DNA of 64,000 nucleotides from Oidiodendron maius Zn (Eukaryota > Ascomycota > Leotiomycetes > Myxotrichaceae): positions 123,438 through 187,437 of the forward strand of contig KN832899.1 in the NCBI GenBank assembly GCA_000827325.1, given 5' to 3'. The notes under the pieces were generated by a model. The model saw only the letters and a program-made list of their open reading frames with translations. It did no database searches and had not been told where the DNA came from. Shown here piece by piece: positions 1 through 64,000 of the stretch (the first letter of the stretch is position 1; every line of letters begins with the position of its first letter). The position numbers and the translations under genes are program-made.

Positions 1-2
1 CT

Positions 3-722
3 GATAGTGAAGATGACGGTCTTTGCTACATAGACAAATCCTGCGATCAAGTCCGCACCCAAATTCGTAACTTCCTTAACTCCGGTTCAATGAAAGTCAC
101 GAAATTTCAAAAAGCCATCCGCTGCTCTTCCAAGGCATACACTCGATTCATGGGACAAAACGGACTTGATAAAGGCAGTGGATCGGATGTATACTATGCT
201 GCGTTTAAGTTTTTCAAGAGGCGCGAATTGCAGGGAATCAAGCTCCCTAAAAAGAAGGTCAGGCCAGCAGATGAGGCTATGAAGAACGATATATCTCGCA
301 TATATCTTGAAGGCGAAGAAGATTTATCTGTGCCTGTCTACGACTCTTGCGACGAAATTCGTAAGAAGATCGGTGCGTATCTTCGTAAGCCTGGCGTAAC
401 GCAAGCTGGATTTCTTCGCGAGATTGCGAAAGCATACCCCGAGGGAAAGAAAATCTATACAAAGGTCCTGAACGATTTCTTAGGAAAGGGAGGTGCCACT
501 TCAGGTAATACAAGCTCGGTCTTCTATGGTTCTTATATCTTCTTCGAGAAATTGCGCATTAGCGACAAGAGGCCAAAATCTAAGCATAGAGTACAAATGG
601 AGAGGGAGTACCCCGGAGAGGGAATAGATACTAAGCAGAGGCACGATCGTTTTTGGTGTATGGAAGGAGAACAACCCTATGAAGATAAATTTGGAAAGAT
701 CCACATTGAGGGCAGGTTTTAA
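3..722 (+). CDS. DUF7726-type protein, 5' end outside window
   Basis: The reading frame is open from the left edge, so the gene is 5'-truncated; the first in-window ATG (position 90) lies inside a conserved repeat and is probably not the start. Two related segments are visible. One is at the very N-terminal edge (a CDQVRTQIRNFL segment) and one in the middle (CDEIRKKIGAYLRKPGVTQ), each followed by a stretch ending near FMGQNG or FLGKGG. That duplicated 'C-D-x-[VI]-R' block with a following VTQ-type helix is what I recall as the fungal DUF7726 domain, a family of unknown function that looks like a small helical, possibly DNA-binding fold. The C-terminus is basic and ends in GRF. No intron is needed. 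The family call rests on memory of the repeat pattern; the function is unknown. Confidence 0.6.
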   Translation, partial: DSEDDGLCYIDKSCDQVRTQIRNFLNSGSMKVTKFQKAIRCSSKAYTRFMGQNGLDKGSGSDVYYAAFKFFKRRELQGIKLPKKKVRPADEAMKNDISRIYLEGEEDLSVPVYDSCDEIRKKIGAYLRKPGVTQAGFLREIAKAYPEGKKIYTKVLNDFLGKGGATSGNTSSVFYGSYIFFEKLRISDKRPKSKHRVQMEREYPGEGIDTKQRHDRFWCMEGEQPYEDKFGKIHIEGRF

Positions 723-2048
723 ACTACCATCATAATTGTTCTTGAGTTTTGGTAGAGGTGGGTTCTGGAAGGAAGTACAAGTTTATTATTTTATTAAAAA
801 GCAAACATAGCTATACAAACCGTAGTGACAGATGCCCGGGTCAAACTGCTACATGAACTTAACCAAACACGTTTTATGCGTTTAAATTATTGTTTAGATT
901 AGAAATACTAGTAGGAGTCCCGAAACCGAGTCCATTTAATTCATTACTCCTTCAGCTTTTCAGCTTCGGGCGCTGTTGCACGTGCTTTCTGCCTCTACTC
1001 CCTAGGCAGCAGTGCATAGCCACAAGTGTCCGGAAGTGGAGCCCGCTTAAAATAGTTAACTAAAATACTAACAACACTCAATTCGCCTTCCACTGTATTA
1101 TAAAGCAGGTTATACTTAGAGAGCGTTGAGATCTGGTGCTACAGTAGTCAAGCCGTTAATGGCGGTAGGCAGATGAGCTAGTTGTAGCATATATCAACTA
1201 AGCGAGTCGGGGGTGGCGCCATGATAATAGCTGACACAGAGCCGCTGACTCTGGTCTCCTGTTACAAGTATCTCGCACAGCCACAAAGGCCTACCCGCAG
1301 TCTATTGAAAAAGTGACACTTAATTCGCATTTTACTGTCTCTCCCCACAAGTGCTAAGGTTGCTGTATCTAAGCTTGTAGCAAATCCTGTTGGCCGATAG
1401 TAAACATTGCAGAGTGTGCCACTTTCGGCCGTTGCCCACTTCTGCAAAAGGTTCGGGGAGCACTGGACATTACCATTGGCGTGCCATTACCCAGGACTGT
1501 ATTCTCCTCACAGCGTTTTCATCAACTACTCCCCCCTAACATTCAAGCCACGTCTCAACCATACAAACTCAATAATCCTCATATACAGTACAGTACTGTA
1601 GCATGTCCACTTTGTTCTCCTGGATGTCAAAAGTAGAGCCTATGCTCTTATCTGCGTATGCCACTCTGTCTATATGCTTTGTAGTCATCTTTTGTTGCAT
1701 AATCATGCCACTATACCTAGATGAGGGCGCCCAAGACAGCGAGGCATGCCTTGAACAAGGTCTGGAGCAGCTTCCTGATAAAAGGAAGGCGGACTAAGAA
1801 AAATGCCTAGTGAGTATACACGCTTTTACCGTATTGCATCTTAAATTAACAAGGCCGCATTTTTAGAGATGTGACTCCTGCACTTCGAGATATTTTGACC
1901 ATCAAGATACAACCAGGCATGGCATTTGACGGAAGTTATTCAAATGACCGCGGTAAGGAGGATAGAAGAGGAGAACACATGTTTGAGAACACAATGAACA
2001 CTACAACTATGATCACAAATTGTATTTCCTGAGGTTGATTATAAGTTA
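723..2048. other. Intergenic region, no supported gene
   Basis: Only short open frames occur here. The best is 1603-1797 (+, 64 codons), with a hydrophobic stretch that could be one membrane segment, but it has no recognisable family and no second line of support. The stretch separates the DUF7726 gene from the 3' end of the ferric reductase gene on the opposite strand, so it holds two 3' regions facing each other. Confidence 0.5.
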
Positions 2049-3945
2049 CTATTCCGAGGGCTGATAGTCTAACTCTGCTAAACGAACTTCTCTATCAAGA
2101 AAATTTCCCACCACGGATCTCAGCTCATCTCGAATTTTTGTGGACGCCGATACTTTGAGTGGTTAGCTTGGTTGGGGCTCAGAGCTATAAAACCTTACCT
2201 AGTACAAGTAGTCTCGGTATCCGTGTACAGATAGGCATTGTAACAGACTCCTCGGGAGCCTCTCGATAAGTGTCTCCCATAATCTCTGCCCTCCCTCTCT
2301 CGATCTCCTGAGCCCTCTTCTTCCCCATCACTTCCAACGCGTCATTCTCTCTCCTGACTGCCCCATCAAGCTCCGCAACCTCAACTTCAAAGGCCTCGCG
2401 GATGGGGATACCCTTTCTCAGAATCTCTGCCCGGTGGCCTAGCTGATCTGGCTCGAGCAGCTCTGTATGGAGCGAAATCTTGAGGGTCTATCAGGTTAGC
2501 AAGATCAGGTGGACGAGAAGGAGTCACCGTACACAGCTTTGCTCCAGCTTTCGATCCTCTGCCAGGATCCAATTTAGCAGTGGATAAACGGTGTTAAAGA
2601 GCCCTGCGATATCAGTGACAATCTTTATCCGATGTATCAGTTGGTCGACCTACCTACGTCCGCAAATTCCCAGACTAAGCGAATCCGGCGAGCTCGAACT
2701 TCTCGAGCACGTGTCCCTTGGACTAATCGCTCCAGAAGCGGCAGGTGCGCTACAATGCCATAGCCACTTGCAACCATGAAGACGTACTCATATTCATCCA
2801 CCGGTGGGGACATCCCATGTGGCCCGGTGAAGAAGACTCGGTGCACGCCCCCATTCTGTCCGCTTACGGTCATCGCACGCGAGTGGAGCTTCCTGGTCCA
2901 GCTACCTCGAGGCTCAATGACGAACTCTAGATAACTCTGACGCTTGCCGGTCCAGGAAGTGACGACAAACGGATGGCTCTGTATTCGGGAGAGGAAACCG
3001 ATGGATGGGATCCACATATTGATATATTGGCCAGCTTTCATCTTCAGTTGCTCCTTGAGGAGTAGTGTTAGCTGAATGGGGGTTTTATCGCTGTTACCTT
3101 GGTGCTTGAATATCTCTATCACTCTAGGTCCGTCACTGTCCTTGCGGCGGGTTAAAGCGACGCTGCGGCGAACCAGAAGCCACCCGTCAGCCAGGGAAGC
3201 CAGGCCGAATATAGCGAAACTAATGTATAGGGCAAACCTAGGTAGCCGCGTCGATGGCACATGTAGCCAGGATGATATGATAACGAGGAGCGCCAATGTT
3301 TGGTGGAACCGGAGGAAAACCTCGTAAAGATGCCTGCGGAAAGGAGGCCAAGATAAGAGCACGGCTAGTCCTAGAGCCGACCCTGCCTAGAGAAATTCAA
3401 CTCCATGCGGAAGACAATAGGACAAATAAGATACCTACTACGACGGCAGAGACATTCTTGATACTACTCAGGCCAAATCCCGTGCGGGACTTGATTGCGA
3501 CAGCAGTGTGGAACATGACAAGACCAGCGGATACCAGCCCAGCGGAGCGGTGAACGTTGCGAAGCGCTCCCAAAGAGAGGCCGAGGACATCAGCAGCGAA
3601 GCTAAGATGTGGTCCGAAAAACAGCGGGGTCAAGTTTATCAACGAGAGGGTACCGGCACGTAAGCCAGCCTTCTCGATGGTACTGCCGTAGGCCAAGCAG
3701 AAGGAGTTCCCGGCGATGTAGATAAGCTGGGATAGGAGATCTGCGAGAGTGAATGGTGGCAGAAATCGGTGCCGGTGAACCAGGTAGGGGTATATCAAGT
3801 AGCGCCACGCTCGGTGCAAGTAATTTCGTGCAAAAGACGGGAAGTAGGCAAGATAAGTAAGGCGGTTGACGTGCAGGAGATTGACAAGGATGAGGCTCAG
3901 GAACAACCCGCCCAGCGCGATGGCGTAGCCTAGCGTAGGATCCAT
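2049..3945 (-). CDS. Ferric reductase (FRE family), five exons
   Basis: This is a plasma-membrane flavocytochrome that moves electrons from NADPH through FAD and two haems to Fe3+ outside the cell. The exons that restore one frame are 3945-3439, 3386-2654, 2603-2533, 2487-2199 and 2152-2049, giving 567 aa; the introns are 45-52 nt with GT..AG ends. The N-terminal half has several membrane segments with paired haem histidines 14 residues apart (one pair starting HRSAG and ending MFH, the next FHQ..WLH). The FAD motif is HPFVVTSW (about residue 307) and the NADPH site is MVASGYGIVAHLPLL (about residue 373). The last exon gives the usual C-terminal VSAS..IRDELR block and ends near ELDYQPSE. The length is typical and all motifs are intact, so it is probably functional. 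FRE genes are common Starship cargo, which fits the DUF3435 gene at the right end. Confidence 0.9.
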
Positions 3946-4234
3946 GGCAGTAGCGCAAGCTTGGGCGAGAAGGCGGTGAAGCTGAAAGCTTATAGTTTCC
4001 GCGGGAGGGGATCATTAAGTATGTCTATATTGGCAGGGCGCCGGAAATGGCAGGCTGACGGCCTGGTGGCACATCTGTCATGTAACCGTACTTTTCGATA
4101 ATGCACCTACTCCTAACCCCATTTCTTCACTCCTACCCGTGCCACCCTTTGGGCTTTTTGTGTTCTACTAACCGTGAAAATATGCTGCTGTCTGTTCTAC
4201 CGTACCATGAATTAAAAATGAGGAATTTCTAGTA

Positions 4235-4360
4235 ACCGACATCCCTGCGAAGCGAAAATCCCTGAGTAGAGCTAATAGCCTCGACAGAATTGCAAAATTC
4301 TCAGCGAAAACTGGCATTTTTCTGTGTTTATCTATCCGACCCTGTACTCAATGCAGTATA
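4235..4360 (+). repeat. Family B left inverted end
   Basis: This transposon-like end lies next to a TA dinucleotide and has its mirror copy at 21700-21821. The outer 30 bases are nearly identical between copies; the inner 90 are patchy. Confidence 0.65.
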
Positions 4361-5449
4361 TATTATCCGTGTGCTTTTTCTCTTTCGAACCTTATATTTT
4401 GGTCAATTGATGGTGAAAATGGCACCCTATTTGCAACTATTATGTTATCTAAAATATGCATTTTCTATAACTTAATAATATTTATATGACTCGAAATTTT
4501 AGCAGAATATATAACAACTACTTAAATTTTGCATAAGAAACTTTTTAATGCCTTATACCCTATGGTGCATTAATTACATGGGGGAGAACTCGGGGCCCCA
4601 AGGGTTTACAATTTTCGTCTCGGCTTGACTTGCCACCCTTGGCGGACACTTGTCTATAACCACACTCCCGTCTAATAAAATCGGACTGCGGCCTTCGACA
4701 CCAAGTATTCGGGTCCCAAATCGCTCACGTGATCTCAAAGAGAAATGCATGATAAATCATGCATTTCGCTGTAAGAGAGCGCTAAGGATTTGAAGATCTG
4801 CGACGACGTTACCAACCATCAAATGTCTACGCTGCTCCAGGCTTACTGGTGTTGAGGCTACGTAGTGTAAGATCACCAATGCTGTGTATATGGTCACAAT
4901 CGCAAATAGGATCTGATGCAAAGACGCCGCGTGCAGATCGGCTCGGGTCCCTCCCGCCGCTGGTGGGCGATCGACCGCCCAAGGACTAATCGGCAGACCG
5001 CACAATCTGGCTCCTTGACTTGAATTATCCATCTGCTTTTTGATTTCCCTGCAAACTTCGATCCAATATTGTTATTGAAATTAAAGAGGGTTAACCTCTT
5101 GATGGTTTTCACGTGATGCTATAACATGTAACTGCACAACACGTGCATAGTACAGTACTGTAGAGTACATAGTCTTATCTTTCAAACAACAATGTCTCTG
5201 GCATCGCGCTAAGCGATCTGCTTCTTGGCATACTAGAAATACAACAAAGTAGACTGAAATAATGACAGCCAAGGGAGGGGAACTGGTCATGTTACTATAG
5301 CACGTGGACATTTGAAGCCTTTGATTGTTCTAGTCAGAGTTTCTATATATACATTAGGTCCCCTAGGACTTCTCTATCAAAGTTATTATAATAAAATATG
5401 TATAACATGTAAGATTATACAGTATACTGTAAAGATTAATTATGAATTA
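4361..5449. other. Intergenic region with a small unsupported ORF
   Basis: The first half is AT-rich. A 91-codon frame at 5032-4757 (-) has one hydrophobic segment but no recognisable family, and overlapping frames continue to 5311. A near-palindrome sits at 4743-4766 (listed separately). This stretch lies 3' of the NLR gene at 5450-8767. Confidence 0.4.
4712..4766 (+). repeat. Direct repeat with near-palindrome, left of the NLR gene
   Basis: A roughly 55-bp unit contains CAAATCGCTCACGTGAT followed by a 24-bp near-palindrome (11-bp arms, 2-bp spacer). A similar unit in the same orientation lies at 9371-9424. The pair brackets the PNP-NACHT-ankyrin gene. Confidence 0.6.
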
Positions 5450-8400
5450 TTAGGGTTTCTTGGCGCCATTCTCCAGCAATAGCTTCACCACTGCCTCGTA
5501 ACCCCTCGTTGCAGCCAAGGACGGCGGCGTCTGACCATTCTTATCCTTCGTCTCTAGCTCTGCACCCTTCTCTAGCAGCAGCTTCACCATTGCCTCGTGA
5601 CCCATCTCTGCAGCCAAGGACAGCGGCGTCCGACCATTCTTATCCTTCGTCTCTAGCTCCGCACCCTTCTCTAGCAGCAGCTTCACCACTGCCTCGTGAC
5701 CTATCTCTGCAGCCAAGGACAGCGGCGTCTGACCATTCCTATCCTTCATCTCTACCTCTGCACCCTTCTCTATCAGCAGCTTCACCACCACCTCGGTACC
5801 CTCCGCTGCAGCCCGGGACAGCGGCGTCTGACCATAGTTGTTATCCTTCATCTCTAGCTCTGCATCCTTCTCTAGCAGCAGCTTCACTACCGCTTCGTGA
5901 CCCCTCGCTGTAGCCAAGGACAGCGGCGTCTGACCATTCTTATCCTTCGTCTCTAGCTCCGCACCCTTCTCTAGCAGCAGCTTCATCACCGCTTCGTGAC
6001 CCATCTTTGCAGCCCAGGACAGCGGCGTCTGACCATAACTATCCTTCAAATTTATACTTTGCCCGCGTCTAATGAGGGTATTTACTGCTTTATATACTCC
6101 AAAGTATGCCGCTAAATGCAGTCCTGTCATTTGCCTTGGAACTTCTTGGCTGTACCCTGAATGTCCTGAGTACCTCTTGATAGCTAGTAATGCTTGGCTT
6201 GCAGCCTCGGTCTTAACTTCGCTCTCGAGAAAGTCTATGACTTGCTGGCATAAAGTCAAAGCCTTGCGAGCATGGTTTCCCCAGTTGTGTGCAACGTAGT
6301 CATATAGCGGGTTTAACTTGAGCCGTTCCTCAAACTCGACGTCCGTTTGACAAAAACCGCCTTCAAAGGCATGGAATGATAGGTAGGCAATGCAGACTTT
6401 CGCAATATCGGTCTCGGCATTTAGGAACCAACGTTCTCGTGTCTGCTTGAAGTATTCTTGCGTTGTATAATGGACTAAGCGGATGATTCCACTTCCTTCA
6501 TCAACCGTTACTAACCCAGCACATACGGAGACCATGTCTTCAATCTGTAGTAGGTTCTCTTCGTCAACTTTAGGCTCACCAACCTCCACTGCAAGCGCAT
6601 GCTGAAGCTCTGATGTAGTGAGAGGCCTCTTCGCGCATGTAATCCATGACAGCACGTTTTCAGCGAGTTGACGAAAGCCTGCTTCCTGGCCCCTAATTCT
6701 CTCCATTGTTTGGCGGTATGCCTCTGCTAACATTTTAATCTTCTGATTTTCACTTAAGCCTTGAGCCTGCTCCTGGAACTGATGCAGTGTACATTTCATT
6801 GCCTTTACTGTAATCTTGTCCTTTAGCGAGTCTATATAGAGCTGTGCTAGTAGGAACCTAGACTAGTGTTAGCAAGTGTCGCCTCTTGTTCAAGTCAGTT
6901 AAGTACGTACATCCCATCAGCAGCCTTAACTATATCATTCTTAATTCTCTCTTGTAACTCTGGACTATGCAAGACAAAAGACGGGAGATTTGACATACGT
7001 CTGTCAAGATAGACGTGGACATCATAGTCACTAGCACGGATCTCTAAAGATAGGCTCTCTTTGAATTTTTCTTCGATATTAGCAACAAATCTTGACGTCG
7101 CAAAGAAGTTGGCTCCAAACTGGACTTCGAGGCTGAAGATCTCTGTCAGGACCCTGCTGCGGCAGTCATAGGAATCTTTACATTCGTCAAGTGCATCGAC
7201 AACAATAAAGACTTGCGAGTACATAGCAGCTACAGAATGAAGAGTTATCGTGATTTCATCGGTCAATGGTCGCGTCCGCTCTGCCTGGTGACGGTCGTGA
7301 AGAGCCTTAACACAGTCAGGGAGGGAGGACCATTTCTGACTCAACTGCTTTAACAGACTTGCAAGTAAGTCTCTAGCTTTCTGTGTCTCTTGCTGCCGGA
7401 AGTTGCAGTATACATAAGCAATTCCAATGGCGGTATCATCGTGAAATCTATAGCGGAGGTCGTTGACTACAATCGAAGAAAGGATTGTCTTCCCCGCTCC
7501 GGGAATTCCTGGACAAAACAAAGTCTGCTTGCTTGTATTCAGCCACTTCTTGTACTCTGCTGAGTTTAAAAGCCACTGCCCTGTTCCTGGTTCTCGCCTC
7601 TGCAAGTAGTCTGACTGCTGAGGACCATAGTCGATATCCGTGAGCCAGTTAAGTATCTCGATGTCTTCTTTTCTATCTAATTTATGCTCGATTGTTTTAA
7701 TATGATCGTGAACTACAAATTTATTAATAGCTTGCCACTAACTTAACGAAACTAGAGGGACCGGATAACTACTAACCACCAGAAAGAAGCTCTGTAACCT
7801 TTTTCTCAGCCTCGACCATATTAGGAGAAATCCGATAGAGAAGATCCCTCGCATATGCAGCCGCCGTCATTGCTGCATAGCCTTGCCACTCCTTGTTCTT
7901 GTGCGAGTCTGAGTAATCGCATATTCCCCGAATAACTAGGCATGGAAAGTGGTTCATTAACCCCGCCGCTTCCATTTCGAAACACAGAACATCCTTTTCC
8001 GCTATAAGTTTGTCCCGGATTATAGCGTCCTTCATTAACTGGTTCGCTGAAGCGATTAAACCATAGTGAATAGCAGGATTATCATCATCGGTAGTCCGTT
8101 CTGGTCGTGATATAATAGTTAATGGGGTATCACCACAGGCTACTATACAGCTTGCCTCGTCACCTTCAGGATGAACAACTTTACTCTGATATAACCTATC
8201 GCTACTTGGGTCAGGTCGCTTATACTTCTTCTTTAGCCTTGGTTTCTTCTCTAGAACACTATTGATAGCATCTTCAAGGTAGTGACCTTCGCTCTCGTAC
8301 TCGGCCCTAATGTCACTCACGGCACCTCGCAAGAGTGCGGGAGGCTGGTCCAAGAATCCGGTGGTTAGGAAAGTGTGGTCCTGGATTGTCTTGCCAAAGT

Positions 8401-8767
8401 CATACTGAAGCACACCACCCTTCCCATCGCGAGGAGCACTAACCACAATGTCCCCCAGACGGATGTCGTGCTTTCGACTAGGCGCGCCTCCGCCAATGCC
8501 GACCATTAGACCGATCCTAACGTTCGGAAAGCTGTGTAGCATATCTCTTGCAACACTTGCAGCAGCAGCGATACCGTACTCCCCATCGGGTAAGACAGCT
8601 ATAACGACCTTGTGTTTGCCAACTCTTCCCAATGTATAGATGTTGTTATCATTCGGAGACACATATTCGGCTCTGTCGTGCCTTTCATCGAGAAAAGCTT
8701 GTGCAGCAACGTACTCCGTGCTTATGGCGCAAATCCAGCCGACTGTATAGTCCTTAGGACTTGCCAT
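5450..8767 (-). CDS. NLR: nucleoside phosphorylase-like / NACHT / ankyrin protein
   Basis: This is a fungal NOD-like receptor, a class linked to allorecognition and immune-like cell death in the cytosol. Exons 8767-7777, 7730-6911 and 6857-5450 join to a 1072-aa frame; the introns are 46 and 53 nt with good GT..AG sites. Residues 1-320 are a PNP_UDP-type domain (start [18 protein letters not shown] loop; CFEMEAAGL near its end). Residues about 400-570 are NACHT with Walker A GIPGAGKT (about 405) and a Walker B-like [12 protein letters not shown] helical linker follows. From about residue 847 there are seven 33-aa ankyrin repeats, highly alike and ending in GAKKP. Near-identical C-terminal repeats are typical of fungal NLRs whose recognition part evolves quickly. 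I see no break, so it is probably functional. Direct repeats at 4712-4766 and 9371-9424 bracket it. Confidence 0.93.
5455..6150 (-). repeat. Ankyrin-coding tandem array (7 units of about 99 bp)
   Basis: Seven 99-102-bp units encode repeats of the form [17 protein letters not shown]. Adjacent units differ by only a few bases, so unequal exchange between units is easy. Confidence 0.85.
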
Positions 8768-9608
8768 ACTGACTGGTAGAGTAATAAAAGCTAGTCGGAC
8801 GCGAGAATATTAGAGGATGGTTTTGGTTTGGATCAAATCAGCTCGTTTGCAGGTCTCCTATAGAGCTTAGTCGGTAGCTTGGATAGCTCAAAAGAAACCA
8901 AGCAGTCGATATTTCTCGAGGAACAAGATCAAAGTAGTATCGCAAACGTTGCTATAGAGAGAGATGAAGTTGAAATGTCAGAGCCTCGCGGCGCTTACAA
9001 ACTAACGTGGCGGTACGCCACAACTGGATTGAACACCAGAAATAGAATTACCCCTACTTGTTGACTGTGACCTGATGAAGGAAAGACATGGGGCAATAAC
9101 ATAGGGTATTAATCAAGCTCTTCTCGATAGAAAGGTTGCGTATAACACTGTATACCGTATCGGACAAGCCTTTAACTCAGAATGGGAGCCAGATTACGGA
9201 TGGCTATCTGAATGTGCTACAGGGCCATGTCAATCCTTAGGCACAAGTTCATATCTGGGTCGAGTCGTGTGAAAAGGCAACTGGAGATGAAATGGCTGTG
9301 GCCCTCGAGCGTCTGCAGACAGGCACTCCATTTATCTCCCATAAACGTGAGAGTTGACAGTTGTCCCAGATCTCAAATCGTTCACGTGATTTTGGACAAT
9401 AAATGCATGATTTATCATGCATTTCCTCGCTTAAGTTAACTAAGTTACTCGCTTACTCGCCAATTGGTAATCAAATTATATATCACGTGATAGATCGATG
9501 CTAGAAGTTTCCACGTTTCCTCCAGCGAAACAGCTCTCTGAGAGCAATCACTACAAGTCTTCAGCGAGGTCTTTCCATCCCGTATGCAAAGCTGCATCAC
9601 TGTCAGTA
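8768..9608. other. Divergent intergenic region between NLR and unknown gene
   Basis: The 5' ends of two genes transcribed away from each other meet here, so it should hold both promoters. It includes the second copy of the palindrome-bearing direct repeat. A 61-codon frame at 8879-9064 has no support. Confidence 0.5.
9371..9424 (+). repeat. Direct repeat with near-palindrome, right of the NLR gene
   Basis: This is a second copy of the unit at 4712-4766, with CAAATCGTTCACGTGAT. Its 24-bp near-palindrome (9401-9424) is the exact reverse complement of the first one (spacer TT instead of AA). Confidence 0.6.
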
Positions 9609-11972
9609 ATGATGGCTGAAGACAGGATCGATTTACTACGGCAAGCGGTCCGCAGCATGCTAGCTGCTCTGCAGATGCCCGATGTTGACGACAATGAGCT
9701 TCATGACCTGACCCTTCACATAGGCTACACAGGTAAGCTGGAGAGCTTGCTGAACCCCTCTCTTAGGCTGAACACTTTATCGTGCAAACACATCAGGTAG
9801 AAGTAAGAGGAGGGGCGTGCCTCAAGTCATGCCCTGTCATCTTTGAACAGGACGAAGATGACGCTCCTCAAATCACCCCCCCGCATACTCCTCCTTCTGC
9901 AGATACCTCTAGTGGTTCACGCAAGTCGATACGCATCGAATCCGGCACGAAACGAACATATGAAGGTATGCAGAGCAGGCAAACTGGGACAGGAAAGCTG
10001 GGGAAGACGGGGAAGCCGCGCAAGAAGTTCAAATTTACGGCTCAAGAGGTGTCTGGTATGTCTTCAACTAGTGGATCTTATCTGCCCCGGCGTGACTACT
10101 AGAGAAGTGTCTATAACAGCGGTTACAGGTTACCCTATTGATGGCGCGACAGCAGTAGAGGCTGCCAGAAGCCCCACGGGCGATAACGATCCCCCCACAT
10201 CCGCGCTGATAGAAGCCATTCACGAGTCTACTGATAATATTGCTCCTGCAGGCCCGTCTGCCACTGCTAATTCCCTCGATCTGCCTCAGAGCGATAGTCC
10301 AGCGGATGTAGCTGCTGTGGAGGCAACCGCCGTATCTTCCAGAGATGGCTCAAACAACGGGCCTGCACCGCAAGGAGAAGCTCCTCCGGTCGAGTCGAGT
10401 GCCACAGACTGCATCAAAATGACCCCAACGTCTCAACCACCCAGAGATCATACAAACGGGCAGCGACCAGTTCTAGACGAGTCTGGCAGCGCGCTGGAAA
10501 GTGTCCTGGCGGCGCTCAAGGCGCAGAATACCGACCGAGTAGCCAACTCCGTGGTCTCAGATAAGTATTCCGAGCTCAGCAGTACTGACCCGATAGCCTT
10601 TGTGAGAATAATTAGCGGCATCGCGGTGAACTGTGTTACTAGCATCTTTGCGAGCCTTGCTTCAGCACTGGAAATCGAGAAACGAAGACTGCAAGAGTAT
10701 GAGCGGAATCGATTGGGCCAGATTATTGAGGGTCGAATACAGATGTCTCTGTACGCCGCAGCACGAAGTAGGAGAGAAGAAGAGTATCGGGAAGAGGAAG
10801 CGCGGCTCCCAAATGAGACCGAGATAGCCATTGCCCGTCTGACCATGAGAGAGATTGCCGACCGAGATTTGAAGGACGTCCTCTCCGTGCCGACCGAGCT
10901 AATGGGGGAGTTCAAGGAAGAGGGTGAACTCGATGATCTTATCAGGGAAATTAACGAGGAGAAAGCGTCTAAGGTAGCGAAGCACGAGCGGGCGGCTGTG
11001 AAGGAGACCTACTACTGGCCCATAATTCAGCGTCTGGCAAATACTGTAGGACCACTCCTAGGACCACGAGGTAAGAAGACGGAGCTCACCCCCCAGGAAA
11101 AGCAGACCGCTAGAAGACTAGTCATTGCACTAGGATATGGCCGCAGCAGGGACAGCGTTCTGAAAGCTAGGTCGTACCTGAAGCTCCTGGCTAATCTGCG
11201 AGAGGCTGGAGTAACCCTGCTACTGCTCTACAGGACCAAGGAGTTTAGGACCCATTTCCTGCGACACCCAAACGAACTAGAAATGATACTCTCTTGGAAC
11301 CAAGTATACCAGCCACACCTTCAGGAACTTCGCCTGAGAGCTATAGCCCAGGCAGATGGAGACTTCTCTGGTCGATGTGACCTAGAGGATCAAGATATCT
11401 TTGGCCGACTCCATATCCCACAGGGTGTGATTTGGCGAGACGATCTGAGTGAATGGGCGGACACGGCAGAGAAAGACAACTATCTGGCCGCTCAAAGCAT
11501 CAAGGCTGTCTCCAGCAAGTCGAATGCGCACGTGCTCCATCACGGCATCAAGGGTGATGTCGATGCCAATAAAGCAATATACGTCAGCATGATTCCATAT
11601 GAAGGTATCTCTGCGAAAAAGACGCTCAGCGGTAAGTCACCATCAGCAAAACGGCTTGCTGTGTCTCCTTTGGTTTCCGTGTCCCCAGGAGACTTCCTTG
11701 GTATTTTCCCCGGAAGGCTGCGATACACCGATGAGAAACCCGCTGGAGCGATCCAAGGACCAGCCCCGGGTCTCTGGCTTGACCGGTCCGAGGTAAAAGG
11801 GAAGCTTCACTGGATGAAGGTTGCAAAAGCAGGAGAGCAAACGAACGTCTGCCTCGTGTGGGAAGGGGTGAATGATGTGAAGGGGCAGAAGAATTTCTGC
11901 CAGTATTGGAGGATTTTGGTTGTAGCAACAAGGCACGTCGGCCCTTTTGATCAGCTCATCCGTCCGGCTTAA
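9609..11972 (+). CDS. Unknown 740-aa protein, faint SET-like C-terminus
   Basis: Exons 9609-9732, 9801-10055 and 10129-11972 give one frame of 740 aa; introns are 68 and 73 nt. An in-frame ATG at 9498 would lengthen the N-terminus by 37 residues. The first third is low-complexity: an acidic Pro/Ser-rich stretch, a basic GKLGKTGKPRKK patch that could be a nuclear signal, then a Ser/Ala/Pro-rich region. The middle is helical and rich in Glu/Arg (coiled-coil-like, EIEKRRLQEYERNRL). The last 120 residues are well ordered: a SPGDFLGIFPG block, a hydrophobic strand NVCLVWEG, and an end ILVVATRHVGPFDQLIRPA. The spacing of N..W..A.R.I.P..QL recalls the end of a SET domain, but the catalytic motifs are not convincing. 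I do not recognise the family with certainty. Confidence 0.6.
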
Positions 11973-12135
11973 CCACTTGATTTGGCGTTTAACAGAATGC
12001 TTTGTGCTTTCTTAGAGTTTAGAATGGGCCTTTTTATGACATTTATATAATGGTAATTACATGGACATCAGTACTGCACAATACTCTGTTACAAGCTGCA
12101 TGGAGAAAAATCATCCTGATCTGTATTACATTCCT

Positions 12136-13101
12136 TTAGCCAGTCAACTGTTGAGCATCCAGCTTCACACGCGCGCCCCCAGTCCAACCGTCTGGCCAAC
12201 GTCCACACTCAGGTATTTTTATGCCAGGTGGAAGCCAGCAGCCCCTGACACAAAAGAATGGCACCGTATAATCCTCATAGTTCCTCTCTTCCTTCTTGAA
12301 GCGCTTTTCCATCTCCGCCTCGATGTACTTTTCATAACGCATGTTCGCCGGAGAGACAGTTGAGAAAGGCCCTGTGCTCGACCTCGTAAAATCCCACCGG
12401 GGAAAGGACTCCCTCCAGTCGTCCTCGTAGACTTCAAATTTATCGTTCTGGATTTTCCATGCCGCATTAATTGTGATTCCGTCATCGACCAGAACGATAA
12501 GCAGCTCCAGACGAGGAAAAAAATGTCGGATTACGCATTCGTAATCGTTCGTGGACTGCGTGAGGACCTCCCGGTTAATAGCCAGCGCTTGAACCTTCTC
12601 AAAGTCTCGAGGTCTCCCAATCCATATATCGCTATCTTCATCCCCATCCGATGGATCCGACCATAGTATGCTACTACCCGTGGTAAAGCCCTTTCCATCT
12701 TTGCTAAAGTCTAACTGCTTGAGGTACAGAATATCCCAATCGAATCGAATCCATGCGCCACCGTTGCTCCCTATCGAGTAGGCCATGAGACATTCTTGCC
12801 GGGATTCTTTGTTGCATAAAAGAAGGGCTGGAAGTTCCGTGCTCCTGTAGTGCCAGTCTTTATTAAATTTCACCTCGACGATTCTTGGGACCGAGATTGC
12901 ATGTTGCCAGATCCGGACGCGAATTTCCGGAGGAAGTCGGGGAAACGGCATAAATGTTCTGGCATCTGGCTGCTCTCCACGATAAGAAGCAATTCGTGTA
13001 TTATTGATTAGCGTTTCAGGGTATCCCTTAGGCTTAGTTAAAGGGATCTCGCTTTCTACACTATCCAGATCCGTACTTAGAGACATTGTGGATATCTGCA
13101 T
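12136..13101 (-). CDS. 2EXR-domain protein
   Basis: A single-exon frame of 321 aa from ATG 13101 (a second ATG at 13086 is also possible). After an unstructured N-terminus comes the hallmark of the fungal 2EXR family, FPRLPPEIRVRIWQHAI, followed by PRIVEV and an LLLCNKESRQECL segment, the typical 'leads to a block of C-N-ES-R' pattern. 2EXR proteins are abundant in ascomycete accessory regions; their biochemical role is unknown. The middle is acidic (SDGDEDSD) and the end is rich in aromatic residues. It lies convergent with the upstream 740-aa gene (163 bp apart at the 3' ends) and divergent from the transposase gene. Confidence 0.8.
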   Translation of the reverse strand: MQISTMSLSTDLDSVESEIPLTKPKGYPETLINNTRIASYRGEQPDARTFMPFPRLPPEIRVRIWQHAISVPRIVEVKFNKDWHYRSTELPALLLCNKESRQECLMAYSIGSNGGAWIRFDWDILYLKQLDFSKDGKGFTTGSSILWSDPSDGDEDSDIWIGRPRDFEKVQALAINREVLTQSTNDYECVIRHFFPRLELLIVLVDDGITINAAWKIQNDKFEVYEDDWRESFPRWDFTRSSTGPFSTVSPANMRYEKYIEAEMEKRFKKEERNYEDYTVPFFCVRGCWLPPGIKIPECGRWPDGWTGGARVKLDAQQLTG

Positions 13102-13307
13102 CAAATCATGCGATCACAGGAAGTTTAGTGCTCGCCACACTTCCGAGATATTATCCCAAGCTGACGCAGCCGAATGTCGTACCACGTGATCGATTCCTAG
13201 TTCACGTAGCGACCCAATAGAACTGTGCCACGTTTCCTGAAGCTCCTAGGTAGTGTCTTGCTTTTCCTCGATGTGTTCTGCCCTTCTCTTCTTCACGGCT
13301 GAAAGCC

Positions 13308-15011
13308 ATGGCTGCACTATCGAAGATCGACCCGGCAACGGCTACGCTCGATAGATTTGGCCACTCAAAGGACGGTAGTACCTATGCCGGTCTCTCCGAA
13401 CTAACTGGTGTGCCGGGGTCCACGCTGTGGCACCGTAGGCACGGTCGGGCGTCGATGCAGCAGAAGGGCGCCGACCAACAATACCTTACACCTCAGGAGG
13501 AGAAGGCCCTTGTTGCTTACATCCTCCGAATGGCCCGAAATGGCTTCCCGTTGCCCGTCAAGTTCCTGCGGGACTTGGCTGCGGTTATTGTGCGTCAACG
13601 CACGTCGATATTCCAGGTACCCGGGGCCGATGGGGCTGACATCCGGCCACCCGGAAAGAACTGGCCCCAGGCCTTCTACAAACGCCACCCAGAGCTGAAG
13701 GCCATGCGACTCAAGGCCCTAGATTGGGAGAGGCACGATCACAACATCTACGATAAGGTTGTAGATTGGTTTAGCGTGATAGGGAAGGAGCTGGCTGATC
13801 CCCAAATCCTTCCCGAGAATATATACAATATGGACGAGACAGGCGTTCTGCTGAGCGTTTTAAACTCTCTGAAGGTGCTCGTAGGTAAGGATGAGCTCCG
13901 GGATTACAGGGGAGCAGGTGTCAAGCGCACCTTAATTACTGCGATAGAATGCATCTCTGCAGACGGCCGGTATCTCCACCCACTAATCATCTGGCCGGCA
14001 GCTACCCACCGCAGCACGTGGACTGTCCATCCCACTCCTGGGTGGCATTTTGGCCATTCCGAAACAGGGTATACAAACACGGCTATCAGCCTGTATTGGA
14101 TCCAACACGTGTTTGATGCCCAGACTAAGGATCGAGCGAAGGACCGCCCGCGAATGCTGATTAACGATGGATTTGGCACACATGAATCCCTAGAAATAAT
14201 GCAATACTGCTACGAGAATAATATCATCCTTTGTAGGCTACCGTCGTACACGTCCCACAAGCTGCAGCCTTGCGATGTTGGCGTATTTGGGCCGCTGAAA
14301 ACGGCTTACCGTGAGCATGTCGAGCGATTATACCGGGGCGGCTCTAACATGATTGGGAAGCAGCACTTTACCCTTTTATACGATCGTGCACGGACAAAGG
14401 CATTCACTCCCCGAAATGTTTTGTCCGGCTGGTCCAAAACCGGATTGCTGCCGCTTAACCCAGATAAGGTACTGAAGGACATCCCGAAGCCGGAGCCACC
14501 CGTGACCCTTGATGCCGAGGTGGAGCATAATAGTATTGCACAGCTGGACCAGCTTGAAACCCCTACAACATCGGAAAGCTTGCTTGCCTTATGTAAGAAG
14601 ATCGATGGCACTATCGAACAGGGTGAGAGGCTAGATCGTTCAAGTATCCTCCAGATCCAAAAATTGGCAAACGCAGCAGAGAATGCGTTCGCCGACCGAG
14701 CGATCCTTTTGGATGAAAATTTACTTCTTTTCGAGCAAAATAACGAGCGAAACACTCGTAAGTCGATTAAAGCCACTGCAGTCGGCAGTGCGAAGGTCAT
14801 GAGCTATGAGGATATTGTCGAGGCACAAAGGCAACGCGACATGAAAGATGCCAGTGCTGACTCAGTGCCGAAGCGGGGCCGAGGACGGCCAAGGCGAAAA
14901 TCAACAACCCAAGTTCTCGGGAAGAGGTCACGAAGGCAAGAATTAGAAGTGGCAGAGCAAGAGATTAGATCGTTGGGGATGGAAGAGTATTGTTCTGTGC
15001 TGCAATTTTAG
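13308..15011 (+). CDS. pogo/Fot1-like DDE transposase
   Basis: An uninterrupted 567-aa frame. The N-terminus has a helix-turn-helix of the CENP-B/pogo kind (YAGLSELTGVPGSTLWHRR) and a second binding helix set ending in KNWPQAFYKRHPEL. The DDE_1 core shows the three acidic positions: NMDETG (about residue 175), LINDGFGTH (about 285) and LQPCDVGVFGPLK (about 320), i.e. a DDD catalytic triad. The C-terminus has an AT-hook, KRGRGRPRRK. Such enzymes cut and paste elements with TA target duplications. No inverted repeats lie immediately beside the gene, but families A and B in this window have TA-flanked ends of the sort these enzymes use, and the gene lies inside the putative family B element. It may therefore be the resident transposase, able to act in trans on family A (inference). 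Confidence 0.9.
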   Translation: MAALSKIDPATATLDRFGHSKDGSTYAGLSELTGVPGSTLWHRRHGRASMQQKGADQQYLTPQEEKALVAYILRMARNGFPLPVKFLRDLAAVIVRQRTSIFQVPGADGADIRPPGKNWPQAFYKRHPELKAMRLKALDWERHDHNIYDKVVDWFSVIGKELADPQILPENIYNMDETGVLLSVLNSLKVLVGKDELRDYRGAGVKRTLITAIECISADGRYLHPLIIWPAATHRSTWTVHPTPGWHFGHSETGYTNTAISLYWIQHVFDAQTKDRAKDRPRMLINDGFGTHESLEIMQYCYENNIILCRLPSYTSHKLQPCDVGVFGPLKTAYREHVERLYRGGSNMIGKQHFTLLYDRARTKAFTPRNVLSGWSKTGLLPLNPDKVLKDIPKPEPPVTLDAEVEHNSIAQLDQLETPTTSESLLALCKKIDGTIEQGERLDRSSILQIQKLANAAENAFADRAILLDENLLLFEQNNERNTRKSIKATAVGSAKVMSYEDIVEAQRQRDMKDASADSVPKRGRGRPRRKSTTQVLGKRSRRQELEVAEQEIRSLGMEEYCSVLQF

Positions 15012-15349
15012 ATCGTTGGTTTAATTTTGTTTTTCTCAAAGCTTATTGACTTCCTCCACCGTATTTTCTATCAAAGCGCTCTGATCATCTAAATTAGCTA
15101 GCTACAATGCCCTACAATGCCCTACAATACCCCTTATATAACCATAACTAATTCCAAATATTTCCCGTATTAAGAGGTTCCTGCCCCCTTATGCTTTGAT
15201 ATTTATATTGAGTCTGTTTTGAGGGTGTATACTCACATTCGTTGAGGTTATCCAGCCGGTTAGTCAGCAGGTCAAACTAAGCCCCGCCCTGCATGGAAAG
15301 ATCAACCCCTCTTTCACAACACCAGCGTGGAATCCTATATGCAACTAAA
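15012..15349. other. Intergenic region with a short tandem repeat
   Basis: It contains three tandem CTACAATGCC-like units at about 15100-15130. Otherwise it serves as the 3' region of the transposase and the 5' region of the HET-ankyrin gene. Confidence 0.5.
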
Positions 15350-17434
15350 ATGCGCCTGCTTAATACAACTACGTCAAAGCTTGAGGAATTCGAAGGCAAC
15401 AAAATCCCGTTGTACGCAATCCTTTCCCATACATAGGGAGACAACGAGGCTACGTTTCAGGATATCGAAGGTGCTAATGCGGAAAAGAAGGAAAACAAGA
15501 AGGGATATGAAAAGATTAGAATGGCCTGCTCTGTAGCTGCAGCTGATGGATTCCATTATATTTGGATCGACACTTGCTGCATTAATAAGTCAAGCAGCGC
15601 AGAGCTCTCGGAAGCGATCAACTCAATGTACCGTTGGTATCAAGAAGCCAGAGTGTGCTACATATATCTTGCCGATGTGTCATCGAGCGCTGCTGATAGA
15701 GAATTCAAAAGGAGTAGATGGTTTACCAGAGGATGGACACTTCAGGAACTCATCGCCCCGTCAACAGTAATATTTTTGGACCGAGAGTGGCGACAAATCG
15801 GCACTAAGTCAAGATGGCAATCGAAGATATCGGAGATTACCGGTATACCTGCCAATATTCTCCTAGAAGGTAACCTCGAATGTACTAGTATCGCACAAAA
15901 AATGTCATGGGCTTCAAGGAGGGAGACAACGAGGGTTGAAGATCTTGCCTATTGTTTAATGGGCATATTTGGCGTCAACATGCCCATGCTCTATAGAGAA
16001 GGAGAGAGCGCATTCCTTAGGCTCCAGGAAGAAATTATGAAGGTCTCGGATGACTATAGCATCTTCGCATGGGAGTCAATTGATTGTCGTGGTGGCCTTC
16101 TAGCAACTTCACCAGCTGCGTTTGTTAAATCTGGCGAGATTGTCCCATTCAATTACTCGAACATCCCAAGTGGGACCATAACTGTGAACAAGCAAGGAAT
16201 CCATTTGAAACTCCACTTTATAGATATGGATAGACCGTCTTTTCAGGGCGCTGCACTTGCCATCCTTCCCTGTACAGTGGAAGGGAAAAGGGTTGCAATC
16301 CATGTGAGAGCTATATCACAGAAGGAGGAATATTTTGTGAGGACTAAGAGTAATAGACTCGAACTGCTCAATTTAAAAGATTTTAGTCAGTCAAAATATC
16401 GGGAGAAAAGCATATGTATCCGACAAGAGCGTCTAACATGTAAGAATCAGTTGCCGCTACCAAAGGCTGCATGGCATGGGAACGAGGCGGTGGTGAAGCT
16501 ACTGCTTGAAAATGGTGCTGATCTCGAGTCTAAAGACTCTGAGTACAGCCGGACGCCACTATCGTGGGCTGTAGGGAACGGACATAAGGCGGTAGTGAAG
16601 CTACTGCTTGAGAAAGGTGCTGATCTCGAGTCTAAAGATCTGAGTGGCTGGACGCCACTATCGTGGGCTGCAGTAAACAGACATGAGGCAGTAGTGAAGC
16701 TACTGCTTGAGAAAGGTGCTGATCTCGAGTCCAAAGACTCTGAGTACAGCTGGACGCCACTATTGTTGGCTGTAGTGAACAGACATGAGGCAGTAGTGAA
16801 GCTGCTACTTGAGAAAGGTGCTGATCTCGAGTCTAAAGATCGGAGTGGCCGGACGCCACTATCGTTGGCTGCAGAGAAGGGACATGAGGCGGTGGTGAAG
16901 CTGCTGCTTGAGAAAGGTGCTGATCTCGAGTCCAAAGATCTGAATCACCAGACGCCACTATCGTTGGCTGTAGTGAACGGAGATAAGGCGGTAGTAAAGC
17001 TGCTGCTTGAGAAAGGTGCTGATCTTGAGTCCAAAGACTCTGAGTACAGCTGGACGCCACTATTGTTGGCTGTAGTGAACAGACATGAGGCAGTAGTGAA
17101 GCTGCTACTTGAGAAAGGTGCTGATCTCGAGTCTAAAGATCGGAGTGGCCGGACGCCACTATCGTTAGCTGCAGAGAAGGGACATGAGGCGGTGGTGAAG
17201 CTACTGCTTGAGAAAGGTACTGATCTCGAGTCCAAAGATCAGAGTGGCCGGACGCCACTATTGTGGGCTGTAGCGAACGGAGATGAGGCGGTAGTGAAGC
17301 TACTGCTTGAGAAAGGTGCTGATCTCGAGTCTAAAGATCGGAGTGGCCGGACGCCACTATCGTTGGCTACAGAGCAGGGTCACAATATAGTAGTGATACT
17401 GCTGCTTGAGAAAGGCGCTAAGAGATCCCAATAA
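15350..17434 (+). pseudogene. HET-ankyrin gene with nonsense codon in the HET motif
   Basis: The frame starts with the classic HET opening (MRLL at 15350), reaches YAILSHT and then has TAG at 15434-15436 (codon 29) where the family has Trp in SHTWG. Downstream the same frame stays open to 17434. It shows the rest of the HET domain: IWIDTCCINKSSSAELSEAI, the [16 protein letters not shown] block and an EDLAYCLMGIFGVNMP segment. From about 16470 there are ten ankyrin repeats ending in GAKRSQ. One TGG to TAG change is enough to kill the N-terminus; no plausible intron removes it. If translation began at an internal ATG such as 15521, the HET domain would lack its first motif. The rest of the frame is intact, so inactivation is recent, or readthrough or a short form is used. 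HET domains trigger heterokaryon-incompatibility cell death. Confidence 0.85.
16480..17430 (+). repeat. Ankyrin-coding tandem array (10 units) with a 300-bp block duplication
   Basis: Ten units of 99-102 bp encode GADLESKD-type ankyrin repeats. Bases from about 16738 to 16930 recur almost unchanged at about 17038 to 17230, exactly three units later, showing a recent three-unit duplication. Confidence 0.85.
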
Positions 17435-17486
17435 ATTGGCCTGGCCATAATTCCTTCACAATATTAAATTTTTAGATACATGAATA

Positions 17487-17529
17487 ACGTCTATCCCTGC
17501 GTGCCGAAAAACCCTGTGTGCCGAAAAAA
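17487..17529 (+). repeat. Family A terminal inverted repeat, element 1 left
   Basis: This 43-bp end contains two internal TGCCGAAAAA subrepeats; it matches 28838-28880 directly and 21195-21237 in reverse. Confidence 0.92.
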
Positions 17530-17604
17530 CTTCATAGTTTAGGAGTCTTAAATCTTTACCACATAAATATATAAAGTTATAATCGGCTTACTATTGTTCT
17601 ATAG

Positions 17605-17808
17605 CTATTTCTCTATCATCCTGTTTAGAACGTCAAAAGCTGCTATAGCTATTACCCCCTGCTCTATCGTGACAATCGACCTGTCCCCAAAATTCGGGGC
17701 CGTAGATAGAGCTTCTATTGAGTTCAAATTTAGCTCCAAGGTTTGAAGACATAGAGTACAAGGAAACCTGCCTGTAGGATTTATCCGGACAGGTACACAA
17801 AATGCCAA
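17605..17808 (-). other. Conserved minus-strand frame in the left end of family A elements
   Basis: An open frame of 67 codons (no ATG at its upstream end) contains RSIVTIEQGVIAIAAFDVLN. The equivalent place in the second element (about 29000-29140, -) still reads as RPIVMIEQGVISTAAFDALN, although that copy has a frame change upstream. Conservation at amino-acid level between two diverged copies suggests a former or living small protein, or the tail of a gene once carried by the element. I do not recognise it. Confidence 0.4.
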
Positions 17809-18264
17809 GCGAATTTATTACGCTTATATAATGCCCGTATCAACAGTCACGCTGCCGTATTATTTTGTACATTATACCGAATTTATATAAATGTGGCGTT
17901 CTTCTAGAGACTTCCATGAGCAGCCACGACCTGCTCTGCCTTGCGCCCCGCTGAATCGTTCCCATCCCCATCTCCATCACCGTATGAGCGATTGCGCCAG
18001 TGAAGCCTTTGCAGAGACTTTCTGCTGGGAGTATGGCGACTGTCGAGTATTGTCGCACAGGTTTCCGGGGCATGCACACGAGCCGCCCGCTTGCTGACCA
18101 TTTTGCCAATACCGTGGAATCAGATAACTTAGTTATAGCCATATTCTAGCCTCCTTAATTCTCACCCACTTTTGCGTTTGTGCAGCAGCGTACCTATATA
18201 CTGATGTACGTTCTTCTTCACGATTGCTACATTCTTGACTTACTCATAGTGGATATCTATAATT

Positions 18265-20181
18265 ATGTCAATCTACACAAATTATCCTTTACTCCAGGGT
18301 GGTGCCCGTATCCGTCTTGTTAGGATTATCCCGGGATCGCCCACTGATCAAATTCAGTGCGAGTTCAGCACGTGTAGCATCAACGACGCCCCAAGATATA
18401 ACGCACTGTCATATGAATGGGGATCAAGGTCGCATTTGAAGGATATTAATGTAATCGGGCAACAAATAGCTATTCGATCGAATCTTTGGAGATTTCTATT
18501 GAGGCTCAGATCGCATGCATACTATGATTACTTGTGGTGCGACGCTATTTGTATTGATCAAGACAATGATCGGGAACGAAACCACCAGGTTCAATTAATG
18601 AGCCAGATCTATCGCAGAGCACATATGGTCTTGGTGTGGTTGGGTGAGGAAAACTATAACAGCAACCTCGCTATCCGTACAGTGCAGTCCCTTAGCATTT
18701 GCACGGATAGTTCTTCTAGAGATAAATATCTAAAGGAGCGCGAGCAAGTATGGAAGGGCCTTGCGGAACTTTCGAGGAGGAGATACTGGACCCGAATCTG
18801 GATTGTCCAGGAGATCACAGTCGCTCGAGAGCTCGAGCTCCTCTGTGGAGGAGAGAAGGCTACTTGGAAAGCTTTTGCAACAGCTTGCAAATTTCCTCCG
18901 GATCAACTTACACCGTGGGCCACGGATCTATGGGCGCCACTGACTGGAGCAAATGACGTGCGAAAGAAAGCCAGGGCTGCAGCGGGCCGTGAACTCTACT
19001 ACAGCAAGATGTACAGGCTTATACGTTCACAAAGGCGCTGGCCATCGTATATAGACACGTTCGAGGTGCTATCTGCCCGATATGAAGAGTCCGGGTGTGA
19101 GGACGTTCGAGATCGGATTTTTGCCCTGCTGGCCGTTTCAAGGGAAGTTGCACTCGGAAGGGGAATCACTGTTGACTATCGGAACAATATGGAAGAAACG
19201 TTCTTTTCTTTGGTTGTCTGGGGAAGTATGGGGCCCATTTCAATATATTCCCGTCTCAAGTTTGCTCGTCTAGCAGCGAGGGTCATGAATTTGAGTTGGC
19301 CCGGCTATTTGCTAGAGTGCAGAATCGAATTTGATACCCAGAGGTCTCCTATTTTCTGGAAGTGGGTGGGTCAGGCGTTGCCAATGGCGGTGAGGTGCCG
19401 ATATCTTGGGAAATGGACATTTACGTCATCATCCGATTTGATGCTGCAGGCTTCAATAGACCCAGGACTTTTTATAGTCGAGCCGAAGAAGGTGTTATTA
19501 CCACTTATCCCAATGGAACACACCAACCATGAATTCGATCTCTTTGGCTTTGAGACTTCGGATATTTTCCTAGCATGCAAGCCCACAGGTCATCGTTCTT
19601 GGATTGTGGCTGCTCGAGCGTATGTTCAGTTCGATGAAGACCTCTCTTGCAGAAGTTTTGTCCCTAGCATCTTCAGAGGATTAGCAATCGATGCAGTCGA
19701 AAGCAACCGTCACATTCTTAAACTTAAGAATATAGCACAATTCATGGAGATATTCCTCGACAATCTTAGCTCTTCGGTCTGGGCATCTCCTGCGAATACA
19801 AGACCACCGGTAAAAGGAGCAGGGTTCTTGGCAAGACGAGGCAAGGACAAGGAAGATAGAAACTTGGGGGAAGTACTTCAAGGTCTGAAAATCACGAGCT
19901 GGTTGAAGTTAACGGAATATGATGATATAGAAAGCGAGGAAGGGAACAGTGAGGAAGGTGAGACTTATGAGGTGGATTGGAACCAGCTGCTGGCAGAATC
20001 TGAAGCTCTAGCTAGGCCACGGATCTCGAGACCGCCAATCATGAAGCCTAGAAAACAGCGAGAAAGGGGTATTTCTTCTATGTCGGATGTAGTCAAGGAC
20101 TCAGACCCATTCTGTGAGCGACTGCCTACAAGTTATGGGCAGGAAGTATCGAGTGCCTCGCCTACATTATTTTTACCTTGA
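18265..20181 (+). CDS. HET-domain protein, transposon cargo
   Basis: A single-exon frame of 638 aa. The HET domain occupies about residues 40-190: YNALSYEWG, then LWCDAICIDQDND with a following VQLMSQIYRRAHMVLVWLG, then RRRYWTRIWIVQEI. These are the three standard blocks of the long-form (het-6 type) HET family. After residue 250 comes a DVRDRIFALLA segment, also usual for this type, followed by a C-terminal half with no recognised domain and an acidic, low-complexity tail (EEGNSEEGE). HET proteins act in non-self recognition between hyphae and trigger cell death. The gene lies wholly inside the family A element, in the same orientation as the receptor gene in the sister element. No break is seen. 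Confidence 0.9.
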   Translation: MSIYTNYPLLQGGARIRLVRIIPGSPTDQIQCEFSTCSINDAPRYNALSYEWGSRSHLKDINVIGQQIAIRSNLWRFLLRLRSHAYYDYLWCDAICIDQDNDRERNHQVQLMSQIYRRAHMVLVWLGEENYNSNLAIRTVQSLSICTDSSSRDKYLKEREQVWKGLAELSRRRYWTRIWIVQEITVARELELLCGGEKATWKAFATACKFPPDQLTPWATDLWAPLTGANDVRKKARAAAGRELYYSKMYRLIRSQRRWPSYIDTFEVLSARYEESGCEDVRDRIFALLAVSREVALGRGITVDYRNNMEETFFSLVVWGSMGPISIYSRLKFARLAARVMNLSWPGYLLECRIEFDTQRSPIFWKWVGQALPMAVRCRYLGKWTFTSSSDLMLQASIDPGLFIVEPKKVLLPLIPMEHTNHEFDLFGFETSDIFLACKPTGHRSWIVAARAYVQFDEDLSCRSFVPSIFRGLAIDAVESNRHILKLKNIAQFMEIFLDNLSSSVWASPANTRPPVKGAGFLARRGKDKEDRNLGEVLQGLKITSWLKLTEYDDIESEEGNSEEGETYEVDWNQLLAESEALARPRISRPPIMKPRKQRERGISSMSDVVKDSDPFCERLPTSYGQEVSSASPTLFLP

Positions 20182-20820
20182 CTTTCAAAATTTGGGTCCC
20201 GATAAGTTAAAGTTTAGTCAAAAGATTTGTAATAGCTACCTCGGTGTAATACAAGGTAAATTTTATATAATAATTTTATCTGTCTAGGTCAAAGGTATAA
20301 AAATGTATCATGCAGTGGGACATATGGATTTAGGAATAGGGGATGGCGGCGGTATTCACTTCATACGATAGTACATAAAGGACTAACAATATATTCTGTT
20401 GGAGTGTTAGAGGACTTAATATATACAGGTATTCAGAACATCTAGTACTACTTATGTATTTAAAGAGGCTTCTCCCAGTGTAGTGGCAATTCAAGTCGTC
20501 AACTCCCTCTTAGTATTGCAAAATATTCCAACATAAGGCTGTCCCTTCCACGACACCAGCAATAAAAGGCACGATGGTAAACGCGGGCAACGGTGGAAAC
20601 TTCAAAATATCAACCCCTGCAAGTCTAATTTCAAAAGTCCTCTCTCTCTCGAGCTTTCTAAGCAATTAAATCTAAGCACTCAAACAAATCTACAAGAGCT
20701 AGATTTAATTGTTGTAAGATCCGGTGGAAAGGGGTTGCATGCAAAGGCAGGGATTTGGTTCAAAGGTTGTATTAACTTAAGTCTAGAGTTCTATTGACTG
20801 GTAGGATACACTGGCTGTTT
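20182..20820. other. 3' region of the HET gene inside the element
   Basis: No coding frame is supported. About 70 bases at 20430-20500 recur at 55135-55205 (TTCTCCCA..TGTAGTGGCAA..TTCAAGTCGTCA). Confidence 0.5.
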
Positions 20821-21194
20821 CGCACTAAACCAAAATTGTCAGCCGAGGTACTGATCCGCATGGCATTCTTACCTGAATTTGCCCGCTACAGCAACCACAA
20901 GGCTAATAATGATTTCCTATATAGGGGTGAGGCCCTAGAGCTCGGATAACACTCTTTTATAAAGCATTAGGATAGTATAAGCTTAGTGGTAGAGCTGTGG
21001 TGGAGGAGCTCTGTTACGCCATAAAAGGAGACTCTTTGTAAATTAGGCGTGAGGGCGACGAGGAGAATATAATTTTCCAGTAGGAGATGTTCAGGGTTTC
21101 TGGGAGTAGCCACGGAACATAACTTATAAAAATTTATAGGATATACGAAGGTGTGTACAGATTTTAAGATGCTTCAAGTCAAAGTACCTATCAT

Positions 21195-21237
21195 TTTTTT
21201 CGGCACACCGGGTTTTTCGGCACGCAGGGATTGACGT
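21195..21237 (-). repeat. Family A terminal inverted repeat, element 1 right
   Basis: This is the mirror copy of 17487-17529, followed by TA. A 417-bp stretch ending here matches 33296-33712. Confidence 0.92.
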
Positions 21238-22066
21238 TAATACTTTTGATAGAGAGGGCCTTGTAGTGGCTGAATGTTATAGACTGTACCTGGAAGAATT
21301 AGCTCTGTTGGAAATGCTTGAGCATCTTCTGGCATGCATCACGTACTCTGAAGGTAATAATGAACAATATAAGTTGCCGTATCAGATATGAGTGTGGCTA
21401 TAGAATGACGTTGGCAAAAGCGGCAAGTTAGGCCGAGGCTAAAATTGTGGACTATTGCAACCTCGATTTCTTACCCATGTAATCTAATGTACTGTAGGGC
21501 ATACATCATTTGTATTTTCATTATACGGAATTTAGTTAGCTATTATAGATTTTGCTAAAGTTTAGAGTTGTGGAAACATCATTAAGTTGTAGAAAATTTA
21601 TAATTTAGGCAAGATTGCAGTTTGAAACAATCTACTATTTTTATCGCAAATTAGCCAGTGTAGATTTTTGTATACAGAAAAAAGCCGTGGATAATATAGG
21701 GTATATTAGGTATATTGTAGAAAAGTTACAAAAATTAAATACCTATTTTCGTTGAGATTCTTGTATTTCTATCAAGGTAACCGGCTGTACTACGGGATTT
21801 TCGCTTCGCAGGGATAGAGGTTACTACCCCAGATATTTAGCAGCAGCATACAGCTTGATTTCTGCTTACGAAAATGGCTAGAAATAATTAGATACAGTGT
21901 GGTTACTTATTTGCCAACCTCTCCTATTTTAACTTAAGGTAATATGATGGAGGCCGAATGTAGCATCATACCACTAACAAAGCGACATTGATCAGGCCAT
22001 TAGCAGAGCTGCATAAAAGGGCTTGGAGAGGCACCCCACTTCACTCGATCTTAACAGACTGTGACT
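21238..22066. other. AT-rich intergenic region with the right end of family B
   Basis: No gene is supported. It includes the family B right end at 21700-21821 and the upstream region of the gene at 22067. Confidence 0.5.
21700..21821 (-). repeat. Family B right inverted end
   Basis: Read on the minus strand it begins ACCTCTATCCCTGCGAAGCG after a TA and resembles 4235-4360 over about 120 bp. Confidence 0.65.
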
Positions 22067-22852
22067 ATGGCGGTCGCCTCAGATATTTTTATCCCTCTTG
22101 CAACTCCAGATACTTTTGATCATGACTTCGACAATGCAGAGAATGCTTATCTCAGTGGGGAAATGATTGTAAGTGCGAATCGATTCCTCAAAGTCTGGCG
22201 CGTTACACGGGGCGAACTTGAGAGACAACTGCACACTCCGCTTGAAAGCCAATTAGCAACACTATACACAAAGGGAGAGCACCCGGGTCTATACGACTCC
22301 GTCGTCGAGTCTCTACAGTTCAAGCGACAAAAACTAACCAGCATAAGCCTATGTGCTCTTCACAACCTTGCACTCGCCTGCTACTGCTCTATAGGCAAAG
22401 AATATAGAGATGATGAAGGCAAATGCGTACTAGATGTCTGCACCCCTCAGTCAGGCTGTACAGCAGTAGAAGAAATTGAAATTGACGACGAGGCCAGCAC
22501 ACCTAACTCTGATATAGCCAGCATACTAAAGCTTAGAGACGCACTTGGGAACTTGTTAAATAGCACCAACAGCTTTAGAGGGGCTGCTTGTATCGTTGCT
22601 CACTATTGTTACATGCAGGCGTGTGGCGGTAAACAGTTTCGGGGACTTCTATCAATTCAAGCTAATATGCCTTGGGTTATTGTTCTTACTTGTGAGGATA
22701 TACCATGGGTCGAAAAATGGGGGAAGCTCATCTTAAAGTACGCCGGAGAGGAGTCAATTGAGTGCGGAAGTACAAGATGGATCCACAAGAGTTACAAACA
22801 AGCCGAAGAATCCGGAATCCTGTCAGTGTCTCTAGTTAAATCTTCACAATAA
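22067..22852 (+). CDS. Unknown protein, paralogue of the gene split by the element at 28838
   Basis: A 261-aa frame from ATG 22067 (the GTG at 22061 is not a likely fungal start). The order of features matches the gene starting at 27920: a helical segment with SANRFLKVWR (SANLFLQSWR in the paralogue), then LCALHNLALAC (LVALHDLAAAC), then YRDDEGKCVLD (YKDEDGKCKLD), then a LRD.LG.LL segment. The alpha-helical, hydrophobic-periodic pattern resembles TPR-like proteins but no clear repeat consensus is present. The C-terminus is shorter than the paralogue's and lacks its Lys/Glu-rich tail. Function unknown. Confidence 0.7.
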   Translation: MAVASDIFIPLATPDTFDHDFDNAENAYLSGEMIVSANRFLKVWRVTRGELERQLHTPLESQLATLYTKGEHPGLYDSVVESLQFKRQKLTSISLCALHNLALACYCSIGKEYRDDEGKCVLDVCTPQSGCTAVEEIEIDDEASTPNSDIASILKLRDALGNLLNSTNSFRGAACIVAHYCYMQACGGKQFRGLLSIQANMPWVIVLTCEDIPWVEKWGKLILKYAGEESIECGSTRWIHKSYKQAEESGILSVSLVKSSQ

Positions 22853-23274
22853 TATGCAATCAATTGAATTCAAAGTACCGATGATATGTTTTATGTGAAG
22901 GATATTCGGGCATTCGGATCCGAACGGGTGATCTGAATATCCGTAACGTAGCGAGTGGCGGCGCACCATATATTGTGTGGTTATATGCAGCTTAGAACTC
23001 TAGACAACTCAATACAACGATTCCACACACATACTGATGAATCCTTCGATCCTGTAACCTTTGACATTTTATAAGTTAATGATGTTACTTTCTTTAGCAC
23101 AACCCTTTTAGCGCCTATCCGACTTCTCAGAGCTTGATCAGTAAAATCAGTGATAATGGTTAAACGGCGGTTGTCTACTGAACCGTAGTTTAACGTCTGA
23201 GCGATAAGAAGTGTCTATATTACCTCTTCTCATAAAGTTCCGATGCAGTATCCAAACTACTGGTGGCAGAACGA
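22853..23274. other. Intergenic region, nothing recognised
   Basis: No coding frame, repeat or RNA gene is supported. It is the shared 3' region of two convergent genes. Confidence 0.5.
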
Positions 23275-23865
23275 TTAAACAGGGCTGGAGAAATAGAAGA
23301 TCCAGATGATCTAACTGGAATTAGTATTCACCGTCAGTAGCAGGGGTTTACAATACACTGAGAATGGATAGAGAAGTGAAACCAGCAGCTGCCACTTCCT
23401 TGGCACCATTCGAGGTGTATATCAAGTCGTTAACTGAGGAGCTTGTCAAAATAAGCCCTGCGGACAGGAAACCGACGGTAGCCACATAATAAGTAGGAAT
23501 TGTATCAGATACAAGAACCATAAAGATGCCAACAATAAGGCAGAACATGAAAATAACGCTAAACCAGCAGTAGTTGGGATACGGATTCGTATCGTGCTGG
23601 GCGGCTGAGATGGCCGAGCTGAGGAACGTGATAAGCCATGCGAACTATGAGGCCCAAACGTTAGCGGCATACCAGATGGGCATAATCACGGTACTGTGGG
23701 CACGGTGAGAGACACCTGACATACCGCTGAGGCCAATATTGTAGCCAGCGCAAAAGGGTCCCTAAGTATATTATCTATGCCTGTAGAGCGCTGGCGAGTT
23801 GTCGTGCAATCCTTGGTATCTATCGGTCTATTCATTTTGTTGAGCCGACGTAGCTGATCATACAT
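23275..23865 (-). CDS. SHO1-like four-helix membrane sensor lacking the SH3 domain
   Basis: Exons 23865-23725, 23644-23357 and 23310-23275 join to 154 aa; introns of 80 and 46 nt have proper GT..AG ends and branch points. The protein matches the membrane part of the osmosensor Sho1. It has a DPFALATI opening, then FAWLITFLSSAIS, PNYCWF.., a third helix VGIFMVLVSD, the conserved VGFLSAGLILTSSSVNDLIY stretch, then GAKE.AAAGF and a last helix IIWIFYFSS. It then stops. Normal Sho1 proteins continue for over 100 residues, ending in an SH3 domain that binds Pbs2; none is found downstream in any frame nearby. Sho1 anchors the HOG MAP-kinase branch in the plasma membrane. This copy could be a truncated pseudogene or a sensor-only protein. 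Confidence 0.75.
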
Positions 23866-25015
23866 GGAAGGAAGGACCGCAAATAGCAATGCTTTGCAGT
23901 GACGTACTAATCTGTGTAGCCCAGATCGATTTGATGCTGCATCACCTTGTGGCAAGGTCCTCCAGAGTTCTTCGGTTTCGGATCCCGGGAACGGCTACCC
24001 GGAACGGACTTATCACAGAACCCACCAGAGGAGGTTGGGTTTGAATACCTGCTGAGACGATTGCCAAGATATTGTACTAAGGTTACGTCTACAATAGATC
24101 TGAAACATGTCATGCTACAATCGAAGGCGAATTCTTTTTAGCTAAGGCCATTTCCAACACTTGTGGCTGTGCACCCCTGTCCGGTTGTACTCCAGAGGTA
24201 CGGCTCTATTTGGCTTCTTGTAAGCACCAAAAGATAATGGCCTGCCGCAATCGAATATTGTACTGCTATTATACAGAGATGCTTGCTCTCGAGCACTGCC
24301 AGCTCTATTATGGGCCTAAGTGGGCAGGAAATTAGATAGAAGCTAAATTTACAAGCAACTGCAGGGAAATTGCGCATGATATCTACAGCAGGAATAATAT
24401 TTCACGCCCTAAAGTATTCCACCTAACTTGTAAGATTATAGTGAGGATTATGGCTTATATAACCAATACTATTCTTCAAAATCCTTCAGCATAGGACCAT
24501 ACAAGTCAAGCGGCTAGTAGGATCAATAGCATTTAAAGTGGAGAAGGTGGAATACGTCAAGGGGGGGTAGTAAGGAAGGAAACGAAAGTTCCTTAGGGAA
24601 TTAGCTGGGATAGGCAAGAATTGGAGTAACTAACAGTATAACAGGATAGGGGTGCACAGTCACAAGCAGGGCCAATTCTTGGCCATTTTGCAGTGCTGGG
24701 AAAAAGAAGGCTCGCAGAAACGCACTTAAAATTCCAGGATGTTCCCCAGCTGTGCAACCTCCTGGCGCAAGGCGCTGCCGGGCTGATCGGGCACAAGGGC
24801 CCATTAGCATGTGAACTGTACAGCCTTTAAATGACTCAAGCGCTGCGCAGATTAGCTCGAATCTCTTAGATATAAAGGCCCTAAGTTACTCTGCCCTGTC
24901 AGGACTATATTTCAGTCTCATCTCATGCGCACCTCGCACCTTCACACTGCTAGTGCCAGATTAGAACCTTCACCATACATTGTCAGGTTCTCGTCACTGT
25001 TTACTGTTATCAGCA
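23866..25015. other. Intergenic region with inverted copies of a dispersed repeat
   Basis: The motif GGGGTGCACAGYCACAAG occurs reversed at 24160-24193 and forward at 24621-24666 (a pair about 500 bp apart, possibly a MITE-like element), with a third copy at 55621-55660. Short frames at 24593-24810 and 24138-24377 read through these repeats and look non-coding. Confidence 0.4.
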
Positions 25016-25396
25016 ATGAGTGTTTACGATATTGCTCGGAAGAATTTTCTCTCCCTTGCGAAGAAAAACCGAGCTCCAATACCCATTATGACCGACAACG
25101 AAAAATTTGTCGGTGCCCTCCCTGTTTCCCCAACAAGCGACCTTATGGGAATTATCCGATCTCTATTCAACAACCTAACTATAGAGATGGCCAAATATAA
25201 ACACGGCACTTGGGTTGTCGCCGAAGTTGATGGGCAGAGTGTTGGTTTGTCTGTTGATATTCCCGGATTTTTCAATATTGCCTATCGAGCCGACGCCTTT
25301 GAATCTAAAGAGGACGCATTCAAAGATGCCTGGAATAGTCAGCGCAGCATGAACTTTCTTGACTATACAGATGATGAGTTGAAGTCAGAGACTTAG
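25016..25396 (+). CDS. Unknown small protein (126 aa)
   Basis: The frame from ATG 25016 gives 126 aa. It opens with a basic amphipathic stretch (MSVYDIARKNFLSLAKKNR), continues with a well-ordered alternating hydrophobic core (GTWVVAEVDGQSVGLSVDIP) and ends acidic (DYTDDELKSET). No signal peptide or membrane segment is seen, and I recognise no family. Good hydrophobic patterning and a clean frame make it a likely real gene. Confidence 0.5.
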   Translation: MSVYDIARKNFLSLAKKNRAPIPIMTDNEKFVGALPVSPTSDLMGIIRSLFNNLTIEMAKYKHGTWVVAEVDGQSVGLSVDIPGFFNIAYRADAFESKEDAFKDAWNSQRSMNFLDYTDDELKSET

Positions 25397-25694
25397 GCTA
25401 AACAAGTTTGGGGAAGGAGACACGGAATTTGTCAGTGAGGAATGACAAAAAGCAGAGTGCTGATTTCGCTGTAACAGAAAGGACTGGTGGCATATTCTAG
25501 TAAAAACAATGTAGAATTATACATTTGCGTGTGGTTCTCTCTAAGCCTTAAGTTTTCTAGTTTCCAGAAAGGTACTGTACCAAGGAGGACACCTGTTCGA
25601 TAGTGCTTTAGTAGTCCAACACTTCGTGAGGTGCATGATGATAGCGCTCAGAGTAAGCCATTTGGCCATAGAACGTTCTTCCACATGCTCCCGT

Positions 25695-26243
25695 CTACTG
25701 GCTTACAACCGCCGGGAAATAAGCATCCAGTGCTCTTGCAAGTGCCGCTGGATTCTGATGATGAGGGGGTGCATCAACCATTGAGAACCAATTACCTTGT
25801 TGGAATCTTGTAATTTCGTTCATGAAGAATCTGCGACTATTATTTTCGGGAGATACGCCAATGTCCAATCTCACTCCTACTTCTAGACTCTCGAAATGCT
25901 CTCTCCAGTCTGCCCGCTGTCTTAGTGTATTGAAGATGTAAACCGTATATTCTTGTAGTTTGTTAATGTTGAGGGGCAGAATACTACCCCAGAAGCTCTC
26001 TGAGCCGCTTAAAGGAAGAAAAGGCGCGTGTGCCAATGAACCTTTGAAACTGGTATATAGTATGAATACAATATATGCCTTGCGACCTTGTAGTGCCTCG
26101 CGATTAGGGACAGTTGTAATCAAGACACGAAATTCCCCTAATGTTTGGAGCGTATATATAGTTTCTTGATGGAAATATATATGAGAATCAGAAAGATCGA
26201 TTTCGGCTTGTGGATCCTCTTCCCTGAGCCGATATAGAAGCAA
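25695..26243 (-). pseudogene. Unknown gene fragment without clear start
   Basis: The frame is open for 182 codons (from a TTG), and for some codons further upstream, with sound protein-like composition (TLGEFRVLITTVPNREALQG; an end segment PAALARALDAYFPAV). No ATG precedes it in frame; a CTAACATAG just upstream could be the end of an intron, so this may be a last exon. No family recognised. Confidence 0.35.
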
Positions 26244-26722
26244 TGGATTATGCTGGAAACCAAGGTAGCAAACATGCCTTGTCTCAGAGCTATGTTAGAT
26301 AAGCGGCTTACATGCATTGCCCGGAGGAGACTTGAAATTTAGTGGCAAATATCGGAAGTTGGTATCCGCTTTGCGGATTATGGCCCTTCATCAGCGTAAC
26401 TGCTGTCTTTGATGGTTGGGGGTGCCAATGGGTACCTGCCCATGCTGATCTTTAGCAATTGGCTGATACTGTAAAGATTAGAACGGCTCCGGCATAGGTC
26501 GACCTCCAGGAAAGTGGAAAATGCTATAAAGGCGATGAATATGACGGGCCCTTAGCAAAATATTGAGGCAAGGATGATCAGGGCCCTGGGATTATTATGG
26601 TGATATTGTACCAGGGTAAATAATGGATCTATACCGATTTCGCGTGTTCATTTATCGCCCAACTGATTCCGTTTCCATTCAATTTTCAAAGTTGGATATT
26701 CAGCAAAATAAGACACGTTACA
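26244..26722. other. Intergenic region
   Basis: It may hold an upstream exon of the minus-strand fragment at 25695-26243, but no splice solution of normal length was found. Otherwise nothing is recognised. Confidence 0.4.
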
Positions 26723-27150
26723 ATGCTTTTGAAATTGATTGTCTTGTTACTATCACCCTCTCATGTGACAACCTCAAGGAGCGTTTCGCCTGCAGAAACC
26801 CACGGACTTTCTCAAGCCATAACCGGTAGATATAGCATATATCATGGCAAATGGTATGTTTCTATCTGTAATCTTTCTAAGAGTGCTAACATTGGAGTAT
26901 GCCTAATATCAGCTCGACAGCGAAGCCAATTGCCCTCTCTACGGCGAGTATTGCCACCGTCAATACATCTACTGTCAACAAAAGTCCTTCCCTAGGCCCA
27001 GTATCTACGAAAATCTCCTCTACTAGTACCGAATGCCTCCCGAGTTGTGTTTCTCAGGCGGATGACTCTCAAGTAACTTCACACACTGCTCTAGCCCTAG
27101 GAGAGCCCAGGTGTTCTTATACAGTGACAGACGATAGAGGTCGTAACTGA
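26723..27150 (+). CDS. Putative secreted Ser/Thr-rich protein, possibly frameshifted at its 3' end
   Basis: Exon 26723-26853 encodes a likely signal peptide (MLLKLIVLLLSPSHV) followed by about 25 residues. A 59-nt intron (GTATGT..ATCAG, branch GCTAAC) leads to exon 26913-27150, rich in Ser/Thr (TASIATVNTSTVNKS) and ending with a CSYTVTDDRGR block. A frame shifted by one base then continues with sensible sequence (ETYWNRLSLYISTLAG, ..ASIQLCAGE) to a stop at 27341-27343, suggesting a frameshift near 27148. An alternative splice into another frame gives a short Cys-rich end. No family can be named. Confidence 0.4.
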
Positions 27151-27481
27151 GACGTATTGGAATCGTTTATCACTTTACATTTCCACTTTGGCTGGGAATA
27201 GAGTAGCCTCTATACAACTTTGTGCCGGTGAAGTCAAAGAGCCTCTAGATAATACTATTGAAGATGCTGCAGGTGCAGGCGTATGCCAAGACGATCTCTT
27301 AACCAATGAAATATACAACTACTCAAGTGAACCTGCACAATAAAATCAACTGGACAAGCCACAAAAACAATCAAAGGCCTACAGCAGCTTGGCATCTCGT
27401 GAATATTGAGAGACGCACTAGTCTTCAGCTCTCATCTCCTAGCTAATTTTCGGGACCAGATTAGGTGGAAGCCATTTTAGG
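27151..27481. other. Possible frameshifted continuation of the secreted-protein gene
   Basis: The frame from about 27149 to 27343 looks protein-like (see the entry ending at 27150). The remainder up to the MITE shows nothing. Confidence 0.35.
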
Positions 27482-27667
27482 CTATCCCGTTGTCCGGTAC
27501 GAGCTGCCCACGCTAGCAGGGGTACGCTAATTTGTCCCTGGTTGTAGGGACTTTAGCGACTTTACACACTATGGTTTGAGGGCCTTTAGCGACAGCCAAC
27601 ACCGTCGCCATAGCAGGTTTAGCGTACCCCTGCTAGCGTGGGCAGCTCGTACCGGACAAGGGGATAG
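27482..27667. mobile_element. MITE-like inverted-repeat element, 186 bp
   Basis: The arms match as inverted repeats over about 48 bp: the left arm reads TGTCCGGTACGAGCTGCCCA and continues to GTACGCTAA, and the right arm is its mirror. The outer CTATCCC also matches with one mismatch. Between the arms is only about 80 bp with two TTTAGCGAC motifs. Near-perfect arms imply recent origin. It encodes nothing and sits upstream of the gene at 27920. I cannot define a target duplication. Confidence 0.8.
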
Positions 27668-28837
27668 GGTCCCTTAAGGTTATTTCGACCATTTTGGCCT
27701 TTTTTACTAAAGAACACTGAAACTGGCTTCTCCAGGACAGAAGAGAAGCCATTAGTTAGGGTCGGTTTTTCAGTGAGGGTAAAACTTTTTTTAGCGCATC
27801 TGAATACGACAGTTATATATAATGCCATGCTAGTGTTCTATTGTACTTGTTTGTCTATTAGTTGCTTGTGTCTTTCCTTCAACGCTATCACAATATACCT
27901 TTTTACGATAGTCAAGGCAATGTGGAAAGGCTCTCTCGCCTATAGGCGACCGTTCAGTCGCCTTGGTGTCGAAACAGCGGCCAGCGTCAAGCTTACAGAC
28001 GCTACTACGGCATTTAACAAGGGTGAATTCACAAAGAGCGCCAATCTATTCCTTCAGAGTTGGCGCATCTTGCAGAATGAATATGAGAGCAATCTCTATA
28101 AGCAGTACGACCGCAGCTTCAATATAAATCCACTTGGTAAGGATTATCAAATAGTTCGCGAGAACAAAGAAAGGACGTTCCTAAGCCTTGTGGCCCTGCA
28201 CGATTTGGCGGCAGCCTGTCTCAGTAACTACTCCGAAGACTATAAAGACGAAGATGGCAAGTGCAAGCTAGACCTAAATACCCTCCATGCAGTTTGGTCG
28301 CGAGATACGACTGCCGAGGCGCTGGAAATTGAAACTACTGAGGCGCTAGGCATTAAAGATGGCAGTACCATACCATTGCCTATAGGCTCCGCAGTAACTC
28401 GCTTGGGAATTCAGCTCAGAGACCCACTAGGGCGTCTATTAGAGAAAGCAGAAACCTTCATAGAGGCTGGGATTATTATAATGAGGATACTCTCTTTCCA
28501 ATTCCAATTTGCATTTCGACCACTCAAAGAAGTCATGGACGCTTGCAAATTTTTTGACGATAGTATTTCAACAAACACATGGTTTCCAGGAATATATCTT
28601 GAGGGGAAGCGGAACGTAAAGAACGTCAGTATAGCACGGGAAGCGCCGAATAGAGATACGACAGAAGAGGACGATGAGATTAGAAAGAAGTTGATTGTCA
28701 AAATGCAGGAGCTGAAAAATGGCCCAAGCCCCCTGAGCACGCAGGAAGAGGAAAAATTGCTCTCGCTCTTTAACAATATGCAAGTCACTCCCTCCCTATG
28801 GCAGAATACCGAGAGAGAGAGGGCCGGTAGAGGTCTA

Positions 28838-28880
28838 ACGTCTATCCCTGTGTGCCGAAAAACCCTGTGTGCCGAAAAAA
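28838..28880 (+). repeat. Family A terminal inverted repeat, element 2 left
   Basis: Nearly identical to 17487-17529; the outer bases read ACGTCTATCCCTGTGTGCCG. Confidence 0.93.
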
Positions 28881-29683
28881 ATTAACGGTATGGGGGTCTT
28901 AAATCTCCACCACATAAATATATAAAGTTATAATCTGTTTACTATTGTTCTTTAGCTATTTCTCTACAAGGGCTCGACTTGCAGTTAGAAAAATACTACA
29001 GTTTGGCTATGCTGTCGATCGTCCTGTTTAGAGCGTCAAAAGCTGCTGTAGATATTACCCCCTGCTCTATCATGACTATCGGCCTGTCTCCGAGTTTCGG
29101 GGCCATGGCACGAATGTACTATCAAGAAAGAATATAACTCCAAGTTTTGAACACTTAGAGCACAAGGAAACCTGCGTGCCGAATTTATCCGGACAGAGGG
29201 GGAGGCACAAAACACGAAGCGAATTTACCACGCTTATATAATGTTGTACTGTATTAACATGCACGCTAGCCATATTATACTGTACATTATACCGAATTCA
29301 TATAAAATGTGGCGTTCTTCTAGAAATTTCCGTAAGTAGCTACCGGCTTGCTGCCAGTTGTCCAGACCATCGAATCGGGCAACTATGGAGTTCTAACTGC
29401 GAGATGCGCCCTCAGTGATGTATAGAAAACCTATGCATGGCTCGCTCGATCGCTTCTGCGCCATTTACCTTCTGCAATGGCTGGCCACGACTGGCTGGCC
29501 TGGGGCGCTCGTAGCGATGATGTACAATCACACCATGCCGTGAGGCTGTCGTCCAGCTGAGCCGTACGAGCAACCTCGACCCAACCTGTACTCCCACCTC
29601 AACAAATGCATGCATATCGACCCTGCAAGAACTATTCACCGATATTCTTTCGTTCAGAGACTCTCTCAGACCCTATCTGAGTA
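28881..29683. other. Left internal region of the element and HNWD promoter region
   Basis: Bases to about 29335 match the sister element, including the remnant of the minus-strand frame (GVISTAAFDALN at about 29000-29080). From 29336 to the ATG at 29684 the sequence is unique to this element and should contain the promoter of the receptor gene. Confidence 0.6.
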
Positions 29684-32600
29684 ATGCGCCTACTACACTA
29701 CAACGATGGCGAGCTCAGCCTGATACAATTCTTCGACGACATCCCCCGATATGCGATACTCTCACACACATGGGGACCGGAGGAGGTCACCTTCAAGGAC
29801 ATAATGGAGGGGAATGGGGCGAGCAAGACTGGTTTTGATAAGATCCGATTCTGCGGAGAACAGGCCAGACGCGATCACTTGCAGTACTTCTGGGTTGATA
29901 CATGCTGTATCGACAAATCTAATGCCGTCGAGCTTCAGGAGGCTATCAACTCGATGTTTCGCTGGTATCGGAATGCGGTCAAATGCTATGCCTATCTCAC
30001 AGATGTGTCGACAAAGAAACGGAAAGCAAGTGACTCGTTTACCGAGTATACTTGGGAACCAGCATTTCGGTCAAGTAAATGGTTTACACGAGGCTGGACC
30101 CTTCAAGAGCTTATTGCTCCGACGCTAGTTGAGTTCTTCTCGAAGGACCAAGAGCTTTTAGGCGACAAGAGAAGGTTAGAGCGACAAATCCACGAGATAA
30201 CAGGAATTACGATTTCCGCACTCCAGGGAGTACCTCTGTCACAATTCGACATTGAAGACCGGTTGTCATGGGCAAAAAACCGCCAGACTACACGCGAAGA
30301 AGACAAGGCATACTCGCTATTTGGCATTTTCGATATTCAGATCCCTCTCCTCTATGGCGAGGGGGGAGAGAAGGCGTTGAAGCGGCTCCGGGAGGAGATC
30401 AACAAACCTTTAAAGGACAAAGCGTTTAAACGGCTCTGCAAGGAAGGAGACATATCTTTAAAGGGTGAGTTCGGAGCACTTGATGCCCTACCTTATATAG
30501 CAATCAAAAGGAGCGCTGATCGCTCAACCCAGAGCTCGACCGTCTTCCATCCGCTGCGGGGGCGGCGTTCAATTCATTCGACCGCCAACAAGATCCCACC
30601 TGCCTTCCCGACACCCGAGTTGACCTGCTACAGGAGATATGCGACTGGGCCGATGGACAAGATGAGCGGTGCATATTCTGGCTCAATGGCTTAGCCGGAA
30701 CGGGGAAATCGACAATTGCACGGACTATTGCCTGGAGATACTGTAAGGAAGAGCGCCTAGGTGCCAGCTTCTTTTTCTCAAGAGGTGGCGGAGATATGAG
30801 CCATGCCGGCAAGTTCTTCACAAGTATTGCCGTACAGCTTGCAAACAACATACCGTCCCTTCGACACTATATTTGTGATGCTATTTCCAACCGCAAAGAT
30901 ATTACAAGCCAGTCCTTCCGTGACCAGTGGAGCCAGCTTATCCTCTGCCCATTGTCAAAGCTTGGCAGCAGCTCGTCCCCGTCCTCTTACGTGTTGGTAA
31001 TCGATGCCCTAGATGAGTGTGACAGAGATGAGCATATTCGGATGATTTTGCAGCTCTTAGCTGAAGCTCGAACATTGAAAACTACCAGACTTCGGGTCTT
31101 GTTGACAAGCAGACCTGAAATTCCGATACGCCATGGCTTTTACCAGATCCCCAACTCCGAACACCAGGACTTCGTACTCCATAACGTACCGCTAACGATT
31201 GTCAACCACGATATCTCTCTATTCCTGGAATACAATCTAGGGATAATCAGGCAAGAGTGGACTCTTGGTGCAGACTGGCCAGGCGAAGTGGTTCTCAGAC
31301 AGCTGGTTCTATACGCTTGTGGCCTCTTCATTTGGGCAGCAACTGCATGTCGGTTTATCCGTGAAGGGAAGCGATTCGCACGCAAGAGACTAGATACAAT
31401 TCTCAAGGGCAGTAGCAGCGCTATTACTGCACCAGACAAGCACCTGGACGAGATCTACCTTACTGTCCTCAAGCACTCGATCTCCTCAGGATATTCGGAC
31501 GAAGAGATAGAAGAAGTATACGATATGTTAAAGTATACGCTTGGAAGTATAGTGGTACTGCTCTCGCCTCTTTCCGCCTCTTCATTAAGCAGGTTAGTAC
31601 ACCTTCCAAGGGAAGATATCAACCGGACATTTGAGGACCTTCATGCGATCCTTGACATTCCAAAGGACCCTACTCGGCCGCTCCGCCCACACCACCCTTC
31701 ATTTCGCGACTTCTTACTCAATAAAGATCGATGTGGGGATTTCTGGGTGGATGAGACGAAGGCACACCAGATGCTAGCTGCTGGCTGTATACAGCTAATG
31801 TCCCAGACACTGAAGAAGGACATTTGCGAAATGCATGCTCCTGGCTGTCAAACCAGCCAAGTTGAGAATAGTTGGATTGAGAAATGCCTTCCACCTGAAG
31901 TTCAATATGCATGCCTTTACTGGGTCCAGCATCTGCAAAGGGGTCGTTCTCAGGTTTGTGATGGCGAAGAAGCTCACCGGTTTCTACAGGCTCATTTACT
32001 GCACTGGCTTGAGGCGCTTGGCTGGATGGGGAAGGCTTCAGAGGGAATTCAAGCAATATTATCCTTAGAGGCTCACGTTTCAGTGAGCTATCTGTCTATT
32101 GTTTATAGGAGACTTACTCACTTGTCCTTAGGTTAATGACAGTCCCGATTTGTATACATTCATCCATGATGCAGAGCGATTTGCCTTATATAACCGATCT
32201 GTTATTGAAAAGATACCCCTTCAATTATATTGCTCTGCTCTTGTCTTTGCGCCAGAAAATAGCATTGTTCAAAGGAAGTTCAAGGGCTATATCCCATACT
32301 GGATTCAGTTGAAGCCAAAGGTGCAAGCACACTGGAACGCGGCACGACAGACGCTCGAGGGCCACACTAGCTCCGTCGCATCCGTGGCCTTCTCACCCGA
32401 CGGCAAGCAGGTCGTGTCAGGCTCATACGACAGGACGGTCCGGCTCTGGGACGCAGCTACAGGAGCGCTGCAGCAGACGCTCGAGGGCCACACTGACTCT
32501 ATCACATCCGTGGCCTTCTCACCCGACGGCAAGCAGGTCGTGTCAGGCTCATGGGATGAGACAGTCCGGCTCTGGGACGCAGCTACAGGAGCGCTGCAGC

Positions 32601-32842
32601 AGACGCTCGAGGGCCACACTGACTCGGTCAGATCCGTGGCCTTCTCGCCCGACGGCAAGCTATTGCCATCTCTACAAGTATCAAATTATTGGGTAGTGGA
32701 AGGCGATACGAAGATTCTTTGGCTGCCTCCCGATTATCGGGAAACTTGTTCAGCTACTTGGAACAAAAGTCTTGTTATAGGACATTCATCAGGGAGAATT
32801 TCATTCTTTTGCTTTAGAAAAGGAGCAAAGCTTGTTATATAG
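29684..32842 (+). CDS. HET-NACHT-WD40 receptor (HNWD type), transposon cargo
   Basis: Exons 29684-30464, 30533-32082 and 32132-32842 join to an intact 1013-aa frame; introns are 68 and 49 nt. Residues 1-240 form a HET domain (start [52 protein letters not shown]). NACHT follows with Walker [10 protein letters not shown] (about residue 313) and Walker [13 protein letters not shown], then the [12 protein letters not shown] sensor block. From about residue 850 come two full 42-aa WD40 repeats, [19 protein letters not shown]...[13 protein letters not shown], and a third that runs into a C-terminal cap ([19 protein letters not shown]). This is the het-e/het-d/het-r architecture of Podospora, where WD repeat variants decide which partner is recognised and HET triggers cell death. 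Two to three repeats is very short for this class. The introns are kept, so the gene was captured as DNA. Confidence 0.94.
32340..32660 (+). repeat. WD40-coding tandem array (2 full units of 126 bp and a partial)
   Basis: The 126-bp units starting near 32350, 32476 and 32602 are nearly identical. Such homogeneity is typical of HNWD genes that gain and lose repeats. Confidence 0.85.
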
Positions 32843-33669
32843 AATTAAAAAAAATCCTTATTTCTTGGAAGGTCCTAGGGAACCATCTACTTATATACTA
32901 TTTTAGAATTGCCACCTATCTTTTAGCATTTTCTAGAAAGTACATAGACAAGACAGGTATTTTGATAACTAAGCCTCAGTGCTTAACAAGAGCTTGAATA
33001 GTTTGTCTCTGGTCCTAGAGTTGAGTAATACGGCTCCGTCGCTGCCTCAAGATATACTGATCGGACGATGCTGCCGGATGACTTGAGGATGTGCCTGTGC
33101 AAGGACCACCTCTGGCAGCCTGGCCTGTCTTCGCTGGCCGAAGATGTATTAGCGTGATGAAAAATACGTAGTACCATGGGCATGGTGGAATAACGACGCC
33201 ACTATTCTCCAGCCACATTTAGCCTTAATGCCTGAGGCATTATAAATGAAATTATAGCGTAAATACAAAGTATACAGGATATACGGTGTTGTTTTGCACT
33301 AAACCAAAATTGGCAGCCGAGGTAGTAATTCGCACGGCAAACCTTACTTGAATTTGCCCGCCACAACACCACAAGGCTGATAACGATTTCCTGTATAGTG
33401 GTAAGGCCTTAGAGCTCGGAAAAGACTCCTTTCGAGGTATTAGGGATAGTATAAGCTTGGTGGTAGAGCTTTAGTAGAGAAGCGCTATTATACTATAAAA
33501 ATAAGACCCATTATAAATCAGGCATGAGGGTAACGATATAAATGCGATTTTCTAGTAGGAGGGGTTTAAGGCATCTAGGAGTGGCTATAGAACATAAGTT
33601 ATAACAAATTATAGAAGATATTAACTTGTATATAGATTTTAAGATGCTTCAAGTCAGAGTACCTATCAT
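32843..33669. other. 3' part of element 2
   Basis: No gene is supported. From about 33296 the sequence matches the right end of the sister element (20822 onward). Confidence 0.7.
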
Positions 33670-33712
33670 TTTTTTCGGCACACCGGTTTTTTCGGCACGC
33701 AGGGATAGACGT
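33670..33712 (-). repeat. Family A terminal inverted repeat, element 2 right
   Basis: The mirror of 28838-28880, followed by the duplicated TA and then by the resumed host-gene frame. Confidence 0.93.
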
Positions 33713-33885
33713 TATCTCTGTTTAATGTTGCGACTTACAACGACCGGGGCTTTGAGGAGACACAAGGAAAAAATAATATTGACCTAGATGGAGATGAAAG
33801 TGGGGACGAGGGCAAAAGCGGGGAAAAGGATAAGAATAAGGAAGAGGATAAGAGTAAGGAGGCGGATAGGATCAGGGCTGATTGA

Positions 33886-34644
33886 GATCTTTAATCGATT
33901 TAGGGTGAAGAACAAATGTAATCAGTCCTTAAGGAACTAATTTAGCTTTCCTTAATCTGAGGTTTGTGGCACAATAATCGTTATGTAAGGTTGAAGAAAG
34001 TCATCCCGTTTAGATATGCAGAAAGGCAAATCATTAAGTTAAACTCGAATTTTCAGTTTCTTAGCAATACATATTTAAGTTAGTCAAGCTTTTCGAATAG
34101 CTTGTCCTGCTCTTCCTTCACACCCTCGTAACATATGCGTAAACTGCTTATAGTACCTTCTGTAAGCGGGGACACAGAGGGGACTGAACCCTACCCGGAA
34201 CATCGAGGGCTCTACTACGCCTATTTATTGTGGTTTTGCCCACATGGTGTTATATGAAGCTTCTCAGCGAAGCTGTGACTAAAATTTTCTTATCGAATTA
34301 ACCCCATTAACGTTTGCTTTTCGCACCGCACCGTTCCCCTTCTAGAACCGCTCTGATTCGAGAAGTTAGGCCGTTATGAAGCGTGCACAGAGACCTCTTC
34401 TCTTGTCCTTTATAAGTGGTGCTCTCTTTAGGTACGTGATAATATATTCTCCCACTGCCTACGTTAATGGCTCTCCTGGCTTCTTGCGTGGGAAGGAGCT
34501 CCGAAATTGGTGCGGATCCAGAGACTGCTCCCACGGCGGGAACGACCCAAAATAGGACAGCTCCTCGGCGAGAAATACATGACTTCTGGGTTAGAAGAGT
34601 AACAACTAGGAAGCACCTTGCCGTCAGCTCGATATGCGTTAACC
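33886..34644. other. Intergenic region
   Basis: No coding frame is convincing; a 75-codon minus frame at 34307-34534 has no support. It contains the upstream region of the chitinase-like gene. Confidence 0.45.
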
Positions 34645-35972
34645 ATGTTATACTCTTCTAACCTCTTTTTCCGGCCCTTAATACTCTACCTTTGTGCTCT
34701 AGGCCCTCAATGGATTCTTACCACTGCGACGCCCCTTGACAGTGGCGAGGAGGGTAAGTGTTATATAACAGCCACAAAAGAAGTGACAATAGAAGAGGTC
34801 TTTACGTTTACCCTCGACATCTCCATGCCGTCATCCACTCCTCCGACCAGCGGGGGAGTGTTCTTCGCGCAGCCAAGTTCTTCGACCCACACGCTGTCCT
34901 CAGTCGTAGACTCCGCGATCGAATCGTCACCTATCTCTACTCTTTCAGCTTCGGAAATTTCTTCCGCTCTATCTACGCATCCGAGTTCTGGATACGTGTT
35001 TAATTCGCATTCGACAGAGAATGTAGCTGTATACTTCGGTCAGACCGCCGCAACAAGTGGGACGTCGCTGGCGAAACAGTGCGCCGACCCCCACATAGAC
35101 ATAGTTATACTTGCTTTCATCATCTCACGGAATGATTCAAGCGGACCTTACCCCGGGGTCAACTTTGGGGCGGCCTGTGGCGGCCAAACTTCTCTCATGG
35201 CAGAGAAAGCTCCTGGGTTGCTCTCTTGCCCCTACCTAGCGGCTGATATCGACACCTGTCAAACAAAATACGGCAAGAAAGTCCTTTTGAGCATTGGTGG
35301 CGGCGGCCAGAGCATAGTATTTAATACGGCATCTGACGCTTCATCCTTTGGGGGTGTTATTTGGGATTTGTTCGGACCCTCGGGCAATATTGATGCGGAT
35401 TTGAGGCCCTTTGGAGACGTTTCCATTGACGGCTTTGACATCGGCAGGTCGCTCACCTCGCCTTTCTAAATATAGCTGACAGCTGAATAGATAATGAAGA
35501 TAATAATAAAGCATATTATGAGGTCCTGGGAAGTACGCTCCGGGGTTTATATTCTTCGAGCACTTCAAAGGAGTTCTACTTGTCCGCAGCGCCGCAGTGT
35601 CCTAACCCCGACGCGTCTGATCCTACGGCACTCCTCCTCCTCTGCGACTTTGTCTGGGTGCAATTTTATAACAACCCGCCCTGTAGCATTGGCACCTCAG
35701 GATTCACTGCTTCTCTACAGGGCTGGTCCGAGACACTCTCTTCTAGCCAAGCACGACTGTACTTAGGAGCGCCAGCGTGGTCCGGGGCTGACGAGACGAC
35801 TTACGAAAAGATCGGAACGGCACAAGGCATGGAGGCCATTGCCCAAAACGTGTCGAGAATGGGATTAGCAAATTTTGGCGGCGTTATGTTTTGGGATGGA
35901 GCAGAAGGGATGCTGAATGAAGCTGGCGGCAAAGATATTATTGCGTGGGCGAAAGCAGGGCTAACAATATAG
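34645..35972 (+). CDS. GH18 class III chitinase-like secreted protein
   Basis: Exons 34645-35443 and 35491-35972 give 426 aa. Residues 1-30 look like a signal peptide (MLYSSNLFFRPLILYLCALG). A Ser/Thr-rich stretch follows, then the GH18 barrel: VAVYFGQ, DIVILAFII, KVLLSIGGGG and, across the splice site, DGFDIDNE. That last motif fits the GH18 signature DGxDxDxE with the catalytic Glu. Further on are FYLSAAPQCP, FVWVQFYNNP, LYLGAPAW and GVMFWDGAEG, all in the class III order. The only intron that joins the frames is 47 nt and begins with GC instead of GT (35444-35490, ends TAG, branch-like CTGAC). Unless that GC-AG intron is spliced, the protein stops at 35469 without its catalytic Glu. Role: hydrolysis or remodelling of chitin at the cell surface. 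Confidence 0.8.
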
Positions 35973-36262
35973 CTCACCTTATAGAGAGGCGCAAATCTGT
36001 TCTATACGTCGCCGTCGCGAGTTTGAACTGGAGAATTTTCTGGTCACGAGTCTAGCTATTTGGATTTTATGTTTAGTCAAGAATGTATCTAACTTAAATT
36101 GAAGTCAAGTAAAGGAAGTCGAATACTGTAGAATTGCTCTCATATCCCATGGCCACAGGCGTTGACTTTATCACGCAGATTAATATGGAGGTTTTTGATA
36201 CGGGACGATATCATTTTGCAGAGTACCATCTATTTTTATGCTCGAGCCTCTGAAAATATAAG
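35973..36262. other. Short convergent intergenic region
   Basis: Nothing recognised between two convergent genes. Confidence 0.5.
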
Positions 36263-37498
36263 CTATCTATTATCAAACCATACTACTGCCTCCGCCCGGA
36301 CCCGCCATTTATCGTAGTCTTCGGCATCCGCACTGCCACATACCTCCAGGAGCGGATGCACCACTACAGTGACCTCGCGTCCTGCTAGTCGTTCCTCGTT
36401 GCCGTCATACTTTACTAGAACATCTGCACTGAACTGGGCGCTTTCGCCTTCGAAGGTAAGAGGAGTCAGATCACGCAAGGTGCGACATCTCATGCTTCCT
36501 CTCTGAGTCCAAAGCATGTATGAGAGACTAGCAGCATCACTAAAGATTTTCTGGAGTTTAGGTGTAAGTCTAGATCTCATATCGGTGTTAATTAGGTGGT
36601 GTGCTGGACTAGCTAGGAAAGCCAATGCTTTTTGGTCCGCAACTTGCGCAATTAAGTCTTCTGTCTTACTTCGTAGGCATTTCTCGGCTTCTGAATTATC
36701 GTCCCGTAGTGGAGGCATGAGCAGTCTCATTGTGTCTGAGCGCCACCGTTCAGCATCCCTTTGGTTGGCTAGAACAATTAGCAAAACAGAATTATATGTG
36801 AGAGCCATCTTACCACTCTGCGCAGGCTGATAGATACTTTCGAGAGCTAAACGGCCACCCTCTTCATAGACGCAAAACGGGCTCTGAAATAAGCTCGAAT
36901 AAACGTATTGCGCTAGGAGTGCATTTAAGAGAAGCATTGGAGACCTTGCTGCCGTAAACAAAACTGGGGGAAGTTGATTATTCTCAAGTAGGACGACCTG
37001 AGTCAGATCTTTCACCAAGGCATCATATTCTGTCCTCTCTAGTGATAGTAGCAGAGAAAGGTCCTTGATAGATATCTCTCTGGCCCATCTTCTCATGTTC
37101 GCCTTCAGTCTATCCAAGTTTCGCTTGGTCTCTTCCTCTTCTGCTGGCAGCCAACGTGCTGATTCCATTTGCCTAAATGAGTCTTCTTGAACTTTACGAA
37201 GGAAGTCAACATATTTTCGTTGAATCTTATCCTTCTCTGACTCCATCTCGCAAAGCTTGGCTTGGAGGGTCTGCCGGACATTTTCCGCTTCTGTCTCCTC
37301 TAGATGCAATTTCTGCTCCAGGTTTGACTTGTCCGAAGCCAGTGACAAACTCAATCTAATCATATTGCCTAATTGCTGAATTGTCTCCATCTGCACAGTT
37401 TGTAAATTGTTGTAGGCTCGCCGCAGGGCTCCTCTAGCAACTTCTATAGCCCGCAAGCTGGAGTCTTCTAGTGCGGCATTCTTATTGTGAGCACTCAT
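36263..37498 (-). CDS. Unknown coiled-coil protein (411 aa)
   Basis: A single uninterrupted frame from ATG 37498. Residues about 20-150 are strongly helical and charged, with heptad-like spacing (QTLQAKLCEMESEKDKIQRK), predicting a coiled coil. The second half is globular with hydrophobic helices (PMLLLNALLAQYVYSSLF; NSVLLIVLANQRDAERW) and ends with beta-like segments (REVTVVVHPLLEV; AEAVVWFDNR). No signal peptide or membrane segment is seen. I have the impression of a common fungal hypothetical family found near incompatibility-type genes, but I cannot name it. Confidence 0.75.
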   Translation of the reverse strand: MSAHNKNAALEDSSLRAIEVARGALRRAYNNLQTVQMETIQQLGNMIRLSLSLASDKSNLEQKLHLEETEAENVRQTLQAKLCEMESEKDKIQRKYVDFLRKVQEDSFRQMESARWLPAEEEETKRNLDRLKANMRRWAREISIKDLSLLLSLERTEYDALVKDLTQVVLLENNQLPPVLFTAARSPMLLLNALLAQYVYSSLFQSPFCVYEEGGRLALESIYQPAQSGKMALTYNSVLLIVLANQRDAERWRSDTMRLLMPPLRDDNSEAEKCLRSKTEDLIAQVADQKALAFLASPAHHLINTDMRSRLTPKLQKIFSDAASLSYMLWTQRGSMRCRTLRDLTPLTFEGESAQFSADVLVKYDGNEERLAGREVTVVVHPLLEVCGSADAEDYDKWRVRAEAVVWFDNR

Positions 37499-37892
37499 AT
37501 CTGAATTTAATTACCGGGTGGAAATTAAGCCTTTGTAGGCTAGTACTACCTATGCGTGGAGGAGGCTAATAAACATTCGAAAGCTCTTAGTATTGGTAAA
37601 ATATTAGATTAACTTAGCTTTTATAATACCCTTGCTGTATGCCATGGCCCATTATCTTATGTGTAGAGTTACTGGGGCATCTGAGAACTCAACTACTCTC
37701 CAACCGATGGCAGCCACTTCTGCCTGTAAGAGAGCAGCCTGTTCGATTTGGCTTACTAGGACCAATTCTAGCCGCACCGGCTATTGCTCGCAGGATCTAC
37801 ACCCACCTAGGTCGTATCTTTCGTCGAGATACCATGTTTGCGTAAGTTATCTTCCATCAGACGTTATACTCCCGAGGGAGCAATCTTTAAAT
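37499..37892. other. Divergent intergenic region
   Basis: The frame of the next gene is open upstream from 37632, but the true start is most likely the ATG at 37893 because a signal peptide begins there. The region should hold the promoters of two divergent genes. Confidence 0.5.
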
Positions 37893-38573
37893 ATGAGGCT
37901 CATTATTTGGTTAAGTCATGCTGTTTTGATAGCTGCAACACAGTGTACTGTTGATAGCGGGATCTTATCTCCCTCTCTAACTAAGTCGGCTGTTGCAGAA
38001 GCTGCTCTGATCTCTTCTACACCAAACATGACCATCGCGATCTCGAACCACTATGGGTCACGGCTATCCTTATCCTTCGGCCTTGATGTGAGTTCGCCGC
38101 CTCCGTATGGCAACCCACAGCCTACAGAGCTCGCCGATTCTTCCAGTACACAATATATTTACCCCGATGAGTGGGCGGGAAGGGTGGCGATTGGACCTAA
38201 TCTCAACCCCTATGGTAGCAAGATCGAAGGGAGCTTCAAAAATTCCTCCGTAGATATTGATGTTAGCTATGTCGACGGATACTCGGTACCTATAACTTGC
38301 TCCTCCAACGGAGAAGCTTTCACCGGTTGCAACCTTGACCTCTTTCAGGCACGCTGCGAAAATAAGGTTGATGGGCCGGTATGCCTCAATCCCGCCAGAG
38401 ACATTGCCGACGGACCCGCTGCCACTTTCTTTGCACCTTGCGCAGGGGCTGCTTATACATTTCCGAACGACAATGGAGCCAATCGAGATGGTCTTTCCAG
38501 TAACTTTGTTTCTTGCTGTATAGGCACATCTTGCGCAGCTCCCTTACGCCAACTCCCAAACAGCACGATATAA
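37893..38573 (+). CDS. Thaumatin-like secreted protein
   Basis: The 226-aa frame is counted from ATG 37893, where a signal peptide starts (MRLIIWLSHAVLIAATQC). The frame is open further upstream but that part is not protein-like. After a short linker comes a beta-rich domain with many cysteines. Thaumatin/osmotin-like features are ISNHYGSRLSLSFG near the N-terminus, EGSFKNSS, DVSYVDGYSVPITCSSNG, the Cys-rich ARCENKVDGPVCLNPA, and CAGAAYTFPNDNGANRDGLS near the end. The DVSYVDGYS..I.C block corresponds to the family's typical 'D.S.VDG.N.P' motif. Secreted thaumatin-like proteins of fungi bind or cut beta-glucans; the precise activity here cannot be told. Confidence 0.6.
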   Translation: MRLIIWLSHAVLIAATQCTVDSGILSPSLTKSAVAEAALISSTPNMTIAISNHYGSRLSLSFGLDVSSPPPYGNPQPTELADSSSTQYIYPDEWAGRVAIGPNLNPYGSKIEGSFKNSSVDIDVSYVDGYSVPITCSSNGEAFTGCNLDLFQARCENKVDGPVCLNPARDIADGPAATFFAPCAGAAYTFPNDNGANRDGLSSNFVSCCIGTSCAAPLRQLPNSTI

Positions 38574-38969
38574 TCCGAGACCCAGGAGAGTCATTGTCAT
38601 GCCTGGCCGTAGATGGCAAGGACAATAATCTAGCTGGAAGGTAGATAGATAGATAGTGCCACGCCGGAAAGCGAAACGGGGTGAAATATATAAGTTAATT
38701 CTTCCTCAACCAAGCTAAGTTACGTCACTGCTTACTGCGCCGGCTGCATTCTGATATACGAGACGACAATAAATATGATTCAAGACCCTCAACCGGACCG
38801 GCTAACCTTTTTTTTGTTTCTTTTTGTGTTTAGTACCGTAGTAACAATAGCAGTGCGTTAGAGCTGCACACTTCTGTACGAGGGACGATAAAGCCATATT
38901 CAAAAGTTCAGGATTAATAATTATACAATGATACTTGCATCTCCATCCTTAGTGGGAGCAGAGAGCGCA
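38574..38969. other. Intergenic region
   Basis: It contains a short GATA tetranucleotide run near 38643 and a T-rich run near 38810. No gene is supported. Confidence 0.5.
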
Positions 38970-39311
38970 TCAGTACTCCATAAAATCTTGCATGTCCTGG
39001 CAAAAATTCACAACGGATTTTAGCGTGGCTACACAATATGCGCACGTCGTCCACTCGTTCATGATAATGTCTCCATCAACGTCGGCTCTAGTGAAATGCT
39101 TATTATTTACAATTCTTGAAGTGTAAGCTCTCCGCAACGGACTTGGCGCTAGTGCCAAGCAACATCGATCAAAATGGCTACCCTCACAATATTTACAAGG
39201 CCTGTGTTTCCACGTAGGTGCCACTACTCGTGTTTGTTCAGAATTGTCTGAGATGACATCAGTAGACGTTTTCTGTATCCTTGCAGTACATACATTTCCG
39301 TGCCATTTCAT
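38970..39311 (-). CDS. Possible small zinc-knuckle-like protein (113 aa)
   Basis: The frame from ATG 39311 contains CKYCEGSHFDRCC, a Cys-x2-Cys-x3-His-x3-Cys pattern close to a zinc knuckle of retroelement gag proteins, plus a second Cys pair further on. It may be a real short gene or a relic of a retroelement gag. No neighbouring reverse transcriptase is seen. Confidence 0.3.
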   Translation of the reverse strand: MKWHGNVCTARIQKTSTDVISDNSEQTRVVAPTWKHRPCKYCEGSHFDRCCLALAPSPLRRAYTSRIVNNKHFTRADVDGDIIMNEWTTCAYCVATLKSVVNFCQDMQDFMEY

Positions 39312-39888
39312 GTATGCTATGTTAGATGGAGGCGTGGGCGGCGTGCTTTGCAGCGTGGGGATCGTAGAAAAAAAGAAAAGAGAGGCGCAGAAGCCGCAGT
39401 AATTTGCGCACTTTGCGGTATATCACTAAAGTCGCTAAAGGGGTACGAAATGGCCGGTCTCTAAAGTGCCTCCCTTGTACAGCTCCATAGGTCCATACAA
39501 ACCAAGATACCTACATCAGGCTCATGCGTTCGGTGTTAATTAACACCTGTATGTGGCTTCAAGTACTACAAGCATGAAATTGCTCATACGGAACCGACCT
39601 GATTGCGGAGTTTCGCCATTCTTATTTTTCAGTTAGGGTCCGTCAGATCTGCTAGCGTATCGCCGAATTCGACCCAAGGAACATAATTTACATGAGGATA
39701 CCTCCTTTATAGCCAAGATCAACGTCCAATTGCTCCTATAGAGCCATTGACAAGAACCTATTTTCAATCTAGACATCCACATTACAAATCCCGGAAAGGC
39801 AGAAGTGAGGAGGGAAGGTTAAGGCCGCTGCGACAGGCGAGAGATCACGTGAGTTGCAGTCCTGGGCACTCCCGTAGACGACATACCA
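39312..39888. other. Intergenic region
   Basis: It contains a TCACTAAAGTCGCTAAAGG motif near 39424 that resembles the internal motif of the MITE at 27482. No gene is supported. Confidence 0.45.
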
Positions 39889-40332
39889 ATGCTTTGCGGA
39901 TGTATCAACATTAAATGGGGACAGACAGCTCGAATCAGACCTCAATCAGCTGCGCTGTCTGCAAGAAAAGGTGCAGAAGAGGGAATACAATGGTACGGGG
40001 AACACGACACTGCACCCCCTACAGAGAACATCATGGCTTCTAGCATAGCCATCGACAATGGTCATGGATGTCGAGTTGATGAAATTCAAGGTGAGAACTT
40101 CTCATCTAGAGACATAGAATCCCTCCCAGGGCCAAGGCGGCTGTCACTCTTTGAAGAGGGGAGATACTACCGGTCATGCGCGCCATCACCGTCCGAGAGG
40201 TCGAGGTCAAGCAAAGAAGGGACTATGCCAGAGAGGGGGGCTGTCATGGAGCCTACTGTTAAATCGCCATTCCATGCACTAAATAGCATCGATTCTAATT
40301 CTACCTACGGGTCGGCTAAATTTTCTAGCTAA
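39889..40332 (+). CDS. Doubtful ORF (147 aa), low complexity
   Basis: The frame is rich in Ser, Glu and Arg, without recognisable domain or signal. It overlaps the tail of the frame on the other strand at 40325. Kept only because of its length and composition. Confidence 0.25.
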   Translation: MLCGCINIKWGQTARIRPQSAALSARKGAEEGIQWYGEHDTAPPTENIMASSIAIDNGHGCRVDEIQGENFSSRDIESLPGPRRLSLFEEGRYYRSCAPSPSERSRSSKEGTMPERGAVMEPTVKSPFHALNSIDSNSTYGSAKFSS

Positions 40333-40729
40333 GAATTCCAATTGCTATCTCAACTGCTGCTGCCCACAAGAACACGTGAGACCAAGTGACATCTGGCCTA
40401 ATAGCCATCCCAGTAACGGGACTCGGAGAGGGGGAAATGATGTTTGTGGCGGAAGGCCAGGAAGAGCCTGTGCCCGTTGGGAGATGTAGGCCGGCAGACG
40501 TAGCATTGGTAATGGCTGTTCGATTTGCCCCGAATATTGGCGGCGCGTTAAAAGAAATCGTTGAAGTTGAAGGCATCGTCGTTCTTAGATTTGATGCAGT
40601 CGGCTCTATGCTTCCATTAAACTCTGTAGTGCTCGAATAACAAGTTGAGGTGCTTGTGCTCGAGACGGCGCAGGACGTAGGATATCTTGCCATTAGAATG
40701 CTGTCTAGACCTATCCCTTCATGATACAT
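40325..40729 (-). CDS. Possible Ser/Thr-rich membrane-anchored protein (134 aa)
   Basis: The frame from ATG 40729 (or 40693) is rich in Ser/Thr with several N-glycosylation sequons (NGS, NRT, NAT) and ends in one hydrophobic helix (VFLWAAAVEIAIGI). That is what a cell-wall or GPI-like protein tail looks like. No signal peptide is evident at the N-terminus, so an upstream exon may be missing. Confidence 0.35.
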   Translation of the reverse strand: MYHEGIGLDSILMARYPTSCAVSSTSTSTCYSSTTEFNGSIEPTASNLRTTMPSTSTISFNAPPIFGANRTAITNATSAGLHLPTGTGSSWPSATNIISPSPSPVTGMAIRPDVTWSHVFLWAAAVEIAIGILS

Positions 40730-41073
40730 GACCCCTTCGTTGTATTTTACTTGCAGTTAAACGACCAATCTCTGGAATACCAAGGATAGTATTACTGTAG
40801 CCAACAATAAGTCAATTTCAGGTATAACATGGACTATAACCATCTTGGAAGCGCGATATTAGACCTAAATTGAGGGCGAGGTATCAACCCCCCTTACGGA
40901 ACCAAAATTGGCCACGAAATAGAGAGCCGGTAATTGCCTACGTTAGAATCTGGAATTGGCTCATTGAAATAATTATATGAATCTTTTTTGCCTCAGCAGC
41001 CATGCTACGGTCAAATCCGAGTACTATCGCCCCTGTTCTACTCGCACCTTAAAACAAAGTCCATCACTCCAAG
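40730..41073. other. Intergenic region
   Basis: Upstream region of the gene at 41074; nothing specific seen. Confidence 0.5.
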
Positions 41074-42576
41074 ATGGGCCCCAAGAAAATAAGAAGAGTT
41101 AATCCAGATAAACAGTCTAACCGAGACTCAAGGAAGAAATCTGCTAGTGAAGGGGTAGCCAAGGCCAAAAATAGGATCGATAATGCAAAAAAGAGTCGAG
41201 CGGAAAAGACGGCCAAGCGGAATGAATTAAAAAAGCGTCTTGAGGCAGCTTCAGATAAAGAGAAAGAGCAGATCAATGCCGATCTTCAACAGCTCGATAA
41301 TGCTATGCAAATAGATGATGCGGAAATATCACAGGCAGAGCAGGAAATGACCACGTGCCAACGACAAGAAGCGGAAGCTGATGCCGAGGACGTGACCGAT
41401 GAAATGGAGGTTGACGGGGAGGATCCCACGACTACTGAAGGCTCTGGGGCATCTGGGAATAACCCCACGACCACGGAAGGTTCTGGGGCATCTAGGAATA
41501 GCACTTCGACTAAAGAGCTCTTAGATGCGTTTGCGTCTGGACGAGGTCCCCCACCCGGACTCTATGAGTGTCCGGACTTGAGTCTCGGGGCTGGATTGCG
41601 ATCAACCCAACGCATCGTTGCCTACAAGTCGAGCGGGCCATTCGGAAAGGTAGCCATCGTCGCAGATGCCGAGATCCCATCGTGTCCTATCTTCAGAATT
41701 ATGAAGAACGTAACGGTTCCTAAGGACGTGATAAATGCTATAGACACCCGGCGGGCGGGGAAGACCAAACCCGGAACTGATCAGATGTGGGCCCCCGATG
41801 ATATTGACAATGTTCTAGGGGTCGCTGTATCAGTACCCGCTGGGTATGGCGGAAAGGTTGAAGACCTGGTTAAGGCTCTGCCGAAACTATCGCTCATACA
41901 GAAAGTAGCTTTAACGGACGCTAAAAAGCCGATCCCGCGGCAGCCAGACATACAACTTGTCATCCAGTGGAAAGAGCCAATTATGGTTAGGGTCAAGGGC
42001 GAGCCCGAGCCACGCGAGATGAGACTGAGCTTTGAAAACAGGGGCGGGTGCAAAATGATCTGGAAAAGGTGCTATCAAAAGACTCTAGATGACACGGCAT
42101 TCCATTATGAAGATCATTACAGGGCAGCGGGAGGAAAACACCAATCAGAACCACTGGAGATACCTCCCTTCCCGGTTCCACCTGCCGGTTCCGACTTCTC
42201 TCGCGAAAGCACAGTGGACATCGATCAGCTGGCTTCAACTCGAACCACACCAGAGCGAGACTTACATTCAACTCAAACCACATCAGTCTTACCTTCAACT
42301 GAGACTCCGGCTGGACAAAAGCCTTCATCAGGACAAAATTCTTCCTCGGTACAAGAGCCTTCATCAGGAAAAAAGTCTTCGTCGGGACAAGAGCCTCCGT
42401 CTAAAAAGGCAGCTCGGGCTGCAATGAAGGCGGCCTTTGCCACATTCAAGGAAAACTACTTACTCCCCTTTGATGACATTGACGAATGGGACGAGCTGAA
42501 CGTGGAGCAGACTGCAAAGGGAATGCGGGCGTGGGACGCATATTGGGCTGAAGCGTCAGCAGCCTCTGTTATGTAA
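41074..42576 (+). CDS. Unknown protein, basic coiled-coil N-terminus (500 aa)
   Basis: One uninterrupted frame from ATG 41074. Residues 1-110 are highly charged and helical (AEKTAKRNELKKRLEAASDK), a likely coiled coil with nuclear-type basic patches. A short acidic region with two near-identical PTTTEGSGAS units follows. The central 200 residues are ordered: LLDAFASGRGPPPGLYEC, FGKVAIVADAEIPSCPIFR, DIQLVIQWKEPIMVRVKGE. The C-terminal part has imperfect Ser-rich repeats (QKPSSGQNSS, QEPSSGKKSS) and ends in a helix with WDELN and AWDAYWAEA. No known domain. The tidy frame and composition indicate a real gene. Confidence 0.65.
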   Translation: MGPKKIRRVNPDKQSNRDSRKKSASEGVAKAKNRIDNAKKSRAEKTAKRNELKKRLEAASDKEKEQINADLQQLDNAMQIDDAEISQAEQEMTTCQRQEAEADAEDVTDEMEVDGEDPTTTEGSGASGNNPTTTEGSGASRNSTSTKELLDAFASGRGPPPGLYECPDLSLGAGLRSTQRIVAYKSSGPFGKVAIVADAEIPSCPIFRIMKNVTVPKDVINAIDTRRAGKTKPGTDQMWAPDDIDNVLGVAVSVPAGYGGKVEDLVKALPKLSLIQKVALTDAKKPIPRQPDIQLVIQWKEPIMVRVKGEPEPREMRLSFENRGGCKMIWKRCYQKTLDDTAFHYEDHYRAAGGKHQSEPLEIPPFPVPPAGSDFSRESTVDIDQLASTRTTPERDLHSTQTTSVLPSTETPAGQKPSSGQNSSSVQEPSSGKKSSSGQEPPSKKAARAAMKAAFATFKENYLLPFDDIDEWDELNVEQTAKGMRAWDAYWAEASAASVM

Positions 42577-42946
42577 GGTTTAAGGTTCGATATTCGGTAG
42601 GACAGAAGAGTTAAGGTCTTGCGCATGTGTTGTCTGCTGACTTCCTTTCTCTATTCTACGCTCGTTTTCCACTCGGCAACTTCCTTTACCCTTTAATGTT
42701 TAATATTTTTGGGCTGGTTACCCGCTTCACTGGATTTAGTCCCTCTTTGAGATCATATCTCTCAGCATGCGCTCATTTGATACTGCACCATCTTCTTAAG
42801 TCGTGTTATTTGTTCTGCAGTTCTATTGTCATGTATTTTCCTTCTCTAGTTTAGGTATCGTACTGTATTACAAATATAAATTGACTTACGGTAACTTATC
42901 ACCTTTCAGTGCCTATTTGTACTCTCCTTACTGGTTGATCTATATA
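42577..42946. other. Left flank of the Tc1-like element
   Basis: No gene is supported; a 75-codon frame at 42627 is AT-rich and hydrophobic. The target TA of the element is at 42945-42946. Confidence 0.5.
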
Positions 42947-43080
42947 CAGTAATGTTCGAAACCAGCTTCAGTTTAAACTCTATATGTTTTTTTTTTTAGC
43001 TGAGAATTGTTATCGTACTAGTACCGATACGGCTTAGCAATAGTGGACCCTTGCATTACCTGCTTAGCACATAGCACGTG
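42947..43080 (+). repeat. Tc1-like terminal inverted repeat, left
   Basis: About 134 bp, roughly 80-85% alike to the mirror of 52555-52687 by eye, with a poly-T run in the middle. Confidence 0.9.
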
Positions 43081-43186
43081 ATAGGTAGCTTCAAGTAGTA
43101 GGTACTTCTACAGCGGCTGCCATCGGAGTACAGTATTTGTCTTTCTGCTCCCCAACAAGACAGGTGTCCTCTTCAACATATTTGCG

Positions 43187-44125
43187 ATGACAGATACTGC
43201 AAACATCATGCTCCAGATTGCTCAGTATCGAGAAGAATGGTGCCGAAACTTGCGCAGTCGCAGCATTCGCCGATTGGCGATATGCTATGCCGTAAGTCGA
43301 TAAAAGCTCACGAAATAGCAGCTGTTGCAGAATGTAGTAAACGATCTGTTTATGCGATAAGATCGAACCTTCGACGATATGGCTCCACCAAGGCCCCTTC
43401 TATTGTCGGCGGACGACCTCGAAGTATAACACCGGCGATGTTCGATGCTCTGTGTGAGCACTTAATCGAAAACCTGACCTTTATCAGGACGAGATTGGAC
43501 GAGTTTGGCGGACCGCATTTATCAACTCAGAGTATCGGGAGGATGTTGACATCTAATGTTGGACCAAGAAAAAGATACGGCGTATAGCTAAGGGACGGAA
43601 TGCTGATCTGCGAGACTTATACCTACACAACACAGCGGATTTCCGTTTATATCACTTTGTCTTCGTTGATGAATCGGGTGCAATAAGCGGATTGGATTTA
43701 GACGGACGGGATGGTCTCCCTTGGCGTAACTCCAGTCCAGATTGCCTAGTTTTAACGCGAGAAGCGATATCAGATACTGCCAGCATATACACATATACAC
43801 AGGATGGTATTATCTTTGCACGCGTCTTCCAGGGATCTACAGATAGTGCCATGTTCGAGGAGTTTATAGAGCAACTCCTTCCTTTGTGCGGTAGTTGGCC
43901 AGCGTGAAACTAGTATACTTACCCCCATACTCGCTGGACCTCAATCCAATCGAAGAGTTCTTCGCCGAGTTGAAAGCTCTCATCGAACGGCACTGGCAAA
44001 TCTATGTGGACGATCTGGAGCAAGGCCTTGACACTTTCTTGGAATGGTGTATCCATGTGGTTTGTGGAAACAAGCGTAGCGCTGAAGGCCATGCTTCCCG
44101 AACACGGCTGGTCCTTGTGATCTGA
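43187..44125 (+). pseudogene. Decayed Tc1/mariner (DDE_3) transposase
   Basis: Fragments in at least three frames run in the right order. First is a helix-turn-helix (KSIKAHEIAAVAECSKRSVY, at about 43295), then a GGRPRSITP hinge. After a frame change comes the first catalytic segment FVFVDESGA (about 43660), then YTQDGIIFARVFQGSTD. After a gap that removes the second catalytic Asp (the usual DN..H motif) comes the end motif YLPPYSLDLNPIEEFFAELK (about 43916). The frame changes and the missing DN motif rule out activity. Its place 240 bp inside the left inverted repeat shows it is the element's own former transposase. Confidence 0.85.
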
Positions 44126-44477
44126 GAAAGGTGCTGCAGTCTCGATGCAATTGGAAGGTATAAGCGGTAAGGCACATTGGGCACATATGATTCTTGCACC
44201 GAGTTGATCAATCTTGCCTAAGGCATAAAATAGTTGGTGATCATTTTCAGCCTTGGCAAGGCTTTCGAAAGCCGTGTGACGACTTGTGATTTCTAAAGCC
44301 GCAGAGTACTTAAGGTCTTAAATGTCAGACATTTCATCCGGCAGTGGCCTTCAGGTGCTGTCAGAGCAGCGACCCAACCAGTTTCGCACACTTTGCGTCA
44401 CTAGACTTAATACTAGCACTATCACGGCAACGAGCCTCATTAGTCTCGCGACCTGTTATTAAATTTTATGCAAAGCA
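44126..44477. other. Spacer between transposase relic and HNWD gene
   Basis: No gene is supported; it should contain the promoter of the receptor gene at 44478. Confidence 0.5.
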
Positions 44478-45474
44478 ATGCGTCTTTTGCAACTCAGTGA
44501 TTCTGGAGACTTCACCTTCACTAAGGACTTGGTTGGCGACGATCGAATCCCTTCCTATGCAATACTATCGCATACATGGAGCTCTGAAATTGACGAGGTC
44601 AGCTTCAAAGACCTGACAGATGGCACAGCCAAGGATAAGGCTGGCTATGAGAAGATCCAGTTTTGTGGAGAACGAGCTAGACAAGATGGCTTGCAATACT
44701 TCTGGATTGATACTTGTTGCATTAATAGGGCAGATTATACCGAGCTCTCGCGCTCTATCAACTCTATGTTTCACTGGTACCAGAATGCTGCTAAATGTTA
44801 CGTCTATCTATCGGATGTTTCGATAACTACGAGGAAAGCGAGCAATGAGTCCTCCGAGGTTACTTGGAAATCGGATTTTCAAGAGAGTAGATGGTTCAAA
44901 AGAGGTTGGACGCTCCAAGAGCTTCTTGCTCCAGTCACAGTCGAATTCTTCTCCCGAGAACGCCAACGACTTGGCAACAAAACGTCCCTAAGGCAACAAA
45001 TCCATGAGATAACGGGAATTACAGATTCGGCGCTTCAAGGAGATCATTTATCTCAGTTCAGCGTTGATGAGCGGCTATCATGGATAGATGGTCGTCAGAC
45101 TAAACTCGAAGAAGATAAGGCTTACTCACTACTAGGAATTTTTGATGTATCTATGCCGTTAATCTACGGCGAAGGGGGAGAAAGGGCATTTCAGCGGCTC
45201 CAGGAGGAGATCAACAAATCTTCAAAGGGTATGCACAGAGCATCCGTTTGATATCCTCTATATGTAATCAAAACGAGGGCTAACCGGTAATTTGCTACAC
45301 TCAGTACTCGATTGTCTTCCGTCCGCCGCCGATGCGCCATTCAATTCGTATACGATGCAACATGAGCCCGCTTGTCTTCGTGGTACTCGCGTCGAACTAC
45401 TTCAAAAGATAAATAACTGGGTAGACGGACAGAATAGGCAGTGTATCTTCTGGCTAAGTGGCTTAGCTGGCACG

Positions 45475-45534
45475 GGAAAGTCGTCTCTTATTTGCTACTA
45501 CCAATCTACACTATTGACTGTGCACAGGAAAGTC
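45475..45534 (+). repeat. 52-bp insertion with 8-bp direct repeat in the Walker A codons
   Basis: GGAAAGTC occurs at 45475-45482 and 45527-45534. The 44 bases between them have no match in the paralogue. They end in TATTGACTGTGCACAG, which looks like an intron branch point and acceptor, but no matching GT donor gives the right frame. Confidence 0.75.
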
Positions 45535-47188
45535 TACGATTGCCCGCACCATTGCAAGCGAACAATCTCAGCGTAGATGCTTAGGGGCTAGCTTCTTCTT
45601 CTCGCGCGGCGGTGGGGATGTTGGCCATGCAGGCATGTTTGTTACAAGTCTTGCGCGCCAGCTCACAAATAACATACCTACTTTTCGCCAGCATGTTTGC
45701 GATGCTCTTATAGGTCATGGCGATATTACAAGCCGACCTCTCCGGGAACAGTGGCGTCAGCTCATCTTGCGTCCGCTTTCAAAGCTCAAGAGTAACGTCT
45801 GCCATTCATCATACATTCTTGTAGTTGATGCGCTTGATGAGTGCAATAACGAGTACGATATCCGGATCCTCTTGCATCTCTTTGCCGAGGTTCAATCGTT
45901 AGAGAGTGTACGGCTGCGGGTGTTTTTAACAAGCAGACCTGAGATCCCTATTCGGCATGAGTTCTACAAGATACTGGATGAGGAACATCAAGACTTCGTT
46001 CTCCACAATATATCACCATCTATTGTTGACCACGATCTCACCATCCTCCTTGAGTATAATTTCAAACTTATCAGAGACGAATGCTCCATGGATGCCAGCT
46101 GGCCGGGAGAAGAAGTCATCAAAAGCTTAGTCCACGCTTCTGGTGGCTTGTTTATTTGGGCTGCAACCGCATGTCAATTTGTCCGTGACGGTAAACAACA
46201 TGCAGCTCAAAGACTCGATACAATACTTAAGAGCAGTGGAAGCGAGAGCACTGTTATAGCACCGGAAAAGCACCTCGATGAGATCTACACTACGGTCCTT
46301 AAGCAGACTGTTCCCTCCGAATACACAGATAAGGAGAAAGAAGAGTCTTATTGCATGCTACGACAAGTGCTTGGAAGTATTGCTATTCTCTTCGCAACGC
46401 TTTCTGTATACTCTCTAGGCAGGTTGCTATGCGTCCCCCAGGAGGACTTAGGTCCAATAGTAGAGGATCTGCACTCTATCCTAAATATTCCGAAAGACAA
46501 AACCCAACCCCTTTGTCTCCACCATCCTTCATTTCGGGACTTCCTCTTGGAGAAGAGTAGGTGCCAGGAAATATGTCTTTGGGTAGAAGCGAAGCACGCA
46601 CATCAAATGCTCGCCGAAGATTGTATACGGCTTATGTCAGCTGTTATGAAGCAGGATATGTGTGGCCTTAAGGAACCGGGTAAACTTGCAACTGATGTTG
46701 ACACTACTCGAGTAGAAAAGTATCTCCCGCCAGAGCTCCAGTATGCATGCCTTTACTGGATCCCGCATCTTCAGCAGAGCTCCCTTCAACTTTGCGATAA
46801 TGACCAAGTACACCAGTTCTTACAAGAGCATCTCCTTCACTGGCTTGAGGCTCTTGGGTGGATGAGGAAGGTTTCAGACGGGATTCTTGCTATATCTTCC
46901 TTGGAGGCTCAGATTCTAGTAAGCCCTGTTTACTAAAATTATACATAGGGATCTTGACTAATCTATATAAAGGCCGAAAAAAGCCCTAATCTACACGCAT
47001 TCATCTATGATACAAAGCGATTCGTCCTATATCATCGATCAGCAATTGAACAAGCACCCCTCCAACTGTACTGTTCGGCCCTAGTCTTTACGCCAGAAAA
47101 TAGTATTGCTAAGGGGCAATTTAAGACCTATATTCCAGTTTGGATCCAGAGAAAACCGAAAGTGCAAGCGGATTGGAGCGCATCGCTG

Positions 47189-49700
47189 CAGTCGCTCGAA
47201 GGCCACTCGAGCTGGGTCAGCTCAGTTGCCTTCTCACCTGACGGCAAGAAAGTCGTATCTGGGTCGCATGATAGGACTGTGCGGCTCTGGGACACAGTAA
47301 CAGGAGCAGCACTACAAACGCTCGAAGGCCACTTGGACTTGGTTAGCACAGTTACCTTCTCTTCTGATAGTAAGCAGGTTTTGTCTGGGTCACATGATAG
47401 GACAGTGCGGCTCTGGGACGCAGTAACAGGAGTAGTACTACAGACACTTAATGATAACTCAGACTTAGTTGAGTTAGTCGCCTTCTCAACTGATGGCAGG
47501 CAAGCCGTGTCTAGGTCAAGTGATAAGACAGTGCAGCTCTGGGACACAGTAACAGGAGCAGCACTACAAACGCTCGAAGGCCACTTGGACTTGGTTAGCA
47601 CAGTTACCTTCTCTTCTGATAGTAAGCAGGTTTTGTCTGGGTCACATGATAGGACAGTGCGGCTCTGGGACGCAGTAACAGGAGCAGCACTCCAGATGCT
47701 TAAAGGCCACTTAGGCTGGGTTAACTCAGTTGCTTTCTCAACTAACAGCAAGCAAGTCGTATCTGGATCAAGTGATAGGACAGTGCGACTCTGGGACGCA
47801 GTAACAGGAGTAGCACTACAGACGTTTAAAGGCCACTTGGACCGGGTTAACTCAGTTGCTTTCTCAACTAACGGCAAGCAAGTTGTGTCTGGGTCTTGGG
47901 ATAGGACAGTACGGCTCTGGGATGCCGTAACAGGAGCAGCACTACAGACACTTAAAGGCCACTTGTATTTAGTTACCTCAGTTGCCTTCTCAACTAACGG
48001 CAAGCACATCGTGTCTGGGTCAAGGGATACAACAGTACGGCTCTGGGATATAGCAACAGGAGCAGCACTACAGACGTTTAAAGGCCACTCAGACCGGGTT
48101 AACTCAGTTGCCTTCTCAACTAACGGCAAGCACATCGTGTCTGGGTCAATGGATACAACAGTACGGCTTTGGGACGTAGTAACAGGAGCAGCGCTACAGA
48201 CGTTCAAAGGCCACTCGTACCCAGTCACCTTAGTTGCGTTCTTACCTAACAACAAGCGAGTTATGTCTGGATCAATTGATAGGACAGTGTGGCTCTGGGA
48301 CACAGTAATACCAGAGCTACACTGTCCTAGAGAAGCACCACGGAAGTTTGATGGCTATTCAGGCCTATTTATCTCAGTTGCCTTCTCATCTGATAGCAAG
48401 CACGTTGTGTCTGGGTCAAGTGATAGTACAGTACGGCTCTGGGACGTAGTAACAGGAGCAGTGTTACGGACGCTTAAAGGGCACTCGGGCTGTGTTAACT
48501 CAGTTGCCTTCTCACCCGACAGTAAACATATCGTGTCTGGGTCAAGTGATAGGACAGTACGACTCTGGGACGTGGCGATAGGAGCAGTGCTACAGACGCT
48601 CGAAGGCCACTCGGACTGTGTTACTTCAGTTGCCTTCTCACCTGACGGCAAGCAAGTAGTGTCTGGTTCACATGATAGGACAGTACGGCTCTGGGACACG
48701 GCAACAGGAGCAGTGCTGCTCGAAGGCCACTCGGACTTAGCAGTGCTACTTGACGGTCTCTCAGACCATGTTTACTCAGTTGCCTTCTCACCAAACAGTA
48801 AGCAGGTCGTGTCTGGGTCATACGATGGGAGAGTACGGCTCTGGGATACAGTAACAGGAGCAGTGCTACAGACACTTAAAGGCCACGAGTACCCAGTCAC
48901 GTCAGTCGCCTTCTCACCTAACGGCAAGCAGGTCGTGTCAGGGTCACGTGATACAATAGTGCGACTCTGGAACGTGATAACAGGAGCAGCGCTTAAGACA
49001 CTTCGAGTCCACTCGCTCGAAGGCCACTCAGAAAGCGTTGTCTCAGCTGCCTTCTCACTTAACGGTAAGCAGGTGGTGTCTGGGTCTTGGGATACGACAG
49101 TACGGCTCTGGGATACAGAAACAGGAACAATACTACAGACACTTAAAGGCCACTCGGACTGTGTTACCTCAGTTGCCTTCTCACCTAACGGCAAGCAAGT
49201 AGTGTCTGGTTCACATGATAAGACAGTACGACTCTGGGACGCGGTAACAGGAGCAGTGCTACAGACACTAGAAGGTCACTCAGATATTTTTATCGAAGTT
49301 GCCTTCTCGCCTGACGGCAAGCATATCGCATCTGGGTCAAGTGATAGGACAGTACGGCTCTGGGACATAGTAACAGGAGCAGTACAGATACTTAAAGGTC
49401 ACTTAAACACGGTTAGCTCAGTTGCCTTCTCACCTGACGGCAAGCAAGTTGTCTCTGGGTCACATGATAAGACAGTGCGGCTCTGGGACGTGGCGACAGG
49501 AGCAGTGCTACAGACGCTTGAAGGCCACTCGGACTCACTTATCTTAGTCGCCTTCTCACCCGACGGCAAGCAAGTCATGTCTAAGGCATATGATAGGACA
49601 GTGCGGCTCTGGGACGCGGCAACAGGAGCAATGCTGCAGACGCTCGAAGGCCACACTGGCTGGGTTACGTCAGTCGCCTTCTCACCCGACGGCAAATTGG
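47189..49700 (+). repeat. WD40-coding tandem array (about 20 units of 126 bp)
   Basis: The units encode [25 protein letters not shown]. The first two units and the next two share an identical block (about 47297-47435 and 47545-47680), a sign of recent duplication of about 248 bp. One unit is irregular (48300-48360, reduced similarity) and another carries an extra short GHSDLAVLLDGLSD insertion (about 48720-48770). Confidence 0.9.
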
Positions 49701-49882
49701 TAGATACTCTGTCTTGGTCAAATAACTGGATAGTTGAAGGGAAAACAAAACTTCTCTGGCTTCCTCCTGATTATCGAGCAACTTCTGAGGCTATTTGGAA
49801 TAGAAAAATTGTTTTGGGTCACTCATCAGGGAGAATGTCCTTTTTCGAATTTCATGAAGGGTCAAAGCTTATATCAGAATAG

Positions 49883-50365
49883 TATACTAGTGCTTTAGTA
49901 ACGTAGTAAAAGACTTATGTATAACATGGTATACTGTTTTCTCACGATTCTAGTAAAGGAAATGAATTGTGCAGTGTCACTATCGTGGTGATCGATGATA
50001 TAGGGCAAGTGGATGATATTCAGTATACATGGAGATAGTCTTAATTAATTAGAGAACAAGACCTAAATGCCGTATATTCTACACTCTTTACTGTCTGTTA
50101 TCCACCAATCACAGTCAGCCCCTGTCTTTAGGTAAGCTCCCAATCTCAACGAGTTCGGATTACTTGGCTGACATTAACACTCCCGTGGCATTGTGCATTT
50201 AGCACTAAGCATATCTCTAGGAAACGAAATGACTCCTATACAATACTATTCTTCTTAGGCAAAGCGCGGAGTAGAGCTAACATCCTCCTATACCTTACTC
50301 TCAATAGGCGTTTAACTTAAAATAGTCTATAGTCAGGTAGTATCCAGAGAACTTATATTTCAAAT
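49883..50365. other. Convergent spacer inside the Tc1-like element
   Basis: AT-rich 3' regions of the HNWD and HET genes; no gene supported. Confidence 0.5.
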
Positions 50366-52195
50366 CTATATTAGTATATACTCCTGAGTTGGAAAAGGGA
50401 TCGCTTCTTCGTGCAATTTTTCTAGCCAAGACCTATCTATATCATCGTAAGTTGGGTCAGCTATCTTCCTTGCATCAGCAAGGGCCTCGCCGTCCATAAA
50501 GCCGTGTATATAGCATTCGCCAACAAAGGTGAATTCGTCGTGGCAAGGACGAAGGATAATAGGAACTTGTCCCCCAAGTGGCACTATAACAAGATCCCCG
50601 GATTTGGCAGTTGAAGGCACTCTACCTAACATTCCCTTTTCTGTCCGTATGAGAAATGATGGTGTAATATCAATAAACGAGATTACTCCTTCTTCTTGCC
50701 TTGTTTGAAGAGTTGGTTGTAATCCCTCATATAACATTTCTTTGCCGTTTAGCCCTGTAACGCATTTGAAAAAGGTGTGGAAATCGTTCCTTCCCAGACA
50801 CTGTTGTATTGTTTCAATGTTCATTCGCAAATCTACCAGGAAATTTTCATCAAATCTCCTCCAGTCCTTTGTCTCATCAGCCCATGTAGTTCTAATAAGC
50901 GCATCTTTGATAGGTTCATCAGTAAACCTGTATATTGTATCCAGACAATCGAATTGGTCTTCAACCCAATTACAGCTCAGAGGATCTGTAGTTACCGGGG
51001 ACCTTGACGAAATAATATCGAGAGTAAGGCCTCGAAGGACTAGTTGCTTTGTATCATCCGAAAGTCGAATACTTGGCTTAGATGTTCCTGATGCACAATA
51101 TATACTATTATTGAACAAATAACTCCCTCTGTTATCGGCCCGCCAGTCTGGAACCCAACTTGGGAGCTCGGGAGTAGGTGTTAAATCAGGATCAATTTGT
51201 CCAAAGATTTTTAGATTGCCATGGACTTGAATTATATGCGCTGTAGATTCTGCAAAGACAACATTAAACGGTTTTCGATAGTCTGGCCGGATAAGGGTCG
51301 TCCAGAAACTAGATGCTACTCCAAGGTTAGAGTAGACTAGGTCGCTAGGGTTTTTGCACCCCGCGCCACGCCGTCGGGCAATTAAGAAGCCTAGGTCGTC
51401 AGAAAGTGGGTATTCTGCATCCAGGATCATGGTTTTAAAACGTTGCATCTGAAAATCTTTGTATTCGACCATCTTACTCTTTCTCTGGAGTATGCCCATC
51501 ATCCCAAATAGTAAAAGCATCTCTCTCTGTGCTATTTTTAAGTATCCACCAAAGTAAGTCTTTGTTCGAGCTAGGTAGCTTTCTTGAAATGTCCAGGCAC
51601 GGTCAAACCATGATCGTTTGAGGATGAAGTTTGAAAATGCTTTAAATTGTGGCGAATCGGGTTTAAGAAGATCAAATGCGGCGTGAAATTCGGCAGGGTG
51701 TCCCTGCCATTCAAGTATCTCTGTGACACGTGCCATCGCCTTATTGCACATATGTTCCCAGTATTCCGTTGCTGCATATGGGTCGTCCTCCCCTTCACTA
51801 CCAAGCCAAATGTACACATGTGATGCTGCGCGGTAGATATCTCCCATTACAAGAACTTGGTCATTCAATTCGGTGGTATCTTGTTGGTTGATGCAGATAC
51901 TGTCGACCCATAAAGTTATACACTGTGAGCTATCCCGAAATCTTCTGAGAGCTGCATCAAGATTGAGGGTAATACTTAGTTGGACTCCATGGCAGAGGAT
52001 TATCGACGGGTTCGTTGCGTCTCCCCAAACGTAGGAAACGGCGATATAATCTGGGGCATTTTCGAGACTAGTTTCAATTAGGCTGCACTCTAGTGGGTCA
52101 CTTGGATCCTCCGCGGGCAAGAGTTGAATAATCCGGATGCAGGATGCAGATAGGGGTGTATAGTGCCAGTTTAGGATGTCTTCGGGCTTCACCAT
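50366..52195 (-). CDS. HET-domain protein, cargo of the Tc1-like element
   Basis: The frame from ATG 52195 gives 609 aa. The open frame extends upstream to 52459, but with no ATG and with poor composition, so the internal ATG is chosen. HET blocks: ..PDYIAVSYVWGDATNPSII.., LWVDSICINQQDTTELNDQV, VLVMGDIYRAASHVYIWLG, then RSWFDRAWTFQESYLA. A DLVYSNLGVAS segment follows (the family's usual 'D..Y..LG..' block), then LPSWVPDWRADN, another standard landmark of long HET proteins. The C-terminal half ends with an IVPLGGQVPIILRP..F.FVGECYIHGFMDGE segment, again typical. The gene is complete with no break. Role: heterokaryon incompatibility or self/non-self cell death. It is transcribed toward the HNWD gene from near the right inverted repeat. 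Confidence 0.92.
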   Translation of the reverse strand: MVKPEDILNWHYTPLSASCIRIIQLLPAEDPSDPLECSLIETSLENAPDYIAVSYVWGDATNPSIILCHGVQLSITLNLDAALRRFRDSSQCITLWVDSICINQQDTTELNDQVLVMGDIYRAASHVYIWLGSEGEDDPYAATEYWEHMCNKAMARVTEILEWQGHPAEFHAAFDLLKPDSPQFKAFSNFILKRSWFDRAWTFQESYLARTKTYFGGYLKIAQREMLLLFGMMGILQRKSKMVEYKDFQMQRFKTMILDAEYPLSDDLGFLIARRRGAGCKNPSDLVYSNLGVASSFWTTLIRPDYRKPFNVVFAESTAHIIQVHGNLKIFGQIDPDLTPTPELPSWVPDWRADNRGSYLFNNSIYCASGTSKPSIRLSDDTKQLVLRGLTLDIISSRSPVTTDPLSCNWVEDQFDCLDTIYRFTDEPIKDALIRTTWADETKDWRRFDENFLVDLRMNIETIQQCLGRNDFHTFFKCVTGLNGKEMLYEGLQPTLQTRQEEGVISFIDITPSFLIRTEKGMLGRVPSTAKSGDLVIVPLGGQVPIILRPCHDEFTFVGECYIHGFMDGEALADARKIADPTYDDIDRSWLEKLHEEAIPFPTQEYILI

Positions 52196-52554
52196 ATTTC
52201 TGGCTATGAAATCGAAATAGCATGAACGGAAAGCTATGTGGTGTTGCGTTTCGACAGTGCGATTAAAAGGCAAAGGGTTACTAGTATTAGATAAGATCGA
52301 GGACTTGTGATGACGGCAGTCCGGTGGAGAAGGGCGCCACCTCGATCGCGATGGAAATATGTGGGTATCGAGATTAACGTTTCTAGGGAGAGAAACAAGG
52401 AATTTGGATGTGCTTGGGCAGGGCGTACAGAGATGCTTCGTAGCAAGTAGGGCTGACAACGCAGCCCAGGATGTGGCGCAGCAAACTAGTAAATGCCGAT
52501 CTAAGCCGAGGACAGGTCCGTACCGCTCTGTCTTTGCTACTTCTGTGTACTTCT
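52196..52554. other. Upstream region of the HET gene
   Basis: It contains the promoter side of the HET gene and, further right, the inverted repeat of the element. No separate gene is supported. Confidence 0.5.
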
Positions 52555-52687
52555 CACGTGCTATGTAGTAAGCAGATAATGCATGGGTGCGATGTTGCTA
52601 ACTGTATCAGTACTAGTACGATGACAATTATTGGCTAATTAAAAAAACATATAGAGTTTAGACTGAAGCTGGTTTCGAATATTACTG
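52555..52687 (-). repeat. Tc1-like terminal inverted repeat, right
   Basis: The mirror of 42947-43080; followed outside by TA. Confidence 0.9.
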
Positions 52688-52926
52688 TAGCCCATCTTAG
52701 TAGTTACACTAAATTTTGGCCGCGGAACGGCGGGGATCGTTGTCAGGATGACCTGAAGTAACCTTAGGCATAGCTAGCACATTCTCTGAAGAGACGAGGT
52801 GATGGTTATTCCGCTAGCCACATTCCAATCTAGTTCAAGCATAAATAGTTGTTTCCTCTTATATTACCTACAAGGAATTAATCTCAAGCAGTTCCCACAG
52901 CAGTTAATATAAAGTGTAACATTAGC

Positions 52927-53607
52927 CTAGCTATCTAGTTCAAGCTGAACATCTTTAAGGCAGTGTAATATCTTTCTCACTGCTTGGTCCAGCTCTTGTC
53001 TCCTTTCTTCACACTGTTCCGCTATTATCTTCCAGTCCTCAACGTGTTGCTCTAACCTCTGCCTATCTCCTAGCATAACCTGAATCATTCTTTCAGACTC
53101 TGACAATTTCTTCTCAGCTTGTTCCCTCATCTTTGCCTCGAAGTCTGCCTTGCTCTTCCAGTGCCTAATCTCGCTTGTCTGTTCCGTCAAGCAATTTTCT
53201 AGCTCATCAATTCTTGAACGATAGCTGTTGCTTTCCTTGGGGCAATGCAAGCCACTGATACTTCCATCCCGAAAGACGTCTGATTTTCTGTTCTCGACGA
53301 CTTCGAACGATTGGCCGACCTCCCGATACAGCTCTTTTAAAGCACGGATCGAGTGATCGCTTATATTCTTTGAGAAAAGATGCCCTTTATCGTCCATCTT
53401 CTCCCATGAATATACGTCATCGGGGTTTGGTTTGAGTCGTACTTGGGAGGGCTCTATTAGAATTCCTAGTTTATTTTCTAGGTGCAACTGTCAGACAAGA
53501 AAGAGAAGAAACAAGACATTTCATTTACGTATATGCTGCGATAACCTCTCTCTGCACTTCTTGTTCCATTCAGAGCGGGCCAAATTGCTTGATCGTGGGC
53601 CGGCCAT
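52927..53607 (-). CDS. Unknown coiled-coil protein (209 aa), two exons
   Basis: Exons 53607-53529 and 53477-52927 join through a 51-nt intron (GTAAAT..CCTAG, CTGAC branch) to 209 aa beginning MAGPRSSNLARSEWNKKCRE. Residues 20-90 look globular with VRLKPNPDDVYSWEKMDD. From residue 95 to the end the sequence is a long charged helix (SRIDELENCLTEQTSEIRHW; REQAEKKLSESERMIQVML), a likely coiled coil. No family is recognised. It lies just outside the right end of the Tc1-like element. Confidence 0.6.
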
Positions 53608-54028
53608 CTCGTGGGTTGCCTATCCAAAGAAAGCTAGAGGTAAAATAGAGAGTATCTGATAGGGTTAAGATGGAATAATTGTAAATAGAATGTTAGACGG
53701 ATTACTGTATAGGACCATTATTCAGAACTTGATAGTCTCGTCTAGTTTCGTCGCCAGATTTGGCCCTTGGCCATTTGGACGAATGCCAAAACCGGCTCGA
53801 TTCTCCTCAAATACCTAAAGGCCAGTATTGAGCCTTGAGATATATCGTATGTTCTCCTACACACGACCGCATACAGCTATGAAATTGGCGTCCTACTCTT
53901 CAAGTTCTGAAGAAGTGATTTAACCGCACGGACAAGGATAAGGGTATTCATACTCATTTTCCTTCCTATCACAGTACAGTACTGCACTGCGGCACAATTT
54001 TTATTAACGTTATTCTACGTTATGAAAA
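53608..54028. other. Divergent intergenic region
   Basis: It should contain promoters for the coiled-coil gene (leftward) and the expansin-like gene (rightward). A CAGTACAGTACTGCACTG run lies near 53971. Confidence 0.45.
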
Positions 54029-54949
54029 ATGAGGGCGCAAATATTTGCGGTAACTAGTTTATATGTCTTGAATTGCTTTACCCAGGCGGCTATTTATAGC
54101 AGAACGGGATTTGGTACCTACTACTACAATGTTGGGGAGGTGGACGCGTGCGGCAACGATTTTACGTTTCAGAACAAAGGTTTAGTAGAGTGTAGCTTAT
54201 CGACAGCGCTGTCACTTGACCAAGTCAACTCGGAATATCTCGTTGCCATGAACCACAGCCAACTCATCGGAGATATGGCCATGTATTGTGGAAAGAAGGT
54301 GATCGTCTCCGTCAACGGGGTACCGTCAAGCCTTCCTCTTTTCATTGGTGACGGCTGTCAGCGCTGTGGCACCGGTTCGCCCTCGAGTACTGTATGGGAC
54401 CCCAATGGAGCCCCAGGACTAGACTTTAGTTACTCGGTCCTCAGCGAGCTCTCAGCAAACGCGTGCATTGATGGCCACATCCCAATCAGCTGGGAGATCG
54501 TGGACGAGACACTCTACACCTTTGACACAAACGCCTCTGGCAGCCCAGAGGAACCCTCGGCGGGAAGTGGAAGCGGCAGTTCAGGAATCACAACCATAGC
54601 CGCAGCTCCTGCTCCTGCTTCTCAGACAAATGCACCTAATTCCAGCCCTAACCACAGTTCTGATGTCTTGACCACGACGGCGACTATCCAACGCGTCCTC
54701 ACCGGTACAGGTACTCGTACCGTCTCCGATGAACCTTCGACGACTGCCTCCCCAACATGCAACAATTCGATCAGACCGTGCGCGACAGGAACCTGGCAAT
54801 GCAATATGAATGTACTGGAGCAATGTATCGACGGAAGCTGGATACCTTACATCACATGTGCTACAGGGTTTTCCTGCTATGGAGGCAATGTTCCCTACTG
54901 TATGCCGTATATAGTTGGTGAGGGCGAGACCGAGGGACTAGTTAGCTAG
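54029..54949 (+). CDS. Secreted expansin-like (double-psi beta-barrel) protein with Cys-rich C-terminal module
   Basis: A 306-aa single-exon frame. A signal peptide (MRAQIFAVTSLYVLNCFTQA) is followed by a double-psi beta-barrel domain: GFGTYYYNVGEVDACGNDF, VAMNHSQL, YCGKKVIVSVNG, LFIGDGCQRCG, LDFSYSVLSELS and IPISWEI. That is the order in fungal expansin/RlpA/barwin-like proteins, with paired cysteines. A Ser/Thr/Ala linker (SAGSGSGSSG) comes next, then a 50-residue module with six cysteines (RPCATGTWQCNMNVLEQC..GSW..ITCATGFSC) resembling a CBM19-like chitin-binding module. Likely role: loosening or binding of cell-wall polysaccharide outside the cell. Confidence 0.8.
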   Translation: MRAQIFAVTSLYVLNCFTQAAIYSRTGFGTYYYNVGEVDACGNDFTFQNKGLVECSLSTALSLDQVNSEYLVAMNHSQLIGDMAMYCGKKVIVSVNGVPSSLPLFIGDGCQRCGTGSPSSTVWDPNGAPGLDFSYSVLSELSANACIDGHIPISWEIVDETLYTFDTNASGSPEEPSAGSGSGSSGITTIAAAPAPASQTNAPNSSPNHSSDVLTTTATIQRVLTGTGTRTVSDEPSTTASPTCNNSIRPCATGTWQCNMNVLEQCIDGSWIPYITCATGFSCYGGNVPYCMPYIVGEGETEGLVS

Positions 54950-55929
54950 AATAATAGTGGAAACCAGGGCTTTAATTTTGTCTCGGATTTTCTTACCCAG
55001 TGCGTTAACGCTCAGTCCCTGGCCTCTGTATAGATTCTGAATACACTTTTAGCAGTACTCTAACCCGTTATACATGCTTCAAGCGCTAGCGATTCTGTTT
55101 TCAGTAGGTCCCATTGTTAGAGTGCCGAGAAACACAATGTACGCAGGCATATAGTACACTGCTTGTGTATTTAATGGGCTTCTCCCACTGTAGTGGCAAA
55201 TTCAAGTCGTCAGCTCTATATCGATGCAACACCCATGAAGTAGGAATGTATCACGTGCGAATATAAATTAATACGCATACCCTTAGGTGGTCCGTGCTAT
55301 TAAATCACTTCTGAGAATTTGCAGAGCCGGACGCCGATTTCGGATGTAGCTACAACTAACGTTAAAACTGAAGATAACATAAACTCGGCCAGAATAATTA
55401 AACTGAATCAGATAACACCCATCGCATTCTCGAGAAATTGGTTCAGGATAATTGTTGTCTTCATCACTCTATAAACCACCTCTACGCATTGTTAGCAATT
55501 CCTTGAGCAAAATATGCTGTGCAGCATCCAATTGCGGCTATGATCGTGGCCGGCACGAAAGCGCTGAGTGTGTTGAGAGAGGAAGGTTAGGCAGGGAATT
55601 AGCACGGAATGAGCAAGAATTGGAGAACAGTACAACTGAGCAGGGGTGCACAGCCACAAGCGGACCCCGCCAGAAAGAATTAACCAATTCGCCTTTTACT
55701 GTAGCAAGGATCAACAGAGAGTGATTTGTTTGAGGACCGCTTTATCCTGCCACAGTGATGCATACCGGTTATGAAATATCATCTATATATCAGCCTGAGC
55801 TCAGTATGATACTCTCAAGTATAAGTCACCCTATTATTCTCGACTAACACAAAGAGAAGTAGAACAATTTCTTCTTCTAAGGAGACTTGTTACAGTATTC
55901 AACCACATCTTATATCCCCAAGTCTCATA
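54950..55929. other. Intergenic region with two dispersed-repeat copies
   Basis: Bases 55135-55205 recur at 20430-20500, and 55621-55660 matches the GGGGTGCACAG repeat seen near 24160 and 24621. A 90-codon frame at 55452 runs through the latter and looks non-coding. Confidence 0.45.
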
Positions 55930-56276
55930 ATGGGCACAGCAAACTCATGCACAATTAATATTAATAATGGCCAAAATCAGACTGCCAATTTTAATTGTAA
56001 TGGCGCGTGGCATAACACCAGTAAGCACGACTATACAGGCGCATCCCCTTTAATAGCCTTTTCTGTTACAGTAACTGAAGCTTGTCTGTCAAAGACTTCT
56101 CTTTAAACACTAGTGCTATGCTTGTGGCGTGCAACAGCGGCGGAGCTCCTGTCGAGTTTGGATGGATCGAGAGCAGTGGCTATCGGGGCTCAGGCTCATT
56201 TAGCGAGGGCGAAACAAGCGGCTTTGTTCTTATTAATGGTGATACCGTCACTGGTTTTTGGTGCAACCAGGACTAA
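55930..56276 (+). CDS. Possible small protein (90 aa), two exons
   Basis: Exon 55930-56020 and exon 56095-56276 join (74-nt intron, GTAAGC..AAAG) to 90 aa: MGTANSCTININNGQNQTAN, then FSLNTSAMLVACNSGGAPVE, and an end ..SGFVLINGDTVTGFWCNQD. The composition is beta-rich with four cysteines and many Gly/Ser/Asn, like a small lectin or other extracellular beta-sandwich, but there is no signal peptide. Without splicing the first frame stops at 56104-56106. No family recognised. Confidence 0.4.
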
Positions 56277-57007
56277 AAAGCTTTGATAAGGAGTAGCTTA
56301 AGTTTCGGCATTTATATAATGTGGATAAGGTTTTAAACGAGAAAGACCTAGGGAATTAGGGTAGGAGGAGGTCCATTAAAATTTTGTGATTTAATTTTGA
56401 AATACGCTACATTCTCTACTGTACAGTATCAGGACTAATGTCTTAAATTATTATATACTGTTCAACCATCTATCAGTCATCAGTGCTTAGAGTTACAACT
56501 CTATTGTTAGATAAGGAATTTAATATGATTACTGACAAGGAAGGATAAAGAGCAAGATTTTTTCAGGTTTGATCTAAGAGCCGTAATAACACGTCCATGG
56601 TGAGAAGTCTCTATGCCAAGATTAATCTACTGTTCAGGCATTTTAAATCTTACCCTTATAAGTCTACAAACTTATTATATAGATGATGGTGATTTCGGGG
56701 TGCATCACAAAGCGTCTGGAAATAGAGCCCGCTAAAAACAATTAACTACAGCAATACCGAACTCGTCTTCCTGTAAGGCAATTTGATTAGGATGTCATAA
56801 AGGGGTTTCTGTGCTATAGGAAGTACAGCTAAGGTCAAACCCATCTTAAAGTCGCCTATAGGAGCTGAATATGGCGTTATCTCGATCACTAGAAGTGGCT
56901 CGACAAAAATTGGTTAACTAGCGATCGATCAGTATGCATCACGTTCGAAGTGGTTCTTAATAAAGTATAACGATTTATAGTCCCGAGATGATGTGATACC
57001 AAGCAAA
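56277..57007. other. AT-rich intergenic region
   Basis: No gene or repeat recognised. Confidence 0.5.
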
Positions 57008-58399
57008 ATGCTACTGCTTATGAGACCTGAGAGGCAAAGGAAGTTACTGACTCAGTCTATAGTCTTGGCGTTCTCTTTGGCCCTATTTTGTTCGAGTACA
57101 GCGCTTCATTTCGTACGGCAGGGGTCTCTATCAGAGTTTATTATCAGCACCATAACTATTGTTCCGGTATCTGCAATTTTCCGGTTTGCCACTAAAGATA
57201 TAGTGTTAAGGTTGCAAAGGGAAGATTACGAGTTTCTAGGAGGACTGGTAAATGGGGTACTTGGGTATGGAAATGTCCGAAAGGAAGTTAGATACTAACA
57301 ATAATAGAAACGGATCTGAACTATGTTTCGCGATTATAGCAGTGACCAGACGCGAATCTATCATCGCTCAAACTGCCTTAACTGGGTCTCTCCTCTCCGG
57401 TTGCCTCGTTATATTCGGCACTTGTCTCTTGTTCGGTGGCATTCGAAATGAAAGACAATTCTATCCGCTTATTATCGCCCGTGCAAACGCACAACTGCTT
57501 GTTGTCAGTCTCGTAAGCATTGCTCTTCCAACAGCCTTTAAAAGCTGGTCTCAAGGTAGGTTGATAAGCATAGTCAATTAGGATGCTTAATCGCTCATTA
57601 TCATTAGATGGGGAATCTGGCTTAATAGCCGTATCCCGCGGAACGGCCATTGTGCTTCTTCTCGAATTTATAAGCTATTTAGGGTTCTTTTACTACACTC
57701 ATGCGGATATAACAACCAACGAGCCGGTTCCTGGCATTGGAGCATTGGCCATACAGCCCGCGTTAGTAAATATGGGTCTCCTAGCAACAGCTGTTCCTTA
57801 TCCAAGATTGGGAACTGAACAGCAAAGTTTGCGAGAGATGCGAGACACTGCACGAGAAGCACGCTCGGATAAGCCTCAATACCCCATATATGTCAACAGC
57901 CTAATTTTGCTATGTTCATTAACTGCAATGGTCTTTGTATCCATCTACATTATGGAATCTATTGAAGCGCCCAGCGATACTATGAATATATCAAAGAGCT
58001 TTGTTGGACTTGTGATAATGCCAACTATTATAGCGTCCGTTGAGCATATTACAGCAATCCTTCGCTCTCGCAGAGAAAATATAGCTTGGATTATTGAGAC
58101 CGCCTTTGGCTCTAGCATTCGAATCGCACTTTTCGTTTTCCCTATAGCCGTTATTGTCGGCTGGATCTGTGGCACCCCAGATATGAACATGATCCTCGAC
58201 CCGTTTCAGGTCATAATATTGTGTCTTACGGTCATTCTGGTAAACCATATTGTTCATAATGGGGTGTTCCATTGGTGAGTTTTTGAGTCAAAATGGATTG
58301 AACAGGATGCTTATAATGATTAGGATAGAGGGCACGATGCTGATTTCGTCGTTTCTGGAAATTGCTATTGCTGTATGGCAGTATCCAAACAACGCATAA
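57008..58399 (+). CDS. CAX-type Ca2+/H+ exchanger, divergent
   Basis: Exons 57008-57264, 57308-57555, 57608-58274 and 58324-58399 join to 415 aa; introns are 43-52 nt with normal sites. About ten membrane segments. The first alpha-repeat reads FRFATKDIVLRL..FLGGLVNGVLGNGSE (family: [27 protein letters not shown]) and the next part reads SIIAQTALTGSLLSGCLVIFG. The second repeat reads SKSFVGLVIMPTIIASVEHI (family: SK.F.GLI.LPIVGNAAEH), then FGSSIRIALFVFPIAVIVGW. The end, WIEGTMLISSFLEIAIAVWQ, is the family's usual last helix. The acidic residues of both motifs are kept, but GNAAEH has become ASVEH and the cytosolic N-terminus is very short. Family role: vacuolar Ca2+ sequestration driven by protons. 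Probably expressed; activity uncertain. Confidence 0.82.
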
Positions 58400-59319
58400 C
58401 CTGAATGACGCATATATTTGTTTAAGAAGAGGTGCTTCCTGTCGCGCTTCAAGGATCTATCGACACTAGGAGATGAAACTGCAAGGTTCCAACTATGTGC
58501 TATAAGACACGCAGAAAATAAAGGTTTACGGATGTGTCTAGCTAATTCTTCTTGCCACCGCTCCCATCCGCCCCATTTCAGTCTGCTTGGTCTGATTAGG
58601 TCATTTGTTTGAGATACAGGAGAAACTTAGGGCTAGTGTAGATATTTGTAATGCTGACTGACACCGATGTGTCGGCTTAGTAGCAAGACGCAATACAGTA
58701 GTAATTGACTTTAGAGCAAGCGTATCCTATGGCTACCAGAGTCACCCAAAATCCTCCTCCCTTCGTTACCTTCAGGCTTAAGCGCACAGACCATCTATAT
58801 CTGCACACCCATTTATGTTATCCATACAGAGCACTTCACTGGCAGAAATAGCGACATCTCATTTGTGACATCTGGCTGGCGTTTCTTCTTCCACTATCAA
58901 CGGCCAGACAACAATGGCGCCATATCTCGCCCTCGCCAAGCATATTCTTATTTAGAGCTGAAGGTTATAACTAGTTAGATTTCAATTGACCCGCCTGAAC
59001 CAAATTACTGTTCCCTCCCAAACTGCCTTACAGCCCCGTTCAAGCCCACGTGCTTCGATGTTTCAGTAGCATCTTATGAAGTACTGTGAAGGTACCGTAT
59101 GGTGAATAAAAATCAATACGCGCACCATTAACTTAGTCAAAATGGCTATCCTCCTCCTTGACTATTCCATCTAGATCACTATTGCTATCACTCTCCTCGC
59201 TCTCTTTCAACCTTAGCACGGTAGAAACTTTGCTTAAAAGCGAAGACCTTCTGTCAATGGGCTTATAGCTAGCAAAGTTCATTATTTGGGCCATTGAAAA
59301 ACCACGATCTTAACTTCAA
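58400..59319. other. Intergenic region
   Basis: A 64-codon frame at 58418-58612 has no support. Nothing else recognised. Confidence 0.5.
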
Positions 59320-59868
59320 TTAGTAGATATAAATGAGAAATCTAAGTGGAATAAAAGTCTTACTGTCTGGGTATATTAAACACTCTCTTCGAACGCTAGA
59401 TGTTGTAACCCTTTTGTAGCCAGATCGCTGGAACGCGCCCTTTAATAGTCCCGAGAATAGGATTGGCTCTTGGAATATTCTAGAAAGACTAGCGCTAGTT
59501 AGTCCTCGAGGAATTGGCATGTGTAGTATATGGGCGGCCCATTCCAAGATCAGTCGATTGTAATATGGAGCTTCCAGGTTAAAAATTTCATCAACTGTAT
59601 TATAGTCCTTGAATGCCCTACTAGCTAGGGCCATGGCGACAAGGAACATAACGGGATTTTGTGACTCGATCTTTCTGGAGCCACTATATAGTATGGGATA
59701 AAAAACAGACATCTCGTGTATATTGGAGGGTCGTTGTAAATCCCGAAGCATGCTTTTTGTTGCTACTACAGGTTTCGTTAGATAAAGATGAATGGGATAA
59801 AGTGGGATGAAGATAGATGAAGATGGTAGAAGAAGGAGGGGAGATAGAAGGAATATATATAAGAGCAT
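59320..59868 (-). pseudogene. DUF3435 recombinase relic, second copy
   Basis: The 182-codon frame has an unrelated hydrophobic start (MLLYIFLLSPLLLLPSS) and then enters DUF3435-like sequence. NPVMFLVAMALASRAFKDY corresponds to NPLLPFFAIAIANNAFRHY in the intact gene at 60096-63166; DEIFNLEAPYYNRLILEWAA and RVTTSSVRREC follow, the latter matching the catalytic Arg block. Soon after, the sequence becomes unrelated and ends. The C-terminal His and Tyr catalytic motifs are missing. It lies 227 bp downstream of the intact gene and on the same strand, but belongs to a different branch of the family. Confidence 0.65.
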
Positions 59869-60095
59869 AATGGGGCGTTGGTAGCCCTGATTACATCATG
59901 CATAGCTAGTCTCTAGGCAGATCTTGTCCCGGTGACTATAATGAGATAGTAGACCGAGCACCAATACAGCCCCGTCCTCCCAAACCTCTTCCCGTTAGCC
60001 AGATTACTCGCCGCCGCCTGCGTTCTTAGCTTCGCCTTGTCCACCTAAGAAGATTTGATCTTCAGCTAAAGTTCATCTACCTTTTTCAGGACCTT

Positions 60096-63000
60096 CTAGA
60101 CATAAATTACAAGCTCAGGCCTAGTCGCCACACCCTGGGCTGGTGTGGTAACCCTCTTTCTCTTGCGACTCACCCAATAACTCTCATGATTAGCTGACTC
60201 CACAAGCTCATATTCAGACTCGCTCTCACTCCCCGCTCCATCCCCAAGCTTCAGATCCGGCGAAGCATCGTGATGTATACTTGCAGAACACGAGGATAGA
60301 CTTGTAGTCTCATCATTACAATCTTGTCGAAATTCGTAGCCTTCTAATTCGGTACTAGATAGCGTGATACGGCTCTGGGAGCTTGCGGAGCGACTAGAAG
60401 ACCCTGCGGGTGACGCGGTGTATAGTATTCTTTTCTTCTTTCGTCCACGCTTGCCATGTACAGTTGGGGACAGTGGCATCTTCACACCAGAGCCCGCTTT
60501 GGAAATCGGAGTAGGGTGCTTCCTCGGCCTTCTCCTCCTGGACTTTCCGCCTACCTCGTCTTTAGGGATAAAACGATCTCGAGACGATAGTGTTTCTACA
60601 GTCTCGTTAACGAAGCATATGTCACTTTCCTCGCTTTTTGGCCCCCTATTAGCCTCAATAGCGCGCTTCTTCCCTCTTGTGCGGCTTTTCAGTGGAGTGA
60701 ACTTAATAAGGTCAATACCTTGGCTGTCATGACAATGATAGCGGAGACCCCGGACGGAGTCGAAAGATAAACCGCATCGCGTGTCAGGACATTGAAAAGT
60801 CTTGCTCTCGTCCGGTCCCCTGCAGGATTGCTCTAGGCATGTAAAATGTTTATTGATATGCTCCTTCCACGGCTGGGCATAGGGGAACTGCTTGAACCTG
60901 GTTTCCGGATCCAGTGCAGAATTGAAGATGCAAAAGGGGCATTGTCCTGCTGCAGCAAGGGTTTTGCGAAATCTGAGAGGATTGAATAGAAACGGGAGTG
61001 TAGCGATATCGTCCAGGTGGGTTTGACAGTGAGTGCGCCATTTAGCTTTGCTGGTAACCCATGCATCGCATTGGAAGCATAGTTCTGCGAAGCCATACTT
61101 TTGCTTAAGTGTTTTGGCACGACATCGGAAAATGTGATCCCATTCCTCGCCGCACTTGATCCTGGTAGAGAGTTAGCCTATACAAACTACTATTTGCAGA
61201 GACATGCTGTACTGATCCATGCCCTTGCTGCATACGGGGCAACAGCCATTTTTAGGGCACGAGCTGGGTCTGTAAGCTACCTGGACGTCTTCTTTATATA
61301 ATGCGATCATGTCACGAAGAACTTCTATGCCGGCCGGGCTGCGTAGACGTTCGTTTTTGAACAGCGAAGATGCCAGTTTGTCACGCAGCGGGTTCAGATG
61401 CCGGATACGGTTGAAGAAAGCGGGACGGGAGGCGACATTATCTTCGAGATCAGTGTCTTCGAGATCGGTGTCTCTGTCACCCTGCTGGATGTCACGCCAC
61501 TTACTAAGCTCTTCAGACATGGCTTGGCGCTGCTTCCACCGCAGCTCTTGCTGACGTTTCTTAGCCTCTTTAACCTCAGCCTCTGCAGTGAGCCCCTTGA
61601 GCCTTTCACCAAGGCTCTTGATCTCTTCGTGCCGCTCTACGAAGTCGGGTCGATGACGGAGGTCGTCTTGCACCTTCGCAGGCAAAGAGTGTATCATCGA
61701 TGGATGCCACTGAAGCGACATGCCGCGGAAGGAGTCCATAATGTCTCCATCCCGTTCCTTATTCCAGTAACTTGACTGGCCGTCGACGAGGAGTGAGCTC
61801 GCGTAGGCTTCGCGGCGGACATCAGGGTCACTGTGCCCAGAGAACTTCATGCTCGCTGTCTCTTCGTAGCCATCCTCTGCGAAGGGTGTTAGCAGAGCGT
61901 AGATCATCCTTGGATCCATGGACCTACCTGCGACCTTAACTATGACTTCCCTCCTACCGGCGTGCGTCGTGATATTGACTATGTATCCAGCCCTGTGGCC
62001 CAATGCTACCTTACGGCGATGGTAGGATGTTGCCTTTTCAGGCTCACCCGTGGGCCCGTCGCGGGACATACGCTGGAAGAAGGGAACATTTTTGAAGCTT
62101 TTCTTAAACTTCAAAATTTTGACCGTCCCCCGTCTTGGAGCTGGAATATCGAAGATACTTTCTAGGGAATCGTAATGTCGAAAAGCATTATTTGCTATGG
62201 CGATTGCGAAAAATGGGAGCAGAGGGTTTGCAAAGAGCGGTTCCATATCCTCGTATAGTCCATGTTTTGGTCTACATCTATGGTTACTTGCGACCGTCAC
62301 TAGTGTTCTAGACATGCACTCACCTTCTACTAGGATTTTTCACAAACCCCTTAGCATTTCTTGTGGGAATTACGCCAAGCGTTGCCTGTCCTTTTTTATT
62401 TCTAAGGATTCCAAATTCGAGATCCTAAATGCATAAGTATAGTGGTTTTGTCTAGCTAGAATCAAGCTTACCTCATAGCGCATCTCGAGAAACTCAGACA
62501 GTCGGGCAGATGTATAAATGGAGGAGAGATCTAGTGCATGATCATTTACAAGAGTGCCCAAGTGTTTCGGCTGGTACCAGTCCTTCTGCCATCTGTGCTC
62601 CATTAGGATGTTGAAATGGGCTACCGTTAAATAGACCTTCTCTCGCCTCTCCATAGAGAGATTATACTTGACTTGCATTGGCCCTAGTATGAACTAAATG
62701 AAGGAATGTGAGAAGTATGAAGAGATTTCGGGTAGGTAATACTAACGTTATAGATCGATCGTGACACTACAGATGGGATTTGTCTCTCCCCTGGCCGCCG
62801 CTGCCATCCTGCAAGAAAATCCGACCATTTCTGGTAGACCGTCCAGACACTTAAGCCCTCCGATCCCGCTATATACGTCTCCATAAAATGCTTGCTCGTC
62901 TTTAGATTATAAGGCTTGGAGCCTGGCTCAGTTATCTCATACCTAAGGTGGGAACATGCATGATTAGCAGCTTCTCCTGCGCTTCTCAGGGCCTAGGGGT

Positions 63001-63166
63001 CTTACGCATCCCAGAAGTCCATCATCATGTCATAGTTTTTCTTAGTGCCTTTTTCAACCTTGCGGAGAATCGGTTCATCAGTGGCCCCAGATTCCTCCAA
63101 TATCGGTACACCTTTCGCCCTAGCAGCCGCAATCCTATCTGCAGAACTTTTCTTTATCTGACCCAT
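60096..63166 (-). CDS. DUF3435 tyrosine recombinase (Starship captain family)
   Basis: Seven exons (63166-63006, 62942-62747, 62693-62472, 62424-62324, 62271-61928, 61876-61213, 61161-60096) join in one frame of 917 aa; the introns are 46-63 nt with GT..AG. The N-terminal part (KKNYDMMMDFWDAYE; TVYQKWSDFLAGWQRR; LWxDWY-like QKDWYQPKH; YTSARLSEFLEMRYEDL) is the standard DUF3435 core-binding region. The catalytic part has PFFQRMSRDGPTG, then HAGRREVIVKVA (Arg), MKFSGHSDPDVRREAYAS (His and candidate Tyr) and SSYWNKERDGDIMDSFRGMS. The C-terminus carries Cys2His2-like fingers (CFQCDAWV..HCQTH; CPDTRCGLSFDSVRGLRYHC) and basic nuclear-type patches. Family knowledge: DUF3435 enzymes mobilise Starships and sit at their 5' edge. 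No break is visible. Whether it is a true captain or a free-standing relative needs border data. Confidence 0.9.
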
Positions 63167-63606
63167 TTTTAATATACCTAGTTAGTATAGGAGGGACTGT
63201 AGAGAGGTAAGAGTCGTGTATACAAAGGGAAGAAGAGAGGTGAGGAGGGTATGAAATACAAGTATCTAGGCTAAAGGTAGCAAATAGTACAGAGAGTGAA
63301 GTATGAGAATAGGAGGAGCAGGAGTGAGATCTATAAGGGCACGAGGCTAGGGTTTTAAAGGACTCTATATATCCATAATTGTATACATGGCTTCTCTGGC
63401 TCCTCTTGAATGTGCAGCCAGTGTTATGGCCTCCTGAACCAGTTTCGCCAAAAGTTGCACATATTAGAGACTTGGTTAAGCAGGCTAAGCCTAAATGGTT
63501 GATACCCCTAAGCAGAAGGGAGCAAGGGTAAGCAGAGAGGGAGCTGGGAGGGAGGCGAGAGAGAGTAAAGCAGCAATCGACTAGTCAGAAAGCGAGAAGG
63601 AAATGC
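63167..63606. other. Upstream region of the DUF3435 gene; possible element border
   Basis: Purine-rich on the plus strand, with no coding frame. If the DUF3435 gene is a captain, the 5' end of the element should lie in this stretch or at the sharp composition change near 63607. Confidence 0.5.
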
Positions 63607-64000
63607 ATTAAGTTAAGGGAAATAATATATATTTATATCTATTAATAGATAGTATATACTTTATTTAAGACTAGTATATCTATTATTAACTACTAGTAGA
63701 GCTATTATAATACTAGAGAGATATAGATAATTTAAAGAATAATAGAACTAGAGTTATTAGTTCTAGATTTTATAGTTATTTAATTTTATATTAAAGTTTA
63801 AAGTTAAATATAAAGTATAAATTAAAATTACGAAAATTTTCTATTCTTATTATTAACTTATATTAATAAAGAATTAATAGAGTCTATCTTTATTAATTAT
63901 ATAAACTCTAGATAGAAAGTTATATATCTATTAAATATATCTATAAAGTAAACTAATTATTATCTTTTAATCTACTTTAAAGTTTATATAATAATATTTT
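63607..64000. other. Extremely AT-rich block, likely RIP-mutated repeat DNA
   Basis: From about 63607 to the window end the sequence is almost only A and T (I see a single CG dinucleotide, near 63829), with many TATA and TTAA strings. This contrasts sharply with the preceding DNA. Such composition in ascomycetes usually marks repeats altered by repeat-induced point mutation. Confidence 0.75.

Follow-up and report, generated by a model that had tools for sequence, protein, structure and literature searches.

Element B and the gene around it

The window analysed here is a 64,000-nucleotide stretch of contig KN832899.1 of Oidiodendron maius Zn. It holds several elements with inverted ends (TIRs), designated A to D, together with genes of the HET and NACHT types (Table 1).

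Table 1. Positions of the elements, their parts and their genes in the window
Feature	Position	Strand	Details
Element C	4235–21821		Older, 17.6 kb, encloses A; motif ends at 4233 (+) and 21823 (-)
PNP-NACHT-ankyrin gene in C	5450–8767	-	240 open two-intron models, none chosen
DDE_1 transposase in C	13308–15011	+	567 aa, open
HET-ankyrin gene in C	15350–17434	+	First HET motif with in-frame stop; HET similarity from 15350
Element A	17487–21237	+	3751 bp; TA at 17485–17486 and 21238–21239; TIRs of B
HET gene, cargo of A	18265–20181	+	638 aa, uninterrupted; HET E = 2.7e-32
Upstream half of interrupted host gene	27920–28837	+	Paralogue at 22064–22849
Left target-site TA of B	28836–28837		Sequence and end motif
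Element B	28838–33712	+	4875 bp; probably a non-autonomous Fot1/pogo-like TIR element
Left TIR of B	28838–28882	+	Two copies of 17-nt repeat CCCTGTGTGCCGAAAAA
Left backbone of B	28838–29352	+	Common to A (17487–17935); 73.5% over 517 columns
HET-NACHT-WD40 gene, cargo of B	29684–32842	+	Three exons, 1013 aa; Pfam and splice model
Right backbone of B	33276–33712	+	Common to A (20803–21237); 80.7% over 441 columns
Right TIR of B	33668–33712	-	Two copies of 17-nt repeat, 88% alike
Right target-site TA of B	33713–33714		Sequence
Possible downstream tail of host gene	33715–33885	+	56 codons and TGA (33883–33885); open frame, weak
Element D	42947–52687		Tc1-type; flanked by TA; TIRs 83% alike over 154 columns
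Broken Tc1-type transposase remnant in D	43160–44122	+	DDE_3 in two pieces
HET-NACHT-WD40 gene in D	44478–49882	+	19 WD40 stretches; 132 open three-intron models, none chosen
HET gene in D	50366–52459	-	HET E = 2.7e-30

Element B is real, and the inverted ends and flanking TAs of the original prediction are borne out by arms (28836–28890 and 33660–33714) that are 89% alike over 55 nt. Its left and right ends agree at 42 of their first 45 positions, TA included, and are near-perfect over ~43 nt. A TA lies on both sides of A as well as of B, a feature of little weight alone because it involves only two bases. The TIRs of both elements begin with ACGTCTATCC or ACGTCAATCC, that is, with ACGT, and contain direct repeats (two copies per end), as in Fot1/pogo-like elements. 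A relaxed end motif, TAACNNNNATCCCTGNGNNNCGAAAA, has six exact matches in the window, two of which are the ends of B; the six pair by orientation and sequence type as A nested within C, and as B. With up to three mismatches there are eight matches, compared to 0.02 expected from shuffles. No spare full end was identified with this motif in the window; there is one partial match of 70 nt (56609–56678, E = 0.001).

No DDE transposase was detected in A or B with Pfam or with the transposase of C as query, and thus B is regarded as a non-autonomous derivative rather than an autonomous member. The search with the C transposase gave no sign of a relic in either element: nothing matched in A, and the best match in B had E = 4.2. 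The original description of a small pogo/Fot-like element within a gene stands for the TA site, the Fot1-like TIRs and the HET-NACHT-WD40 cargo with its introns, while an autonomous transposase is undetected.

The part of the host gene upstream of B belongs to a real gene family, since it matches the ORF at 22064–22849 at 53 of 146 aligned residues, with a score of 174 (best of 200 shuffles, 61). The match stops at residue 187 of 306, so the tail is not covered by the comparison. The original prediction also held that the empty site could be read across B. The ATG at 27920 is indeed in frame with the CTA at 28835–28837, and the frame continues beyond B to the TGA; this is not decisive, however, because an open run as long or longer starts at 17% of window positions (0.2% of starts within 33715–34200).

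Shared ends and different cargo in A and B

The strongest evidence for B, unused in the original prediction, is the sister element A, which has the same ends and another cargo. The two ends of A are identical at 43 of 45 positions, TA included. Between A and B, the ends are identical at 44 of 45 and 53 of 55 positions, well above the rate of the backbones (binomial 2e-5 and 7e-4), the result to be expected were the ends maintained by a transposase common to both. The related DNA extends ~0.45 kb inside each end, with a left backbone alignment score of 263.5 compared to a shuffle mean of 22.7, and a different HET gene lies in between. Similarity stops at the cargo: the 5′ gap scores 13 (shuffle mean 17.1) and the 3′ gap 20 (20.9), and the HET domains are identical in 35 of 156 columns (22%). 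One observation counts against our main reading: the distance from backbone edge to gene start is nearly equal in A (330 bp) and B (332 bp), which cargo replacement does not predict. It had suggested that the two HET genes descend from one gene once present in both elements, an idea that the above values do not support.

Four of the first 45 end positions vary in A and B. Position 31 separates left from right in both elements and therefore predates the A–B split, which makes TIR divergence doubtful as a clock; the other three variable positions are private. The backbones have a GC content of 40–43% and the cargo 48–50%. Both of the customary RIP thresholds, taken from the accessible text of PMC4188875, are passed by each of the four backbone pieces (TpA/ApT 1.15–1.32; second index 0.85–1.00), which may therefore have undergone RIP, whereas the cargo is not RIP-like (TpA/ApT 0.68 and 0.76). 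The HET protein of A gave three uninformative matches to PDB sequences (E 0.7–0.8).

The cargo of B contains HET (E = 1.7e-14), NPHP3_N/NACHT (1.4e-32 and 9.6e-08) and WD40 (1.4e-39) domains, in the order typical of HET-NACHT-WD40 (HNWD) proteins. Motifs that we take to be Walker A, Walker B and HET motifs were located in it. The model (exons 29684–30464, 30533–32082 and 32132–32842, with introns bounded by GTGAGT..CAG and GTGAGC..TAG) is one of 60 open models and was picked by hand for its splice sites. Since the gene has introns, it would have entered the element as genomic DNA. It matches the HNWD gene of D at 275 of 463 residues in the NACHT part and 148 of 244 in the HET part, and the C-terminal segments of the two are alike. 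Codon differences between them, by position, number 136, 86 and 269 (NACHT part) and 59, 59 and 119 (HET part), a pattern that shows the gene was under constraint. Neither a PDB sequence match for the NACHT part nor a usable fold for the WD40 part (pLDDT 53, two sequences) was obtained.

The WD40 repeats of B are spaced at 126 nt and are 90–92% alike, as is usual for HNWD genes, but only three are canonical. In the accessible text of PMC12222747, Podospora het-d and het-e alleles with fewer than 10 repeats are non-reactive, and functional alleles usually have 11. The original term of a complete, intact receptor is thus overstated; because the array is short, the gene may be non-functional.

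Elements C and D and the HET/NLR genes of the window

The inverted terminal regions of C are 67.7% alike over 449 columns. Its transposase matches DDE_1 (E = 4.5e-28) and, below the cut-off of that model, HTH_Tnp_Tc5 (E = 0.0016), and contains NMDETG, INDGFGTH and LQPCDVGVF, which we take to be the catalytic triad. C is thus of the type with a DDE_1 transposase and a Tc5-type HTH. It ends in ACCG and ACCT instead of ACGT, and because of this difference C may not be the helper of A and B. The transposase has no PDB sequence match, and its fold, predicted alone, was too poor for use (pLDDT 35). A search of viral contigs for the end motif gave no match, and its 15 single matches in genome contigs, all in bacterial records, are at about chance level for an 18-mer by our own arithmetic. 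Viral contigs likewise yielded no relative to queries with the transposase and with NACHT, and viral and prokaryote contigs together gave no fungal relative. Element D combines TIRs and TAs of the Tc1 type with a transposase of that type, which survives in broken form only (DDE_3, E = 3e-06, 27.6 bits compared to a cut-off of 28.6, and E = 0.032; HTH_32, E = 0.04).

All six HET/NACHT genes found in the window lie inside TIR elements. Nine HET/NACHT/PNP sequences of the window, used as tblastn queries, gave 32 matches inside elements (9 of them self-matches) and none outside. Six HET/NLR and two other genes lie inside elements, compared to 0 and 13 outside (Fisher p = 5e-4, for genes hand-picked from the ORF list, leaving aside two transposase genes and antisense ORFs); a rotation test gave 1.7%. 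This test of association is post hoc, and Pfam was run on 51 hand-chosen pieces out of 116 stop-free pieces of at least 90 aa, plus two pieces of D, one of them shorter.

Origin and meaning of the gene-carrying elements

Based on this one window of one genome, B is most probably a non-autonomous Fot1/pogo-like cut-and-paste element with a HET-NACHT-WD40 cargo, inserted at a TA within a gene and belonging to a family with fixed ends. In such a family, the ends and ~0.45 kb inside each would be kept while the interior differs. Both A and B would be moved by a transposase acting in trans, through binding to the motif repeated in their ends. The transposase of C is of the matching type, but the ends of C itself are somewhat different. 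As A and B have the same ends and different receptor genes, these genes seem to be exchangeable travelling cargo, probably acquired by replacement. If C, which is older, and D, of the Tc1 type, are counted in, transposons would hold the HET/NLR genes of the window. In this reading, the ends, the TAs, the sister element, the junctions of backbone and cargo and the open cargo frames are direct observations, and movement, mobilisation in trans, replacement of cargo as the sequence of events and a function as receptor are interpretation.

HET/NLR genes often occur in repeat-rich regions, and C and D, both of them old, have decayed in part (terminal regions of C 68% alike, a stop in the HET-ankyrin gene, a broken transposase in D), as might be expected if an ordinary HET/NLR cluster had been there first and transposon ends had landed around its genes without any gene-carrying unit ever moving. 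We consider this quite improbable, since in A as in B a left-type end is paired with a right-type end, correctly oriented and with side-specific backbones, no spare full end exists in the window apart from the 70-nt partial match, and, as weaker evidence, the host gene has an open frame to either side of B. Shared ends are also where assemblers fail, and repeat collapse could have joined the ends of A and B to the wrong interiors; however, their backbones differ by 19–27%, which makes easy collapse unlikely, and we give such an error hardly any credence. The GC difference between backbones and cargo is neutral on this point.

The small TIR elements might instead be no more than nested repeats within a giant, Starship-like element that includes the whole stretch and has NLR/HET cargo unrelated to them. 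The ORFs at 59320–62339 look, in our estimation, like DUF3435 proteins, but Pfam gave no DUF3435 match there at E up to 10. A ferric reductase lies nearby (2637–3945), and in the Starship Horizon ferric reductase, HET, NACHT and ankyrin genes occur together with a DUF3435 captain (accessible text of PMC9594970). This explanation, which leaves the shared ends and unshared cargo of A and B unexplained, is unlikely, and an outer Starship-like layer would be compatible with our main reading. The chances are about even that B moved with its receptor as a dead passenger, its WD40 array below working size and its gene merely an open frame. The three repeats, fewer than in reactive Podospora alleles (PMC12222747, accessible text), and the 19 WD40 stretches of the gene in D favor this; the 1013 open codons, standard introns, Walker A/B and HET motifs, and a C-terminal segment like that of D speak against it. 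Repeat number shifts fast in HNWD-type genes, and therefore the short array may be recent.

Fot1, Flipper and Mariner-n_SS of Sclerotinia resemble A and B in TA target, ACGT terminus and ~40-nt TIRs with direct repeats; in the accessible text of PMC4188875, fungal Tc1-mariner families in Sclerotinia have these features, encode HTH_Tnp_Tc5 and DDE transposases, a type matched here by the related C, and measure ~1.4–2.3 kb among the table rows. A and B differ from them in carrying a HET or HET-NACHT-WD40 gene and no detectable transposase. ToxhAT is likewise a TIR DNA transposon (14 kb) with host-type cargo, including an NLR-family patatin-TPR gene, but it is hAT-type, with 74-bp TIRs and several cargo genes, and the accessible text of PMC6737239 describes no sister that shares its ends around a different NLR cargo. 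A and B have ends and a TA target of the Tc1-mariner type rather than 74-bp hAT TIRs, and no hAT transposase matched among the pieces searched. Starships are mobile and can carry HET, NACHT and ankyrin genes (PMC9594970, accessible text), and one putative NLR occurs in 20 Gaeumannomyces Starships (PMC12134995, accessible text); they are giant and driven by a tyrosine recombinase, whereas A and B are TIR elements of 3.8 and 4.9 kb. The HNWD genes het-d, het-e and het-r of Podospora anserina share domain order and near-identical tandem repeats with B, which differs in having three repeats instead of the 11 usual in functional alleles (PMC12222747, accessible text) and in lying inside a TIR element. 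Pack-MULEs and Helitrons also carry host sequence, usually as gene fragments (whole genes being exceptionally rare for Helitrons, in the accessible text of PMC6431247), whereas whole genes are found here. No Fot1/pogo element with HET/NLR cargo was found among titles and abstract openings, a search with supplements and most subscription papers outside its range. NLR-family cargo has earlier examples in ToxhAT and the Starships, and what is new, within the searchable literature, is the combination of the same Fot1-type ends with different HET cargo.

Fungal genomes vary widely in their HET and NLR repertoires. We suggest, tentatively and as a possibility, that small cut-and-paste transposons are standing vehicles for allorecognition and immune genes in fungi, with conserved ends mobilised in trans and exchangeable HET/NLR cargo, and that the repertoire of this genome grows and moves largely in this way. 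If so, copy number, presence or absence and novel contexts of HET/NLR genes would follow from transposition, and scanning genomes for these ends and the content between them would provide an immediate test. Allorecognition diversity would be tied to ordinary DNA transposons and not only to giant Starships, and these elements would constitute a eukaryotic counterpart of the defence islands built from mobile elements.

Ends and host gene of element B

Element B, a Fot1/pogo-like element with terminal inverted repeats (TIRs), has inverted arms that are 89% complementary over 55 nt and a TA on both sides; it is real, as originally predicted. A 17-nt repeat occurs twice in each end, the left copies being identical and the right copies 88% alike. 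The interior consists of a single gene on the + strand encoding HET, NACHT (top Pfam name NPHP3_N) and WD40 domains (HNWD), in which HET motifs, Walker A and Walker B were found. Our two-intron model yields 1013 aa, the predicted length. No transposase was found in B by Pfam search or by comparison with that of element C.

Features of the elements and the interrupted gene
Feature	Positions	Length	Remarks
Element B	28838-33712	4875 bp	bounds set by flanking TA
TA flanks of B	28836-28837 and 33713-33714		
Inverted arms of B	28836-28890 / 33660-33714	55 nt	
Introns, B gene	30465-30532, 32083-32131		
Gene cut by B, upstream half	27920-28837		
Paralogue of cut gene	22064-22849		immediately right of C
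Element A	17487-21237		sister element of B
Element C	4235-21821		older element around A
ORF within C	9843-11972	709 aa	no match in Pfam (E cut-off 10)
Element D	42947-52687		Tc1-type

The original prediction also read an empty site from the frame rejoined across B. The arithmetic is correct, but the join is not proven by it, since an open run of at least 56 codons begins at 17% of window positions. The two host-gene halves were treated as separate features, and it is sister element A, rather than the host frame, that fixes the ends of B. The interrupted gene belongs to a real gene family, as it has a paralogous ORF in the window; neither has a significant Pfam match. Just upstream of it lies a 186-bp miniature element (27482-27667) with 49-nt arms 98% complementary.

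One chassis with unlike cargo

Six sites in the 64 kb fit a relaxed end motif exactly (4233+, 17485+, 21239-, 21823-, 28836+ and 33714-). Two more, each with 3 mismatches, are the inner repeats of the A and B left ends; 0.02 matches are expected at this tolerance. Sorting by orientation and by sequence variant, GTGCCG for A and B against GAAGCG for C, pairs the sites as C[4233-21823] around A[17485-21239], and B[28836-33714]. The backbones of A and B are 73.5% identical across ~0.5 kb on the left and 80.7% across ~0.44 kb on the right, but their ends match at 44/45 and 53/55 positions. This likeness breaks off near 17935/29352 on the left and 20803/33276 on the right, and the gaps between backbone and gene align with scores no higher than shuffles. 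Both genes begin ~330 bp inward of the backbone edge; that of A encodes 638 aa (HET E 2.7e-32), and its HET domain is only 22% alike to that of B. Thus, A and B are one chassis with unlike cargo. We infer that cargo was swapped between retained ends; recombination between elements would leave the same appearance. At 56609-56678, 70 nt are 66% like the A left end region (E 0.001), perhaps a remnant of a further copy.

The inverted terminal regions of C are 68% alike over 449 columns and likely belong to one element, less surely so than for A and B. C holds an open 567-aa DDE_1 transposase, a PNP-NACHT-ankyrin gene, a 2EXR gene and a HET-ankyrin gene with a stop within its first HET motif. The TIRs of D (83% alike over 154 columns) begin CAGTAAT beside TA and enclose a broken Tc1-type transposase (DDE_3 E 3e-06, just under the cut-off, and 0.032), a HET gene and an HNWD gene that has 19 WD40 stretches. 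Rather than the A gene, the B gene resembles the D HNWD gene (275/463 and 148/244 residues); in its HET part it also resembles the C HET-ankyrin gene (47% over 248 columns). B-D codon differences lie mostly at third positions (136/86/269 and 59/59/119 by position), an excess that speaks for past constraint on the gene.

HET/NACHT genes and other features of the window

All six HET/NACHT genes found fall within C, B and D, which cover 50% of the window. The presence of HET genes and the style of the introns point to a probable ascomycete. In a post hoc rotation test this occurred in 1.7% of positions; the Fisher p of 5e-4 is likewise post hoc and uses a hand-made gene table. Run against the window by tblastn, nine queries from these genes gave 32 matches inside elements, 9 of them self-matches, and 0 outside; 20 of the matches had E values of 1e-10 or lower.

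ORFs at 59320-62339 (-) look like possible relatives of Starship captains, recombinases of the DUF3435/FluG type that carry a C2H2 tail; a Pfam search gives them no DUF3435 support. Ferric reductase pieces lie at 2637-3945 (-), and a ferric reductase gene is reported in the Starship Horizon too (PMC9594970). A 79-nt inverted repeat, 78% alike (53881-53959 / 55265-55341), flanks a secreted-looking 306-aa ORF (54029-54949). Another inverted-repeat family (24113-24191, 24579-24667, 55577-55706) comprises one ~0.55 kb element and one partial copy. A self-complementary stretch (63622-63992) lies in the last kilobase of the window, which is AT-rich (33% GC) and has RIP-like indices.

Mobility, function and precedents

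In fungi, Tc1-mariner families are recognised by ACGT ends, TA sites, TIRs that contain direct repeats, and transposases of the DDE/HTH_Tnp_Tc5 kind (PMC4188875). B would most likely have moved by cut-and-paste, with transposase provided in trans. The C transposase is of the right type for mobilising B; as the ends of C itself are without ACGT, the helper may be another element. As a member of its family, the B gene would encode a receptor of the STAND class whose death domain is HET. It has three WD40 repeats, and Podospora alleles with fewer than ten are non-reactive (PMC12222747), so that we regard the product as a putative receptor that may have lost its activity.

A survey of 625 fungal genomes found ankyrin and WD40 repeats depleted in genes with old TE insertions (PMC6416283), and in Sordariales NLR number correlates weakly and negatively with repeat content (PMC12258605); neither trend is predicted by general transposon-driven spread, although both studies address other questions than the present one. 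The packaging had originally been called unusual. NLR/HET cargo as such has precedents in ToxhAT, a TIR transposon with NLR-family cargo (PMC6737239), and in Starships with HET/NACHT cargo (PMC9594970), although just one putative NLR is reported for Gaeumannomyces Starships (PMC12134995); for Fot1/pogo elements with HET/NLR cargo, no report was found in the literature searched by titles and abstract openings. Transposons with NLR/HET cargo are known, and what is new, within the literature searched, is a carrier of the Fot1/pogo type.
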